A DNA stretch of 64,000 nucleotides from Loxodes magnus (taxonomy: Eukaryota; Ciliophora; Karyorelictea; Loxodida; Loxodidae), in assembly GCA_946699065.1 (NCBI GenBank), contig CAMPDV010000121.1, positions 62,001 to 126,000 on the forward strand, given 5' to 3'. This document shows positions 1-64,000 of this stretch, one piece after another. The stretch's first letter is position 1. Each line of letters begins with the position of its first letter. A program made the translations under genes and the position numbers. The notes under the pieces were generated by a model. It saw only the letters and a program-made list of their open reading frames with translations, ran no database searches and was not told the origin of the DNA.

Positions 1-3000
1 TCATTCAATTTATTTCAAAAGGTTTACTTCAGGTTGCTGTCACAGTTAAAAATGGTAGGTACTATATTTGTTTTCTTAAGTTAAATCATAGAGTTATTCT
101 TCTTACTACTTTTCTTGCTTCTTTTGGTTAAACATTTTCTTTATCTTTCTTATTACTTTATTAGACTCTTAATCCTATTTTGCTTTATCCTTTTCTCACT
201 TTTCTTGGATTTCTGATAAATTTATGCTTCCTTTAATACAGTTTAATATGAAATATCATTTCAGGGACTTGAAATAAACTTCTCTACCATATAGAAGAAT
301 TAGTTGGTATAGTCAGTTTAAGACAAAAATACCATTAGCAATAATCAGTAAGAATAAAGTTAAAAAATCTATGAAAACATAACGTTAGCCAGATTCAAAG
401 TAGCTTCCAAATCAAAGAGTTAGAATAGAAATAAGTAGATAGGTATATTCTAGAGTATTAAGCTCTTTACTTACAAAAGGTTTAAATTTTCTTTAGAGTA
501 AAATGCAAGTAACTAGAATAAAACATAACCATTAGAATTAGAAAAGGATGGTAGTTTTCTAAAGGAATATGAAAACTAAGGAAATTCCAAACTTTTCATA
601 AATCTTTACAAACTCTCAATAGAAATAAGCTTCTTTGTATCCCATTATTAGGAATCCAAATTAAGATTTTATAGTGTAAGATTTTATTATCTTTCCATTT
701 TTTCATAGATACATTAATACAACAAAAGGAATAAGAAACCCATAAAAAAGAATACCAGGCAAAGCAAAAGTAAGAGCAAATCGAAGATGCTTTCCCTTTC
801 AACATTATATTTCAGTATAAGAATTTAAAACCTATAAGTTATCAGAAATACTGTAGCAACTAAATGCACTTAAAATACTTTGAATGACATTCTAGTAAAT
901 TTAAAAGTATGAAACACTCATAACTGTTATAAAGACTGACTTATTAAACTTTTTTTTGCTTATTATTGCTCATAAGCATTACATCATGAATGCAAAAATT
1001 AAAATACCAAAAAGAAAGAACAAATTAAGTTCCACTAAAGTGTAATATTTCCTTTCTCCTTTTTAAAAGAGGCAATCAAATTTAAAAATATTAGAAGTTA
1101 CCTGGTTATAGCCTTAGTTAAATTAAAACAATCAATTTAATGCGTCTGGCCAATCAAAGTTAAAGTTCTGAATTAAAACTAAAAACTACATATAATTGGT
1201 TAGTATTTTAAAACAAATCCCATGGTATGAGTCTTTCTTTTTTTGCTTGTCTTTGAGTTGATATTATTAAGAAAGCCAAAAAAACTATAAAAATAATAAT
1301 AGTAATTGTCGCTATTATGACCGAATCTGTTTAACTAATGCATGCTTAGCATCTTTTTTTACTATTTTTAGTTCAATCCTTTAAACAGACATCACACAAA
1401 GGTCCTTCATGTCCTTATTAACAACTGCCTTAAGTCTAAATTCCTTTTAGTAATTAGTTTTTTTTTATATAATTTGTAGTAGCTAAATATTTTTGCATAA
1501 ATCCATTAAGCAAGCTTCTTAATTCGGACACTTATGAACTATTTCAGCTTAAAATTTTCTCTTCAATAGCCACTTTTAGGTGTAATAAGATCACTTCCTC
1601 AACAATGAGCTCCTTCCATACAATCCTTACAGTTTGTATCGCTTTTGTTTAAGGAATATTTTCCATAAAGACAGTTTTGGCATTATGTATTGTAAAAGAG
1701 CATTTAACCTTGGAGACAATCGTAAACTTAAACTGAATAGTTGTAGTAATTAGTTATGTTATTATCTGAAGGTAAATAATCTTTATTGAATGTATCTGTT
1801 TCTAGTAAGAACTATACTTGGTATTTCTATTTTGGATTTACTTTTATAGTTATTCCTTAATAGTAATAAACTCCCATCTTAGCAAATATAGTTACTTATC
1901 CTGTTAAATCAGCTTCATCTGAATGAATATAGCTATATGATTTATTGTTAGTTCTAACTATTTATCCAAACATATCTTCTATATTATACCCAAAATCCTC
2001 TAATGGAAATCCTGGCAATGCTTACAGTTTTTAAGTTTCTAAAGCTCTTTATTGGTTTTAGTTATTTTAATGAAAGACTAATTAGTAAGGAAAAGCAGAT
2101 ATATCATTTCCATAGCAAGCTGAGTTATTTATATAGAACTAATTAAAATTTATACTTTTGATATCTGGAGTGAAAATAGGTAAAGTACCTGAAAATGAAA
2201 TAGCTCCTCCTTCGCTTTTAAAGCCTAATACAGTATTATTAATAAATATATTTTTAGCTATCTAAATGTCACATTTTTATCTCCTATCACATGTAAGCCT
2301 CAAAGCTCCTCCTTTAGTAATTTGATCTTTTTATTGCAATACACTGTTATCTTCAAATCTATTCTCATAAAATAGTAGATTAGCATTTTAAGTAAATCCA
2401 ACTCCTCCTTAAATAAATGCCTAGTTGCTTTAGAAAACACAGTTACTTATAAAGTACCAAAATGAAACAATGTCATTTTATATTAATAAGCAAGAACCTT
2501 ATTTAGATTATTGATATCTGCACCTACAATTAGTCATGTTCATCTAAGAGTTTTGAGAGTAGATTGCTGATCCTTAGTCATTATCACTATATCCAAACAT
2601 GAATTCTACTTTATCTATATTAAGTTTACTGTTATTAACTAATGATATAGAAGTATTATAAAACTACTCAAACACGCTTTTACTCATAATCATGCTAGAA
2701 TTTTTTAGGTAAATAACAGCTCCATGCTTATTACTAAAACTCTAATAGAAATAACAATTTTAAACTGTAAAATTAGAATACTCAGAGTATACTAATCCTC
2801 CATAAGAAGTTACGAATACTTATCTACTTTATAAATTATCCATATTTATCTGGGAGTTAGAACATTATATAAATGTGCCTTATACAGCACTAACATTAGA
2901 AACCTCTATATTCTAAAACAAAACTTAAGAGTCTCTAATTAAGAAAATTCCTTAGTCTTCAGCAACTGAAGAGTCAATTGATAGATTAGATAGTATAAGC

Positions 3001-5754
3001 TACACTTACCAAAAATACCCAATACTTCCTTATAAAGCATAATTTTAATAGAAATTGGAATTTTCTATTCTATTCTATTCCTCCTAGTTGTCCTAGTAAA
3101 ACAAAACTCCTCCTTAGTTTTAAGCTAAGTTAAACTTATAACTGTTCATAGAAGCATTCTATATTTAAGAGCTTTATAAGTATGCAAAACCACCAAACAT
3201 TTTGGCTTTATTTTTAAAGACTCTTGACTATTTGATTGATCCTACTTATGAGTTTCTTAATAATAAAGCTCTTCCGCTATTTGCAATATTTTCTTAAAAT
3301 AAGCATCTTTCTATGAGGGTTATAAAGGAGCCTTATAAATAAGAAAATCCACCAGAATCTGATGCCATATTTTTATTAATTCAAGTTTGTTCAATCAAGT
3401 TTAACCTAGAAATTATTAAATATAAGGCTCCTCCATTTATGGCGCTATTTTAATCAAAAAAGCATTGAGATATTTTAGTTATTGTAGAACTTATTGAATA
3501 TAAAAATCCTCCAGAGTTCTAAGCTTTATTTCTTAAGATTTAAGACAGATAAATTTCTTCAATTAAGGAGTATTCTAAATTGAATACTCCACCTATATTA
3601 GCCTAATTTCCATCGAAGATACAATCCTTTATTTATAAAATTTCAGAACCTTGCAAATTAATAAACCCAGCTTACTTATCTGCTTAATTCTAAAAAACTG
3701 AAGAGTAAAGCAGTTAATATATTTTAGAATACCTTAAGGATATAGCGCCACCTATGAATTTAGAGGTATTTTCTTCAAAATAGCAATTCGTTATTTAAGA
3801 AATTCTTGAACCCTATAAGAATAAAAATCAACCATGCCATTCTGCATGATTTTTGAGAATGTAACAAAATTTTAGACTTTACATAATAGAAAATTCTAGA
3901 TATAGAACTCCTCCTTCGTTTGCACTATTTAAGGAAAACGAGCAATTTAAAATTTATTCTATTATTGCATCTGAGAAATAAGAAAAACCTCCATATCATT
4001 GAGCTTTATTTTTAATAGCTTAAGAAAATTCCATTCTTCATAAATTCGATGACAATAACACAAAGCTTCCTCCTATAAACTCAGACTAATTTTCTTCAAA
4101 CTAGCAACTTAAAATTGTAAATACTTAAGATTACTACATATAAGCAAAGCCACCATATCTAGAAGCTCTATTTTTAACTATAACTGAAAATTCAATCACT
4201 TCTATTATTGAGTCAACGAGAGTTAAAACTCCTCCAGCAAACGACTTATTTTCTTCAAATGAGCAGTTTACTATTAAGGTAATATTTGATTTGGTTAAAT
4301 ATAAAAATCCTCCAAAATATTTAGCTTAATTTTCAATTATTTTAGAGAATATTATTATATCAATACTTGAGTATTCTAACCTAAAAGATCCTCCATAATT
4401 TGCTTTGTTATCTTTAAAAATGCAGTTGCTTATTTAAGAAATTTTTGAATCATATAGCATTGAAAATCCAGCAGAAGATTTTGCATAATTTAAGCTTATT
4501 TAGCAAAATGATAGATCATTAATACTTGATTCTAATAAAAATAGCGAACCTCCTTCAATGGAAGTATTATTGCTAAATAAAGAATTTTTTATTTCCCTAA
4601 TATTAGACTATTTTAAAAACAAAGCTCCTCCTGAGTTTGTTGCTAGATTTTCTTCAAAGATACTTGATTTTAATGTTTCTAATTCTGAATTTACTAAAAA
4701 TATTGAACTTCCATTAAAGGCTTGATTTCTCTTAAAATCACATGTTTCAATTCATAAATAAGAGTTTTCTACATAAATAGCTCCAGCTAGTAATTCTCCT
4801 ATATTTTCTTTGAATTAACTTTATAATATTCTTAGTTCTGAATTTAAGCTTTGAATTACTCCTTTCTCTAATACATAGTTTCCTTATATTAAAGAATTTT
4901 CTATTATCAAATTAGATTCTTAGCACTTCAGAATGCTTTCTTTGGCTATGTTTGATTAAATTAATGTATGAAAGATCTAAATTGATCCACTTAGACTCTC
5001 TATTATATTTCTTGCATTGTATTTTAAGTTCTTAGAACTAAAAGTAATCTTTTTGTCATTCGCAGATTGCATTTCCCTTTATAGATATAATTCACTATTT
5101 TATATTTATGTTTCTTTCATTCTTAGATAACTGCTCTTAAGGTAAATTAGAGTTGTGTAACTAATATCCATATTCCTTATTTAAACTTTATCGTACTAAA
5201 CTTTTGAATTCTTTACTGATAAAAAATAATTTTTTAGCTGCTTATTTTCATCTTTATCTTCTTCTTATTGTCTCTAAAAGATTTTCTTCCTCACTAATCT
5301 TGAGATTTAGGAATATCAAGGTCTCATCACTTAACTCTAATCTTATCTTAGATGTTTAAATTTTCATTTCTGAAACATTTTAACGATTCAAACACATTTC
5401 CAAATGACTTGGTTCTTCTGAACACTATTAAAAGGTTTAAATAGTAATGTTTTTTGCAGCTTTTCAAGAAATCCCTCCTCTCATAATTTCGCACTAATCT
5501 GAACAAGTTAGACAATTCACACAACCAAGTATATGTTAGTGTGGGGATAATCATATTTAGTGTGAAAAGCCTTCTTCCAATTAAAATACTGTTTAAGATA
5601 ATTAAGTAAACGGAAATTATTTGGTTCCCAAACTTTTGCTAAGTCCTAAAGCTTTAGGTGCTGTTACATAAATTTTTTTTCCTTTAGCTACTACAGAAAT
5701 AAATATAATTAATGCTATAGAAGTGAAGATAGCTATTTATGTCCTTTTCTCCAT
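1..5754 (-). CDS. Giant beta-helix surface membrane protein, gene 1 (partial, C-terminal tail off the left edge)
   Basis: Read with TAA/TAG=Gln and TGA=Trp, one frame runs from the ATG at 5754 to position 1 (1918 codons). It encodes a signal peptide, a Cys-rich patch (C-x2-C-x2-C type), GG-containing beta-helix repeats, a Cys-rich EGF-like segment (Gly-Tyr-Trp-Arg with Trp as TGA), then eight or nine hydrophobic spans and the start of a cytoplasmic tail. By architecture it should be a cell-surface protein with a large ectodomain; its function is unknown. The first half (5754 to about 3194) and upstream DNA match gene 3. From 3194 to 1 it matches gene 2 almost base for base. Compared with its siblings it has a 9-nt in-frame deletion near codon 35 and a 15-nt in-frame deletion near 1508. 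The start is the same ATG as in gene 3, directly before a hydrophobic leader. Confidence 0.85.
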
Positions 5755-7672
5755 TTAAGCTAAAGTTAATAATACAAATTTCTCTCTCTTATATTCAAAA
5801 GAACGGCGGGAGCAAGATTTTTTATTTTAGACTTAGCCATCTAAATCTTAGAAAGGTTAAAATTAGATAAAAGATCTCAAGTAAATGAAAATGGATGAAT
5901 ATTCGAACGAGCAAGGACTTTAATTTTAAGATAAGAAAATATGTATTCATTACTTATGGTAATCTCTGTTCGAAGAAATTGATCTACAAAATATCTACTA
6001 TATTTCATTAGATACAGTTAAGAGTGAGTAACAGGATAATTGTACCAAAGTAGCCGATTTTAAAAATTTTAATAGTTATATCATATTTACAACTGGATAA
6101 GAATTAACTAGATCATATAAATTTAAATTCTCATCTACATAAAAGAATTATCTAAAAACTGATTTTATGAATGGGTTTCTTTTAATTAAATTAAATTATG
6201 TTTTTACTAAAATCTATCTACAATAAAAGTTTTTTAAAATACGTATATTTAGTAAAGCCTGGATTCTATTATAGATATATTTTTTTAAAATATTTAAGTT
6301 CTAATAAAATGAATGGAGTATAACTTAGCATTTATATATTGCTTAAGTTAAAGTTATCAATAATTATATTTAGACATAGTCAAACTTATTAAATCAGCTA
6401 CTAAACATTATTTTGTAGTGGAATATTCATTCTAGTAATATTTCTTTTTCAATCTTCTATAGTTTAAAAGTTGGGGTTTTTTGGAATTTACATTGGCTAC
6501 TCTTATAATTAATTTAAGAACAGAATAGAGGTTAATTTAATAGAGGCTTATAAAGGGATTAAATCATTTATTTGTTAGATTAACAAAATTTTTTAATGCT
6601 AATGTTTATAATCAAGTTGTTTGAAATGGATTTTGTTTACCTGGTTTCTATATTTTATAAGTAACTGCAAAAGAATAAGTTGAGATAGGAGAATACTGAA
6701 GATAAAGCTGTAGATAATATATTTATTCAGATCTTAAATTAAATAACTGAAATTATTTTAGCTTTGAAGCTTGGATTCTTATGAAGCCATAGTATGGCCT
6801 AGTTAGAAACATAATTGTATTTATTGTTTCTTTTTGTATATAAAATAACTTAGGTTATTTATCGATTATAAATGCATTCAAAAGAGCATTTATGCTCAAA
6901 ATGTGTCGTTAATCCTAAGAACTTTAAAGAAAACTTAAGTTTGTAATATCTTTTGAAACTATTGCTTTTAGTTCATTCGGAAGAAAATTATCTTAATTTT
7001 AATAATTTTTAGTAATGATCAAATGAGTCTCTTCAATAGATCCTTCAGAAATTTAATAATTTAGTTAAGATTATAATCACTCTTCGATTATTAACTGTAG
7101 ATATAATTATCTAAAAAAGGAAATTTTACTTTAGTTAAATAAATCATAAAAGGACTAATATTGTCTTTAATTTTAGTTCTTTCTTTGATTTTTTACTCAC
7201 AGCTAATTTAATAAATTAGTTGTCTTATAAATTAATAGTTTATAGTATGCTCACTCATTTATAATTTACCATAAGGCTTATAAAGCTAAAATCAACACTT
7301 TTATATTTTCCCGCCATTTAATGTAGAAAACTAATTTATCTATTTTATATTTTAAGCAAGATATATCGGCAAAGGATTAAAAGAACTGTCTTTATCTTAT
7401 TTCTAAATCACACTAAATTTTAATTCTAGGTTTAAAATTAATATTTCAGAAATAATTATCAGATCCTTGATTTAATATTACCTTCAAATTATAGAGATAT
7501 AAAGATAGGTGAAAGTAAGCTAGTTGTATGATATAAGTATTTAAATATTTGTACCTAGTTGATTATATTAATTAATAGTTATATTTATTCTTGGTAGTTA
7601 CTAAGGTATATCTAACCATTATTTAATCTTAAACCTAATTAAAAGTAATCTAATTTATACTTAGAGACTAAT
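5755..7672. repeat. Upstream arm of an inverted segmental duplication (pairs with 46134-48049)
   Basis: This is AT-rich DNA upstream of gene 1. It is nearly identical, in opposite orientation, to the DNA upstream of gene 3, with scattered single-base differences. Similarity stops abruptly at about 7672: the last shared bases are ctaatttatacttagaga, after which the two copies differ. I see no convincing gene in it. It contains two GC-rich motifs (5804-5811 and 7306-7315) that stand out from the AT-rich surroundings. It probably holds the promoter of gene 1. Confidence 0.85.
5801..5816 (-). promoter_or_regulatory. GC-rich motif about 50 bp upstream of the gene 1 ATG
   Basis: On the minus strand the motif reads cttgctcccgccgttc, and it is conserved in front of gene 3. 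GC-rich words are rare in this AT-rich spacer. A second motif with the core ggcggga lies 1.5 kb further upstream. The core resembles E2F/DP sites of other eukaryotes, but a regulatory role is only inferred. Confidence 0.25.
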
Positions 7673-8299
7673 TAACATTGCTAATTCATATCCTATTTGG
7701 TTATCTTTTATACATTGCTCGCTTTAAAGTAAGGAAAGCTTATTAATTAAAGTCTTTAAATAGATTTTTATTTATTGAAGCTTGAACGCTTCTATCTTGA
7801 AGAATTACCTTCTTACTGTTAATAAATTAAAGTGTAGCTATAACTAAGATATTTAATTTATATCATACTTCTACAAAGAAAGATGTATTGAAAGTACTTC
7901 TTAAAAGTTCTTGTAAAATCAGAGATATTCTAACTACTAAATGAGAAAGAAAAGCTGATTAAGTTAAATAGACTTAATTTAAAAATAGCATAAAGATGTC
8001 TAAGTAAAAAAGTAGCAAAATCTATTAAATTAAGAATAATAATAACTAATATAGATAGCTATCACATTACACCTTGAAATACTTCTATCTTCTAATATAA
8101 GCAGCCTAAATTTTAATAGTTAGTTGAAATTAAGATATTATGATACTTTGTTTACACTAAGGAGCTTAGTTACTAATTTAGATATTATAGTTGTAAGGAT
8201 ATAATTTAAGTAAGATAGGTATAAATAAGATTTTCTATAATTATTTGATAAATCAGTTCTTTAAGTTTAATCTTTAAAACTGCTTTAGTAGTTTTTCAT
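7673..8299. other. AT-rich spacer
   Basis: This stretch lies beyond the duplication boundary. I see no similarity to other parts of the window and no recognisable gene. Confidence 0.5.
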
Positions 8300-9040
8300 T
8301 AAAAGAAGTAGATATACAAGAATCTTAATTATCTAAGTAAGACTAAATGTCTGAAATAATCTTAGCATTATTATAAATAGTTAGATACAAGAATAGAAAT
8401 AATAACACTAAAAGAATCAAACAAGTTAGATATAAATAAGCAAATGATAGCTATTAATAATTATATTAAAGTGCATTAAATATAATATTAAAGTTGTATG
8501 CTTGCTCTATCTTATTTAATGAGATATTAAATAATAAAAGATATAACTTTAATTAGCAAACAAATGAGAAGCATGTATATCTAAAGTGCAAGTTAAAACT
8601 AAATAGATAAAAAGTTTAATTATTCTAAATGATCAATAAAATAGCTAGAATACAAATTTTCAAGAGGAGCTATGAAGTCTAAATTTTAATATCTTTAATC
8701 AAGGAAAGATTCTAAAGCTATTTTGAATATCTTAATTAATAAAATTTGGTAACATTTCAGAAACCTTAAATAGTTAGAAGTAGTTAACTCCTCAATATAT
8801 ACAAGAGCTAAAAGCCAATATTTTAGAATAAGCAAGATTATAATCTCTTAATTTAGAGATAAGCAATAAAACTTAAATTCTAAATGAAGAGATAAAAACA
8901 TATAATTAAGAATAAAAATTAAATAAATCCTAAATTAAGAAATTTTAAATTTAAAAATAATCTAAGAATAGTATTATTAAAATTGAATATCAGATACACA
9001 ATTTACTTTCAAAGTTATGAATATTATTTAAGAATTATTA
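8300..9040 (+). pseudogene. Coding-like fragment ending in a Gln/Lys/Asn-rich coiled coil, unidentified
   Basis: Two adjacent reading frames look protein-like. The first (about 8315-8760) includes a run such as SCMLALSYLMRYQIIKD. The second (about 8763-9030) is a clear heptad-like coiled coil (ELKANILEQARLQSLNLEIS) rich in Glu, Lys and Gln encoded by TAA/TAG. The switch of frame near 8760 suggests a small indel or an unrecognised intron. I do not recognise the family. It could be a remnant of a larger gene or the N-terminal part of the membrane-protein gene that begins about 3 kb downstream. Confidence 0.35.
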
Positions 9041-12000
9041 TTTTATTTAATAATTAAGAATAAAACTTTTGCAAACATTATCTAAAAAATAGAAATTTAA
9101 AAGTAAAAAGTAAAGCATAAGCTAGCAAGTATATTGTACTCTAAAAGGAATTTATTAATTTTTAATTCTCTAATAAAATAAACTTTTTGAAAAAATGCAA
9201 ATAATATTAGAATATAAAGAACTAAAATATATAAAAGTTGGATAAATTAAATTTTACAAAAAGTCAAATTACAATAATCAGAAAAATTATTTTGCACTAA
9301 AAAAATAAGCAAAACCATAAAATTAAAAGAAAGCATAGCTTCAAGGCCATTAGTATAATGATATAGAATAATTTAAATTAAAAAAATTGAATTATTGTAA
9401 TGTATTAACTTCCTTTATTCATAGTAAAATATTTAAATACCCAAACAAATTAAAATGTTTAAAAATTTTAAATAAAATTAAGTTTTTAATCTAAAACTTA
9501 AGAAAATTAACTTTTATTTTTAAGGTTATTTAAACTTAGATCGCAAAATGTTTGCATTCTAATTAGTTGAATGTTTTTATTATAATTGTTTATAAAATGT
9601 TTAATATACTCTATCATTATGAGGATATAATGAAGTAAAAATTATATTTGATACATATAATTTTATGAATGAAATAAATATTTTATATTTCCTTTATAAT
9701 ATTAATCATTATTAAATTATTCTTTTATATTATTAAATGCAGTTGTAATTTTTAAGCTTAAAGTTACGTTAAGCTCTATTAATATTTCTTAAAATAAAGA
9801 GAAGCCTTTAGTTTAATAATATAGTCACTTTATTATAGATCTTTCTTAATATTTTTTAATTTTTCTTTCACCTTAAAGATCTATTTCTTTTATAATTTAA
9901 TCTTAATTTTCACAATAATGAACTTTACTTTTATATCATATTGATTTTAATAAAAAATCAATTAAAAAAGAAAATACATATTAAAGTATTAAAGATACTA
10001 GGAAAATTTGAGTTATATCAGTAGATTTAGGTAATTATGTTAAGGTTTTTTATTTAAATGTTTAAGTTTTATAAAATATTTATTCTATGCTTTATAGTGA
10101 ATCTTTTAAAGGTACCTTTATTTCAGAAGTTTCATACATTTATCACTATTAGTTTTTATCAATTTTAAAATTCTAAGTTATATGGCATTACTCTTACTTA
10201 CAAGTGTCTCTTATTTAGATTTAATTTACATTCCGCAATAATCTTGCCAATTTAATAAGTATTTTTGACTTCTGAAATATGCTTTTTATTAGGTTATTTT
10301 CAAATCGGTTAAAAAACTGGATAGAAAAAGTCTAAAAATTGATAATAGATGAATAATAGCTCATAAAGAAGATGAAAAGAAAAAATTCCATTAAATATGA
10401 TTTAAAATAAAAGAAACTAGTAAATTATATATAAACTCATTTAAGTTTCTAAATTATTTGCTAGATTAATAATTAAACATGAGCAATCCCTAAATTTATT
10501 AGAAGAGTATTGAAAAATATAATATAAAAATGATAATAAATTTATACTTATTAAATAGTTTTAACAATATAAAATTAATTATAATAAAATAATCACAGAA
10601 TCAATAATTTAAAATATCCAATTTTATCTTTAAGTAAGTGATATTTAATTAGTCCCAGATCTTTAATGAATGATAATGATGAATATCCAATTTTGGCATA
10701 TACTTTAAATCTATGATTAGAAAATAATAATTCCTTCTTAAGCAACTGATCAGAGAATATCCATTTTGTGCACGTAAGAGAACATTCAAAATAAGTATTA
10801 TGATGATAGCAGAACATCTCATTATAGTCATAATTAATCACTAAATAAAATGGATTATAATTTAAAGTCCTAAAATTAAGAATATTGGACATTAGAAACT
10901 TAAGTTAAATTTACTAATCTAAAGAGCTTCTAAGATTAAAAATATAATGTTGAGATAACGTAAAATCTGAAGATTAAGAAATATAGCTTAAAATATATAT
11001 GCTATTTATAGAAATTTTTAACATTGCTGCCTTATTCAGTTTTCCTATTTTAAACACTAAATTTTGTCTCTTTTAAGTTATTTCAAATTTCTTTATCTTT
11101 CTATGTCAACAATTTATTAACTTGCGATCTCACCAAAAAAATCCTGTTTCTTAGCTTCACTTAGCAAATAACTCTCTTAAGTTAATATTTCTAGGTTAAT
11201 TTATATTTTTACCACAAAGCAAAAGGTTGAGATTTTCAAAGTATTTCTAGAAAGAGTATATATGAAAAGCAAGCAGATTGAACAACTACCAAAAATAGAT
11301 CAATTTACAATAAAAAAAGTGAATCTCTTTAAAAATTTAAATTGCATTCTTTTTATTCCAGATTTTTTTTATGAAACTATTTTTAAACAAGATATCTATA
11401 TAAGACATCTAGCCTCTTCTTTGAAAACAGAGTAAGTTTATATTTAATATATAAGTATCTATAAATAATATAATAAAATATAAATATTTTCATAGTAAAA
11501 ATTTATATTTAAATAATATAACTTAGTTAGATAATTTAAGTATTTGTACCATTTTATAAAATTTTCTTATTAGTTGATCAAATGCTTATTATGTTTTCTT
11601 GGCTTAATTTAATTTTAGTAATTGCTAAATTTAATCTTTGGTTTCTTATATAGCATAATATATTATAAGGGACTAAAGTTAGAATACCTAACTTAAGAAT
11701 TTCAAAATTATTTCTTAGCATTATACTTTCAACTTCATTTTATATACTTATTAATCTTTTTAATGCTCATTTTTCTTTATATAATACCATTTAAGAGATA
11801 GGGGTTTAATATATTTTATATTTACTAAATGCTTTATTATTTTAAATCCAAAAGCAATCAATTTTAATTTTTCTAGATGTTTACTATTCTAACCTTTTTA
11901 AAAGATGTATCTTCAATTTTTTAATATCCTTAAATTAAAAAAAACTAAAGCAATTTCTATTTTTTATTTTTAGGCTTCTTTTGCAAATATAATCTTTTAA

Positions 12001-12240
12001 TTTCTTATTAAATTTAGCTTGTATTTTTAGTATAAATTTTCTTACAATCTAACTATTATATTTTAGCCAATAAATGGATTTTATTTAAAATTATAAAATC
12101 TATCTATCTAATAAAATTTGCCTTTGTTTAAATCTTTTTTCTTAATTTTATTTAAGATTTATCAATAATATATGCCTTGAGTTCAAAATAATAAGCTTAT
12201 ATCTTTATTTTCAAAAGGTAGTATAAAGTATTAGAAAAGA
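9041..12240. other. AT-rich spacer with one short coding-like patch
   Basis: The stretch is mostly low-complexity A/T. A patch at about 11221-11430 (plus) reads as protein-like sequence with Lys, Glu, Phe and Ile and few Gln codons (for example KSKQIEQLPKIDQFTIKKV). It could be an exon or a remnant, but I cannot identify it. From about 11640 a frame continuous with the membrane-protein gene downstream is also weakly plausible. Nothing else was recognised. Confidence 0.4.
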
Positions 12241-14910
12241 GTAAAATACTAGTCTTAGTAAATTATTAAGCACGCATAGCTATATAAAGTTTGATGTTTT
12301 ATCTTAATCTTAGTTATTATATCTAGTTACTAACTTATTTAAGTAACCTTCTTAAATTTTAATTTTCTATAATTTAGCTAAATATAAATTTCCTATATTT
12401 ATACCTATTTGTAGATTATTAACTAGATATTTACTATTTTTTATATTTTTTCATGTTACAAATATTAAGCAGGAAAAGCAATATATCTTATGGGTTAAAG
12501 CTTTATAAATCCATTAAAACAGTAGATTGTTTTCAAAGATTTTATAGAATCTTGCATATTAAGAAATAAAGGTATTTTTAATATTTACCTACTATTTTAA
12601 GTCTACTAAGGAAAGTTATTTTACTTATATTAAATAAAGGATTGGGAGAATAGAGTTTTATTAATTAGTTATTTATAAGCTATAATGTAGCTAGTAATTA
12701 CAGCATAATTTAAATAATAGATAGAATCTTTAAGATTTATTAGTTATAAAGCTAATATTATCATTACTCTACTTAATTTCATTTCATTTATAAGTTAGTT
12801 TTAGGTCCTTAATAATTAAAGTAGAGCAAGTTTAATTGTAGGATACTTACTAATTTTGGAAATATTTCTTTTATTTTTTATATTGCTAATGCTTAATGCT
12901 AGTATACATTAATTTGAGGCAATTGAATACTTAATTTATTATCTTAACTACTTCTTTAGCATTTATGCTGCTTGCATTATATTAAGCATACTTAAACCTT
13001 TTATTCTTACATTAAGTTTTATGAAATCTGAACTTCAATTATTTTTATTACAATTTTAAAATTTTTGTATAATATAATATATCCAAATCTATAGAAGGCA
13101 TATCTTCTCTCTAAAAGTATTAGCAAACTTATTTTTCTTTATTGCTTGATTAATAAGTATATGACTTATAATAATTCTATTAATGCTTTTATTTTGCTAT
13201 TACTCAACTATAAATAGATATTAGTGAATGAAACTAGAATCATATCTATATAATTTAGAATTTGAGATATTAGCTATTAATCTAGTTTTTACTCGTCATT
13301 ATTTCTGCTTTTATGGATTAAATAATAATAGAAAAATAGCTATTAAATTTAAAATATTTAAGGTTACTCCTAATACAATTAAGAAGATTTACTCAATGGT
13401 ATAGCAAAACTTAATAAATACCCCAATCTTTTCAGCTTTGAAGTGATAAAGTTAAAGACTAATAATAAAATTAAGCAGCATAAGATTTTATTTATAGATA
13501 TATCTTATCATAGACATTAAAATAGAACTGTCTAATTTAAATCTTGATAGCTTACCTTTTCATAAGATTCTATTACTTAATAGTTGCTACTTTTTCATTC
13601 TAACTTAACAATTTTCAATGAATCAATATAGATTATTTAAGTTATATAAGCAACTATTTTTTCTCTTTTTAGATTAAGTTAAATCTAGTTATAAAGAAGA
13701 ATAATAGAGTTCATTAATAATAGTAAAGAGTATTTTTATATAACATAATAATCTAGATACACTTAAAATAAGAGCTAACTTAAATAAGAACTATATTTTA
13801 AAGCAAAATACTAATACTATGGAAAAAAGAACAAGATGAAACTATTGATGGATATCTAAGTTATATTAAGAAAGCTAAAAAATAGTTAGAAATAACCATA
13901 ACTATTATGATTAATAGAAAAGAACTGACAGAACTAATTAAATAAAATTAAGATAAAGTTATATCTTCTTTTTTACTCTTTCGTATAAGTATAATAAATT
14001 ATTATTCTATGCTGAAATAACTAAAAGTTGATAAAGAATAAGCTTTTATTTATAATAATATTGATGAATCTATCTTCTTTCTCTTTTATATATGTTTGCT
14101 GCCTTATACACCAACTTATATAAATTCCTATTTACTTTTAAATAAATTTAAATAATTTTTATCCTTTAACAAGAAAAATATTTACTTGAGAAGCAATCTA
14201 CTTCTGGCTATTTTTCTTAGTTTTTAATTATTTTTCTTTATTTATCTAATTAAGTAGCTTTCTCATAAGAAAATAAATAAAAAGGGTTTTCTATTAGGCA
14301 AATTTGTTATTGTTATACATGCCTTTATTTTAAATTATATCATACTAAGAGTTTAGTTTTAAAGCAAGATATTAATTTTATTGCTTTGACTATTAATTAT
14401 ATATTTATAATAAATTTATCTTCCTAAATTTAGTTTAAATAGTAGATCTAATAATTCCTAACTTTTATTATTTGCTATTACTTACTACATCACTGGGTAA
14501 TTATTTAACACTTAGCTTTTTATGTATCTAAGATAATAATAATACGAGGCAGATTATATTTCATATAACTAAAATTAATTACAAGAGTATTATATAAAAT
14601 AGAAGCACATCTCATCTATAATTAATGTAACAGAATTTTCTGCTTTATACTTGCTTGATTATTGAATAGCAAATGATTCTAAATGGTTTTGGTAGCTTCA
14701 ATCTAAAACAACAGTTTTGAATATAAATAAACTGTTTCTCTAATATAGATTCTTTAATATTGATATAACCTTAATTAATTTTTATTCTTAAATATTAAAT
14801 AATCTAAGCAAGACTCTTTATTTAGCTTTGCATAGCATAAAATATAATGAAGATGATAAGAAGATAATAAATAATTTAAATTAAAAGTATAAATCTTAAT
14901 TTAAATAGTG

Positions 14911-14926
14911 GAATATCTAACTTAAT
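14911..14926 (+). repeat. Target-site duplication, left copy
   Basis: gaatatctaacttaat, an exact 16-bp match to 16089-16104, bounding the GC-rich insertion on the side of its AT-rich tail. Confidence 0.85.
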
Positions 14927-16088
14927 AATAATAATATACTAAATTAAAATGTTCGTATCTCCGGGGATTTTAAACCCCTTCAATACATACCTCCAGAGTT
15001 CGTTCCTTGAGGTTTAAAATAAAAGTTCGGGACTCCCAGTTTTTTTTGAGTTCTGGCACTCCCTTGAAAAAGCCTCCTTCTAAATATTCTTCCATCCTTG
15101 TCTACATAAATTCTTGAAAGTTCTCTCCAAATCTCTTCACTGTTTCTTCTCTGTTTATCCAAATATATCTTGCATCTCTTGTATGTGTGGAATTTTGATT
15201 TGCACAAGTAGCACAGCTTGACGATCCTTCTGGGAGGAGTTATCTCTAAGGGTTTTGTGTATTCTATTTCCATTTTATTTTCAGCTAAAGTTTAAGGTTA
15301 AATTCTTTTTTCTCCCAAAAGTTTCACTTCGATTTCCTGTTTCATTAATCTTTCTTCATTGTTTTAACTTTTCTATAGTAATTTTTGGTTTTCTTTCTTT
15401 AATATTTAAACTTCATCTTATAGGTTACGGATAGATTTCATAAGTTATTCTATTATTAGCTATTCATCATTTTTCTATTTCTACATTATTTTTTTTTAAT
15501 TAATTTTAAACTAAAAGAATTTTTGAACTGCAACTTCTTGCAGTTTAACGACCCAAACACTCCCTTCATGGGATAACGGGGATATCCTGTTGCTTTCGAA
15601 AAGCAGCTGCCAGGGAGCTCCATCGCTATGGGCAGCCAGGCTTCAAGCCTCTACCAGGAGTGGATAATCAAGAGGAAGGCGTTCCCTTGCAAAGGTTGAC
15701 TTTGACCAGGGACTTTCTCAGCGACAGGAAAGGAACTTGTTCCTAGCCATAAAACCAGAAAGTGTGATTCAAAAGGTCAATCTCAGCTCTCACCAACTTT
15801 TTAATTATTCTACATTATTTTTTAGTTACCACTTTTCATGTAGTTGCTTGATCGTGGCTATGGGAGTAAAAAGTCTCGCTTGTTTTAGTCAGTTTCTGTT
15901 GATTTAATTTCTTATTCAATTTAAGATTATCTTTATTTTTCTAAATTTGGGGGTTAAAGAGCCTAAGAAAATTATTATATTGATAAAGAAGACGTGGTAG
16001 GAGAAGAGATAGAAGTCTCTGGTTTTTTTTCCTTTTTCTATGGAGCTGGAAAAAAACTCTTCCTGAGACCTTCTGCCATTTTTTATCT
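14927..16088 (-). mobile_element. GC-rich LINE-type (probably non-autonomous) retroelement with zinc-knuckle ORF
   Basis: This is a 1162-bp insertion, much richer in GC than its surroundings, flanked by the 16-bp direct repeat gaatatctaacttaat (14911-14926 and 16089-16104). It reads on the minus strand: an ATG 11 bp inside the 5' end, protein-coding sequence across almost the whole length, and an AT-rich end with a short tattattatt tail next to the repeat. There are no terminal repeats and no reverse transcriptase. A long target-site duplication with a simple-sequence tail is typical of target-primed insertion (LINE/SINE). The GC-rich composition and low TAA/TAG use differ from the host gene it splits. 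Confidence 0.7.
14945..16078 (-). CDS. ORF1-like protein of the retroelement: low-complexity N-terminus, compact domain, coiled coil, CCHC zinc knuckle
   Basis: The frame begins MAEGLRKSFFPAPQKKEKK, with a Ser/Thr/Gln-rich stretch, then a compact hydrophobic domain (NAFLLIIHSWQRLEAWLPIA). The reading frame then changes once, near the A-run at 15488-15496. It continues as a Glu/Gln/Lys coiled coil and a basic region with the zinc knuckle C-x2-C-x4-H-x4-C (CYLCKSKFHTYKRC), followed by an Arg/Lys-rich tail. This order resembles ORF1 proteins of LINEs, which bind the element's RNA. No endonuclease or reverse transcriptase follows, so the copy would depend on another element for movement. A gag-type origin is the alternative, but there are no terminal repeats and the flanking repeat is too long for an integrase product. 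Confidence 0.55.
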
Positions 16089-16104
16089 GAATATCTAACT
16101 TAAT
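16089..16104 (+). repeat. Target-site duplication, right copy
   Basis: gaatatctaacttaat, an exact copy of 14911-14926, at the 5' end of the minus-strand insertion. Confidence 0.85.
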
Positions 16105-18002
16105 TAAGATACTAAACCTTTCAATTATCTTACTAGTTATAATTATAAGTCTTTTATAGCTTCCTTATTAAGCTTTGCTACTATCTTTATTAAATTATAC
16201 ACTTATAGATATTTAAAAGAGAATATCAAATAAAACTCCATCAATTTTGGGAGATTGGTAGATAAAGTCAAATGAATTATTAGTTGTATTTTGTTAATTT
16301 AAATTACAATAGATAGTAAGATAATTTATGTGAATTAGCTATTTAATTAGAAGAATTTAATATACATAAGATAATACTAATAATTCATTTAAGATTATGC
16401 TGTTAAGAGCAAGTATGAGGATATTAGAACAAATCTTAATTTTAAAATATTGGAATATATCTTGGTGATAATCTGAAAGAAACATTAGATTAGATTAAAG
16501 AATCTTATTTCAAAAACCTTCAAGATACTCGCACTTTTATTATAAATCAAGCAATATTTTATTTGGAACATCTAAAGCAGAAAGTAAACGAAATATATTT
16601 TTTCTAAGTTTGTCTTTGCTAGAAATGAAGAGACTAAAAATAAGATCTGTAAGGATGAAAATAAAGAAATTTTAATGGATATAACTTAGCCATATTCTTC
16701 TGAGAAAAATCTCTCTAAAAATTCTTAAGCTAATCTAATGATTTGACTACACTTATTCAAGAATTTAATTTTCTAATCCCTTAAATGTAAGATAAATACT
16801 AAAACCATAAAGATTTGAGAATATAGCATTTGTCTAGTTTTATTAGTAATTTTGCTTTAGATTGCAATATTTATTAAGAAAAGCAAGTGAATATTCTAGT
16901 TTGCTTTCGATATTAGCAATTAACTAGATGGATTTACCTTATTTTATACAATTAAAAAGACTTATTAAAAATTAAGCTTCAGCAAGTTCACTATATTTAT
17001 TTATTTAATGCTAATAAAAGTTTATTATTTATGTTTCAAGCTAATATTTGCTTATAACCAGCTTCTTTTAAATTACCTTATCGAAAATTTTAAAAGTCAA
17101 AGCTATTTAAAGAAAGTAAAGCATCTTATAATAATTTTTTATACCTTCAATTATTTTTTCCTTCTTAGCTATCTAAATATTATAAGGAGTAATTTCATCA
17201 AAATCAAAAAGAAGTATAGCCGATTTATATTACGTAAGACATCTAATAAAAATAAGATTTAATAACAACAAAAGAAAAGCAAAAAGGATAAGATATTTCA
17301 ATGAATTATACTAAAGCATTAAATAAAAGTATTAAAACATATAATTATATAAATAGCTCTTATAACTTTTATTTAATTTAATTCTTAATAATTATATTCC
17401 TTGCTATATATCTAGATAACTATGCAGGTACTTTAATATAAGGAAATAAGTTACTTTATTTTAAATTTTGAATATTAGTTTGAAGATGAATCTGATTAAG
17501 TTAATGTATAAGCAAAGCAATTTTGCTTTATTTTTAAAAATAATGCTTAACTAGAATTATAGATTTGAAACTTAAAAATCAGGGAAAGTTAGAATTTAGC
17601 TAAATGATAGTTAGATAAGTAAACGAAATTCTGACAAAAGGCAAAGCTAATTTTAAAATATTTGTCTAGATACAAGCAAATTTAACCTATTTAGGGAGAC
17701 TTTATATAAAGCTAAAACTTTAAATTATATTAAAAATAATTAGAAGCATAGAAAGTAAAATAGATTGAGAAACTAAGATGAGGTAGAAGGAGAAAAGAAG
17801 CAAGGTGAAAAAAGAGGAATTATTTTAAAAACTTAATTAAAAATAAGTATTTGAATTAATTCAGAAACTTCACATAATAACATTTTTATTAAAGTTAATA
17901 ATTATTATAAAGTAGATTAAGGTGTATTAAATAAATAGAATGTTTATTTAGATGCTAAAGCTTCTTAACGATTTAATTGAAATAATAATAATAAAAACTT
18001 AA

Positions 18003-21000
18003 ATGCGAGCAAACTTGATCTTAGCTATCTTTTTATTTCTAATAGCATGCTTTAGAACTGAATAATCTCAAGTGTATGTTACGTCTCCTGAAGTGTTTAA
18101 AAGCCTTGGATTGAGTAAATCTCTAGGAACTTAGGAATTTCCATATATTTCTATTTCTTAAGCTATTTTTGAATTAGAAGAAGATATTGACTATCTGATG
18201 CTTATATCTCCTCATATGCACTTAGTCAGTTGCATAAGTTGTGACAATTGTCCAGATAATTGTGAAATTTTACGAGGAGGAAATCCTAGGAAAGGTCGAA
18301 AAAACTTAACAATACAAACTTTTCCTAATTGCTCAGAAAGCTATCAATATTTAGAAATGTGCTTAAGCCACTAGAATACAGGTGAAATGGTGTTCATCTC
18401 GTCAAGTCTAAAAATAGTGCTATAGAACGATTTTCTAAAGCTTAGCAGTTTGGGTATAAACGGCTTGGAATTTTCTCCAGGACAGCTAATATAATTAAAC
18501 ATTACTGACTTTAGTCTAAAGCCATTCTTTTTATCAGCAAAGATCTCCCAAATAATTTTTGACAGCATATACATTAAAAATTTGAACGGAAACTATAAGA
18601 CATTAATTTACTTAGAAAACAGTAAATTTAATATAAGAAAAACATAAATTAAGATAAACGAAAATTATATGAGATGAATAGAGGAAAGCGCTAATAGTAC
18701 GGAGATTTAAGATTACTTTAGCAAACAAAATCCAAATATTACTAATATAATTGAGAGTATAAATGGGCAAGTCTTCATTGATGACTTGTTAGTTTAAAAG
18801 AATTTAATAAAAGAAAGCATAATAAGTTGTAAGGCGTCAGAGCTAGTAGTTAGTAATTCAATCTTTAAAGAAAATTTAATGGTATAAAGAGGCTTAATAT
18901 GAAGCATAGAGTCAATAAATCAAATCATATCTTGTTCTTTCATAAATAATATAGGAGGAGAACTAGCCGGAGCTATATATATTGAAACTTCAGTTTTAAA
19001 TGTTGAATCAAGTGTTTTTCTGAAGAATAAAGCTTTAAATGGAAGTTCTATTTATTCAAAAGATTCAATTATAGAAAACCTAAAAAATACTGCGTTTGAA
19101 GAAAACTAGGCAGCTGAGTAAGGAGGAGCAATTATTTTGCAAAGTTCTTCAGCTATAAAAATAGAGAATAGTACATTTATCAATAATAAAGGAGATAATG
19201 GAGGAGCATTAGCTTTAATTGATTCTAAAATTGTTGAGATAATATCTTCAAAAATTATCAGAAATGAAGCAAAATTAAGTGGAGGATTCTCATATTTAGA
19301 AAATTCAAATATCTCAATAATAGAAGACTGTTTATTTGAAGAAAATAAGGCAGACGAAGGAGGAGTTTTAAACTTAATTGTTTCTAATATAGGAGAAATA
19401 ATGCTATCCACAATTATCAAAAATAAAGTAAAGAATTTGGGAGGTTTTATCTCAATGTATGCATCCAATATTAAATATATATTAAACTGTACGTTTGAAG
19501 ATAATTATGCAAAAGAAAGTGCTGCAGTCTTTATTTTATCTAGTTCTTGGATTGATATATTAGCATTTTCGCAAATTACTAGAAATCATGCAGTTCAATA
19601 TGGAGCATTCTTGTATTTAATAGATTCAATTTTTTCATAAATGATAAGCTGCTCTTTTGAGGAGAATATTGCAGATAGTGGAGGAGTCTAAATTATAGAA
19701 TTCTCTTAAATTGATTAAATAATTTTATCGAAAATAACTAGAAACAAAGTATTGAAAAATGGAGCATTTTTGTTTTTGTTAAGTTCAAATATTTCATATA
19801 TAGCCAATTGCTTATTTGAAGAAAACCATTCAAAAGGTATTGGAGGTGTTTTTGCCTTATTTTATTCATCTATTGATACATTTGAATCTAATAAACTTAT
19901 TAAAAACTAAGCCTCTAACGATGGAGGATTTTCTTTCTTATAATATTCAAGTCTTTCTTTAATTATAAATTGCTTTTTCCAAGATAATAATGCGTTATAA
20001 GGAGGAGCATTAGAATTAAGATATTCATATATAGATCAAATTATATCTTCTCAAATCATAAGAAACCATGCATAAGAACAAGGTGGATTTGCTTATATTC
20101 TTAATTCATCTGTTTATTCCATAGCAAATTGTGCTTTTCTAGAAAATTCTGCATTAAATGGAGGAGCTTTTTATCTAAGATTTGCAATTATAAATTATTT
20201 ATCTTCATCTCAAGTACTTTAAAACAAAGCTAGAGAATCAGGAGGGTTTTTATATATAAAACTCTCCTAAATATTTTAAATAGAAAACTGTAATATGACT
20301 GAAAATAATGCTGATTAAGGAGGAGTAGTTTATTTAGAATACTCAAGCATTTAATTTATAAAATCTACTTAAATTATTAATAATAATGCTTTTAATCTCG
20401 GAGGTATTTTTTATTTAAAAAACTCTATGATTTTTTAAATCAGTCACTGTGAACTAGAAGAAAATAAAGCTATTTTAGGAGGTTCTTTATATTTATAAAA
20501 ATCAAATCTTTATATTGTAGAATTCGTTCGCATTGCTAAGAATCAGGCAATATAATAAGGTGGCTTCTCGTACTTAAAAGATTCAAATATTTCATTAATT
20601 GCAAATTGTTTAATTGAGAGAAATCTAGCATAATAAGGCGGAACTTTCTGATTAAAAAATTCTATTATAAGCACTGTGATACTTTCGTAAGTTACTTAAA
20701 ATAAAGTAACAGCAGAAGGTGGTTTTGCATACTTATAAAGCTCTTAAATATAGAATGCTTCTATGAACAGTTATAAGTTTAACTTAGCTTAAAACTAAGG
20801 AGGAGTTTTGTTTTACTAGGACAACTAGGAGGAATAGAATAGAATAGAAAATTCCAATTTCTATTAAAATTATGCTTTATAAGGAAGTATTGGGTATTTT
20901 TGCTAAGTGTAGCTTATACTATCTAATCTATCAATTGACTCTTCAGTTGCTGAAGACTAAGGAATTTTCTTAATTAGAGACTCTTAAGTTTTGTTTTAGA

Positions 21001-24000
21001 ATATAGAGGTTTCTAATGTTAGTGCTGTATAAGGCACATTTATATAATGTTCTAACTCCCAGATAAATATGGATAATTTATAAAGTAGATAAGTATTCGT
21101 AACTTCTTATGGAGGATTAGTATACTCTGAGTATTCTAATTTTACAGTTTAAAATTGTTATTTCTATTAGAGTTTTAGTAATAAGCATGGAGCTGTTATT
21201 TACCTAAAAAATTCTAGCATGATTATGAGTAAAAGCGTGTTTGAGTAGTTTTATAATACTTCTATATCATTAGTTAATAACAGTAAACTTAATATAGATA
21301 AAGTAGAATTCATGTTTGGATATAGTGATAATGACTAAGGATCAGCAATCTACTCTCAAAACTCTTAGATGAACATGACTAATTGTAGGTGCAGATATCA
21401 ATAATCTAAATAAGGTTCTTGCTTATTAATATAAAATGACATTGTTTCATTTTGGTACTTTATAAGTAACTGTGTTTTCTAAAGCAACTAGGCATTTATT
21501 TAAGGAGGAGTTGGATTTACTTAAAATGCTAATCTACTATTTTATGAGAATAGATTTGAAGATAACAGTGTATTGCAATAAAAAGATCAAATTACTAAAG
21601 GAGGAGCTTTGAGGCTTACATGTGATAGGAGATAAAAATGTGACATTTAGATAGCTAAAAATATATTTATTAATAATACTGTATTAGGCTTTAAAAGCGA
21701 AGGAGGAGCTATTTCATTTTCAGGTACTTTACCTATTTTCACTCCAGATATCAAAAGTATAAATTTTAATTAGTTCTATATAAATAACTCAGCTTGCTAT
21801 GGAAATGATATATCTGCTTTTCCTTACTAATTAGTCTTTCATTAAAATAACTAAAACCAATAAAGAGCTTTAGAAACTTAAAAACTGTAAGCATTGCCAG
21901 GATTTCCATTAGAGGATTTTGGGTATAATATAGAAGATATGTTTGGATAAATAGTTAGAACTAACAATAAATCATATAGCTATATTCATTCAGATGAAGC
22001 TGATTTAACAGGATAAGTAACTATATTTGCTAAGATGGGAGTTTATTACTATTAAGGAATAACTATAAAAGTAAATCCAAAATAGAAATACCAAGTATAG
22101 TTCTTACTAGAAACAGATACATTCAATAAAGATTATTTACCTTCAGATAATAACATAACTAATTACTACAACTATTCAGTTTAAGTTTACGATTGTCTCC
22201 AAGGTTAAATGCTCTTTTACAATACATAATGCCAAAACTGTCTTTATGGAAAATATTCCTTAAAGAAAAGCGATACAAACTGTAAGGATTGTATGGAAGG
22301 AGCTCATTGTTGAGGAAGTGATCTTATTACACCTAAAAGTGGCTATTGAAGAGAAAATTTTTAAGCTGAAATGGTTCATAAGTGTCCGAATTAAGAAGCT
22401 TGCTTGGGAGTTCCTATATCTAATGGATTTATGCAAAAATATTTAGCTACTACAAATTATTTAAAAAGAAACTAATTACTAAAAGGAATTTAGGTTTAAG
22501 GCAGTTGTTAATAAGGACATGAAGGACCTTTGTGTGATGTCTGTAGAAAGGATTGAACTAAGAATAGTAAAAAAAGATGCTAAGCATGCATTAGTTAAAC
22601 AGATTCGGCCATAATAGCGACAATTACTATTATTATTTTTATAGTTTTTTTGGCTTTCTTAATAATATCAACTCAAAGACAAGCAAAAAAGAAAGACTCA
22701 TACCATGGGATTTGTTTTAAAATACTAACCAATTATATGTAGTTTTTAGTTTTAATTCAGAACTTTAACTTTGATTGGCCAGACGCATTAAATGGATTGT
22801 TTTAATTTAACTAAGGCTATAACCAGGTAACTTCTAATATTTTTAAATTTGATTGCCTCTTTTAAAAAGGAGAAAGGAAATATTACACTTTAGTGGAACT
22901 TAATTTGTTCTTTCTTTTTGGTATTTTAATTTTTGCATTCATGATGTAATGCTTATGAGCAATAGTAAGCAAAAAAAAGTTTAATAAGTCAGTCTTTATA
23001 ACAGTTATGAGTGTTTCATACTTTTAAATTTACTAGAATGTCATTTAAAGTATTTTAAGTGCATTTAGTTGCTACAGTATTTCTGATGACTTATAGGTTT
23101 TAAATTCTTATACTGAAATATAATGTTGAAAGGGAAAGCATCTTCGATTTGCTCTTACTTTTGCTTTGCCTGGTATTCTTTTTTATGGGTTTCTTATTCC
23201 TTTTGTTGTATTAATGTATCTATGAAAAAATGGAAAGATAATAAAATCTTACACTATAAAATCTTAATTTGGATTCCTAATAATGGGATACAAAGAAGCT
23301 TATTTCTATTGAGAGTTTGTAAAGATTTATGAAAAGTTTGGAATTTCCTTAGTTTTCATATTCCTTTAGAAAACTACCATCCTTTTCTAATTCTAATGCT
23401 TATGTTTTATTCTAGTTACTTGCATTTTACTCTAAAGAAAATTTAAACCTTTTGTAAGTAAAGAGCTTAATACTCTAGAATATACCTATCTACTTATTTC
23501 TATTCTAACTCTTTAATTTGGAAGCTACTTTGAATCTGGCTAACGTTATGTTTTCATAGATTTTTTAGCTTTATTCTTACTGATTATTGCTAATGGTATT
23601 TTTGTCTTAAACTGACTATACCAACTAATTCTTCTATATGGTAGAGAAGTTTATTTCAAGTCCCTGAAATGATATTTCATATTAAACTGTATTAAAGGAA
23701 GCATAAATTTATCAGAAATCCAAGAAAAGTGAGAAAAGGATAAAGCAAAATAGGATTAAGAGTCTAATAAAGTAATAAGAAAGATAAAGAAAATGTTTAA
23801 CCAAAAGAAGCAAGAAAAGTAGTAAGAAGAATAACTCTATGATTTAACTTAAGAAAACAAATATAGTACCTACCATTTTTAACTGTGACAGCAACCTGAA
23901 GTAAACCTTTTGAAATAAATTGAATGATATCTATTGCTTAACACTAATTTACTGCAACTTTATAATTAGATTGCATCAAATTAGACGCTTACCAAGAAAG

Positions 24001-24485
24001 AGTACTGGAAAAATAGAATAACATAGTTTATGTAGAAATACCAAGAATTTGAAAATTATCAAAATACTTCTAGAGTCCTTAAAAAATCATTCAATGACAT
24101 CAACTAAAATTCTAGAAATTGCCAGTAAAAAGGAAACCAAAAGTAGGAAAATGAAAGCGAATAACTAAATGATAATCATTTACTAAAGATATAATCAAAT
24201 AAACTTCCAGATCTACGTATATAGCGAAAACTAAAAAGTATAAAAATAGTCTAAGATAATTAGGCAAATAGCTTAGATTATTCTCTTTTGAATTTATTAG
24301 ACTTACAAAATCTTAGCTAAATTAATATTTCTCAATAAAATAGCAATCTTTAGAAGCTAGAAGATTAATCTAACAATTCATTTTAAAAATGAAGTGTTCA
24401 ATCCAGAGACTAGAACTATGATTTCCTTTAAAGCATTAACGAGGAAAAGAGCTTTGATGTAAAAGATGAAAAGGATTTAAAATGA
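18003..24485 (+). CDS. Giant beta-helix surface membrane protein, gene 2 (apparently complete)
   Basis: With TAA/TAG=Gln and TGA=Trp, one uninterrupted frame of 2161 codons runs from the ATG at 18003 to a plausible terminal TGA at 24483-24485. In order it shows: a signal peptide (residues 1-20), a Cys patch C77-x2-C80-x2-C83-x3-C87, about 1000 residues of beta-helix rungs (roughly 250-1230), a Cys-rich EGF-like segment (about 1396-1525, with the motif GHEGPLCDVC), eight or nine membrane spans (about 1540-1890) and a polar cytoplasmic tail of about 270 residues. The membrane module has a Tyr-Trp-Glu motif (GYKEAYFYWEFVKIYEKFG) like the polytopic, TRP-like C-termini of many protist surface proteins. 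It is likely an adhesin, receptor or surface antigen; no enzymatic motif was seen. The second half is shared with gene 1 and a core with gene 3. The stop is inferred from the change to AT-rich, non-coding-like sequence. Confidence 0.88.
20718..22405 (+). repeat. 1.69 kb shared core, gene 2 copy
   Basis: Same length as the gene 3 core (50617-52304). The left edge lies at ggtggttttgcatac. In gene 2 the match to gene 1 continues past the right edge to the end of the gene 1 sequence available here, while gene 3 diverges. Confidence 0.9.
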
Positions 24486-25739
24486 AGAATGAAGCTTAGT
24501 TTATAAATGAAAACTAAAACATTTAAAATTAAAATTTGATATAAGTAAATGGTTTATATGGATATAATAAAAAGGAATAAATAAATAATGATTATAGAAT
24601 ATCATTATATTTGATAATTAATTTAATAGTTATTTATTTAATTAGTATAAAGTGTTTAAGTAAAAGTTCTTTTAAATTAGTTGGTTCTTAATGAGGTAAA
24701 GCTTGTATAAAACTAGTTGGATAATAAATTTATTTTGGTAATAAACTAATTAGTTTGAATTTAATAGATATTTTTAAATAGCTTAATATTAATTGATTAT
24801 ACTCTTAAATGTATTAATTAAATAAACTAAGCATCTTAATTAACTTGTATATCTCTTAATTTTAAAAAATAGATTACTTAGAGTACTAAAATTAAGTAGA
24901 CTACTTAATTTCTCTGTGTTAAGCATTTAGTTTATATTTTGGTACTCTTTTCTTTTAACTGTGTAAGGTAAACTATGATTAGCATTAGTGATTCTTAAGA
25001 AGACAATTACTATTATTTATACTAAACTAGAACAAGAGTATTAAACATATTTATTACATATCTCAAATTTAACCTCTTATTAGTTATTTTATCGCTTATA
25101 ATTTGGGTGGAGTTAGAATAAGTACTTTCATCAAATTAGATGATCTTATTAATTATTAATTGTGATTGAATAGCTTAATTTATTTATTATATTAGCTTAC
25201 CACTCTTTAAAAGGGATTATAAGATACTTGATAAATCTTTAATTCTTTTAAAAGATGATGCGAAGCAAATGATAAGCTAATCTAGAGGTAGCTTGGTTAT
25301 AATACTAAACTGGTAGAGTATGATATCAGTTAAAATGATAATATTTAATATTTGGACTTAAAATAATTGGTTAAGTAGGATAAACTTGATAGCATTGGTT
25401 CTGAAAGATGATTTGATAGTTAATAATTCTTAATTCTAATAATTTGTAGATTAAAATCTTTAAGCTATCTTATATTATTCTTCATAAATTTACTTCTAAC
25501 CTAAATTAAATAATAGAATGTATTAATAATAATCTGATGGCTAAAGTTAATAAATTGGCTAATAGACTGCTAGAATATTAATGCTAATTATATTTGAATG
25601 AAATTAATAATATCTAATAAATAGCTTGATGTCTTTAATCAATTTAATAATATACTTATATTTATCTTTATTTTCCTATTTTCACTAAATATTCTACTTC
25701 CTTTTAAATCCACCATACATTTCCTCAATGTAAGGCTAG
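24486..25739. other. AT-rich spacer
   Basis: Low-complexity sequence between gene 2 and IP3R-like copy C. I recognise no gene, repeat or RNA in it. Confidence 0.5.
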
Positions 25740-27640
25740 TCTCAAATACCTTAGATATTTCTATTTTTTCTCATTTTTACTATTTCCTGCTTATAAATTA
25801 TGAGTACCTAGAGATGCTTAAACAAATGCAAAGTCATTTATAAGAAGTAACTTAAGTAGATAATTGCCTATGGAAGCTACTTTTTAGAATAGACTTAATT
25901 GAAGGAAAATAAAGGAAGCTAAACTAACTATAAAAAAGAGCTGACAAAAATATAACTAATACTTATAGCCATTATAGAACAAAACTAAGTCTATTTGCAG
26001 TCAGGATTAGCTAATTCCAACTAAGAATTATTACCATTTAAACATATTGCCAAACTTAATTATCCAAGATTCTCGAACGACCAAAGTTTATTCAAAAGCT
26101 ATTTTTCGTTTCTAGAAAGAAGGAGAGATTCTTTAAAAAGAGGAGAGCGTGATTATTACTATATTCGCTTAAATAAAACTAGCTGTCAGATGAGTATTAA
26201 TGTTTGCTAGTAATTCCTGGTAGCTAAAGTCTAATTAGATGAAATCCTGTAACTTAAAAGGAAATTTAGATATAAACCAAATGATAAATAAAAAATAGAC
26301 TTAATTTTACTATTAAGAAGAAAATTTCAATATCCCTATAAATTAGTGACGTACTATGAAATTAATTCTCAGATGTCGCTAGCTCTTGATTATTAATCGC
26401 TTAGAACAAGAATAAATAACCATGAAGTACTGCTATTAGGAAGAATAACAAGAAGAGTTTAAATTTTCCTAATTATAAGCTCAAGTCTTATCCTCTAAGA
26501 TGATAATAAGTCATTAAAGTCAAAAAAGATTTTGCATAGGCAAATAACGAACTATTTTGTAAAATAGACTATAAAATGAATAGAACTTGATGTATTGAAT
26601 CAATTTTTATTTTTAAAGGTTAAATGATAAACTTAAAAGAAAACTTCAGATTTTGCTATATATCGAATGAAAAATCTTAGCTGGAAATTAACAATAAAAT
26701 TGAGAGGAATTTAGGCATAGTCTTAAGCAATGCTAGACATTAAAAGAAGAAATATAGATTTAAAAGCTTTTAAGAAGAGATTAAAGCATTTGCGAAACTT
26801 TTTCCTATTAAAAAAGAGCAAGAAATGCTTATTATTAGCAGAAGTAAATTGACAAGTTTTAACATTAAGAAGAGTTTCCCATGCCAAACATAAAAAATAG
26901 CAGAAAGAAATCTATGGCAGTCAATTATAAAAGAATATACAGAACCTAGAATAGTATAAGAAACTAATAAAGATGCTCTAAAAATTAAAAAAGTTTAGAA
27001 ATGCGTTTTCTGGGAAATCTTTAATGATAAAACGTTTTCCAGTCTTGAGTAATACATTCAATCCATTAGATAAAGAATTTGCAATGAAATGCATAAAATA
27101 TTAAGAAACTTATGAATCTAGTAGTGCAATATTAAGATCTACTTGATATCTTGGAAGCATTCGATTAATAGTTAGATGAATATATTTGAATTAGAGACTA
27201 AAAGTTTCTTAAAGAGCAATTAACTGAAATCCTCTGAAAATCTTGAATAAATCCTTTGCAATAGTTATAAACTTTTCGACTCAAAAGAAATTTATGAGAT
27301 AAGAGATATAAATTCTAGCTAATTAAAATAATTAAAAAAGACTTTCAATCTTAGCTTAAAAGTTGAGAGACTCAACAACTACAAAAACGAAGCAATCCTT
27401 AATAAAATTAAAGATAAGCTTGAATTAATTTTAAAATAGAGTAAATAATAGCAAATAATTATTTGATAAAAGTAATTTTCTAGCATAAAGAAGGAAGCAG
27501 CTTACATTCTTTAAATACTTCTATATTTCCAGAATATTAATGAACAACTTTTACATAAAACAGAAGAAGAAGAGAAATAATAAATTAAAATACTCTTATA
27601 ATGAGAAAGATATTTAAGTATATATTAAAATCACTTACTT
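25740..27640 (+). pseudogene. IP3 receptor-like copy C: decayed N-terminal and RIH region
   Basis: Pieces in different frames align in order with IP3R-like copy A. The fragment RFQKEGEILQKEESVIITIF (about 26.1 kb) matches RFQQEGIGYIQDGDTVIITT in the N-terminal ligand-binding region of A. KKLMNLVVQYQDLLDILEAF (about 27.1 kb) matches KKSMNLVMHFLELLEDFC in its RIH domain. The copy stops near 27.64 kb, far short of the channel region. Several frame changes and the weak match to A indicate an old, non-functional or strongly diverged copy. IP3 receptors release Ca2+ from internal stores; this copy lacks any pore. It sits directly downstream of gene 2, as copy A lies downstream of gene 4. Confidence 0.6.
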
Positions 27641-28860
27641 ATAATTATAGAGTTGCTTGCTAGTTCTATAGAAAGATTTAGCATAATAGAAGCTATTTGA
27701 ATAAATTTAAAAATTTAGTTATTTAAAATTATTTCACTAACGTAAAGTAAGCGCTAAATATACTTAGAGTAAAGCTTTAATTAAATTAATTTATCTAATA
27801 CTCTATTTATAAAGATACTTATTTTTAAGTCTAAATTTATATATAAATAGCTTTGATTTATTATTTAATTACCTTTAGTTCTAAATAATAAATTCATATT
27901 AAATCCAAGCTTAGTTTACTTTGTAAATTTCTCATTGAATCACTCTCATAACAAGATTATCATAATAATAAGATGTAATTTGAATAAGCTTATATAATTT
28001 AGAAAAGGTGATAAAGCAATACTAAAAGTTATATACAGTAGCTTAATAAAAGATCCAATTAACTTCTAAAAAGTAAAAAAAGCAAGCAAGGAAACTTTAG
28101 AAATTCCAATAATTTAGTGTGTTAAATGAATATAAGCTATATATATTTTTATTTTATTTGACATATAAAATTATTACAGTTCAACCATATGCCTCGATAT
28201 TCTTTTCTATTATCTATTTCTTCTTCTTAATATATTGATTTAGGGACTTGTATATTAATGCTAAAAGCTAGGAAATATGAAAGTGTAAATAGCTATTGAT
28301 ATATATTCTGTTACTTAATCTTAATTAACAAAAGATTTATTAATATAATTGAAAGATAATAGAAGTTTATTAAGATATTTGATATGTTGCTTAAGCAAAA
28401 TAATAGGGTTATTAACATGCTATGTATAAATTTTAGATTTTACAGGTTATTAAATATTAAAATCTTTAAAGAAATTAATTATTTATTTCACTCAATTAAG
28501 TAATTCCTTTATGTTTATTAATATAATAAATAAAGCAAAATTATTTTAAAATTAAAAAGGGGAGCTATAGTAGTTTGGAACTAAATAGATAGAAAATAAT
28601 TAAATAGAGTTTAAATATAAAGCAATTAATAAATATTTCTATGGTTATTAAATTATATCATCTAAATATTTATTTTTCATAATTAAATAAATTAAATTAT
28701 TGAATTAAATAAACATAAAGAAGCATAATTTATTACTAGTTATATGATATTTATACTTTAATTAATTCTTTTTATTACCTAGATGTAAATTTAGTTTATA
28801 ATTTAAGAATTGGTTAGCCTTTCAAAGACTTTAAATTAACTATTTTTATAAGTATTTTAA
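27641..28860. other. AT-rich spacer
   Basis: Nothing recognised: low-complexity A/T with no family resemblance to the rest of the window. Confidence 0.5.
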
Positions 28861-29540
28861 TTAAATACTTAGAATAAAGTTGCTTATCTATAATGACGCT
28901 TTCTTTTTTACTCATTTTATCGATTTTTTAATATTTTCCTTTTTCGGGCTTTTTATCAATATCATTTTAAAAGAATTCAAGTTTTTACTTTTAAAATCGA
29001 AAGTTTTTAAACATCTAAAGTCTAATTTGTTAAATACTCTTATTCTTAACTATCTAGATTTCCTAATTCTTGCTTAATTTAATATTGTCTAAATGAAAGA
29101 AAACAAATTACATTGCTAGTTAATGGAATATCAAAATTATTTATTTGATCGAACTAAAAATTTCCTATTTCTTCCTTTATCTTACCTTTTTGAATTTTAT
29201 AACTCTTTCTTATTAATTTTATGTTATTGTTAATTATCTTATTGCAATTTTTCAAACTATTTTGCTGAATTATATCTACATCTTAAATTTTATTGGCTCA
29301 TATTCTTCATTTCCAACTTCTTTATTTATTTTAGGAAAATAATTGTTCTATTAAAATAATTTTAAAAATAGAAGTATTCTAGTTTCAGTATTTTCTCTAA
29401 GAAACTTAAAAATTTAAAGTTATTTATTTAAATGCTTCCTTTTTGTTAGCATTTAATAAGAGGATTCATTCTATTTATCTTAAGAGCTTTATTTCATCTT
29501 ATAACCAGAGTTAATAAGCTTTGTACTATGCTTATCTTAT
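28861..29540 (+). pseudogene. Coding-like fragment of an unidentified multi-pass membrane protein
   Basis: From about 28.87 kb one frame gives hydrophobic helices separated by Lys-rich loops (for example IFSFFGLFINIILKEFKFLL and LIFFISNFFIYFRKIIVLL) over roughly 220 residues. Predicted spans with positive flanks are more regular than expected of AT-rich spacer. No start, stop or homologue could be fixed. It could be a remnant of a membrane-protein gene like the one at 12.2-17.9 kb, or chance, since every frame is open in this code. Confidence 0.3.
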
Positions 29541-29562
29541 AATTATAATAATTATAAGATAA
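29532..29562. repeat. Perfect 31-nt palindrome (15-bp arms around a central A)
   Basis: The arms are ttatcttataattat and its exact reverse complement. It is followed 24 bases later by a second hairpin with 12-bp arms and one mismatch (29586-29597 with 29609-29620). The pair could form a cruciform or structured RNA; no known RNA family was recognised. Confidence 0.6.
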
Positions 29563-29620
29563 AAAAGTTTCAATAATTTGAGTGTTGGAACATAACTGCA
29601 CTACTCATAGTTATATTCCA

Positions 29621-31740
29621 TGCTAATTATGTTAAGTACAAGAGTTTATGTAAGTTTATTATCAATCTCTAGTTAATTCTTCCTTCTATATTAGTTCTAA
29701 ATTTTGTTCTTTCATTTTTCTTTCTTTTTATTTAAATTTTATTAATTTAGCATAATAATTGCTTAAGTTTCTTTCTTAAATTATATTTATTACTTTTCTT
29801 AAGTTTTGGCTTCTTAAATTATATAGTTCTAATTGTTTATTCTTAATCTTTAGTTAAATAGTGCTGCCTTTAAACTCTAAAATTATCCCTTACGATAAAT
29901 TAAAAAAATAAAGAATAGATAAAAAGGGTAAAAGAGCAGAGTAATTTTAATAGCGTATAATTAGAATTGAATAGTAGAAGTAAGGTAAATAGAGTATTAA
30001 TTGATTTTAGATATTTAATAGAATTAATTAATGCTTAAACCTTAGGAATCAGATTATTAGGAACAAATAAACTTAATTGTATAATATTTACTTAATCTTA
30101 ATTAGATAAGCATATAATAGTATTGCATATATTAGTTTAAGTTATCCTTATAATATAAAAAAGATACAGATGTATTCAAAATTGCTATTCAGTTGTAACA
30201 TCCCTTATTATATAAAATGAAGCAAGGCTTATATAATATAAATAAAGAAGCCTTATATAATTATTCAGGCTTTGCAAGAAGTATTAATAAGTAATATCTG
30301 ATTAAAGGAATAGCTTTATCATATTATAAAAGTAACTTGAAGTACAGCTTTATAAGGTTTTTGATATATATAAATTTGTATGCAGCATACAAGTTAAATT
30401 AGATATATGACTAATAAAAATGAAGAGTGGTTTAAATAATTCTTTTAACTAATTAATCTGGATTCTATTGATAAAAGTAAATAAAATAAGTGAGTTATGC
30501 AGTATTGAAGTCTTAATTATTAAAAGTAATAATTTCTTAATAAGTTAGTTTTATAGAAGTGCTATAAACTATAAATATAAATTATAATAAATAGAATTTA
30601 TACATTGAATCTAAACTAATTTTTATTAAGTTACAAACAGATATTAGTTTCCCAGCTTTTAATTAATATAGATTAAGCCTTGCTAGTTATTGCCTGAAAC
30701 CTTTAAAAGATCAACTTAAAAAATGTATAATTAATAAAAAGTTGAAATATTTAATCTTAAATTGGTTCTAATTTGATAGACTTAGAATAAAAATTATACT
30801 AAGTGACTTAATCTTAAGTCTAAGAGTATTTAAATTTGAAAATATTAAGATAAATGCAAAAGTTCAAATAAAACAGAAGTTGCTTCATTTTCTTTCATTT
30901 AATTTTTCTCTAATTGGATAAGTTTCAGATAGAGTATAAAAGTTTTATATTTAAAAAAGTTATCCCATTTACTTAGATTTTAAACTATTTGACTGAATAA
31001 CAAGATCCTTTACAACATAATTAATGAAGCCTACCATTCTGCTAATTTAGAAGCAATTAATTGATATAAATAAAGTTAAAAGCTTCAATCATATAGTTGT
31101 GATTCATGTAGCTTCATAAGTAAGCAATATGAATTAGAAATTGCTTAATAATCCTACTATTTCTATTACTTTGCTTGGAGTAGAGCTTATAACTTTCTGT
31201 TTATAACAGCTTGATCATATTAAAGCTACTAAGATAGGTTTTAGTTCCCAGACATATCAGATATAAATCCCTTTTACAGAAAGAGACTAAAGTATCAAGA
31301 TAGTAAAATATAATAGATATAGCCTTATGTAATAAAATAGATATCTATTCATTAATGCCTCTTAATTACTTAATACAATAACTTTAAGAATTAATTAATT
31401 TTATCCTTTATAATATAAGACTAAGTTCTGGGAGTAAGAGCAGACTAGTTATTTATCAATAAGTATTATTATAATTAAAAGACTTTACTATTTATTAGTA
31501 AATCATTTAAGTACTTCCTTTAGTGCTTTTCTTGTTTAATTATATTTAATTAAGTTATAAAGAAAGCTAAATCTGATACTTTAATCCTTATTTTTTAATA
31601 ATATAGACAGTTATGCAAATCTTATTAAAAGGATATAGAGTTAGATAGCCTATTAACTTATACTTGTAAATTTTAATATAAGCAAATGATTTAAAGGACT
31701 TAACTAAATAAATTTAATTATCACATATATTATTAAAAGT
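29621..31740. other. AT-rich spacer upstream of gene 4
   Basis: No gene recognised. A 17-nt palindrome lies at 30376-30392 (ttgtatgc-a-gcatacaa). The promoter of gene 4 must lie here, but it shares no obvious motif with the upstream regions of genes 1 and 3. Confidence 0.5.
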
Positions 31741-34700
31741 ATGCCCAAACCTTTAATGCTTATTGCTTTTATCTTATTAATCTTTAAATACTCAGCAGTT
31801 TAAGGATCTAGTATCTATGTGACTACTCCTGAGATATTTTAAAACCTAGGACTAAGTTTTTCTGTGGGAACGCAAGAATTTCCTTATACTTCACTCTCTT
31901 AAGTAATATTTGAGTTAGATGAAGGCTAATCTCATAGAGTTTTTATATCTCCTCATACACATTTACTTGATTGTATTTAATGCTAAAATTGCCCTGATAA
32001 TTGTGAAATTTATAGAGGAGGTAAAGAGAGGAAAGCAGCTAAAAATGTAACAATTAAAAGATTTCCTAATTGTTCTGAGCCGTCTAAGCATAAAGAAATG
32101 TGTCTAAATAACTAAAACAGAGCATAAATTTTAGTTGTAACCTAATAATTGAAAATAGAACTATTATTTGAGGAACTTATAATATAAAACCTGCTGATTA
32201 AGGGAATAAAAGCCTCCTAATAATAGCTAGCTTAATACAGTTAAGAAAATGTAAACTTGAATCCATACTTTATATCAGCAATGAGTTCTCTAGTAGAGCT
32301 TGATAGAATAATAATAACAAATTTATGCTTTAATTATAAGGCATTAGTATATCTAGAAAACGGAATAATAAAGCTAGAAGAAGTAGAAATTATAAGTTAT
32401 GAAGACTGGGTTATAAATTAAGATTAGATAGAGAATAATTAGGATACTTCAACATCCTAATAAAACTAAAAAGCAAACATTAGTAATATAATTGAAAGCA
32501 TTAAAAGCTAGATAAACATCAGCTATACTATAATATAGCTTATTACTACAAAATTCTATATAATAAAGTGCACAGATACTAGCTTAATTATAGCAAATTC
32601 AGTTATATCAAATAATTTAATAGCAGAAAAGGGACTAGTAATGTGTTTTAATTCATCAGTTGCTATCAATTCAACTTTATTTATAAATAACAAAGGAGAG
32701 AATCTGCAAGCAATACTTTTAGTTGAAAATTCCAGTTTAACTATCTAAGATTGCATCTTTGAAAATAACTAAGCAAATTATGGATGCTTAGTGATCACAC
32801 GAAGCTCAATAGTATAAAAAATAGAAAATACGACTTTCATATAAAACAAAGCAAATGGATTTGGAGGAGCATTATATGCATAAAACTCTATAGTGATTAT
32901 GATAAAGAATACCTCATTTTTAAATAATACTGCTAATAAAGGTGGAGCTCTATATTTTGAAGATTCGATTATAGATGCTTTTGAGTTTAATTAATGTATC
33001 GGAAATTAGGGAGAATTAGGTGGGTTTGCTTTCTTATCTAATAGTCAAGTTAATTAAATAACTAATTGCCTATTTTAAGAAAATTTAGGCTAGCAAGGAG
33101 GAGGAGGTTTATATGCAAGCAGCTCAGCTATAAAAATATTTAAAATGAATAGAATAATAAAAAACAAATCAAATTATTGAGGTGGTTTTCTTTATTTATA
33201 AAATGCAGAAATTCAAAGCATAGAAAATTCTCTATTTTAAGAAAACAAAGCAAGCTAAGGAGGAACTTTATATATAGAATATTCAATAATTTCTAAAATA
33301 GATTCTAGCAATATTGTAGAAAATCATGCTATATAATATGCTGGATTTGGATACCTTTTAAACTCATAAGTTATATAAGTAACAAACTGCTTGTTTCAAT
33401 AAAATTTTGCTTCCTTTGCAGGAGTTTTTTATTAAGAATCATCAAGGATAGACTTAATAAAGCATACTATGATCATCCAAAATTAAGTCACGTTTTCAGG
33501 CGGATTCATATTTTCATGGTACTCTTTGATAGGATAAGTTATAAATTGCTTATTTTTAGAAAATCTTGGATTTACAGGAGGAATTTTTATGTAAGATAAT
33601 TCAATATAAAATACCATAATTTCTAATTAAGTAATTAAAAATAAGGCATTATATTAAGGGGGATTTGAATATTTATGATTCTCTCGTATTCACAAAGTAT
33701 AAAATTGTTCATTTTAAGAAAATAACTCTAACTAAGGAGGTGTCTTTCATATGGAAGAGTCAATTATAGACGAACTTCAATCTAATTAAGTTTTACATAA
33801 CAAAGTTAAATTTTCAGGAGGATTTGCCTCTTTAAAAGACTCTAATATATACCAAATAACTTATTGTTCATTTTAAGGGAACAATGCGTAATAAGGAGGA
33901 ACTTTCTTTTTAGATAATTCAAAAATAGACAAATTAGAATTTTCTATTGCTTTATAAAACTAAGCCATATATTCTGGTGGATTTTCGTACATGCAATATT
34001 CGATTATTTAGCTGATTAGTAATTGTAGATTTGAAGAAAACATAGCAAGCTTAGGAGGAGCTTTTTATTTTGATAATACTAAAGTTGATATAATAAAATA
34101 AACTTATGCTTCTAAAAATTTGGCATTTGATTAAGGAGGATTTTCTTTTTTAAGAGTTTCAATAATTTATTAAATTACTTCGTGCGAAATTGAAGAGAAT
34201 AGCGCTAATTTAGGAGGGGCTCTATCCTTATATAACTCAAGGATAGAATAAATTGTAATGAATTAAATTATTAAAAACTAGGCATTTGATTCAGGTGGAT
34301 TTTCTTATTTATCCTACTCTTTTTTCAGTAAAGTTTCCCAAAACCATTTTGAGATGAACAAGGCTCTTTAAGGAGGAGTTTTTTTTCTGCTATATAATAT
34401 CAACAATCCCTTGAATGAAATTTCTAACTCTTATTTTTATAAAAATTACGCTGCAAAAGGAAGTATCGGTTATCTATCTAAAAGTAATTGTAACTTAACT
34501 GATTTAATAATTAACAAAACTTCATCTTAGTTTGGAATATTTTACATAGAAAACTCAGAAATTCAGTTTTAGAATTTCTATATTTCTGACATTACTGGTT
34601 AGTAAGGATCCTTCTTGTTTAGCTCTAATTCTTCTATTTTAATTTATAATTTAACTAGCAAACTTTCTTATGCTAATGAATATGGAGGATTAATTTTCTC

Positions 34701-37700
34701 AGACTAGTGCTTTATTAGCATCCAAAACTCGGTTTTTTAGGAAAATAGTGCAAAAATAAATGGTGCAGTTATGCATATAATGAGAAGTAGTATGTAAATG
34801 GTTAATTGCTAATTAATGTATTCTTATAATACTTGTATATCTATAGCTGATAACAGTAAAGTAAGCTTGATTAATATAACTTTTATATATGGATAGAGTG
34901 ATAATCTTTATGGATCTGCTATTTATTCTTATAATTCATAACTAAACTTATCTGATAGTTCTTGCTTATACTAGTAGTCTAAATAAGGTTCTTGCTTTAT
35001 GATATAAAACGACTAAGTCTAATATAACTATTACTTTACTAATAACATTTTCTAAAACAACACAGCTACTATTTAAGGAGGAGCTGGATATGTTTAGAAT
35101 GGTAATATTAGCTTTTATTAGAATATGTTTACTAATAATGAAATTAAAGATTAAGAAGTATAAATTTCTAAAGGAGGAGCTATAAGACTAGTATGTGATA
35201 AAAGATAGAGTTGTGATATCTAAATAATAAATAATTCCTTTATTAATAATTAAATACTATCTTAAACAAGTGAAGGAGGAGCTATCTCATTTTCAGGTAC
35301 TTTACCTGCTTTTATTCCTAATATTGAAGACTAAGAATTCGAATAATACTTTATAAATAACTAAGCTTATTATGGTAAAGATATAGCTGCTTTTGCTTAT
35401 ACGCTAAAATTATTTTAGATAAAAGAAAGTAGAATTTAGTATCATTTAATATAATCATTAAGCTTACCACTAAACGCTCTACCTGGATTTGCTTTAGAAA
35501 GCTTTGAATTTTGTATAGTGGATATATTTGACTAAATAGTTAAAACATAAAATGAGTCATTTAGTTTAATTTCTTCTAAAGAAGGTAGTGTATCAGGATA
35601 AACAAACTTAAATGCTTTATAGGGATTTTATAATTATTCAAATATAGTTATAAAAGTAAATCCTAGACAGAAGTAGCAAATATAGTTACATCTTGATACT
35701 AATGCTTTTAATGCCGATAACTTACCTTTAGATTAAAATATCACTAATAACTTTAATTTTAATATTCAAGTATAGGAATGTCTTTAAGGATCAATGCTTG
35801 TTTACAATATCTAATGCTAAAACTGCTTTTATGGCTAATATTCTTTGAGTAAAAGGGATAAAAACTGTAAGGAATGTATGGAAGGCGCATATTGTTGAGG
35901 AAGTGATTTGATTACGCCTAAAAAAGGATATTGAAGAGAAAATTTTGAAGCAGAAAAAGTTTATAAATGTCCTAATTAATAAGCATGCTTAGGTAATTAA
36001 TTAGATAATAGTTTTGTAACCAGTTATTTATAAACTACGGATGCTTAATAAAGATAGTAATAAGCAGAACAAGAAAATTGATAAGGAAAATGTTAGTTAG
36101 GTCATATGGGCATTTTATGTGATGTTTGTGAATAAGATTGGACCAAAGATAAAGCTAGAAATTGCTAAAAATGCCTGAATAAGAAGTAATAAATTTCATT
36201 AGCTTTAATCACTATAATCTTATTTTTTGGTTTTTTAATCTTTTTAGTGTATTAAACACTTAGTTAAGGAAAAAAGAAAGATTCTTATTAGAGTATTTAT
36301 TTTAAAATACTAACTAACTACATGCAATTTTCTACTTTAATTTAGGATTTTAAATTTGATTGACCTGATGCAGTGAAAGGCTTATTTTAAGTAAATTAAG
36401 TATATGTTTAAGAAACTTCCAGTATTTTTAGATTAGATTGTCTTTTTTGATCAGATGAAAGGAGATATTACACTAAGGTTATGGCTAATCTATTTTTTCC
36501 TTTTGTTATTTTAATTTCAGTGTTTTTATCATAAATTATATGATCTTTAATTAGAAAAAGACGATTTAACAAGTCAGTCTTTATTACTTTTATGGTAGTA
36601 ACTTACTTTTAAATCTATACCAATGTTATTTAGAGTATTCTAAGTGCTTTCAGTTGCTATAGTATTTCTAATAATTTGCAAGTTTTAAATTAATATACTA
36701 ATATATAATGTTGGAAGAGTGATCATCTGTAATTCGTTTTAATATTTGCTTTACCAGGAATTTTACTATATGGAATTCTAGTTCCTTTTAATTTAGTTTT
36801 ATACCTATACAAGAATCGAAAAATATTAAAATCCCATCTAATAAAATCCTAGCTTGGATTTATAATAATTGGCTATAAAGATAACTTTTACTATTGGGAG
36901 TTTGTAAAGATTTATGAAAAGCTAGTTATTTCCTTAGTTTTCATATTCTTATAGAAGACTACCATTATCTTTCAGTTCTAATGTCTAACCTTAATTCTAA
37001 TTATCTGCATTTTACTCTAAATTAAGTTTAAACCTTTTATTAAGAAAGAACTAAATTACTTAGAGCTAAATTACTTGTTTATTTCAGCTTTTACACTCTA
37101 TTTAGGAAGTTACTTTGAGTCAGGTTAAAGATATTTAACTATAGATATAATAGCATTTATCATGCTTGCCTTATCTAATGGCTATTTTATAATAACTTGA
37201 ATTTACTAGCTTATCATTTTATATGGTGATGAAGTGTTAATAAAGCCTCTAAAATGGTATTTCATACTAGGTTGTTTAAAAGGAAATGTAAAATTAGTAG
37301 AAATAACATAATAATGAGAATAAAATTAGCATTAAGGTAGATAAGAGGAATATAAATGACTAAGTAAGATAAAACAGCTATTTGGAAATCTATAGAAGTA
37401 AAAGTAGGAAGAAGATGATTATTATAATATTGATAGTGAAAATAAGCATAACAGGTAACTTAACTAAACTTTTAAAAGATAACAAATTAAACTTCTTAAG
37501 TAAATTGAATGATGCTTGATGTTAAATACTCATCTACCAGAGCTTTATCAATAAATTTCTACTCAAGTATTTTATTCTTAGAGGGAATATTGAAATCATA
37601 GGATATATAAGTTTTTACAAAGATATCAAGAATTTGAACAGAATTAAAGAGTATAAGGTAATAACGAAGAACTTATAATAGAAAACATTTAAGAAATTAA

Positions 37701-38110
37701 AAATCGGAATAGTAATTTAATTTAGCCATAAGAAGATAGCATCTTTTAAATATAAGAACAACAAGCAATTAAAAAGTAGTAAAAAGAAAGCTAAAATATC
37801 AAAATTAAAAAGAAACTAAAGAAACTATAAATTAAATAACTAAAAAGCAAATATGATAATACTTCTTCTATAATCCACTATAAATAATATCATACTCTAG
37901 ATTAACAAAGCATTTCATTTTATAAAAAAGAAGAGGGTAATTATTTTTAAAATTTAGAATATTAAGTTAATCCTTTGTAGAGAAAATTAAGCCTCAGATC
38001 CAAAGAGTAGAAAATTCAACTAAATCAAACTAATTTTCATCAAAAAAACAGCATTTCAATGGATAATCAAAAAAGTGAAGATAAAAATATTTAAGTAGAC
38101 TAAACATATA
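31741..38110 (+). CDS. Giant beta-helix surface membrane protein, gene 4 (most divergent member)
   Basis: The ATG at 31741 starts a signal peptide (MPKPLMLIAFILLIFKYSAV) followed by the family Cys patch (CIQCQNCPDNC). One continuous frame then covers the beta-helix rungs, the Cys-rich segment (Gly-Tyr-Trp-Arg, Cys-Asp-Val-Cys), the membrane module and the tail motif Ile-Glu-Trp at about 37504-37512, with no net frame change over 1920 codons. It diverges from genes 1-3 along its whole length, so it did not take part in the recent exchanges. It uses TGG where gene 2 uses TGA in Asp-Trp-Thr, and TGA where gene 2 has TGG in Asp-Trp-Pro, which fixes TGA as Trp. The end is uncertain: after about 37589 the frame has no TGA until 38788, so the real end may involve an intron or lie elsewhere. 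I place it where the Lys/Gln-rich tail fades. Confidence 0.85.
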
Positions 38111-38701
38111 ATTATCATTAATAATAATATCTTATTTATATATTTTAACCTGTATAAAGTCATTTAACTATATAATCATAAACATTATAAATTTATAATA
38201 TCTATTTTAATGTACTCAACTTAATAAGGAACAACTTTTTCAGATACAAGTATTATTAATTTAATTGCAACTATATTTAATAAAGGAGCATATGTCTTAG
38301 AGCCACTAAATTTAAATGGTAATTAATAAATACTTTTAAATAAAGCTTAAATAGTTGCAAGATATTATGTTACATATTTGAGTTTTATAAGGAACTTATA
38401 AATTTAAATATATTTTAACTGATTTCTTTCTAAGTTATAACTAAATATTTTAATTATTTTAATGTAAAGAGAAATGTATCATAAAGTAAATAAGCACTAT
38501 GCTTATCTTAAACCTTTTCTTTTTAATATTATATCTAATTATATATTTCTTTATTTTTCCTTTCTATTCTGATTCTTATTATGTAGTTGTCATTTTTTAT
38601 TAACATTAAGTTAAATCAAATAAAAGAATGCAAAAGGTAACTCAGGAAACTAAACTTTTTGTATAAACAAACTTTAAAATAGATGAATAACAAATTTGTT
38701 A
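38111..38701. other. AT-rich spacer between gene 4 and IP3R-like copy A
   Basis: No clear gene. The gene 4 frame stays free of TGA through here, and an ATG at 38683 in that frame is followed by a plausible Gln/Lys-rich peptide. Whether it belongs to either neighbour is unresolved. Confidence 0.35.
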
Positions 38702-41700
38702 TTAAACAAATGAGATAAAGCATTCAAGAAATAGAAAAGCAAATAACTTTAAAATTAAGTTGTAATACTAGGAGACATCTGCTATTATGAAAGTATACTA
38801 GTTGAATTACAAAAGAAGCAAGATCAAAGTTAAAATAGTCTTTAAGAATAGCAAAAAGAAGTGAAGTCTTTTTGGTTCATGCCTTAAGAGAAGGAAAAAT
38901 ACTATTAAGTTTAAGAATAAATAAAGAAACTTGAGGAAGCTCTTTAAGGAGAAATGAGAATTAATACTAATAACTATTCCAAATTTAAGAATTAGCCTAT
39001 TAAGTATGGAGCTTAGATTTAATTAGTCTAGGTTAATTCTTCAAAGTACCTGACAGTTCTTCCAATCGATAATTCTGATTATGAAAAAGACTGCTTGAAG
39101 CTAGGGCTAAAAGACTACGGAAGCGAATATTCATAATTTAGGATTTTAGCTAATTATCGCTTTTAGTAAGAGGGAATTGGGTACATTTAAGATGGAGATA
39201 CGGTGATTATTACTACAATGGCAACGGAATATTATAAAGATGCTTACGTTCGCTCATCTTTCACTAGAAAATAAAAGTTATTATTAAATATCTTTAAATC
39301 ATCCTTAATTAAGCCAGAAGAAGATTCCAATAATTTGAAAGAAGTCAATATTTCTCTAGACTTAAAGACTAAGTGAAGAGTGCAGCTATTCTCACCAAAT
39401 CTTAAGGAAAACTAAGCATTCCTGCAAATGGGAGATTCTATTTGACTTTCTCACTCAGAAGAAGAAAATTTTTGCTTATCAATTCTTTAAACTAAGAATA
39501 AGGCAATAGAAATTAATCCTAGTTTATAGAAAGAGGCAAATGAAGAATCTAAATCATAATCTTAATTAGAATTAAATTTATAAATATCATTTTCAAAAGA
39601 AAGTCTAGGAAGTCAAGATAAAGGTGGAAAATTAATTTTTAGTAAGACCAATAATGATACAAATGGAATTTGACGTATTGAATCAGACTTTCCTTTTAAA
39701 GGAGGTCTGGTAAACTGGAAAGATCCTTTCAGACTTCGTCATATATCCACTGGGAAATACTTAGCAATCTTTTAAAGATAGAGCTCATAGGGATTATAAA
39801 GCAAAGAATAAACTTTAACTCTTTGAATGAAAAGATAACAAAATTTTGAGCTAAAAGCAGTTCGAAGCAAAGATAAAAACACTTTATGGCATTTTATTTC
39901 TGTGAAAAAAGAGCAAGAAGATTAAATAAAAAACCGAGACGAATTTGTTAAGATTTAGCACGTAGAAACTAAAAATTTTACTCAAGCATTAGTGTAAAAC
40001 ATGACTAGGAAAGGGAAATTTATAAAAGAGAAAAAGAAAACGAAAAAATAAAACCAAAAGTAGCAAAAGAAGCTTCTAATGAAGACGTGTTTAAAATAGC
40101 TAAAGCCAAGGATGTTGATATTTATGAAACTCTTTTTCTGGCAAACTGTTCTCCAATTTTAAAATAATACATACGTTTTATTAAATAAAAGGATTGTTGT
40201 GAAAAGCCATAGAGCTTTAAGAAAAGTATGAATCTGGTGATGCACTTTCTAGAGCTACTAGAAGACTTTTGCAATAATCGAAACGCTGTTAGATTAAACC
40301 TATATTTCTAATTTGGAGTGCCTTGTAGTTAGAGATAAAAAATTATAAAAGAGCAATAATTCATTGAAATTCTCATTAATATGCTGAACAGCACGTTTGG
40401 TGCTTCTTTCGAACTTAAATATTTATAAGAAGCTCAGGAAGTGAAGAAATAAAAAGCTTTGCAAGTTAAAAAAACGACAGAGCAAATTTAGTCCTTATAA
40501 TAAAGCTAAGAATACTAGCAGAACTCATAAATAGAGGTAAATCTTGATGAATTTCCTGAAAAGCATGAATGTCTTTTAGTAGTAGTGGAAATAATTAAGA
40601 AGATACTGAGATTAATAACAGCTATCTGCTGACATAATAAAGAAAACAGCTAACGTGTTTTTTAGTATTTCTATGTCTTGAGAGGAATGATTGGTTACAA
40701 TTTAGGAGTTAGAAGTTGTATGATGTCTATACTTAAGGACAATGAGTATCTTTTAATGAATATACGTAAAACTGAAAGTAGGATACCATAATCAAATTTG
40801 GATGATAAGTTAAATTTAATCGAATATTACACTGAATATTTAAGAAGAATTAAGCACAGAAAACCTTAAATTTTGAAGTTTTTTACTTGTGTCTGTACCT
40901 GCTATGATAGAGAAATAACAGCCAATTAAGTGTTAATCCATAAGAAAATTTTTAGTGAATGATTTAGCTAAAATAACTTGATTCCCATAGAAGTGTAAGC
41001 TTTTATTTAGAAGCCAGAATGACTAAATTGTTATCTTTATTAAGAAAAATCAAATGTAAGAAGCTCAGTCAATAGAATTAGATTAATGCTTTGAAAACGG
41101 AAAAGTGAAGCAGTATGAGATTGAAATAGAATATTTCACAATTATGTTAGATCTTTTTGCTGCTCTATGTGCTAGTAGAAATCACATTTGTAAGGAAACT
41201 ATTATAAATTTGTTTTCTCTAAGTACTCTCAAAAGTAATATTTGAAACACAAATCATTCCAAATGTAATCTTTTATTCAGAAATTAGAGCAGCTTTAGTA
41301 AGGCTGCTTTTGAATGTTTATATAGATACTGAGCCTAGAATAATCACCTAAATTCCAGAAAAATGCAAAATAGGAAAGACAATTAATCTGATTGAGCATA
41401 CATATATTATGAATAAAACCAGATTGGCCAGAAATCAACTCTACGAAGAAATAAAAGGGTAAAAATATATATTTTTTGACTCATTTAAAAAGTAAGAAAG
41501 TAACATATAAAGTATAGATTTAAAAGCCAAAGAGAATACTGAAAGAAACTGCAAATTGAACATTGAAATAGATTTAAATTATTCCTCTTAATAATCAAGC
41601 TCAATTTTAAATAGATTAAATCTTATTCAATAAACTCGATCTTCCAAAAAAAAGAAAAATAGTAAGAAAATGATTAAATTAGATTTTTAATAAGAGTACT

Positions 41701-44700
41701 TAGACCAATTATTTAACTCTGAGAATTATCTACTTTAGTACTAATCAAATTCTACATAATAAAATTAAGAGCTTAAAGTAAAAAGTTCTAAGTTACTTAT
41801 TTTCATAAATCGGAAAGGAAGAAGAAAATATTTCTTAAGACTAAAAGGTATAAAAGCTAAACATATTTTAGTTGATCTTTAAAAGAATTAATAATAAATT
41901 TAAAACTACCAAATAAGAAGTAACTGAAGAAGACTTACCTTATGCTAATCCTGATTTTTCTTGTCTTACTTATGATATGATATCATTGGCTAATAAAATG
42001 GCATAGTTTAAGATTTTAGATACCGATATTAAAGGAGTTTCGTATTGATATTAAAATAAAAGTTATAAGCCATAAATAAATGATTTAACCAAGCTTATTT
42101 AGGCTGTTTTCCCTTTGCAAGAATTAAGCAGAAAACAACAATAACCTTAATATTAAAATAAACTTTAAAAAAGCAATTCGATCAAAAGAAAATTTAAGTA
42201 AAGAGGTTCAAGATTGGAATCTAAAGAGTTTATTGATTAAAATTAATAGAAAAATTAGAGTTTATAATAGAAATAAGATAAAAGTTTGCTTAAAAAGTCA
42301 ACGTATTAGCTCGAAGATTATAATATGCTTGGAGATTCTATTTGAAAAGATTGCATTAACTTCCATAATTTGATTAATAATGTATGAACTCCTTTTCTCA
42401 ATTTCAATAAGACTAACACTAAAATTTTGAAATGCTGATAAAATTAGAAATATGCAATATATTAAAATTTGCTATGAAAACGAGACTAGATTTTTTAATC
42501 AGTAACGTCATTTAATACTGAAAGAAAAAAAACTATCCAGCAGAATTTTCAAATTCAGAAATAGCAGAGATTCTTCCTCCTTTAATGAAGAACGGATTAT
42601 CCAAATAGAAACAAAATAAGAATGTTCTGTAAGATATAGGAAAGCAAATTTAAGTTTTTGGTAAAAAGGCAGGAAAATTCTTAAACTAAGGAATGCAAAT
42701 ATTCAAAAAGCATAATTTAGACTAAAGCTAAGAGGATTCTAAATGAAGTAAATTTATAGATCATGAACCTGAAATTTTGGATTTTGATTAGATACTAAAT
42801 TCAGGAAAAAATAAGATATCAATTTTGGCGCGTCTTATTAAGGTATTTTATGAAACAAAAATGCCAAGATTATAAAATAAAGTGATGAATCTGATAATTA
42901 GTCTATTTAGCCAAAGAAATAAGTTAATTAGTTCATTATGTAAAACTTAATTACTTTTTGAAGAATAAGATGTTTAGTTGTATAAATAACTTAAAGAGGA
43001 TATATACATAAATCTTAACTAATATGCAGAACAAATTGAAATATGACTCAATTACTGGCCATTAAGTAAATAAAGAAAAAATGCTAATAAATAAAAGTTT
43101 GAAGATACTTTAGCTCTTGTTTAAAAACTGGAAGGTATTCTATCTGTCAATAATGAATCATTCAATGAAGATGAGCAACATGTAAAAGAAAAGGAGTCTT
43201 AATTTGAAATGAAGTAAAATATGCTTAGAAATCTGGGATTTATAGATCTAATAGTCAACATGATTAAAGATGGGTCTCATCTTATAGAGATTGTTTATAA
43301 AGATTAGAACAAAAATAATGAAAAATAAATTAGAAAAATTAGTTAATTCTTTAGAAAATGTTATGATGTTTTGACCCTTATAGTGATGAATAATGAAGAA
43401 ATTTAGATGAAAATATTCAAATATATGCATATATTCATGCTCAATTTTCATATAGAGTTACACTAATTCAAGCTTATCTACGAAATTTACCGTAATAATC
43501 CCAAACTTATTAAGACTGTTATAATGGAATAGCTTGATTAGTTTTGTGTTCTAATATAGTAGGAAGGAAGAAAGGTTTAGCATTTATAATTTTTCAAATC
43601 TATTTTAACTAACTTTAAATAGCCACTTCCAGAAATAAACAATTTAGTTCTGAAAGTGTTGAGTAATCCTTAGTGAGGAGAATAAATATTATACCAAAAA
43701 TAAAATGCAAAAGAACTTGAATGTGTTTTTGAATTCTAAGTATAAGATAAGCATGAAAGGAGTGCCTTAAACTATAGAGATGAGCCCTATTTTTATCACG
43801 CTTTATTAGTTGAAATTTTAACTTTATGCATTTAGGTAGATAAAAGGATTTACCTTAATGAAATAAAATGCTAAAAAATAATTCCTTTACCTTCAATAAT
43901 ATTTATACTTTAGTAAAAGGATTCATTTTTGAAGAGGATTCAGAATTTAGAATCAGTTGAGTATAAGATAGGAGTCTTAAAAAGACAACTTGTAGTGTTT
44001 CTTTATGAAGCGTATTTATAATCAAAAAAACCTAAAGAAGAAATGTATTAAAACTTTGATTTATTTGATATATTTAACAAAGAAGCAGAGCGTCTAGCAA
44101 ATAGTGAATGCATAACTTAAGAGTTTTGCATATACATTATTTATATTTGCTAGTTAGTTCACTAATATTATATATAAGCTGAAAATCTTGTAGCTAAGTT
44201 TTAAGACTTTAAAGAGTTACAAGCGAAAACTATTTTCCTTAAAATTATAGGAGATAACATTTATAAAATGGAAGATATCTATATCCCAAAAAATGAATTG
44301 AGAATACTTGAAAGTTTCTGCAAATGGTAAAAAAATAACTAATAAAGTCTTAATAAATAAAAGAATAAAAGTCTATAATATTAAGAAAAATTATCTTAAA
44401 GTAAAAGTATTTCAAGTTTTAACTAATAGCAATAATAAGAAGAAAATTTATCTTCATCAAATAATTGAAGAAATTTAATATCCTAAGTTAGGAATAATCC
44501 AAAAGTAAAATAAGCTGTATATTAAGAAGCTGTTACTTTGAAGCAGCATTCCTAGAAGTTGAAAAATTGAATATTAAAGTAAATGATCAAAATATAAGCT
44601 TCTAGAATATTATTTAAAAGCTAATTATATTTGTTTTTTATGGAAAACAAAATAAAACTGAGAAGTAAACTATAATAGAAGCTATCAGACTGCTAGGCAA

Positions 44701-46134
44701 TTTTATTTAAGATGATTAAAATGAAAACTTAATTTCAATAGCTAATTAAGAAATTTTAAATAAGCTAGATGCTCCCAAAGTAGCTTTATCGCTTATGTGC
44801 GATACTAATCTAAACGAAGATATTTTCTTAGAATTGCTTTTATTTAGTTAAAAGAGGCTAAAGAAAGGAAATCTAAACACTTAAAATTCATTTTTAAACT
44901 ATTTTAATGACAGAAAAGAGCTCAGAAATCTTCTTCTTCTTTAAGCTAAGCAATATTTTACAAGTAGAGATTTAATCTCTATAAGAAAGTTAAGCTTTCT
45001 CAAAGAAAGAAAACTAAAGACCTACAAAGTAAAGAGATAAAGTGACAATAGCTCTTCAGTTGCTCTAGCAACTCTTTGAAAATCACAATATAGCTCTATA
45101 AAATTATATTCGATATCAGGAAAATTCAAGAAAAAACTACGATTTAGTTTTCTAATGTGTTTAGTAATTATCAGAAGAATAGAAGACGATGTAGGATAAT
45201 AATTGCTTCCAAATAATACAGTGCTATAATACATTAACTGAATTAATACAAGGACCTTGCTACGATAACTAGATTGCCTTAGTTGATGGTAAATTCTTAG
45301 AAATTGCTTCTTCTATTCTTAGGTTTGATGAAAATCATAAAAAATAAGCATTATTTGAAGAAGTAAAATTTACCTAAGATCCTTTCCATCCATAATAAAA
45401 AAGAAAAGAAACTGATGACAATGATTAACACATCAGTGGTAAGAATTTAGAACGCATAAAACATGTTTGCATGATTACAGTTTTAAGTTTGCTTGAAGGA
45501 GTAAATGATAGCTATATATTAGCTAAAATGATAAGAGCTTTTCCTTTAGAAATTCTTAAGGCTAATTTAGATAATATCCATTAAAACTTCTGATTTTTGT
45601 AGTAAAAAAATGAGTTAGATAGTCAAGGAATTAGCGAGAATTCAATCTCAAAGGAATAATAAAGCGAGGATGATGATGGGAAAAAAGATTTAAATACAGA
45701 AGAAAAAGAGAATTTATTGAAAAAGGATATCACAATTATGGAAAATGGTTTCTATATTTACTTTTTGCTAAGAAGATTTAAGGAAGATGAAAATCCTCTT
45801 AATAAGTAGATAGTAGAAGAAATACCTGAAATAGAAATTCAATAAAAGAAGAAAAATGTTTTCTTTGCTTTAATATTTTAGACGAAATAAAAGATTTTGG
45901 ATTTGATTTTTTCAAAGAAGGGCTTTAAATTTTTAGTAAAAACTTCAAAAAATTATTAAACCATTTTATGAAGATTAACTCGATACAAATCAGCAAATTA
46001 AGAAAAATAAACAATTTAAAGATGCTTGGAAATTCTTTGGAAATAACACAGGCCATGTCGAAGTGCTATTTTAGAATAAAATCTAAAAAATCTTTTTCGA
46101 TTACCGCCAGAAGCAGCATATATAAATGACGACA
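38702..46134 (+). pseudogene. IP3 receptor / ryanodine receptor-like copy A, truncated before the channel pore
   Basis: In order along the sequence: an N-terminal ligand-binding-like region (GDICYY at 38.77 kb, KYGAQIQLVQVNSSKYLTV at 39.0 kb, MGDSIWLSHSEEENF at 39.43 kb), a MIR domain (GIWRIE, then DPFRLRHISTGKYLAIF at 39.72 kb), an RIH domain (about 40.08-40.95 kb), an RIH-associated segment (IRAALVRLLLNVYIDTEPRI at 41.3 kb), a long helical region, and NNTGHVEVLF near 46.05 kb, which in IP3 receptors lies just before the first membrane span. The six-span channel is missing: the sequence switches at 46134 to DNA shared with the gene 1 upstream region. Frames change at about 40.03 kb and at least twice between 40.95 and 41.67 kb, then stay constant to 45.8 kb. 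Several conserved Trp are TGA. It would have been a Ca2+-release channel of internal stores; this copy cannot form a pore. Confidence 0.75.
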
Positions 46135-48049
46135 TGTCTCTAAGTATAAATTAGATTACTTTTAATTAGGTTTAAGATTAAATAATGGTTAGATATACCT
46201 TAGTAACTACCAAGAATAAATATAACTATTAATTAATATAATCAACTAGGTACAAATATTTAAATACTTATATCATACAACTAGCTTACTTTCACCTATC
46301 TTTATATCTCTATAATTTGAAGGTAATATTAAAGCATGGATCTGATAATTATTTCTGAAATATTAATTTTAAACCTAGAATTAAAATTTAGTGTGATTTA
46401 GAAATAAGATAAAGACAGTTCTTTTAATCCTTTGCCGATATATCTTGCTTAAAATATAAAATAGATAAATTAGTTTTCTACATTAAATGGCGGGAAAATA
46501 TAAAAGTGTTGATTTTAGCTTTATAAGCCTTATGGTAAATTATAAATGAGTGAACATACTATAAACTATTAATTTATAAGACAACTAATTTATTAAATTA
46601 GCTGTGAGTAAAAAATCAAAGAAAGAACTAAAATTAAAGACAATATTAGTCCTTTTATGATTTATTTAACTAAAGACAAGTTACCTTTTTAGATAATTAT
46701 ATCTACAGTCAATAATCGAAGAGTGATTATAATCTTAACTAAATTATTAAATTTCTGAAGGATCTATTGAAGAGACTCATTTGATCATTACTAAAAATTA
46801 TTAAAATTAAGATAATTTTCTTCCGAATGAACTAAAAGCAATAGTTTCAAAAGATATTACAAACTTAAGTTTTCTTTAAAGTTCTTAGGATTAACGACAC
46901 ATTTTGAGCATAAATGCTCTTTTGAATGCATTTATAATCGATAAATAACCTAAGTTATTTTATATACAAAAAGAAACAATAAATACAATTATGTTTCTAA
47001 CTAGGCCATACTATGGCTTCATAAGAATCCAAGCTTCAAAGCTAAAATAATTTCAGTTATTTAATTTAAGATCTGAATAAATATATTATCTACAGCTTTA
47101 TCTTCAGTATTCTCCTATCTCAACTTATTCTTTTGCAGTTACTTATAAAATATAGAAACCAGGTAAACAAAATCCATTTCAAACAACTTGATTATAAACA
47201 ATAGTATTAAAAAATTTTGTTAATCTAACAAATAAATGATTTAATCCCTTTATAAGCCTCTAAATTAAATTAATTTCTATTCTGTTCTTAAATTAATTAT
47301 AAGAGTAGCCAATATAAATTCCAAAAACCCCAACTTTTAAACTATAGAAGATTGAAAAAGAAATATTACTAGAATGAATATTCCACTACAAAATAATGTT
47401 TAGTAGCTGATTTAATAAGTTTGACTATGTCTAAATATAATTATTGATAACTTTAACTTAAGCAATATATAAATGCTAAATTATACTCCATTCATTTTAT
47501 TAGAACCTAAATATTTTAAAAAAATATATCTATAATAGAATCCAGGCTTTACTAAATATACGTATTTTAAAAAACTTTTATTGTAGATAGATTTTAGTAA
47601 AAGCATAATTTAATTTAATTAAAAGAAACCCATTCATAAAATCAGTTTTTAGATAATTCTTTTATGTAGATGAGAATTTAAATTTATATGATCTAGTGAA
47701 TTCTTATCCAGTTGTAAATATGATATAACTATTAAAATTTTTAAAATCGGACACTTTGGTACAATTATCCTGTTACTCACTCTTAACTGTATCTAATGAA
47801 ATATAGTAGATATTTTGTAGATCAATTTCTTCGAACAGAGATCACCATAAGTAATGAATACATATTTTCTTATCTTAAAATTCAAGTCCTTGCTCGGTCG
47901 AATATTCATCCATTTTCATTTACTTAAGATCTTTTATCTAATTTTAACCTTTCTAAGATTTAGATGGCTAAGTCTAAAATAAAAAATCTTGCTCCCGCCG
48001 TTCTTTTGAATATAAGAGAGAGAAATTTGTCTTATTTATTTTATCCTAA
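46134..48049. repeat. Upstream arm of the inverted segmental duplication (pairs with 5755-7672)
   Basis: AT-rich sequence nearly identical in inverted orientation to the DNA upstream of gene 1, starting abruptly after the shared bases next to tctctaagtataaattag. It separates truncated IP3R-like copy A from gene 3 and carries the same two GC-rich motifs (46489-46498 and about 47988-48003). No gene recognised. Confidence 0.85.
47988..48003 (+). promoter_or_regulatory. GC-rich motif about 50 bp upstream of the gene 3 ATG
   Basis: cttgctcccgccgttc, also present in front of gene 1. Its function is inferred only from position and unusual composition. Confidence 0.25.
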
Positions 48050-51000
48050 ATGGAGAAAAGGATATAAATAGCTATCTTCACTTCTATAGCATTAATTATA
48101 TTTATTTCTGTAGTAGCCAAAGGAAAAGATGTTTATGTAACAGCACCTAAAGTTTTCTAAGCTTTAGGACTTAGCAAAAGTTTGGGAACCAAATAATTTC
48201 CGTTTACTTAATTATCTTAAACAGTATTTTAATTGGAAGAAGGCTTTTCACACTAAATATGATTATCCCCACACTAACATATACTTGGTTGTGTGAATTG
48301 TCTAACTTGTTCAGATTAGTGCGAAATTATGAGAGGAGGGATTTCTTGAAAAGCTGCAAAAAACATTACTATTTAAACCTTTTAATAGTGTTCAGAAGAA
48401 CCAAGTCATTTGGAAATGTGTTTAAATCATTAAAATGTTTCAGAAATGAAAATTTAAACATCTAAGATAAGATTAGAGTTAAGTGATGAGACCTTGATAT
48501 TCCTAAATCTCAAGATTAGTGAGGAAGAAAATCTTTTAGAGACATAAGAAGAAGATAAAGATAAAAATAAGCAGCTAAAAAATTATTTTTTATCAGTAAA
48601 AAATTCAAAAGTTTAGTTCGATAAAGTTTAAATAAGGAATATGGATATTAGTTACACATCTCTAATTTACCTTAAGAGCAGTTATCTAAGAATGAAAGAA
48701 ACATAAATAGAAAATAGTGAATTATATCTATAAAGGGAAATGCAATCTGCGAATGACAAAAAGATTATTTTAGTTCTAAGAACTTAAAATACAATGCAAG
48801 AAATATAATAGAGAGTCTAAGTGGATCAATTTAGATCTTTCATACATTAATTTAATCAAACACAGCCAAAGAAAGCATTCTGAAGTGCTAAGAATCTAAT
48901 TTGATAATAGAAAATTCTTTAATATAAGGAAACTATGTATTAGAGAAAGGAGTTATTCAAAGCTTAAATTCAGAACTAAGAATATTATAAAGTTAATTCA
49001 AAGAAAATATAGGAGAATTACTAGCTGGAGCTATTTATGTAGAAAACTCTTATTTATGAATTGAAACATGTGATTTTAAGAGAAATCAAGCCTTTAATGG
49101 AAGTTCAATATTTTTAGTAAATTCAGAATTAGAAACATTAAAATCAAGTATCTTTGAAGAAAATCTAGCAACAAACTCAGGAAGAGCTTTGCTTTTAAAA
49201 TAGTCTAATATTAGGGAAATAAAAAATTCTTTATTTAGCAATAATACTTCCATTGAAGGAGGTTCGCTATTTTTATTAGAATCAAGTATTAATGATCTAT
49301 CATTTTGCTAAATAAGCTTAAATTATGCAAAATCTTCTGCTGGATTTTCAATGCTATATGATTCAAAAATTTCTTAAATAAGCAACTGCATTTTTAAAGA
49401 TAACAAAGCAAATTATGGAGGATCTTTTAGGTTAGAATACTCAAGTATTGATATAATAATATTCTCTAAAATAATTGAAAATTAAGCTAAATATTTTGGA
49501 GGATTTTTATATTTAACCAAATCAAATATTACCTTAATAGTAAACTGCTCATTTGAAGAAAATAAGTCGTTTGCTGGAGGAGTTTTAACTCTCGTTGACT
49601 CAATAATAGAAGTGATTGAATTTTCAGTTATAGTTAAAAATAGAGCTTCTAGATATGGTGGCTTTGCTTATATGTAGTAATCTTAAGTATTTACAATTTT
49701 AAGTTGCTAGTTTGAAGAAAATTAGTCTGAGTTTATAGGAGGAAGCTTTGTGTTATTGTCATCGAATTTATGAAGAATGGAATTTTCTTAAGCTATTAAA
49801 AATAAAGCTCAATGATATGGAGGTTTTTCTTATTTCTCAGATGCAATAATAGAATAAATTTTAAATTGCTCGTTTTCCTTAAATAGTGCAAACGAAGGAG
49901 GAGTTCTATATCTAGAATTTTCTATTATGTAAAGTCTAAAATCTTGTTACATTCTCAAAAATCATGCAGAATGGCATGGTGGATTTTTATTCTTATAGGG
50001 TTCAAGAATTTCTTAAATAACGAATTGCTATTTTGAAGAAAATACCTCTAAATTCATAGGTGGCGCTATATCCTTAAGGTATTCTAAAATATATTAACTG
50101 CTTTACTCTTCAGTTTTTTAGAATTAAGCAGATAAGTAAGCTGGGTTTATTAATTTGCAAGGTTCTGAAATTTTATAAATAAAGGATTGTATCTTCGATG
50201 GAAATTAGGCTAATATAGGTGGAGTATTCAATTTAGAATACTCCTTAATTGAAGAAATTTATCTGTCTTAAATCTTAAGAAATAAAGCTTAGAACTCTGG
50301 AGGATTTTTATATTCAATAAGATCTACAATAACTAAAATATCTCAATGCTTTTTTGATTAAAATAGCGCCATAAATGGAGGAGCCTTAAATTTAATAATT
50401 TCTAGGTTAAACTTGATTGAACAAACTTGAATTAATAAAAATATGGCATCAGATTCTGGTGGATTTTCTTATTTATAAGGCTCCTTTATAACCCTCATAG
50501 AAAGATGCTTATTTTAAGAAAATATTGCAAATAGCGGAAGAGCTTTATTATTAAGAAACTCATAAGTAGGATCAATCAAATAGTCAAGAGTCTTTAAAAA
50601 TAAAGCCAAAATGTTTGGTGGTTTTGCATACTTATAAAGCTCTTAAATATAGAATGCTTCTATGAACAGTTATAAGTTTAACTTAGCTTAAAACTAAGGA
50701 GGAGTTTTGTTTTACTAGGACAACTAGGAGGAATAGAATAGAATAGAAAATTCCAATTTCTATTAAAATTATGCTTTATAAGGAAGTATTGGGTATTTTT
50801 GCTAAGTGTAGCTTATACTATCTAATCTATCAATTGACTCTTCAGTTGCTGAAGACTAAGGAATTTTCTTAATTAGAGACTCTTAAGTTTTGTTTTAGAA
50901 TATAGAGGTTTCTAATGTTAGTGCTGTATAAGGCACATTTATATAATGTTCTAACTCCCAGATAAATATGGATAATTTATAAAGTAGATAAGTATTCGTA

Positions 51001-54000
51001 ACTTCTTATGGAGGATTAGTATACTCTGAGTATTCTAATTTTACAGTTTAAAATTGTTATTTCTATTAGAGTTTTAGTAATAAGCATGGAGCTGTTATTT
51101 ACCTAAAAAATTCTAGCATGATTATGAGTAAAAGCGTGTTTGAGTAGTTTTATAATACTTCTATATCATTAGTTAATAACAGTAAACTTAATATAGATAA
51201 AGTAGAATTCATGTTTGGATATAGTGATAATGACTAAGGATCAGCAATCTACTCTCAAAACTCTTAGATGAACATGACTAATTGTAGGTGCAGATATCAA
51301 TAATCTAAATAAGGTTCTTGCTTATTAATATAAAATGACATTGTTTCATTTTGGTACTTTATAAGTAACTGTGTTTTCTAAAGCAACTAGGCATTTATTT
51401 AAGGAGGAGTTGGATTTACTTAAAATGCTAATCTACTATTTTATGAGAATAGATTTGAAGATAACAGTGTATTGCAATAAAAAGATCAAATTACTAAAGG
51501 AGGAGCTTTGAGGCTTACATGTGATAGGAGATAAAAATGTGACATTTAGATAGCTAAAAATATATTTATTAATAATACTGTATTAGGCTTTAAAAGCGAA
51601 GGAGGAGCTATTTCATTTTCAGGTACTTTACCTATTTTCACTCCAGATATCAAAAGTATAAATTTTAATTAGTTCTATATAAATAACTCAGCTTGCTATG
51701 GAAATGATATATCTGCTTTTCCTTACTAATTAGTCTTTCATTAAAATAACTAAAACCAATAAAGAGCTTTAGAAACTTAAAAACTGTAAGCATTGCCAGG
51801 ATTTCCATTAGAGGATTTTGGGTATAATATAGAAGATATGTTTGGATAAATAGTTAGAACTAACAATAAATCATATAGCTATATTCATTCAGATGAAGCT
51901 GATTTAACAGGATAAGTAACTATATTTGCTAAGATGGGAGTTTATTACTATTAAGGAATAACTATAAAAGTAAATCCAAAATAGAAATACCAAGTATAGT
52001 TCTTACTAGAAACAGATACATTCAATAAAGATTATTTACCTTCAGATAATAACATAACTAATTACTACAACTATTCAGTTTAAGTCTACCATTGTCTCCA
52101 AGGTTAAATGCTCTTTTACAATACGTAATGCCAAAACTGTCTTTATGGAAAATATTCCTTAAACAAAAGCGATACAAACTGCAAGGATTGTATGGAAGGA
52201 GCTCATTGTTGAGGAAGTGATCTTATTACGCCTAAAAGTGGCTATTGAAGAGAAAATTTTTAAGCTGAAATAGTTCATAAGTGTCCGAATTAAGAAGCTT
52301 GCTTAGGTACAACTTTAAAAGATAACTATATAAATGATTATCTTAATACAATAACTTCCGAAAAAAGAAAAAAAATGAGAGATATAATAATTTGATAAGG
52401 TAGATGCCTAACAGGCTATAAAGGTATACTGTGTGATGTTTGTGAAATGAATTGAGCAAAAGATACAAAAAACAAATGTCAAAAATGCATTAACTAAAAG
52501 AAGGCTATCATATTAGCTTCTTTATTTTTAATAATTTTTACTGCCTTCCTTATTATATTAGCAGCGTATTCACTGAAATAAGCAAAAAAGAAAGATTCTT
52601 ATTATGGTATTTATTTCAAAATACTAACAAACTATATGCAGTTTTCTGTTTTAATTTAGAATTTTAAATTTGATTGGCCTTAGTCAATGAGCAGCTTATT
52701 TTAAATAAACTAAGGCTATAACCAAGTAACATCTAATATCTTTAAAATGGATTGTCTTTTCTAAGGAGGTGAAAAGAGATATTACTCTTAATTAATGATT
52801 TATCTATTTTGCCCTTTAGCTATTTTTATTTCTACATTCTTGATATAAATAATATGAGCTTTATTAAGTAGAAGAAGATTCAACAAGTCAGCTTTTATTA
52901 CTTTCTTAAGTGTTTCATATTTCTAGATCTACACTAGCGTTATTCAAAATATTTTAAGCAGCTTTAGTTGTTACAGCATTTCAAGCCACTTATTTGTTCT
53001 AAATTCTTATACTGATATTGAATGCTGAAAAGGCTAGCATCTTTATTTTGTCCTTGCATTAGCCCTTCCAGGACTATTAATTTATGCCTTTTTTATTCCT
53101 TTGATTATAAATGTTTACTTATATAGGAATAGATAGAAATTTAAGTCTTACTACTTAAAGTCTTAATTTGGCTTTTTGATAATAGGTTATAAAGATGAAT
53201 TCTACTACTGGGAGTTTGTAAAGATTTATGAAAAGTTTGGAATTTCCTTGATTTTTATATTTCTATAGAAGACTACTATGATATTCTAGTTCTAGTGCTT
53301 AACTTTAATTCTAATAATCTGTATTTTACTCTAAATAAAATGCAAGCCTTTTATAAAGAAAGAACTAAATGAATTAGAATTGCAATACTTGTTTATTTCA
53401 GCTTTTACTATTTATATAGGAAGTTATTTCGAATCTGGCTAGAGATATTTAGCTATAGACATAATAGCTTTAATTATGCTTGCCTTATCTAATGGATATT
53501 TTATAACCTTTTGGATATATTAAATCATTATTCTATATGGAACTGAAGTATAAATCAAGTCTTTAAAATGGTACTTTCTTCTATAATGCTTAAAAAGAAA
53601 AATTAATTTGATAGAAATAGCTGAATAGTGACAAAAAGAATAAGTGTCTTTGAAGTAAAGTTAATGCAAACTAATTAGGAAAATTAGATTAATTCTCAGT
53701 CAAGAAAGTCTAGAAGACTAGTAAGAAGAACATTCTTATGATTTAAATTAAGAAAATAAGCATACCAAGAAACAATTCTTGGCATATTATTTGCAAGAAG
53801 TAAAGATGCTTAAGTAAATAGAATGGTGTCTTTTATTTAATAGTAGCTTAATCGATCTTTATAACTAGGTTTCTTTAAACTAGTAGTTAACTTAAAGAGA
53901 GTACTGAAATAGAAGAATCAACTTATTTTTAAAAAATTGCTATGAAAATTTAAATAATTAGTAGGATATAACTATTAAAGAAGAGCATATAGAAGATAGT

Positions 54001-54561
54001 CATAGTGAAGGAGTCTGAAGGATAAATTAAAGCTAATAAAATGATGAAAATGAGTAATTAGATAATACTCTTATTACTTTAGATTAATATAGTGAAGCTA
54101 ATAAATAGAAAATTTTGAATTAGTTAATGAATTTGAGGCTTATGTAATTAGAAAAGGTTAATAAGCTTGATAACTAATTAATAAGTCAATAAAAATTATC
54201 TGCTCTTTGTAAACTAAATGCTTCTAGTTTTACTGACTAAGAGAGTAGAAATATAACGTAATGAGAAGATTATATAGATTATACGTAAGAACAATGAAGC
54301 ATTTTATCCAAAAATGAAAACAATGAAGTTCTCTTGAGTGATAATGGAGAAAAAGAAACAGAGGGAAAAAATTATCAAACCTAAAAAAGAAACGAACAGA
54401 GAAATTAACTAAAATAGCCTTAACTTTATAATACTGATAATTCTTATAATAATCATTAAATCATAGCTTTAAAAACTCTATATTTCTATTTATTTACACT
54501 ATTTTCTATTAATCTTGCTAGTGAAAATTATTAAAATAATATCTTGAGAATATTAAATTGA
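48050..54561 (+). pseudogene. Giant beta-helix surface membrane protein, gene 3 (one frame change relative to gene 1)
   Basis: It has the same leader as gene 1 (MEKRIQIAIFTSIALIIFIS), the Cys patch, beta-helix rungs, a Cys-rich segment, membrane spans and the tail Ile-Glu-Trp motif. The frame from the ATG at 48050 leads into the wrong frame because the T-run at about 48763-48768 is one base shorter than in gene 1 (attattttag against attacttttag). After that the correct frame runs without net change to the tail. So it is either a recent pseudogene or a one-base error in the sequence. Bases 50617-52304 form the core shared with genes 1 and 2; downstream it diverges from both. The tail ends near a TGA at 54559-54561, but the frame stays coding-like beyond it, so the stop is uncertain. 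Confidence 0.8.
50617..52304 (+). repeat. 1.69 kb core nearly identical in genes 1, 2 and 3
   Basis: Matches 20718-22405 of gene 2 with exactly the same length, and about 3194-1507 of gene 1 on the other strand, with only scattered substitutions. It covers the last beta-helix rungs and most of the Cys-rich segment. Both edges are sharp: outside them gene 2 and gene 3 differ strongly. Confidence 0.9.
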
Positions 54562-55250
54562 GAACAATATTTGTAAATGCATATTCAGCATATTAAATTG
54601 ATATCTACATATATAAGAAAAAGTATAATCGATTCAGAATGATAAATGCTATCTGATGAAGGTAACGATTTAAATTATCGAACAATATTTATCAATTACA
54701 AACTTTCTGTGAGAAATTAGTTAGATATTGGCATTAGTAATTAATATTGAAATATGTTGCTAGACTAATTAACTTTATATATAAGCTATTTGCTTCAAGA
54801 TTCTACTAACTTTAAATGTAAAGATAAGATAAAAATAAATTAGTAGATGAAGACAAAACTTCTAAAGGGATAATTAATATGAAATATTCTATATATATCT
54901 ACTCTATACTGTTTAGGAAGTGTAACTCTTGAATTATTGATTTAATATCTCTAACATATTATATCATTCTAGCATTCTAATATAAATATACATTTAATAC
55001 GAGTTAAAACTATTTCCTATTATATAAAAATATTTGATATGTATTAGTAAAATAGATGCTAAGGATATTCTTTTTGCATCAAATATATTAAGCTATAATA
55101 TATTTATAGCATTAGCGTAAAGGATCTCTGTTAAGAAGCAACAATACCTTGATTTTTTGTAAATTACGCATTAAAATAAATTCTTTTAGTGTTAAGTTAG
55201 AAACTTGTGATATAACTAAATCTCCATAATCTTAAAAAAAGCTGAAGAAC
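54562..55250 (+). other. Coding-like stretch of unknown identity after gene 3
   Basis: In the same frame as the gene 3 tail, about 230 codons look protein-like, with G at first codon positions and motifs such as DIGISNQYWNMLLDQLTLYIS and LIWNILYISTLYCLGSVTLE. It could be a C-terminal extension of gene 3, if the TGA at 54559 is Trp, or a separate gene. No family recognised. Confidence 0.35.
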
Positions 55251-55514
55251 TAGTTAAATTATTTATAGTAGTTGAAGATAGAGAGCTTAGTTTAAAAATC
55301 TATTAAATTCTTAGCTTTTTTATAGCTGAATAGTTATAAAGAAAGCTTTAGGTTTCAATATGAAATAAACTCTAGTGAAAGCAAGAATCAATAAATAGAT
55401 TAAAAAAAATAAGCTTATAATGGGTTAGATATATATTAATTGCTAATGAAACTAATTTAAAAAGAAATATGAACAAGGAATTTAAATAAAACTCTTAAAT
55501 TTGCTATTAAATAC

Positions 55515-56650
55515 TTATAAAAACTCTCTAAGTTCAAGATAAATTTTTTTTAAAGGTAAAAAAATTGAAATATTAAATATTAGAAAAATAAAAAAACGGA
55601 AACATTCATTTATCATTGCATCATTTAAAATAGTTTGAGAAATCTTCATAACTTCTTTTATTGAATCCTCTAAGTATATGAACCCTTCATTTTTTGCTTT
55701 ATTTTTAAATAGAAACATTTTAATACTTAGAAATTTTAGAACTAGCAAAATGGAATAGCCTCCGTAGCATAAGTTAAATCAACTATAATAATAATTGAGA
55801 TCACTATTTTAAAAATCTACCATTCGATGAATTATCGATTTTAGATTTAAGAAATTTTTTAGTTGATTAAAAATATCATCAACCTTTCTATGATGCAAAG
55901 TCTTTTAAATATAAGAAAATTAATACTAAGAATGCTTAGTCAAAAAAGAAGACTTATTTCTTCATTCTAAACTTATTTTCTAGGATAACATGCTTAAAAA
56001 ATTAAAAGCTATTGAAATTTTATTATATTAGAACTATAAAAAGTTAAAAACATTAATTTTAAGATTTTATTTTTTGAATCTTTTACCAGTAGAATGTGTA
56101 TATAGCTTATGTATTTTATGCTTAATTATTAATAAATAGGTATTTATATATTAATTAACTTTAGCACTATACAAATAAGCTTTACTTCTTATTAATTTCT
56201 CTTTTATCAATAATTTTAAAGAATACCATATTGCATACTGTATTGATATAATAGAATAAAGAACTCTTTCTTCTACCGCTTTATTTGCTTATGAATAAGT
56301 TTGAGATTCTAGATAATTGAGAATTGACTAAATAAGATCAATCTTCACTACCTGTAGCTTGATTTATAAACATTTTAGTGAATTTTATTTTTTCTATTTC
56401 AGAATTTTTCAAAGAAGCTGCTGCTCAATTATATATTTTCCAAAATTGAAAGCCTCAAAACTAAGAAATGCTTAATACTTTTAAGCAATAAAAAATACTT
56501 TAATCCCCTATGCAAACTTTAATAGCATAAGCACGTTCTATAATAATTTCTTGACTTATCTAGATCATAACTCCTCCATTATCCCTTTATTCTCTTCTTC
56601 TAAAATTTTAAATTAAAGAAGTATTTAAATTTAGTAACTAAGAACTTCCT
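55515..56650 (-). pseudogene. Relic of a beta-helix surface-protein gene
   Basis: On the minus strand the segment FLFKNKAKNEGFIYLEDSI (about 55.7 kb) matches the family rung pattern K-N-x-A-x-x-G-G-F-x-Y-L-x-x-S. A second stretch near 56.58 kb gives NGGVMIQISQEIII, and another near 56.3 kb gives NSQLSRISNLFISK, both rung-like. Frames are inconsistent and no start or membrane module is seen, so this is a decayed fifth copy or a fragment. Confidence 0.4.
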
Positions 56651-57542
56651 ACAGCCTATAAACCCTATCTATTAGATTTAGAGAAGTTTCTCTATATTTG
56701 CATTTGATTTATTCTAAATTCTTCCATTTCACCTAATATAAAAATAAGCACTCATTAATCAAAAAATTATTGAATCTTCATATTAGCTGGTCACTGCTAA
56801 TTATAGCTTAATATCTGATGTAAGGGATTATTTTAAAAAAAGGTTATGCAACTTTTTTTTAATTTGCTTTATAAAAGAACACTAAAGCATAATAATATTG
56901 GGCAATAATAGTGAGATTTATTTTAATTTATATAGTTTATTTAAAATGGTTAAGAAGAGCTTTTAGTTTCTATTTTTATCTCAAGAAAGTATAAATCTTC
57001 TATCTTTATATCGCTAACTTATTTTAGTAAAAAGTTCTAGATTTAAGAAAAAAGATATTATACATTAATTTTGTCTACAATTCATTTAGATAAAGAGGTA
57101 AAAGATTCAAGATTGATAATAGTTCATTAATGAGTTGGATAAAAGTACTAGCATAAATACAAAACAGTATAATACTAAAAGAGCTAATATGCTCTTTTGT
57201 TAATAAATAGCATTTAGTTAATCTTAACCTTGCTTCACTCATAAAAAGTGTTTTAAACTAGCATCAAAATAGTAATAATAACTATTAAAAAGCTAATATT
57301 AGGAATGAGTTGATTGATCTTTAAACTAGAATTAAAACTAAAATGAGTATTAATACTAATCTCAATGCTGTTTCTATAAGAAAGATTAAAGCCAAAAATC
57401 TAGAAATTTAAAGAAGTATTATAATAAGCTTTAATTCAAAGCAATACTTAAAAGAATACTATGATAGATAATAGAATTTATTATTAAGCAACATTTTAAA
57501 AGATTAAATTGACTTAAAATTTAATTTTAAGGTTGTCTAAAA
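56651..57542. other. AT-rich spacer
   Basis: Nothing recognised between the surface-gene relic and IP3R-like copy B. Confidence 0.45.
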
Positions 57543-60500
57543 TATCTAAAGCAAAGAAAACATTTTTCTTCTTTTATTGAATTTCTATTTCAGGTATTTC
57601 CTTCACTATCTACTTATTAAGAGGATTTTCATCTTCCTTAAATTTTCTTAACAAAAAATAAATAAAAAAGCCAGTTTCCATAATTGTGATATCCTTTTTC
57701 ATTAATTTCTCTTTTTCTTCTGTATTTAAATCTTTCTTCCCATCATCATCCTCGTTTTATTATTCCTTTGAGGTTGAATTCTCGTTAATTCCTTGACTAT
57801 CTAACTCATTTTTTTACTACAAAAATTAGAAGTTTTAATGGATATTTACTAAATTAGCCTTAAGAATTTCTAAAGGAAAAGCTCTTATCATTTTAGCTAA
57901 TATATACTATCATTTACTTCTTCAAGTAAGCTTAAAACTGTAATTAAGCAAGCATGCTTTATTTGAGCTAAACTTTTACCACTAATGTATTAACTTTCGT
58001 CACCAATTTGTTTTTTTTTAATTATACATAGAAAAGGTTTTAGGTAAGTTTCGCTTCTTCAAATAATTTTAGTGGTTTGTCTTCGTAATCATTAAACCTA
58101 AGAATAGAAGAAGCAATTTCTAAGAATTTACTATCAACTAAGGCAATCTAGTTATCATAACAAGGTCCTTATATGAATTCAGTTAATGAACTATAGCATT
58201 GCATTATTTGGGAACATCTAATTTCCCACATTGATTTTTGCTATTCTGATAATTACTAACACATTGGGAAACTAAATCGTAGTTTCTTCTTGAATTTTCT
58301 TAATTTCGAATACAATTTTACAGAGCTACATTATGATTTTCACAAAGTTATTAGAGTAACTGAAGAGTTAATGTCGCTTTATCTCTTTACATTTTAAATA
58401 TTTAGATGGTTTCTCTTTATGGAAGAGCTTCGCTTTCTTTTAGCAATTAAATTTTTTCTTATAAAATATTACTTAACTTATGAAAGAAGATCTCTGAATT
58501 ATACTCTGTCATAAAATAGCTTAAAAACGAATTTTAAGTGTCATGTTTCCTTTCTTAAGCATCTTTTAACTAAAATATAGCAATTCAACGAAAATGTCTT
58601 CATCAAGATTAACATCGCACAAGTGATAAAGCTACTTTCGAAGCATTTAATTTATTTAAAATATCTTAATTAGCAGTTTAAATTAATTCTTCGTTTTCAT
58701 CATCATAAATAAAGTTACCTAGCGGTCTAATAACTTCTATTATAGTTTGCTCTTCATTTTTATTTTTATTTCCAAAATAAACGAATGTAATTAACTTTTA
58801 AGCAATATTTTAGAAGGTTATAACTTTAATATTCAAATGCTCAACTTCTAAAAACGCTTACTTCAAAGCGGCAGCTTCTTAATATATAGTTTGCTTGACT
58901 TTTTATTTGTTCTCAATTGAGTTTATGAACAAATCTCATTTATTTTATAACGATTAATTTTCTTCTCATTATGGTTTTTATTTAAAATGAGTTAGTTTTC
59001 TACTTTTCTTTAATAGATTTAATGGATTTAATAATTCTTCCTCCTAATTAATTGAATTAGATTATTAAATGTTGTACTACTAGCAGAAATTATCCAATAA
59101 TGTCAATAAATCTTCAGATATTTCGTTACTTTCTATTTTATAAAAGTTATCTTTTATCTTTTAAATGAAATTCGTTTTTGCTTGTAGTTTTTAAACGTCT
59201 AAAAACTTAGCTACAAGATTTTTTGCTTATTTATAATATTACTGAACTAATTAGCAAATATATATCATGTATATGCAAAATTCTTGCATTATGGATTCAT
59301 GATTTGCTAGATGCTCTGCTTCTTTGTTAAATAAATCAATTAAATCAAAATTTTAATACATTTCTTCTTTAGTATTTTTTGATATTAAATACACCTCATA
59401 AAAAAATCTTGCAAGCTATATTTTCAAGGCTCCAATATTGTATTCAACTGATTCTTTAATCTGCACATACTACAAAAAGGCATCATTTTAGTTAAGTATA
59501 TATATTATTGAGGAAAAAGAAATTATTTTTTGGCACTTAACTTCATTAAGATAAATCCTTTTTTCTCCTTATATGCATAGAGTTAAAATCTCAATTAATT
59601 AAGCATGATAGTAATAAGGTTCATCTCTATAATTAATGGCCTTTCATTAAGGATTATTATTTACCTTGAAATCAAAAACATTCTTATCTTCTATTGAATT
59701 TTCTTAAATATATAATATAAACGATTTTCACTGAGGATTGCACAAAACTTTCAGGATAAGATTCTACATTTCTAGTAGTAGCTATTTCTAGTTTATCATG
59801 ATAGATTTGAAGAATTATAAATACTCAACCTTTTTCTTCCTTCTATATCAGGATACAAAATTACTCTAATTATCCCAATGTAACAGTTTTAATAAGTTTG
59901 GGATTATCACGGTAAATTTCGCAGATAAGCTAAACTTAATATGGATCATCATGGAAGTTTTGCATGAATATATGCATATATTTGAACATCTTTTTCTGGT
60001 TATCTTCATTATTCAAAGCAATAATAGTTAAAACGTCGTAGCATTTCATAAAGAAATTTTTAATTTTTCTAATGTACTTTTCCTTTGTTTGGCTCTATTC
60101 TCTAAATACAAGCTCTATAATATGAGACCCATAATTTATAATATTGACTAAAAGATCTATAAATCCTAAGTTTTTAAGTATTTTCTGCTCCAATTGCAAT
60201 TATTTTAGTTACTTTTCTTACTCTTGCTCATTTTTTTATTCTTTATTGACAGATAAGATATCTTCCAATCTCTAAATTAGAACAAGAGTTTCTTCAAACT
60301 TTTATTTATTAGTATGTATTTAATATTTGCTAGCTGATCAGTAGTTAAGTCAAATTTCTATCTACTCTCGCATATTAACTAAGTTTTATGTAAATATCAT
60401 CTTTAAGTTATTTATATATTTCTACGTCTTATTTTTCAAAAAGTAATTAAGTTTTACATAATGAACTTATTAGATCACTTCTTTGGGTAAATAGACTAAC

Positions 60501-61960
60501 TATCATCATCATCACTTTATTTTATAAACTTGGCATTTTCGTATCTCAAAAAACTTTAATAAGACGAGTCAATACTGACATTTAAGTTTCTCTTTAACAA
60601 AGCCTCTGATCAAAATCAAAAAATTCAGATTCGAACTCTATAAACTTAATCCATTTAGAATCTTCGAAGTTTTAGTCTTGATTATTCCTTTTGAAAATTT
60701 GGATTCTTTAGTTTAAAAATTTTCCAGCTTTTTTGCCAAAAATTTAAATATGCTTCCGTATATCTTCCAGAACATTCTTACTTCTTCTCTATTAAGGTAA
60801 TCCATTCTTCATTATAGGTGGAAGAATTTCTTCTATTTCTAAGTTTTAAAGATCTATTAGTGTATCTTTTTTCTTTCAGAATTCAATAGCGTTACTGATC
60901 AAAAAATCTTGTCTCCTTCTCATGGCAGATTTTAATATATTACAAATTTCTAGTTTTATCAGCATTTCAAAATTTTGGTGTTTAACTTATTGGAACTAAG
61001 AATATGTATTTTAAAAGTTATTGCTTAAATTTTGGAGATTTATACAATCCTTATAAACAAAATCATTAAGCATATAATGATCATCAGGTTGCTGAATTAC
61101 CTATTTTATAAACAAGCTGTTATCTACTATGGCTCTTTAATCTTATTATCTTACTTTGAAACTTTTGTTTCTGTGTGTTATCCTAAAAGTTAAGAGGCTT
61201 AGAGTCTTTAAAATTTTACGTTTATTGCTAAGTTTAGTTTAAGAATCATCTTATTCCTACTATTATATAGATAATTCTAGTAAGGGGAAAACAGCTTAAA
61301 TAAGCTTAGTTATATCATTTAATGTTGATTTTAATTTTTGTCTTGATAGTTAAATTATATTCCTTTGATATCAGTATCAATTAACTTGAATTATGCCATT
61401 TTATAAGCCATCACTATTATATCAAAAGTAAGCCATGATCAATCAGGCTTTTTTTGGGATATTTCTTCTTACTTTATCTCTTTTTTGATTGTTTTCTTTT
61501 TCTTGATTCTTTTTAAAATTAACTTAAGATATTATATTTTGATATTTTTTGATCTTCAGGAACAATCATTTCTTCTTCCTCTTCTTTTCTGTATTATGAA
61601 ATTAGGTATTTATGAATTTGTCCTATAGTTCTTAGTTTCTTATACAGAATCTGGTTAATTTGAAAGAAATAAAATCTCGGAATTAAACAAAAGGTCTGCA
61701 TATTCTAAATAAATATCTAATTTAATCATTTTCTTACTCTTTTACTCTTTTCTTGAAGAGCGACTTTATTGAAAAAATGTAATTTATCTAAAGAAGGACT
61801 AAGACAATGGAGAAGAATTTGAATAGTTGCTACATTATTAATATTTTTTCCCTTTAAATTTTACTTATAGGAATAGATTATCCAAACAGGAGTTTTTTTT
61901 GTAATTAATTTAGATTTTTAGTCTCTTAATTTCTCAGAAATTAGTGATTTCCATTAAGCA
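57543..61960 (-). pseudogene. IP3 receptor / ryanodine receptor-like copy B, middle region only
   Basis: The minus strand aligns with copy A over most of A 41.6-45.88 kb. Examples are MIKLDIYLEYADLLFNSE (starting at 61729) against MIKLDFQQEYLDQLFNSE, and KEDENPLNKQIVKEIPEIEIQ (about 57.6 kb) with one substitution. Similarity ends sharply at 57543, about 80 codons before the point where A is cut, so this copy also lacks the channel pore. At the 5' side similarity fades near 61.96 kb, and no ligand-binding or MIR region was found. The frame at the two ends differs, showing at least one net indel. It diverges from A at many positions, so it is an older copy. It is either a broken gene or part of one split by rearrangement. 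Confidence 0.7.
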
Positions 61961-63735
61961 TCTTATTTTTACTTAAATTCTATTACTATCATTTAACCTC
62001 AGATTTTCAAGTTCAGTTCATTTTACGATTAAGATTGAAAGCTTAGAAAAAGATGAATATTCTTTCTTCATCCATTTGATTACATTTTTATGAGTTCACT
62101 AATTTAACACTTTCTTGAGACTATCTTTTTATATCCGAACTCACTGTTTCTTCTTAGAAGATTAGATATACTAGGTTATAAACTCGAGGATTATATTGCT
62201 ATTGATTTAGTTAACAATCTTAGATATTTTTCCCTTTACAATCTCAAAGATAATGAATCTAAACTTAAATTTAAACCGATTATTGCCTTAATTCCAATCA
62301 AATAAGAATAGGACTTCTTTTGACATAATTTAATTCAAAGCTGAATTTCAAGAAGCTTATTTTATAATGTGATATATAACTGGATCGTATTATAACTGAG
62401 ACACTTTCTTTTATTTTTTCCTTTAATTTCTTCCACTAACCTTATAAATGAATCCACACTCTATAAATATCTTCTATTCTAATTATCTATTTAAATAGAA
62501 ACCAATCTTCTTTGATTTAATTAAAGTTTTTAACAAATTACTTCTGAAAAATACTTTTTATATGGTTAATTTTATATTTTTGAACCTAATTCCTTGAGAC
62601 TTTCCTTATCTATCAAATTTTAAATTTATAAAAAGCTGGCTTTAAACATTTAAAGTACTAATTATTTAATTTAAGAAGTAAACTTTTACTATAATTTTAA
62701 AATATCTTTTCCTTTTCCTTTTTCATTTTAAATAAAGAAAAATATTCTAAAGAATCTATCTATTAGTTTGTCTTTATTCAAGCTTGAGTATTTTCTTCAT
62801 TTTGAATGTAGAAATAAATATAATTAATTATATATATATCAAATATTTTACTTAGATATAGTTAGCTCATAAAATTTATTTTCCTTTACTTTTCATTTTT
62901 CTTTTGTATAGAATCAGCAAATTATTTTAATTTAGATACCTACAATTAAATAACTTAAGAAGACAAGCTAATATAGTTATCTTTGCTTCTCATTCTTGTT
63001 TCCTTTATTTCTATTTTATTAATTTTCTAAGTCAAATTGAAATTAGGAATTATATACTAAAAGCTAAAATTACTTTAATACATTTAAGTTATAATCGCTT
63101 ATGATAATTTGCTAAATTAATGCTTGGCATTAAAATATTTTATCAATGCTCTTTAGATTTTTCTTAATTTAATACCTTAGTATTAATAATTAGGAGGCAT
63201 TGATAGAAAAGAATCAGACTGAGTTTACTATATAGTGCTAGGTAGTAGAAATATTAGTTAACATTAAAATGATAAAATCTATTCCTGCTTTAAATACCTA
63301 AATTAGATCAATTTTTCCCTTTACTAATAAAGAATTTTCCATTTAGGTGAGTTTTGGTACTTATCTTCCAAGTTTTTTATACTAAAGCTATTTTTCTATA
63401 TTTTGTAATTTTGAGTCATTTTAAACTTGATTTATCTCATCACCAAAGATTTAATTATTTAGACCAGGAAATGTTTTAATCTGATTGAGCACTTTCGATT
63501 TTAAAGCATAGTACTATAAGGAAATGAAAGATACGCATGTATTAATAGTGCATCTATATAAATTCTAAGTCTAAAAGCAAAGTATTGAATATTAAATTTC
63601 TTATTACTATAAGCTTATTAGCTTATTACTAAACTACTACCTTATAATACTTTAGTCTCCCTTTATCTTCTCTTCGCTTTCTTTTGATTCTTTACTGTCC
63701 TTTTAATCCTTTGCCGCTTTTTTAGATTTTAATAG
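61961..63735. other. AT-rich spacer
   Basis: No recognisable gene. The minus strand up to about 62.6 kb contains Ser/Lys-rich coding-like patches that could be the missing upstream part of IP3R-like copy B, but they do not align with copy A by eye. Confidence 0.4.
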
Positions 63736-63765
63736 GTGAAGAAAGTTGATGATAAGTTTAAAAAA

Positions 63766-64000
63766 ATGCCTTTTGAGGAACTAGTAGAAATTTTTAGTTT
63801 TGAAACTAACTAAAAGATTTCGTTAATAAAACTAAGAAATTTGACTATTGACAATAGATCAAAAGATATTGTATTGAATGATTTTTCCGCTTTAGAAGAT
63901 TTAAAATCAAACAGTTGAGAAAATAGTTAAACATACATAGATAGAGCGAAGACTCTGAAACATAATGATAAATAGTAAATTTAAAATTAAGCTTTAAGCT
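63766..64000 (+). CDS. N-terminal part of an unidentified gene running off the right edge
   Basis: The frame from the ATG at 63766 gives MPFEELVEIFSFETNQKISL and continues with a balanced, charged composition (KLRNLTIDNRSKDIVLNDF, then TYIDRAKTLKHNDK), with TAA/TAG as Gln and one TGA as Trp, to the window end. Coding-like sequence in the same frame begins slightly upstream (about 63736, VKKVDDKFKK). The T-rich stretch ending in tttttag at 63718-63724 could be an intron end, with the true start further 5'. The visible 80-90 residues are too short to assign a family; no membrane span or catalytic motif is seen. Confidence 0.6.

Follow-up and report, generated by a model that had tools for sequence, protein, structure and literature searches.

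A circularly permuted, inverted duplication linking three paralogous genes for predicted membrane proteins in Loxodes magnus

VSG and var are parasite antigen families in which mosaics are formed by gene conversion, and in Campbell-type integration a circle is inserted through a single crossover between homologous sequences. Segmental duplications formed through circular intermediates have been described in human, with a precedent in cattle cited alongside; in those cases no homology is present where the circle was opened and inserted, and the authors state that homologous recombination is thereby ruled out (PMC7450558). In a study of human duplication mediated by eccDNA, donor and recipient were distinguished in 1/3 cases in the section concerned (PMC7188851). 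Loxodes magnus is described as lacking extensive genome editing (PMC11441545). No paper linking circular DNA, a chimeric gene, integration and a paralog was found in the literature search, and the search for circular DNA with segmental duplication in ciliates returned nothing relevant by title or start of abstract. The locus described here lies in a stretch of 64,000 nucleotides (the window) of contig CAMPDV010000121.1 (C121), and its features are collected in Table 1.

Table 1. Segments of the three genes and of the duplicated block (window positions)
Feature	Position	Strand	Content
L1 of gene 1, probable donor arm	3195-7668	-	1.9 kb upstream, N-terminal block (ATG at 5754), most repeats; homology to right arm begins at 7668 (= 46136)
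S of gene 1	1507-3194	-	last repeats and start of Cys-rich part
R2 of gene 1	1-1506	-	remaining Cys-rich part, hydrophobic segments, tail; block continues left of window
L2 of gene 2	18669-20717	+	repeat-rich 5' part of presumed recipient; start approximate, may lie further upstream
S, left copy (gene 2)	20718-22405	+	left end of inserted block; L2/S join on C121, C1793 and C7777
R2 of gene 2	22406-24058	+	in frame from S; frame open to at least 24000
D, downstream block, probably copied from gene 1 locus	24059-46135	+	97.3-98.9% inverted matches to left arm out to -22316
Gene 4	about 33679-37519		same family, within D
D/L1 fusion join	46136		derived; breaks off IP3-receptor-like gene; 1-bp microhomology (G)
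L1 of gene 3	46136-50616	+	upstream region and repeats, probably donor-derived; one -1 indel near 48768
S, right copy (gene 3)	50617-52304	+	right end of inserted block
R1 of gene 3	52305-54800	+	3' part of presumed recipient gene, in frame with S; end approximate

Shared tract and permuted block order

By sequence alignment, gene 1 reads L1-S-R2, gene 2 L2-S-R2 and gene 3 L1-S-R1, where S is a 1,688-bp tract common to the three genes at which the segments join. The initial annotation had matched the 5' part of gene 1 to gene 3 and its 3' part to gene 2, with the switch inside a common tract, and these observations hold: 1507-7668 (-) aligns with 46136-52305 at 98.87% identity over 6,174 columns, 1-3194 (-) aligns with 20718-23927 at 98.88% over 3,211 columns, and the S tracts of genes 2 and 3 are 99.6% identical (7 differences in 1,688). 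Matches so long and so close far exceed chance. The 3' match to gene 2 carries on past the gene as the start of a duplicated block, which reaches some 22 kb to the left of window position 1 and ends at -22316, a point equivalent to 46136. Overall, the copies diverge by about 1%. L2 and L1, like R1 and R2, form homologous pairs that are in phase at the joins; 52580-53441 (R1) and 22681-23542 (R2) are 74% identical, and the R1 and R2 proteins 57%.

Relative to the gene 1 locus, the right arm (20718-52304) is circularly permuted. The left arm has the order L1-S-R2-D and the right arm L2/S-R2-D-L1-S/R1, with S at both ends of the permuted block S-R2-D-L1-S. Starting at 3194 and going outwards as far as -22316, the left arm is matched by 20718-27867, 27856-38812, 38804-39911 and 45720-46136; 46136-52305 then matches 7668-1507, and the two ends of the left arm both correspond to 46136. 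A portion of D absent from the left arm of C121 is found in that of contig C1793. In D2 the two left arms diverge by 0.47%, and the right arm differs from them by 1.00% and 1.20%. Furthermore, an insert of about 5.8 kb, flanked by a 9-bp repeat, is common to the left arms and absent from the right arm; its copy on C1793 has one mismatch in the repeat at one end. The Pfam scan of this insert gave no match in 9 frame pieces (of the 12 from its two halves), and the Rfam search at gathering scores gave 0 matches in the window.

Gene 1 is not a chimera of one contig, since the L1-S-R2 join is present on C121 and again on C1793. L2-S-R2 is likewise carried by C1793 and C7777, but these diverge into other DNA at 28158. 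C121 is the only contig on which the 46136 join was seen, and the same holds for the far right arm and for gene 3.

Genetic code, reading frames and predicted products

The bacterial/standard code was dropped, there being no stop-to-stop frame of 250 aa, and a code with TAA/TAG=Q and TGA=W was adopted because in-frame TGA codons sit inside continuous repeats; L2 of gene 2, present on all three contigs, reads continuously in it. A single frame preserved over 1918 codons had been proposed for gene 1. That frame contains 190 standard stop codons which this code can read as sense, so its openness says little, and it was not borne out: the phases are 0 for the N-terminal block, 2 for the repeat/S block (5315-1602) and 0, 1 and 0 for three R2 markers in succession, the family frame departing from the proposed one in the middle of the gene and fitting it at the ends only. 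Compared with the other copies, gene 1 carries four frame-shifting indels, namely +1 near 5269, -1 near 1554, +1 near 1244 and a 16-bp loss at 1506/1507 (alignment columns converted by hand to window coordinates), and its phases are explicable without any intron. The script used for the gene models permitted introns of 16-27 bp; 1-bp indels are the probable cause of the one intron in its gene 3 model and of the different starts that it gave genes 1 and 3, which would thus be artefacts.

The genes are predicted to encode membrane proteins whose repeat region is of the beta-helix type; these would probably be located at the cell surface. Chlam_PMP (PF02415) scored above its curated cut-off in P0001 (L2; 3.8e-10), in the gene 2 stretch (2e-06) and in P0004 (gene 4; 0.00023), and was not found in P0002, P0003 or the gene 3 stretch 50431-54800. 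A sequence search of the PDB with gene 2 returned 4 matches (best E 0.17), none meaningful, and literature on PMP proteins in ciliates yielded nothing relevant by title or start of abstract.

Polarity of the 46136 join and origin of the hybrids

The join at 46136 is derived relative to the channel gene at the end of D, whose upstream part D also holds. In the left arms of both C121 and C1793 the end of D reads ...GACATG/AAAAGC, while the right arm at 46136 reads ...GACAT/GTCTCTAAG, with one base shared at the fusion. Past this point the flank of the left arm encodes an IP3R/RyR-type pore (6uqk, 2.3e-44), and a paralogue, L035, is colinear with the left arm through D's end (89% over 1,883 columns, with 72 of 417 sites differing ahead of the junction and 129 of 1,462 beyond it). 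Since the channel gene runs on past D's end beside the left arm and in the paralogue, the join is the new arrangement, the likely source being gene 1 and the likely hybrids genes 2 and 3. At D's end, to which this evidence applies, the probable donor arm keeps the ancestral order. The channel gene in the left arm of C121 is itself damaged, 5.8 kb present in C1793 being missing there. The opposite polarity, with an ancestral right arm and a left arm made by reinsertion of an excised circle, was rejected because the match of L035 to the left flank runs across the junction.

That paralogues recombined within a tract common to them, and that hybrid genes were formed, had been proposed at the outset and is well supported; the choice of gene 1 as the hybrid is probably reversed, as the channel gene indicates. 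Moreover, a local crossover or conversion tract is too small a picture, the permuted block measuring about 30 kb. We consider it rather probable (roughly 0.6) that a block of this size, copied from the gene 1 locus, was circularised and that the circle entered a sister gene through homologous recombination in S, yielding genes 2 and 3. The copied locus would have comprised 1.9 kb upstream, L1, S and then about 24 kb made up of R2 and the DNA downstream of it, for a total of about 30 kb, and the two ends of the copy would have been joined into a circle with 1 bp of microhomology. Inverted integration by homologous recombination within S of the paralogous gene L2...R1, about 17.5 kb away, would leave S at either end of the insert and split the recipient into two hybrids, gene 2 receiving the recipient's 5' part and the donor's 3' part, and gene 3 the donor's upstream region and 5' part with the recipient's 3' part; the arms would later have been partly homogenised by exchange. 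We infer a physical circle, a crossover in S and a former single gene comprising L2 and R1.

Both end copies of S are S-like along their full length, so the recipient's own S would have been nearly identical or replaced. S of gene 1 differs from each of five other copies by 3-9 substitutions per 1,687 sites. At S position 186 the two right-arm copies of C121 have in common a base absent from the other four copies; at four sites towards the 3' end, genes 1 and 2 go together and are set apart from gene 3 and the copies of C1793 and C7777, so that later exchange must be assumed. A clean empty recipient was not found. A paralogous block considered as a candidate, C121:425-437 kb, carries L2-like and R1-downstream-like sequence about 4.5 kb apart, with L2 homology ending at 19811; the prediction that it was the empty recipient failed, no S or R1 being recognisable in the intervening stretch, L036.

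An identical structure would be produced by replication template switching with no free circle, in which the broken recipient invades gene 1 in S, copies to the end of D, jumps at one base of homology to the upstream side of gene 1, copies L1 and S, and returns by homology to R1. The 1-bp microhomology at 46136 fits this course, and for the human duplications end joining and template switching are described as not separable by breakpoint features (PMC7450558). However, the jump must land upstream of the same gene to give a second copy of S, an outcome that is automatic with a circle, and we regard this route as unlikely. A D/L1 join would likewise have arisen if the gene 1 locus had been duplicated in tandem and the S-to-S segment then transferred, inverted, into the sister gene; this needs an extra step, and with no tandem copy within C121:32001-156000 or C1793 it appears improbable. 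That gene 1 is a mosaic formed from genes 3 and 2 by crossover or conversion, as initially annotated, accounts for its 5' part in common with gene 3 and its 3' part in common with gene 2. It seems very improbable, given that the channel gene runs on beside the gene 1 arm past the break of the right arm and that gene 1 is on two contigs and gene 3 was seen on one, and it leaves unexplained that either end of the left arm has its counterpart at 46136. S is short compared with the length of CCS reads, which counts against an artefact of assembly. Such an artefact, in which near-identical blocks were wrongly joined to give gene 3 or the part of the right arm past 28158, is suggested by the joins being on C121 only, by the difference of C1793 and C7777 at 28158 and by an assembly in which heterozygosity was collapsed at a 96% identity threshold (PMC11441545), but it is hardly credible, since the right arm, with indels private to it, forms its own lineage in D2 and the 46136 join coincides with both ends of the left arm.

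Comparison with known systems

As in VSG and var, the family is large and repeat-rich and recombines in shared tracts; unlike them, with their expression sites, switching and host immunity, it belongs to a probably free-living ciliate. It is a doubtful extension that in karyorelict ciliates chimeric membrane-protein genes are repeatedly generated when genomic circles are put back, guided by homology, into sister genes, each event keeping the donor and making two hybrids, with the present insertion apparently still polymorphic. If true, mosaic gene families would have a source distinct from conversion and unequal crossing-over. The locus also illustrates how pairwise identity alone can mistake a parent for a mosaic.

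The locus resembles Campbell-type integration in that a homologous segment stands at either end of the insert (the left and right copies of S in Table 1) and in the circular permutation; the circle here, itself conjectural, would be nuclear genomic DNA and not a phage or plasmid. In the human eccDNA-mediated duplication a copied fragment is similarly circularised, cut elsewhere and reintegrated, with a block order differing between donor and recipient (PMC7188851), whereas here the polarity comes from the neighbouring channel gene and the insertion point lies in homologous sequence. A single locus thereby reveals the donor, the two ends of the insert and which way the fusion join is polarised. 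With the circular-intermediate duplications of PMC7450558, in the cases treated there, the locus has in common a permuted order (there A-B/C-D to B-A/D-C), a single extra copy and microhomology at the fusion join (1-2 bp there, one base here). It differs from them in an insert bounded by 1.7-kb copies of S inside homologous genes, with two hybrids left behind. As the opening lies inside S, within a homologous gene, the locus is regarded as a variant of this type and is not filed as a member of it, and it suggests how two hybrid genes can arise by homology from one insertion, the insertions treated in that paper being without homology (PMC7450558).

Block structure of the two arms

Genes 1, 2 and 3 have in common a 1,688-bp segment (S), to which alternative 5' parts (L1, L2) and 3' parts (R1, R2) are joined, and the three-way match between them was borne out by DNA comparison, the part order being L1-S-R2 in gene 1, L2-S-R2 in gene 2 and L1-S-R1 in gene 3. 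The initial annotation was right in matching the 3' part of gene 1 to gene 2, but the similarity extends past the gene: apart from two large differences, the DNA runs on as an inverted copy far to the left of the window on the same contig, CAMPDV010000121.1 (C121), of which the window covers 62001-126000. About 5.8 kb is found in the left arm only, and another stretch is gone from the left arm of C121 and kept in that of a second contig, C1793. Since, in addition, 46136-52305 matches 7668-1507, the right arm (L2/S-R2-D-L1-S/R1, D being the downstream block) is a circular permutation of the left arm (L1-S-R2-D) in which S occurs twice. The two outer ends of the left arm are each equivalent to 46136, and the duplicated unit, counted once, measures about 29.9 kb. 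L1-S-R2 is present on C121 and C1793, L2-S-R2 on C121, C1793 and C7777, and L1-S-R1 on C121 only among the matches listed (e.g., the best 40 of 499 candidates scored).

Coordinates of the main features (window positions unless a contig is named; negative values lie on C121 left of the window)
Feature	Position	Remark
S, gene 1	1507-3194	minus strand
S, gene 2	20718-22405	
S, gene 3	50617-52304	
Inverted copy	3194 to -22316	of 20718 to 46136
Stretch missing from C121 left arm	39911-45712	right-arm coordinates
R2 of gene 2	22406-24058	
Left-arm insert, about 5.8 kb	C121:41205-47056 (-20795 to -14944); C1793:27107-32932	not in right arm
2-kb repeat	C1793:75773-77735	
L035	C121:422991-427907	paralogue
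L036	C121:430400-435100	candidate empty recipient
IP3-receptor-like gene region	41606-46136; 57535-61792; C121:424-430 kb	several copies

The left-arm insert is edged by a 9-bp repeat, GAATTACAA, which in C1793 carries a single mismatch at one of the ends, and Pfam gave zero matches in the nine frame pieces of it that were scanned. The 2-kb repeat shares about 83% identity with copies found across many contigs, spaced on several of them (C1168, C1692, C924, C487) at roughly 24 kb or multiples, as in very long tandem units.

Polarity of the join and proposed origin

In the right arm the sequence at 46136 is ...GACAT/GTCTCTAAG; on C121 and on C1793 alike, the left arm has ...GACATG/AAAAGC at the end of D and ...TTA/GTCTCTAAG upstream of L1, so that the microhomology is one base, G. 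The paralogue L035 is colinear with the left arm across the end of D (72 differences in 417 sites before the point, 129 in 1,462 after). The left flank codes for a channel pore of the IP3-receptor/ryanodine-receptor type (best match 6uqk, 2.3e-44; Pfam Ion_trans 1.6e-05, its 24.7 bits falling just below the cut-off, 25), and the gene is truncated in the right arm, ahead of the pore. Because L035 follows the left arm through and the right arm cuts the channel gene, the left-arm order at the end of D is old and the 46136 join new, which makes gene 1 the likely donor and not the derived mosaic first proposed. No paralogue was found across the join upstream of L1, and the polarity is read from the end of D. 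The C121 left-arm channel gene is not taken to be intact: it is without 5.8 kb, and its frame changes between blocks. One of the IP3-receptor-like copies is inverted within the window, at 79% identity.

The simplest and most likely history of the locus is that a circle closed at 46136 and entered a sister gene by homologous integration through S. Each flank of S has a homologous counterpart with which it is in phase: directly before S 133 of 240 bases agree, ungapped, and a stretch of 74% identity begins 275 bases past it. Because S is complete at both insert ends, the recipient S would either have been near-identical beforehand or have been overwritten, perhaps through gap repair. The same end product could also come from template switching.

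Some evidence fits circle integration less well. C1793 and C7777 carry L2-S-R2 as in C121 and then diverge at 28158, abruptly and in an A/T-rich tract, into other DNA, 4.5 kb of which gave matches above 84% in the genome on these two contigs only; later deletion or translocation, or separate duplicates, may be involved. Three contigs for a diploid and a far left flank of 94-96% identity suggest that the three are not all simple alleles. An empty recipient was looked for but not found: in L036, homology to L2 stops at 19811, and sequence like that downstream of R1 (from 55807) restarts about 4.5 kb on, with no recognisable S or R1 between; the closeness of the two flanks is weak support at best. 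In L036 an inverted 16453-17057-like stretch directly adjoins 55807-55947-like sequence.

Probable later exchange, reading frames and predicted products

The copies differ by 1.07-1.57% in L1, 0.49-1.08% in R2 and near D, and 0.12-0.53% in S; the published heterozygosity is about 0.6% (PMC11441545). Within columns 1 to 1,384 of S a single site varies among six copies: genes 2 and 3 of C121 have a base in common there that the remaining four do not have. Near the 3' end of S, four sites set genes 1 and 2 together apart from the remaining four copies. Invariant stretches also occur outside S, so its low divergence is not unique. In four copies of R2 and near D, 35 two-against-two sites occur in clusters; 15 of them sort with the contig, 9 with the arm and 11 crosswise, a mixture that exchange between arms and between haplotypes would be expected to leave. 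In the farther part of D the left arms differ by 0.47%, and the right from the left by 1.00% and 1.20%. Five copies of R2 show 32 variable sites (15 at the first codon position, 12 at the second and 5 at the third; 28 nonsynonymous, 4 synonymous), and differences between R2 and R1 peak at the third; the R2 pattern could result from diversifying selection, from relaxed constraint or from AT-biased mutation.

For the karyorelict ciliate Loxodes magnus, a macronuclear assembly of 706 Mb and UGA as W or stop have been reported (PMC11441545). The present assembly has 705,730,643 bases in 7,843 contigs, and base counts give the window 75.5% A+T. Under the standard code the window has no stop-to-stop frame of at least 250 aa; with TAA and TAG read as Q long repeat-protein frames open, and TGA lies in frame within continuous repeats and just past the CMEGAHC stretch of genes 1, 2 and 3. 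The single 1,918-codon frame claimed for gene 1 did not hold: the family frame starts in phase 0, is in phase 2 over the repeats and S, and lies at three markers of R2 in phases 0, 1 and 0. As all 190 standard stop codons inside the 1,918-codon frame can be sense in this code, its openness means little. Relative to other copies (coordinates converted by hand from alignment columns) gene 1 carries one extra base near 5269 and one near 1244, and lacks one base near 1554 and 16 bp at 1506/1507; gene 3 has -1 near 48768, C1793 gene 1 lacks 25 bp in one place and a single base in another, and C1793 gene 2 shows the -1 at the end of S. Gene 2 is open from the repeats to at least 24000. Several of these indels, in A/T runs, could be sequence errors, which is less likely for the 16-bp and 25-bp losses.

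PF02415 chlamydial PMP-type repeats were found in gene 2 and in gene 4, of the same family inside D; the proteins of genes 1, 2 and 3 share a Cys-rich stretch, and the 3' part of genes 2 and 3 has at least five hydrophobic segments. The gene 3 model (a 593-residue stretch, three sequences; mean pLDDT 61.6, pTM 0.67) shows short strands stacked as a ladder over roughly its first 400 residues, past which it is unreliable; because its top PDB match is pertactin (E 6.0e-04, TM 0.25), the predicted fold can be placed in the beta-helix class and no finer. The family is large, since a protein search of the genome gave 75 matches from the best 74 of 1,650 candidates scored. The products would be membrane proteins, probably of the cell surface.

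Comparison with known circle-mediated duplications

The signature reported for circle-mediated duplications in human, with a precedent in cattle, combines a permuted block order and microhomology at the fusion join (PMC7450558; PMC7188851). Among the open-licence papers listed, no description was found of a circle entering a sister gene and leaving two hybrid genes. The Loxodes locus resembles the human duplications in its permuted block order and in the microhomology at the fusion join, and it is described here as a variant of circle-mediated duplication because its insertion point is homologous, unlike those of the cases described in PMC7450558, which are without homology.
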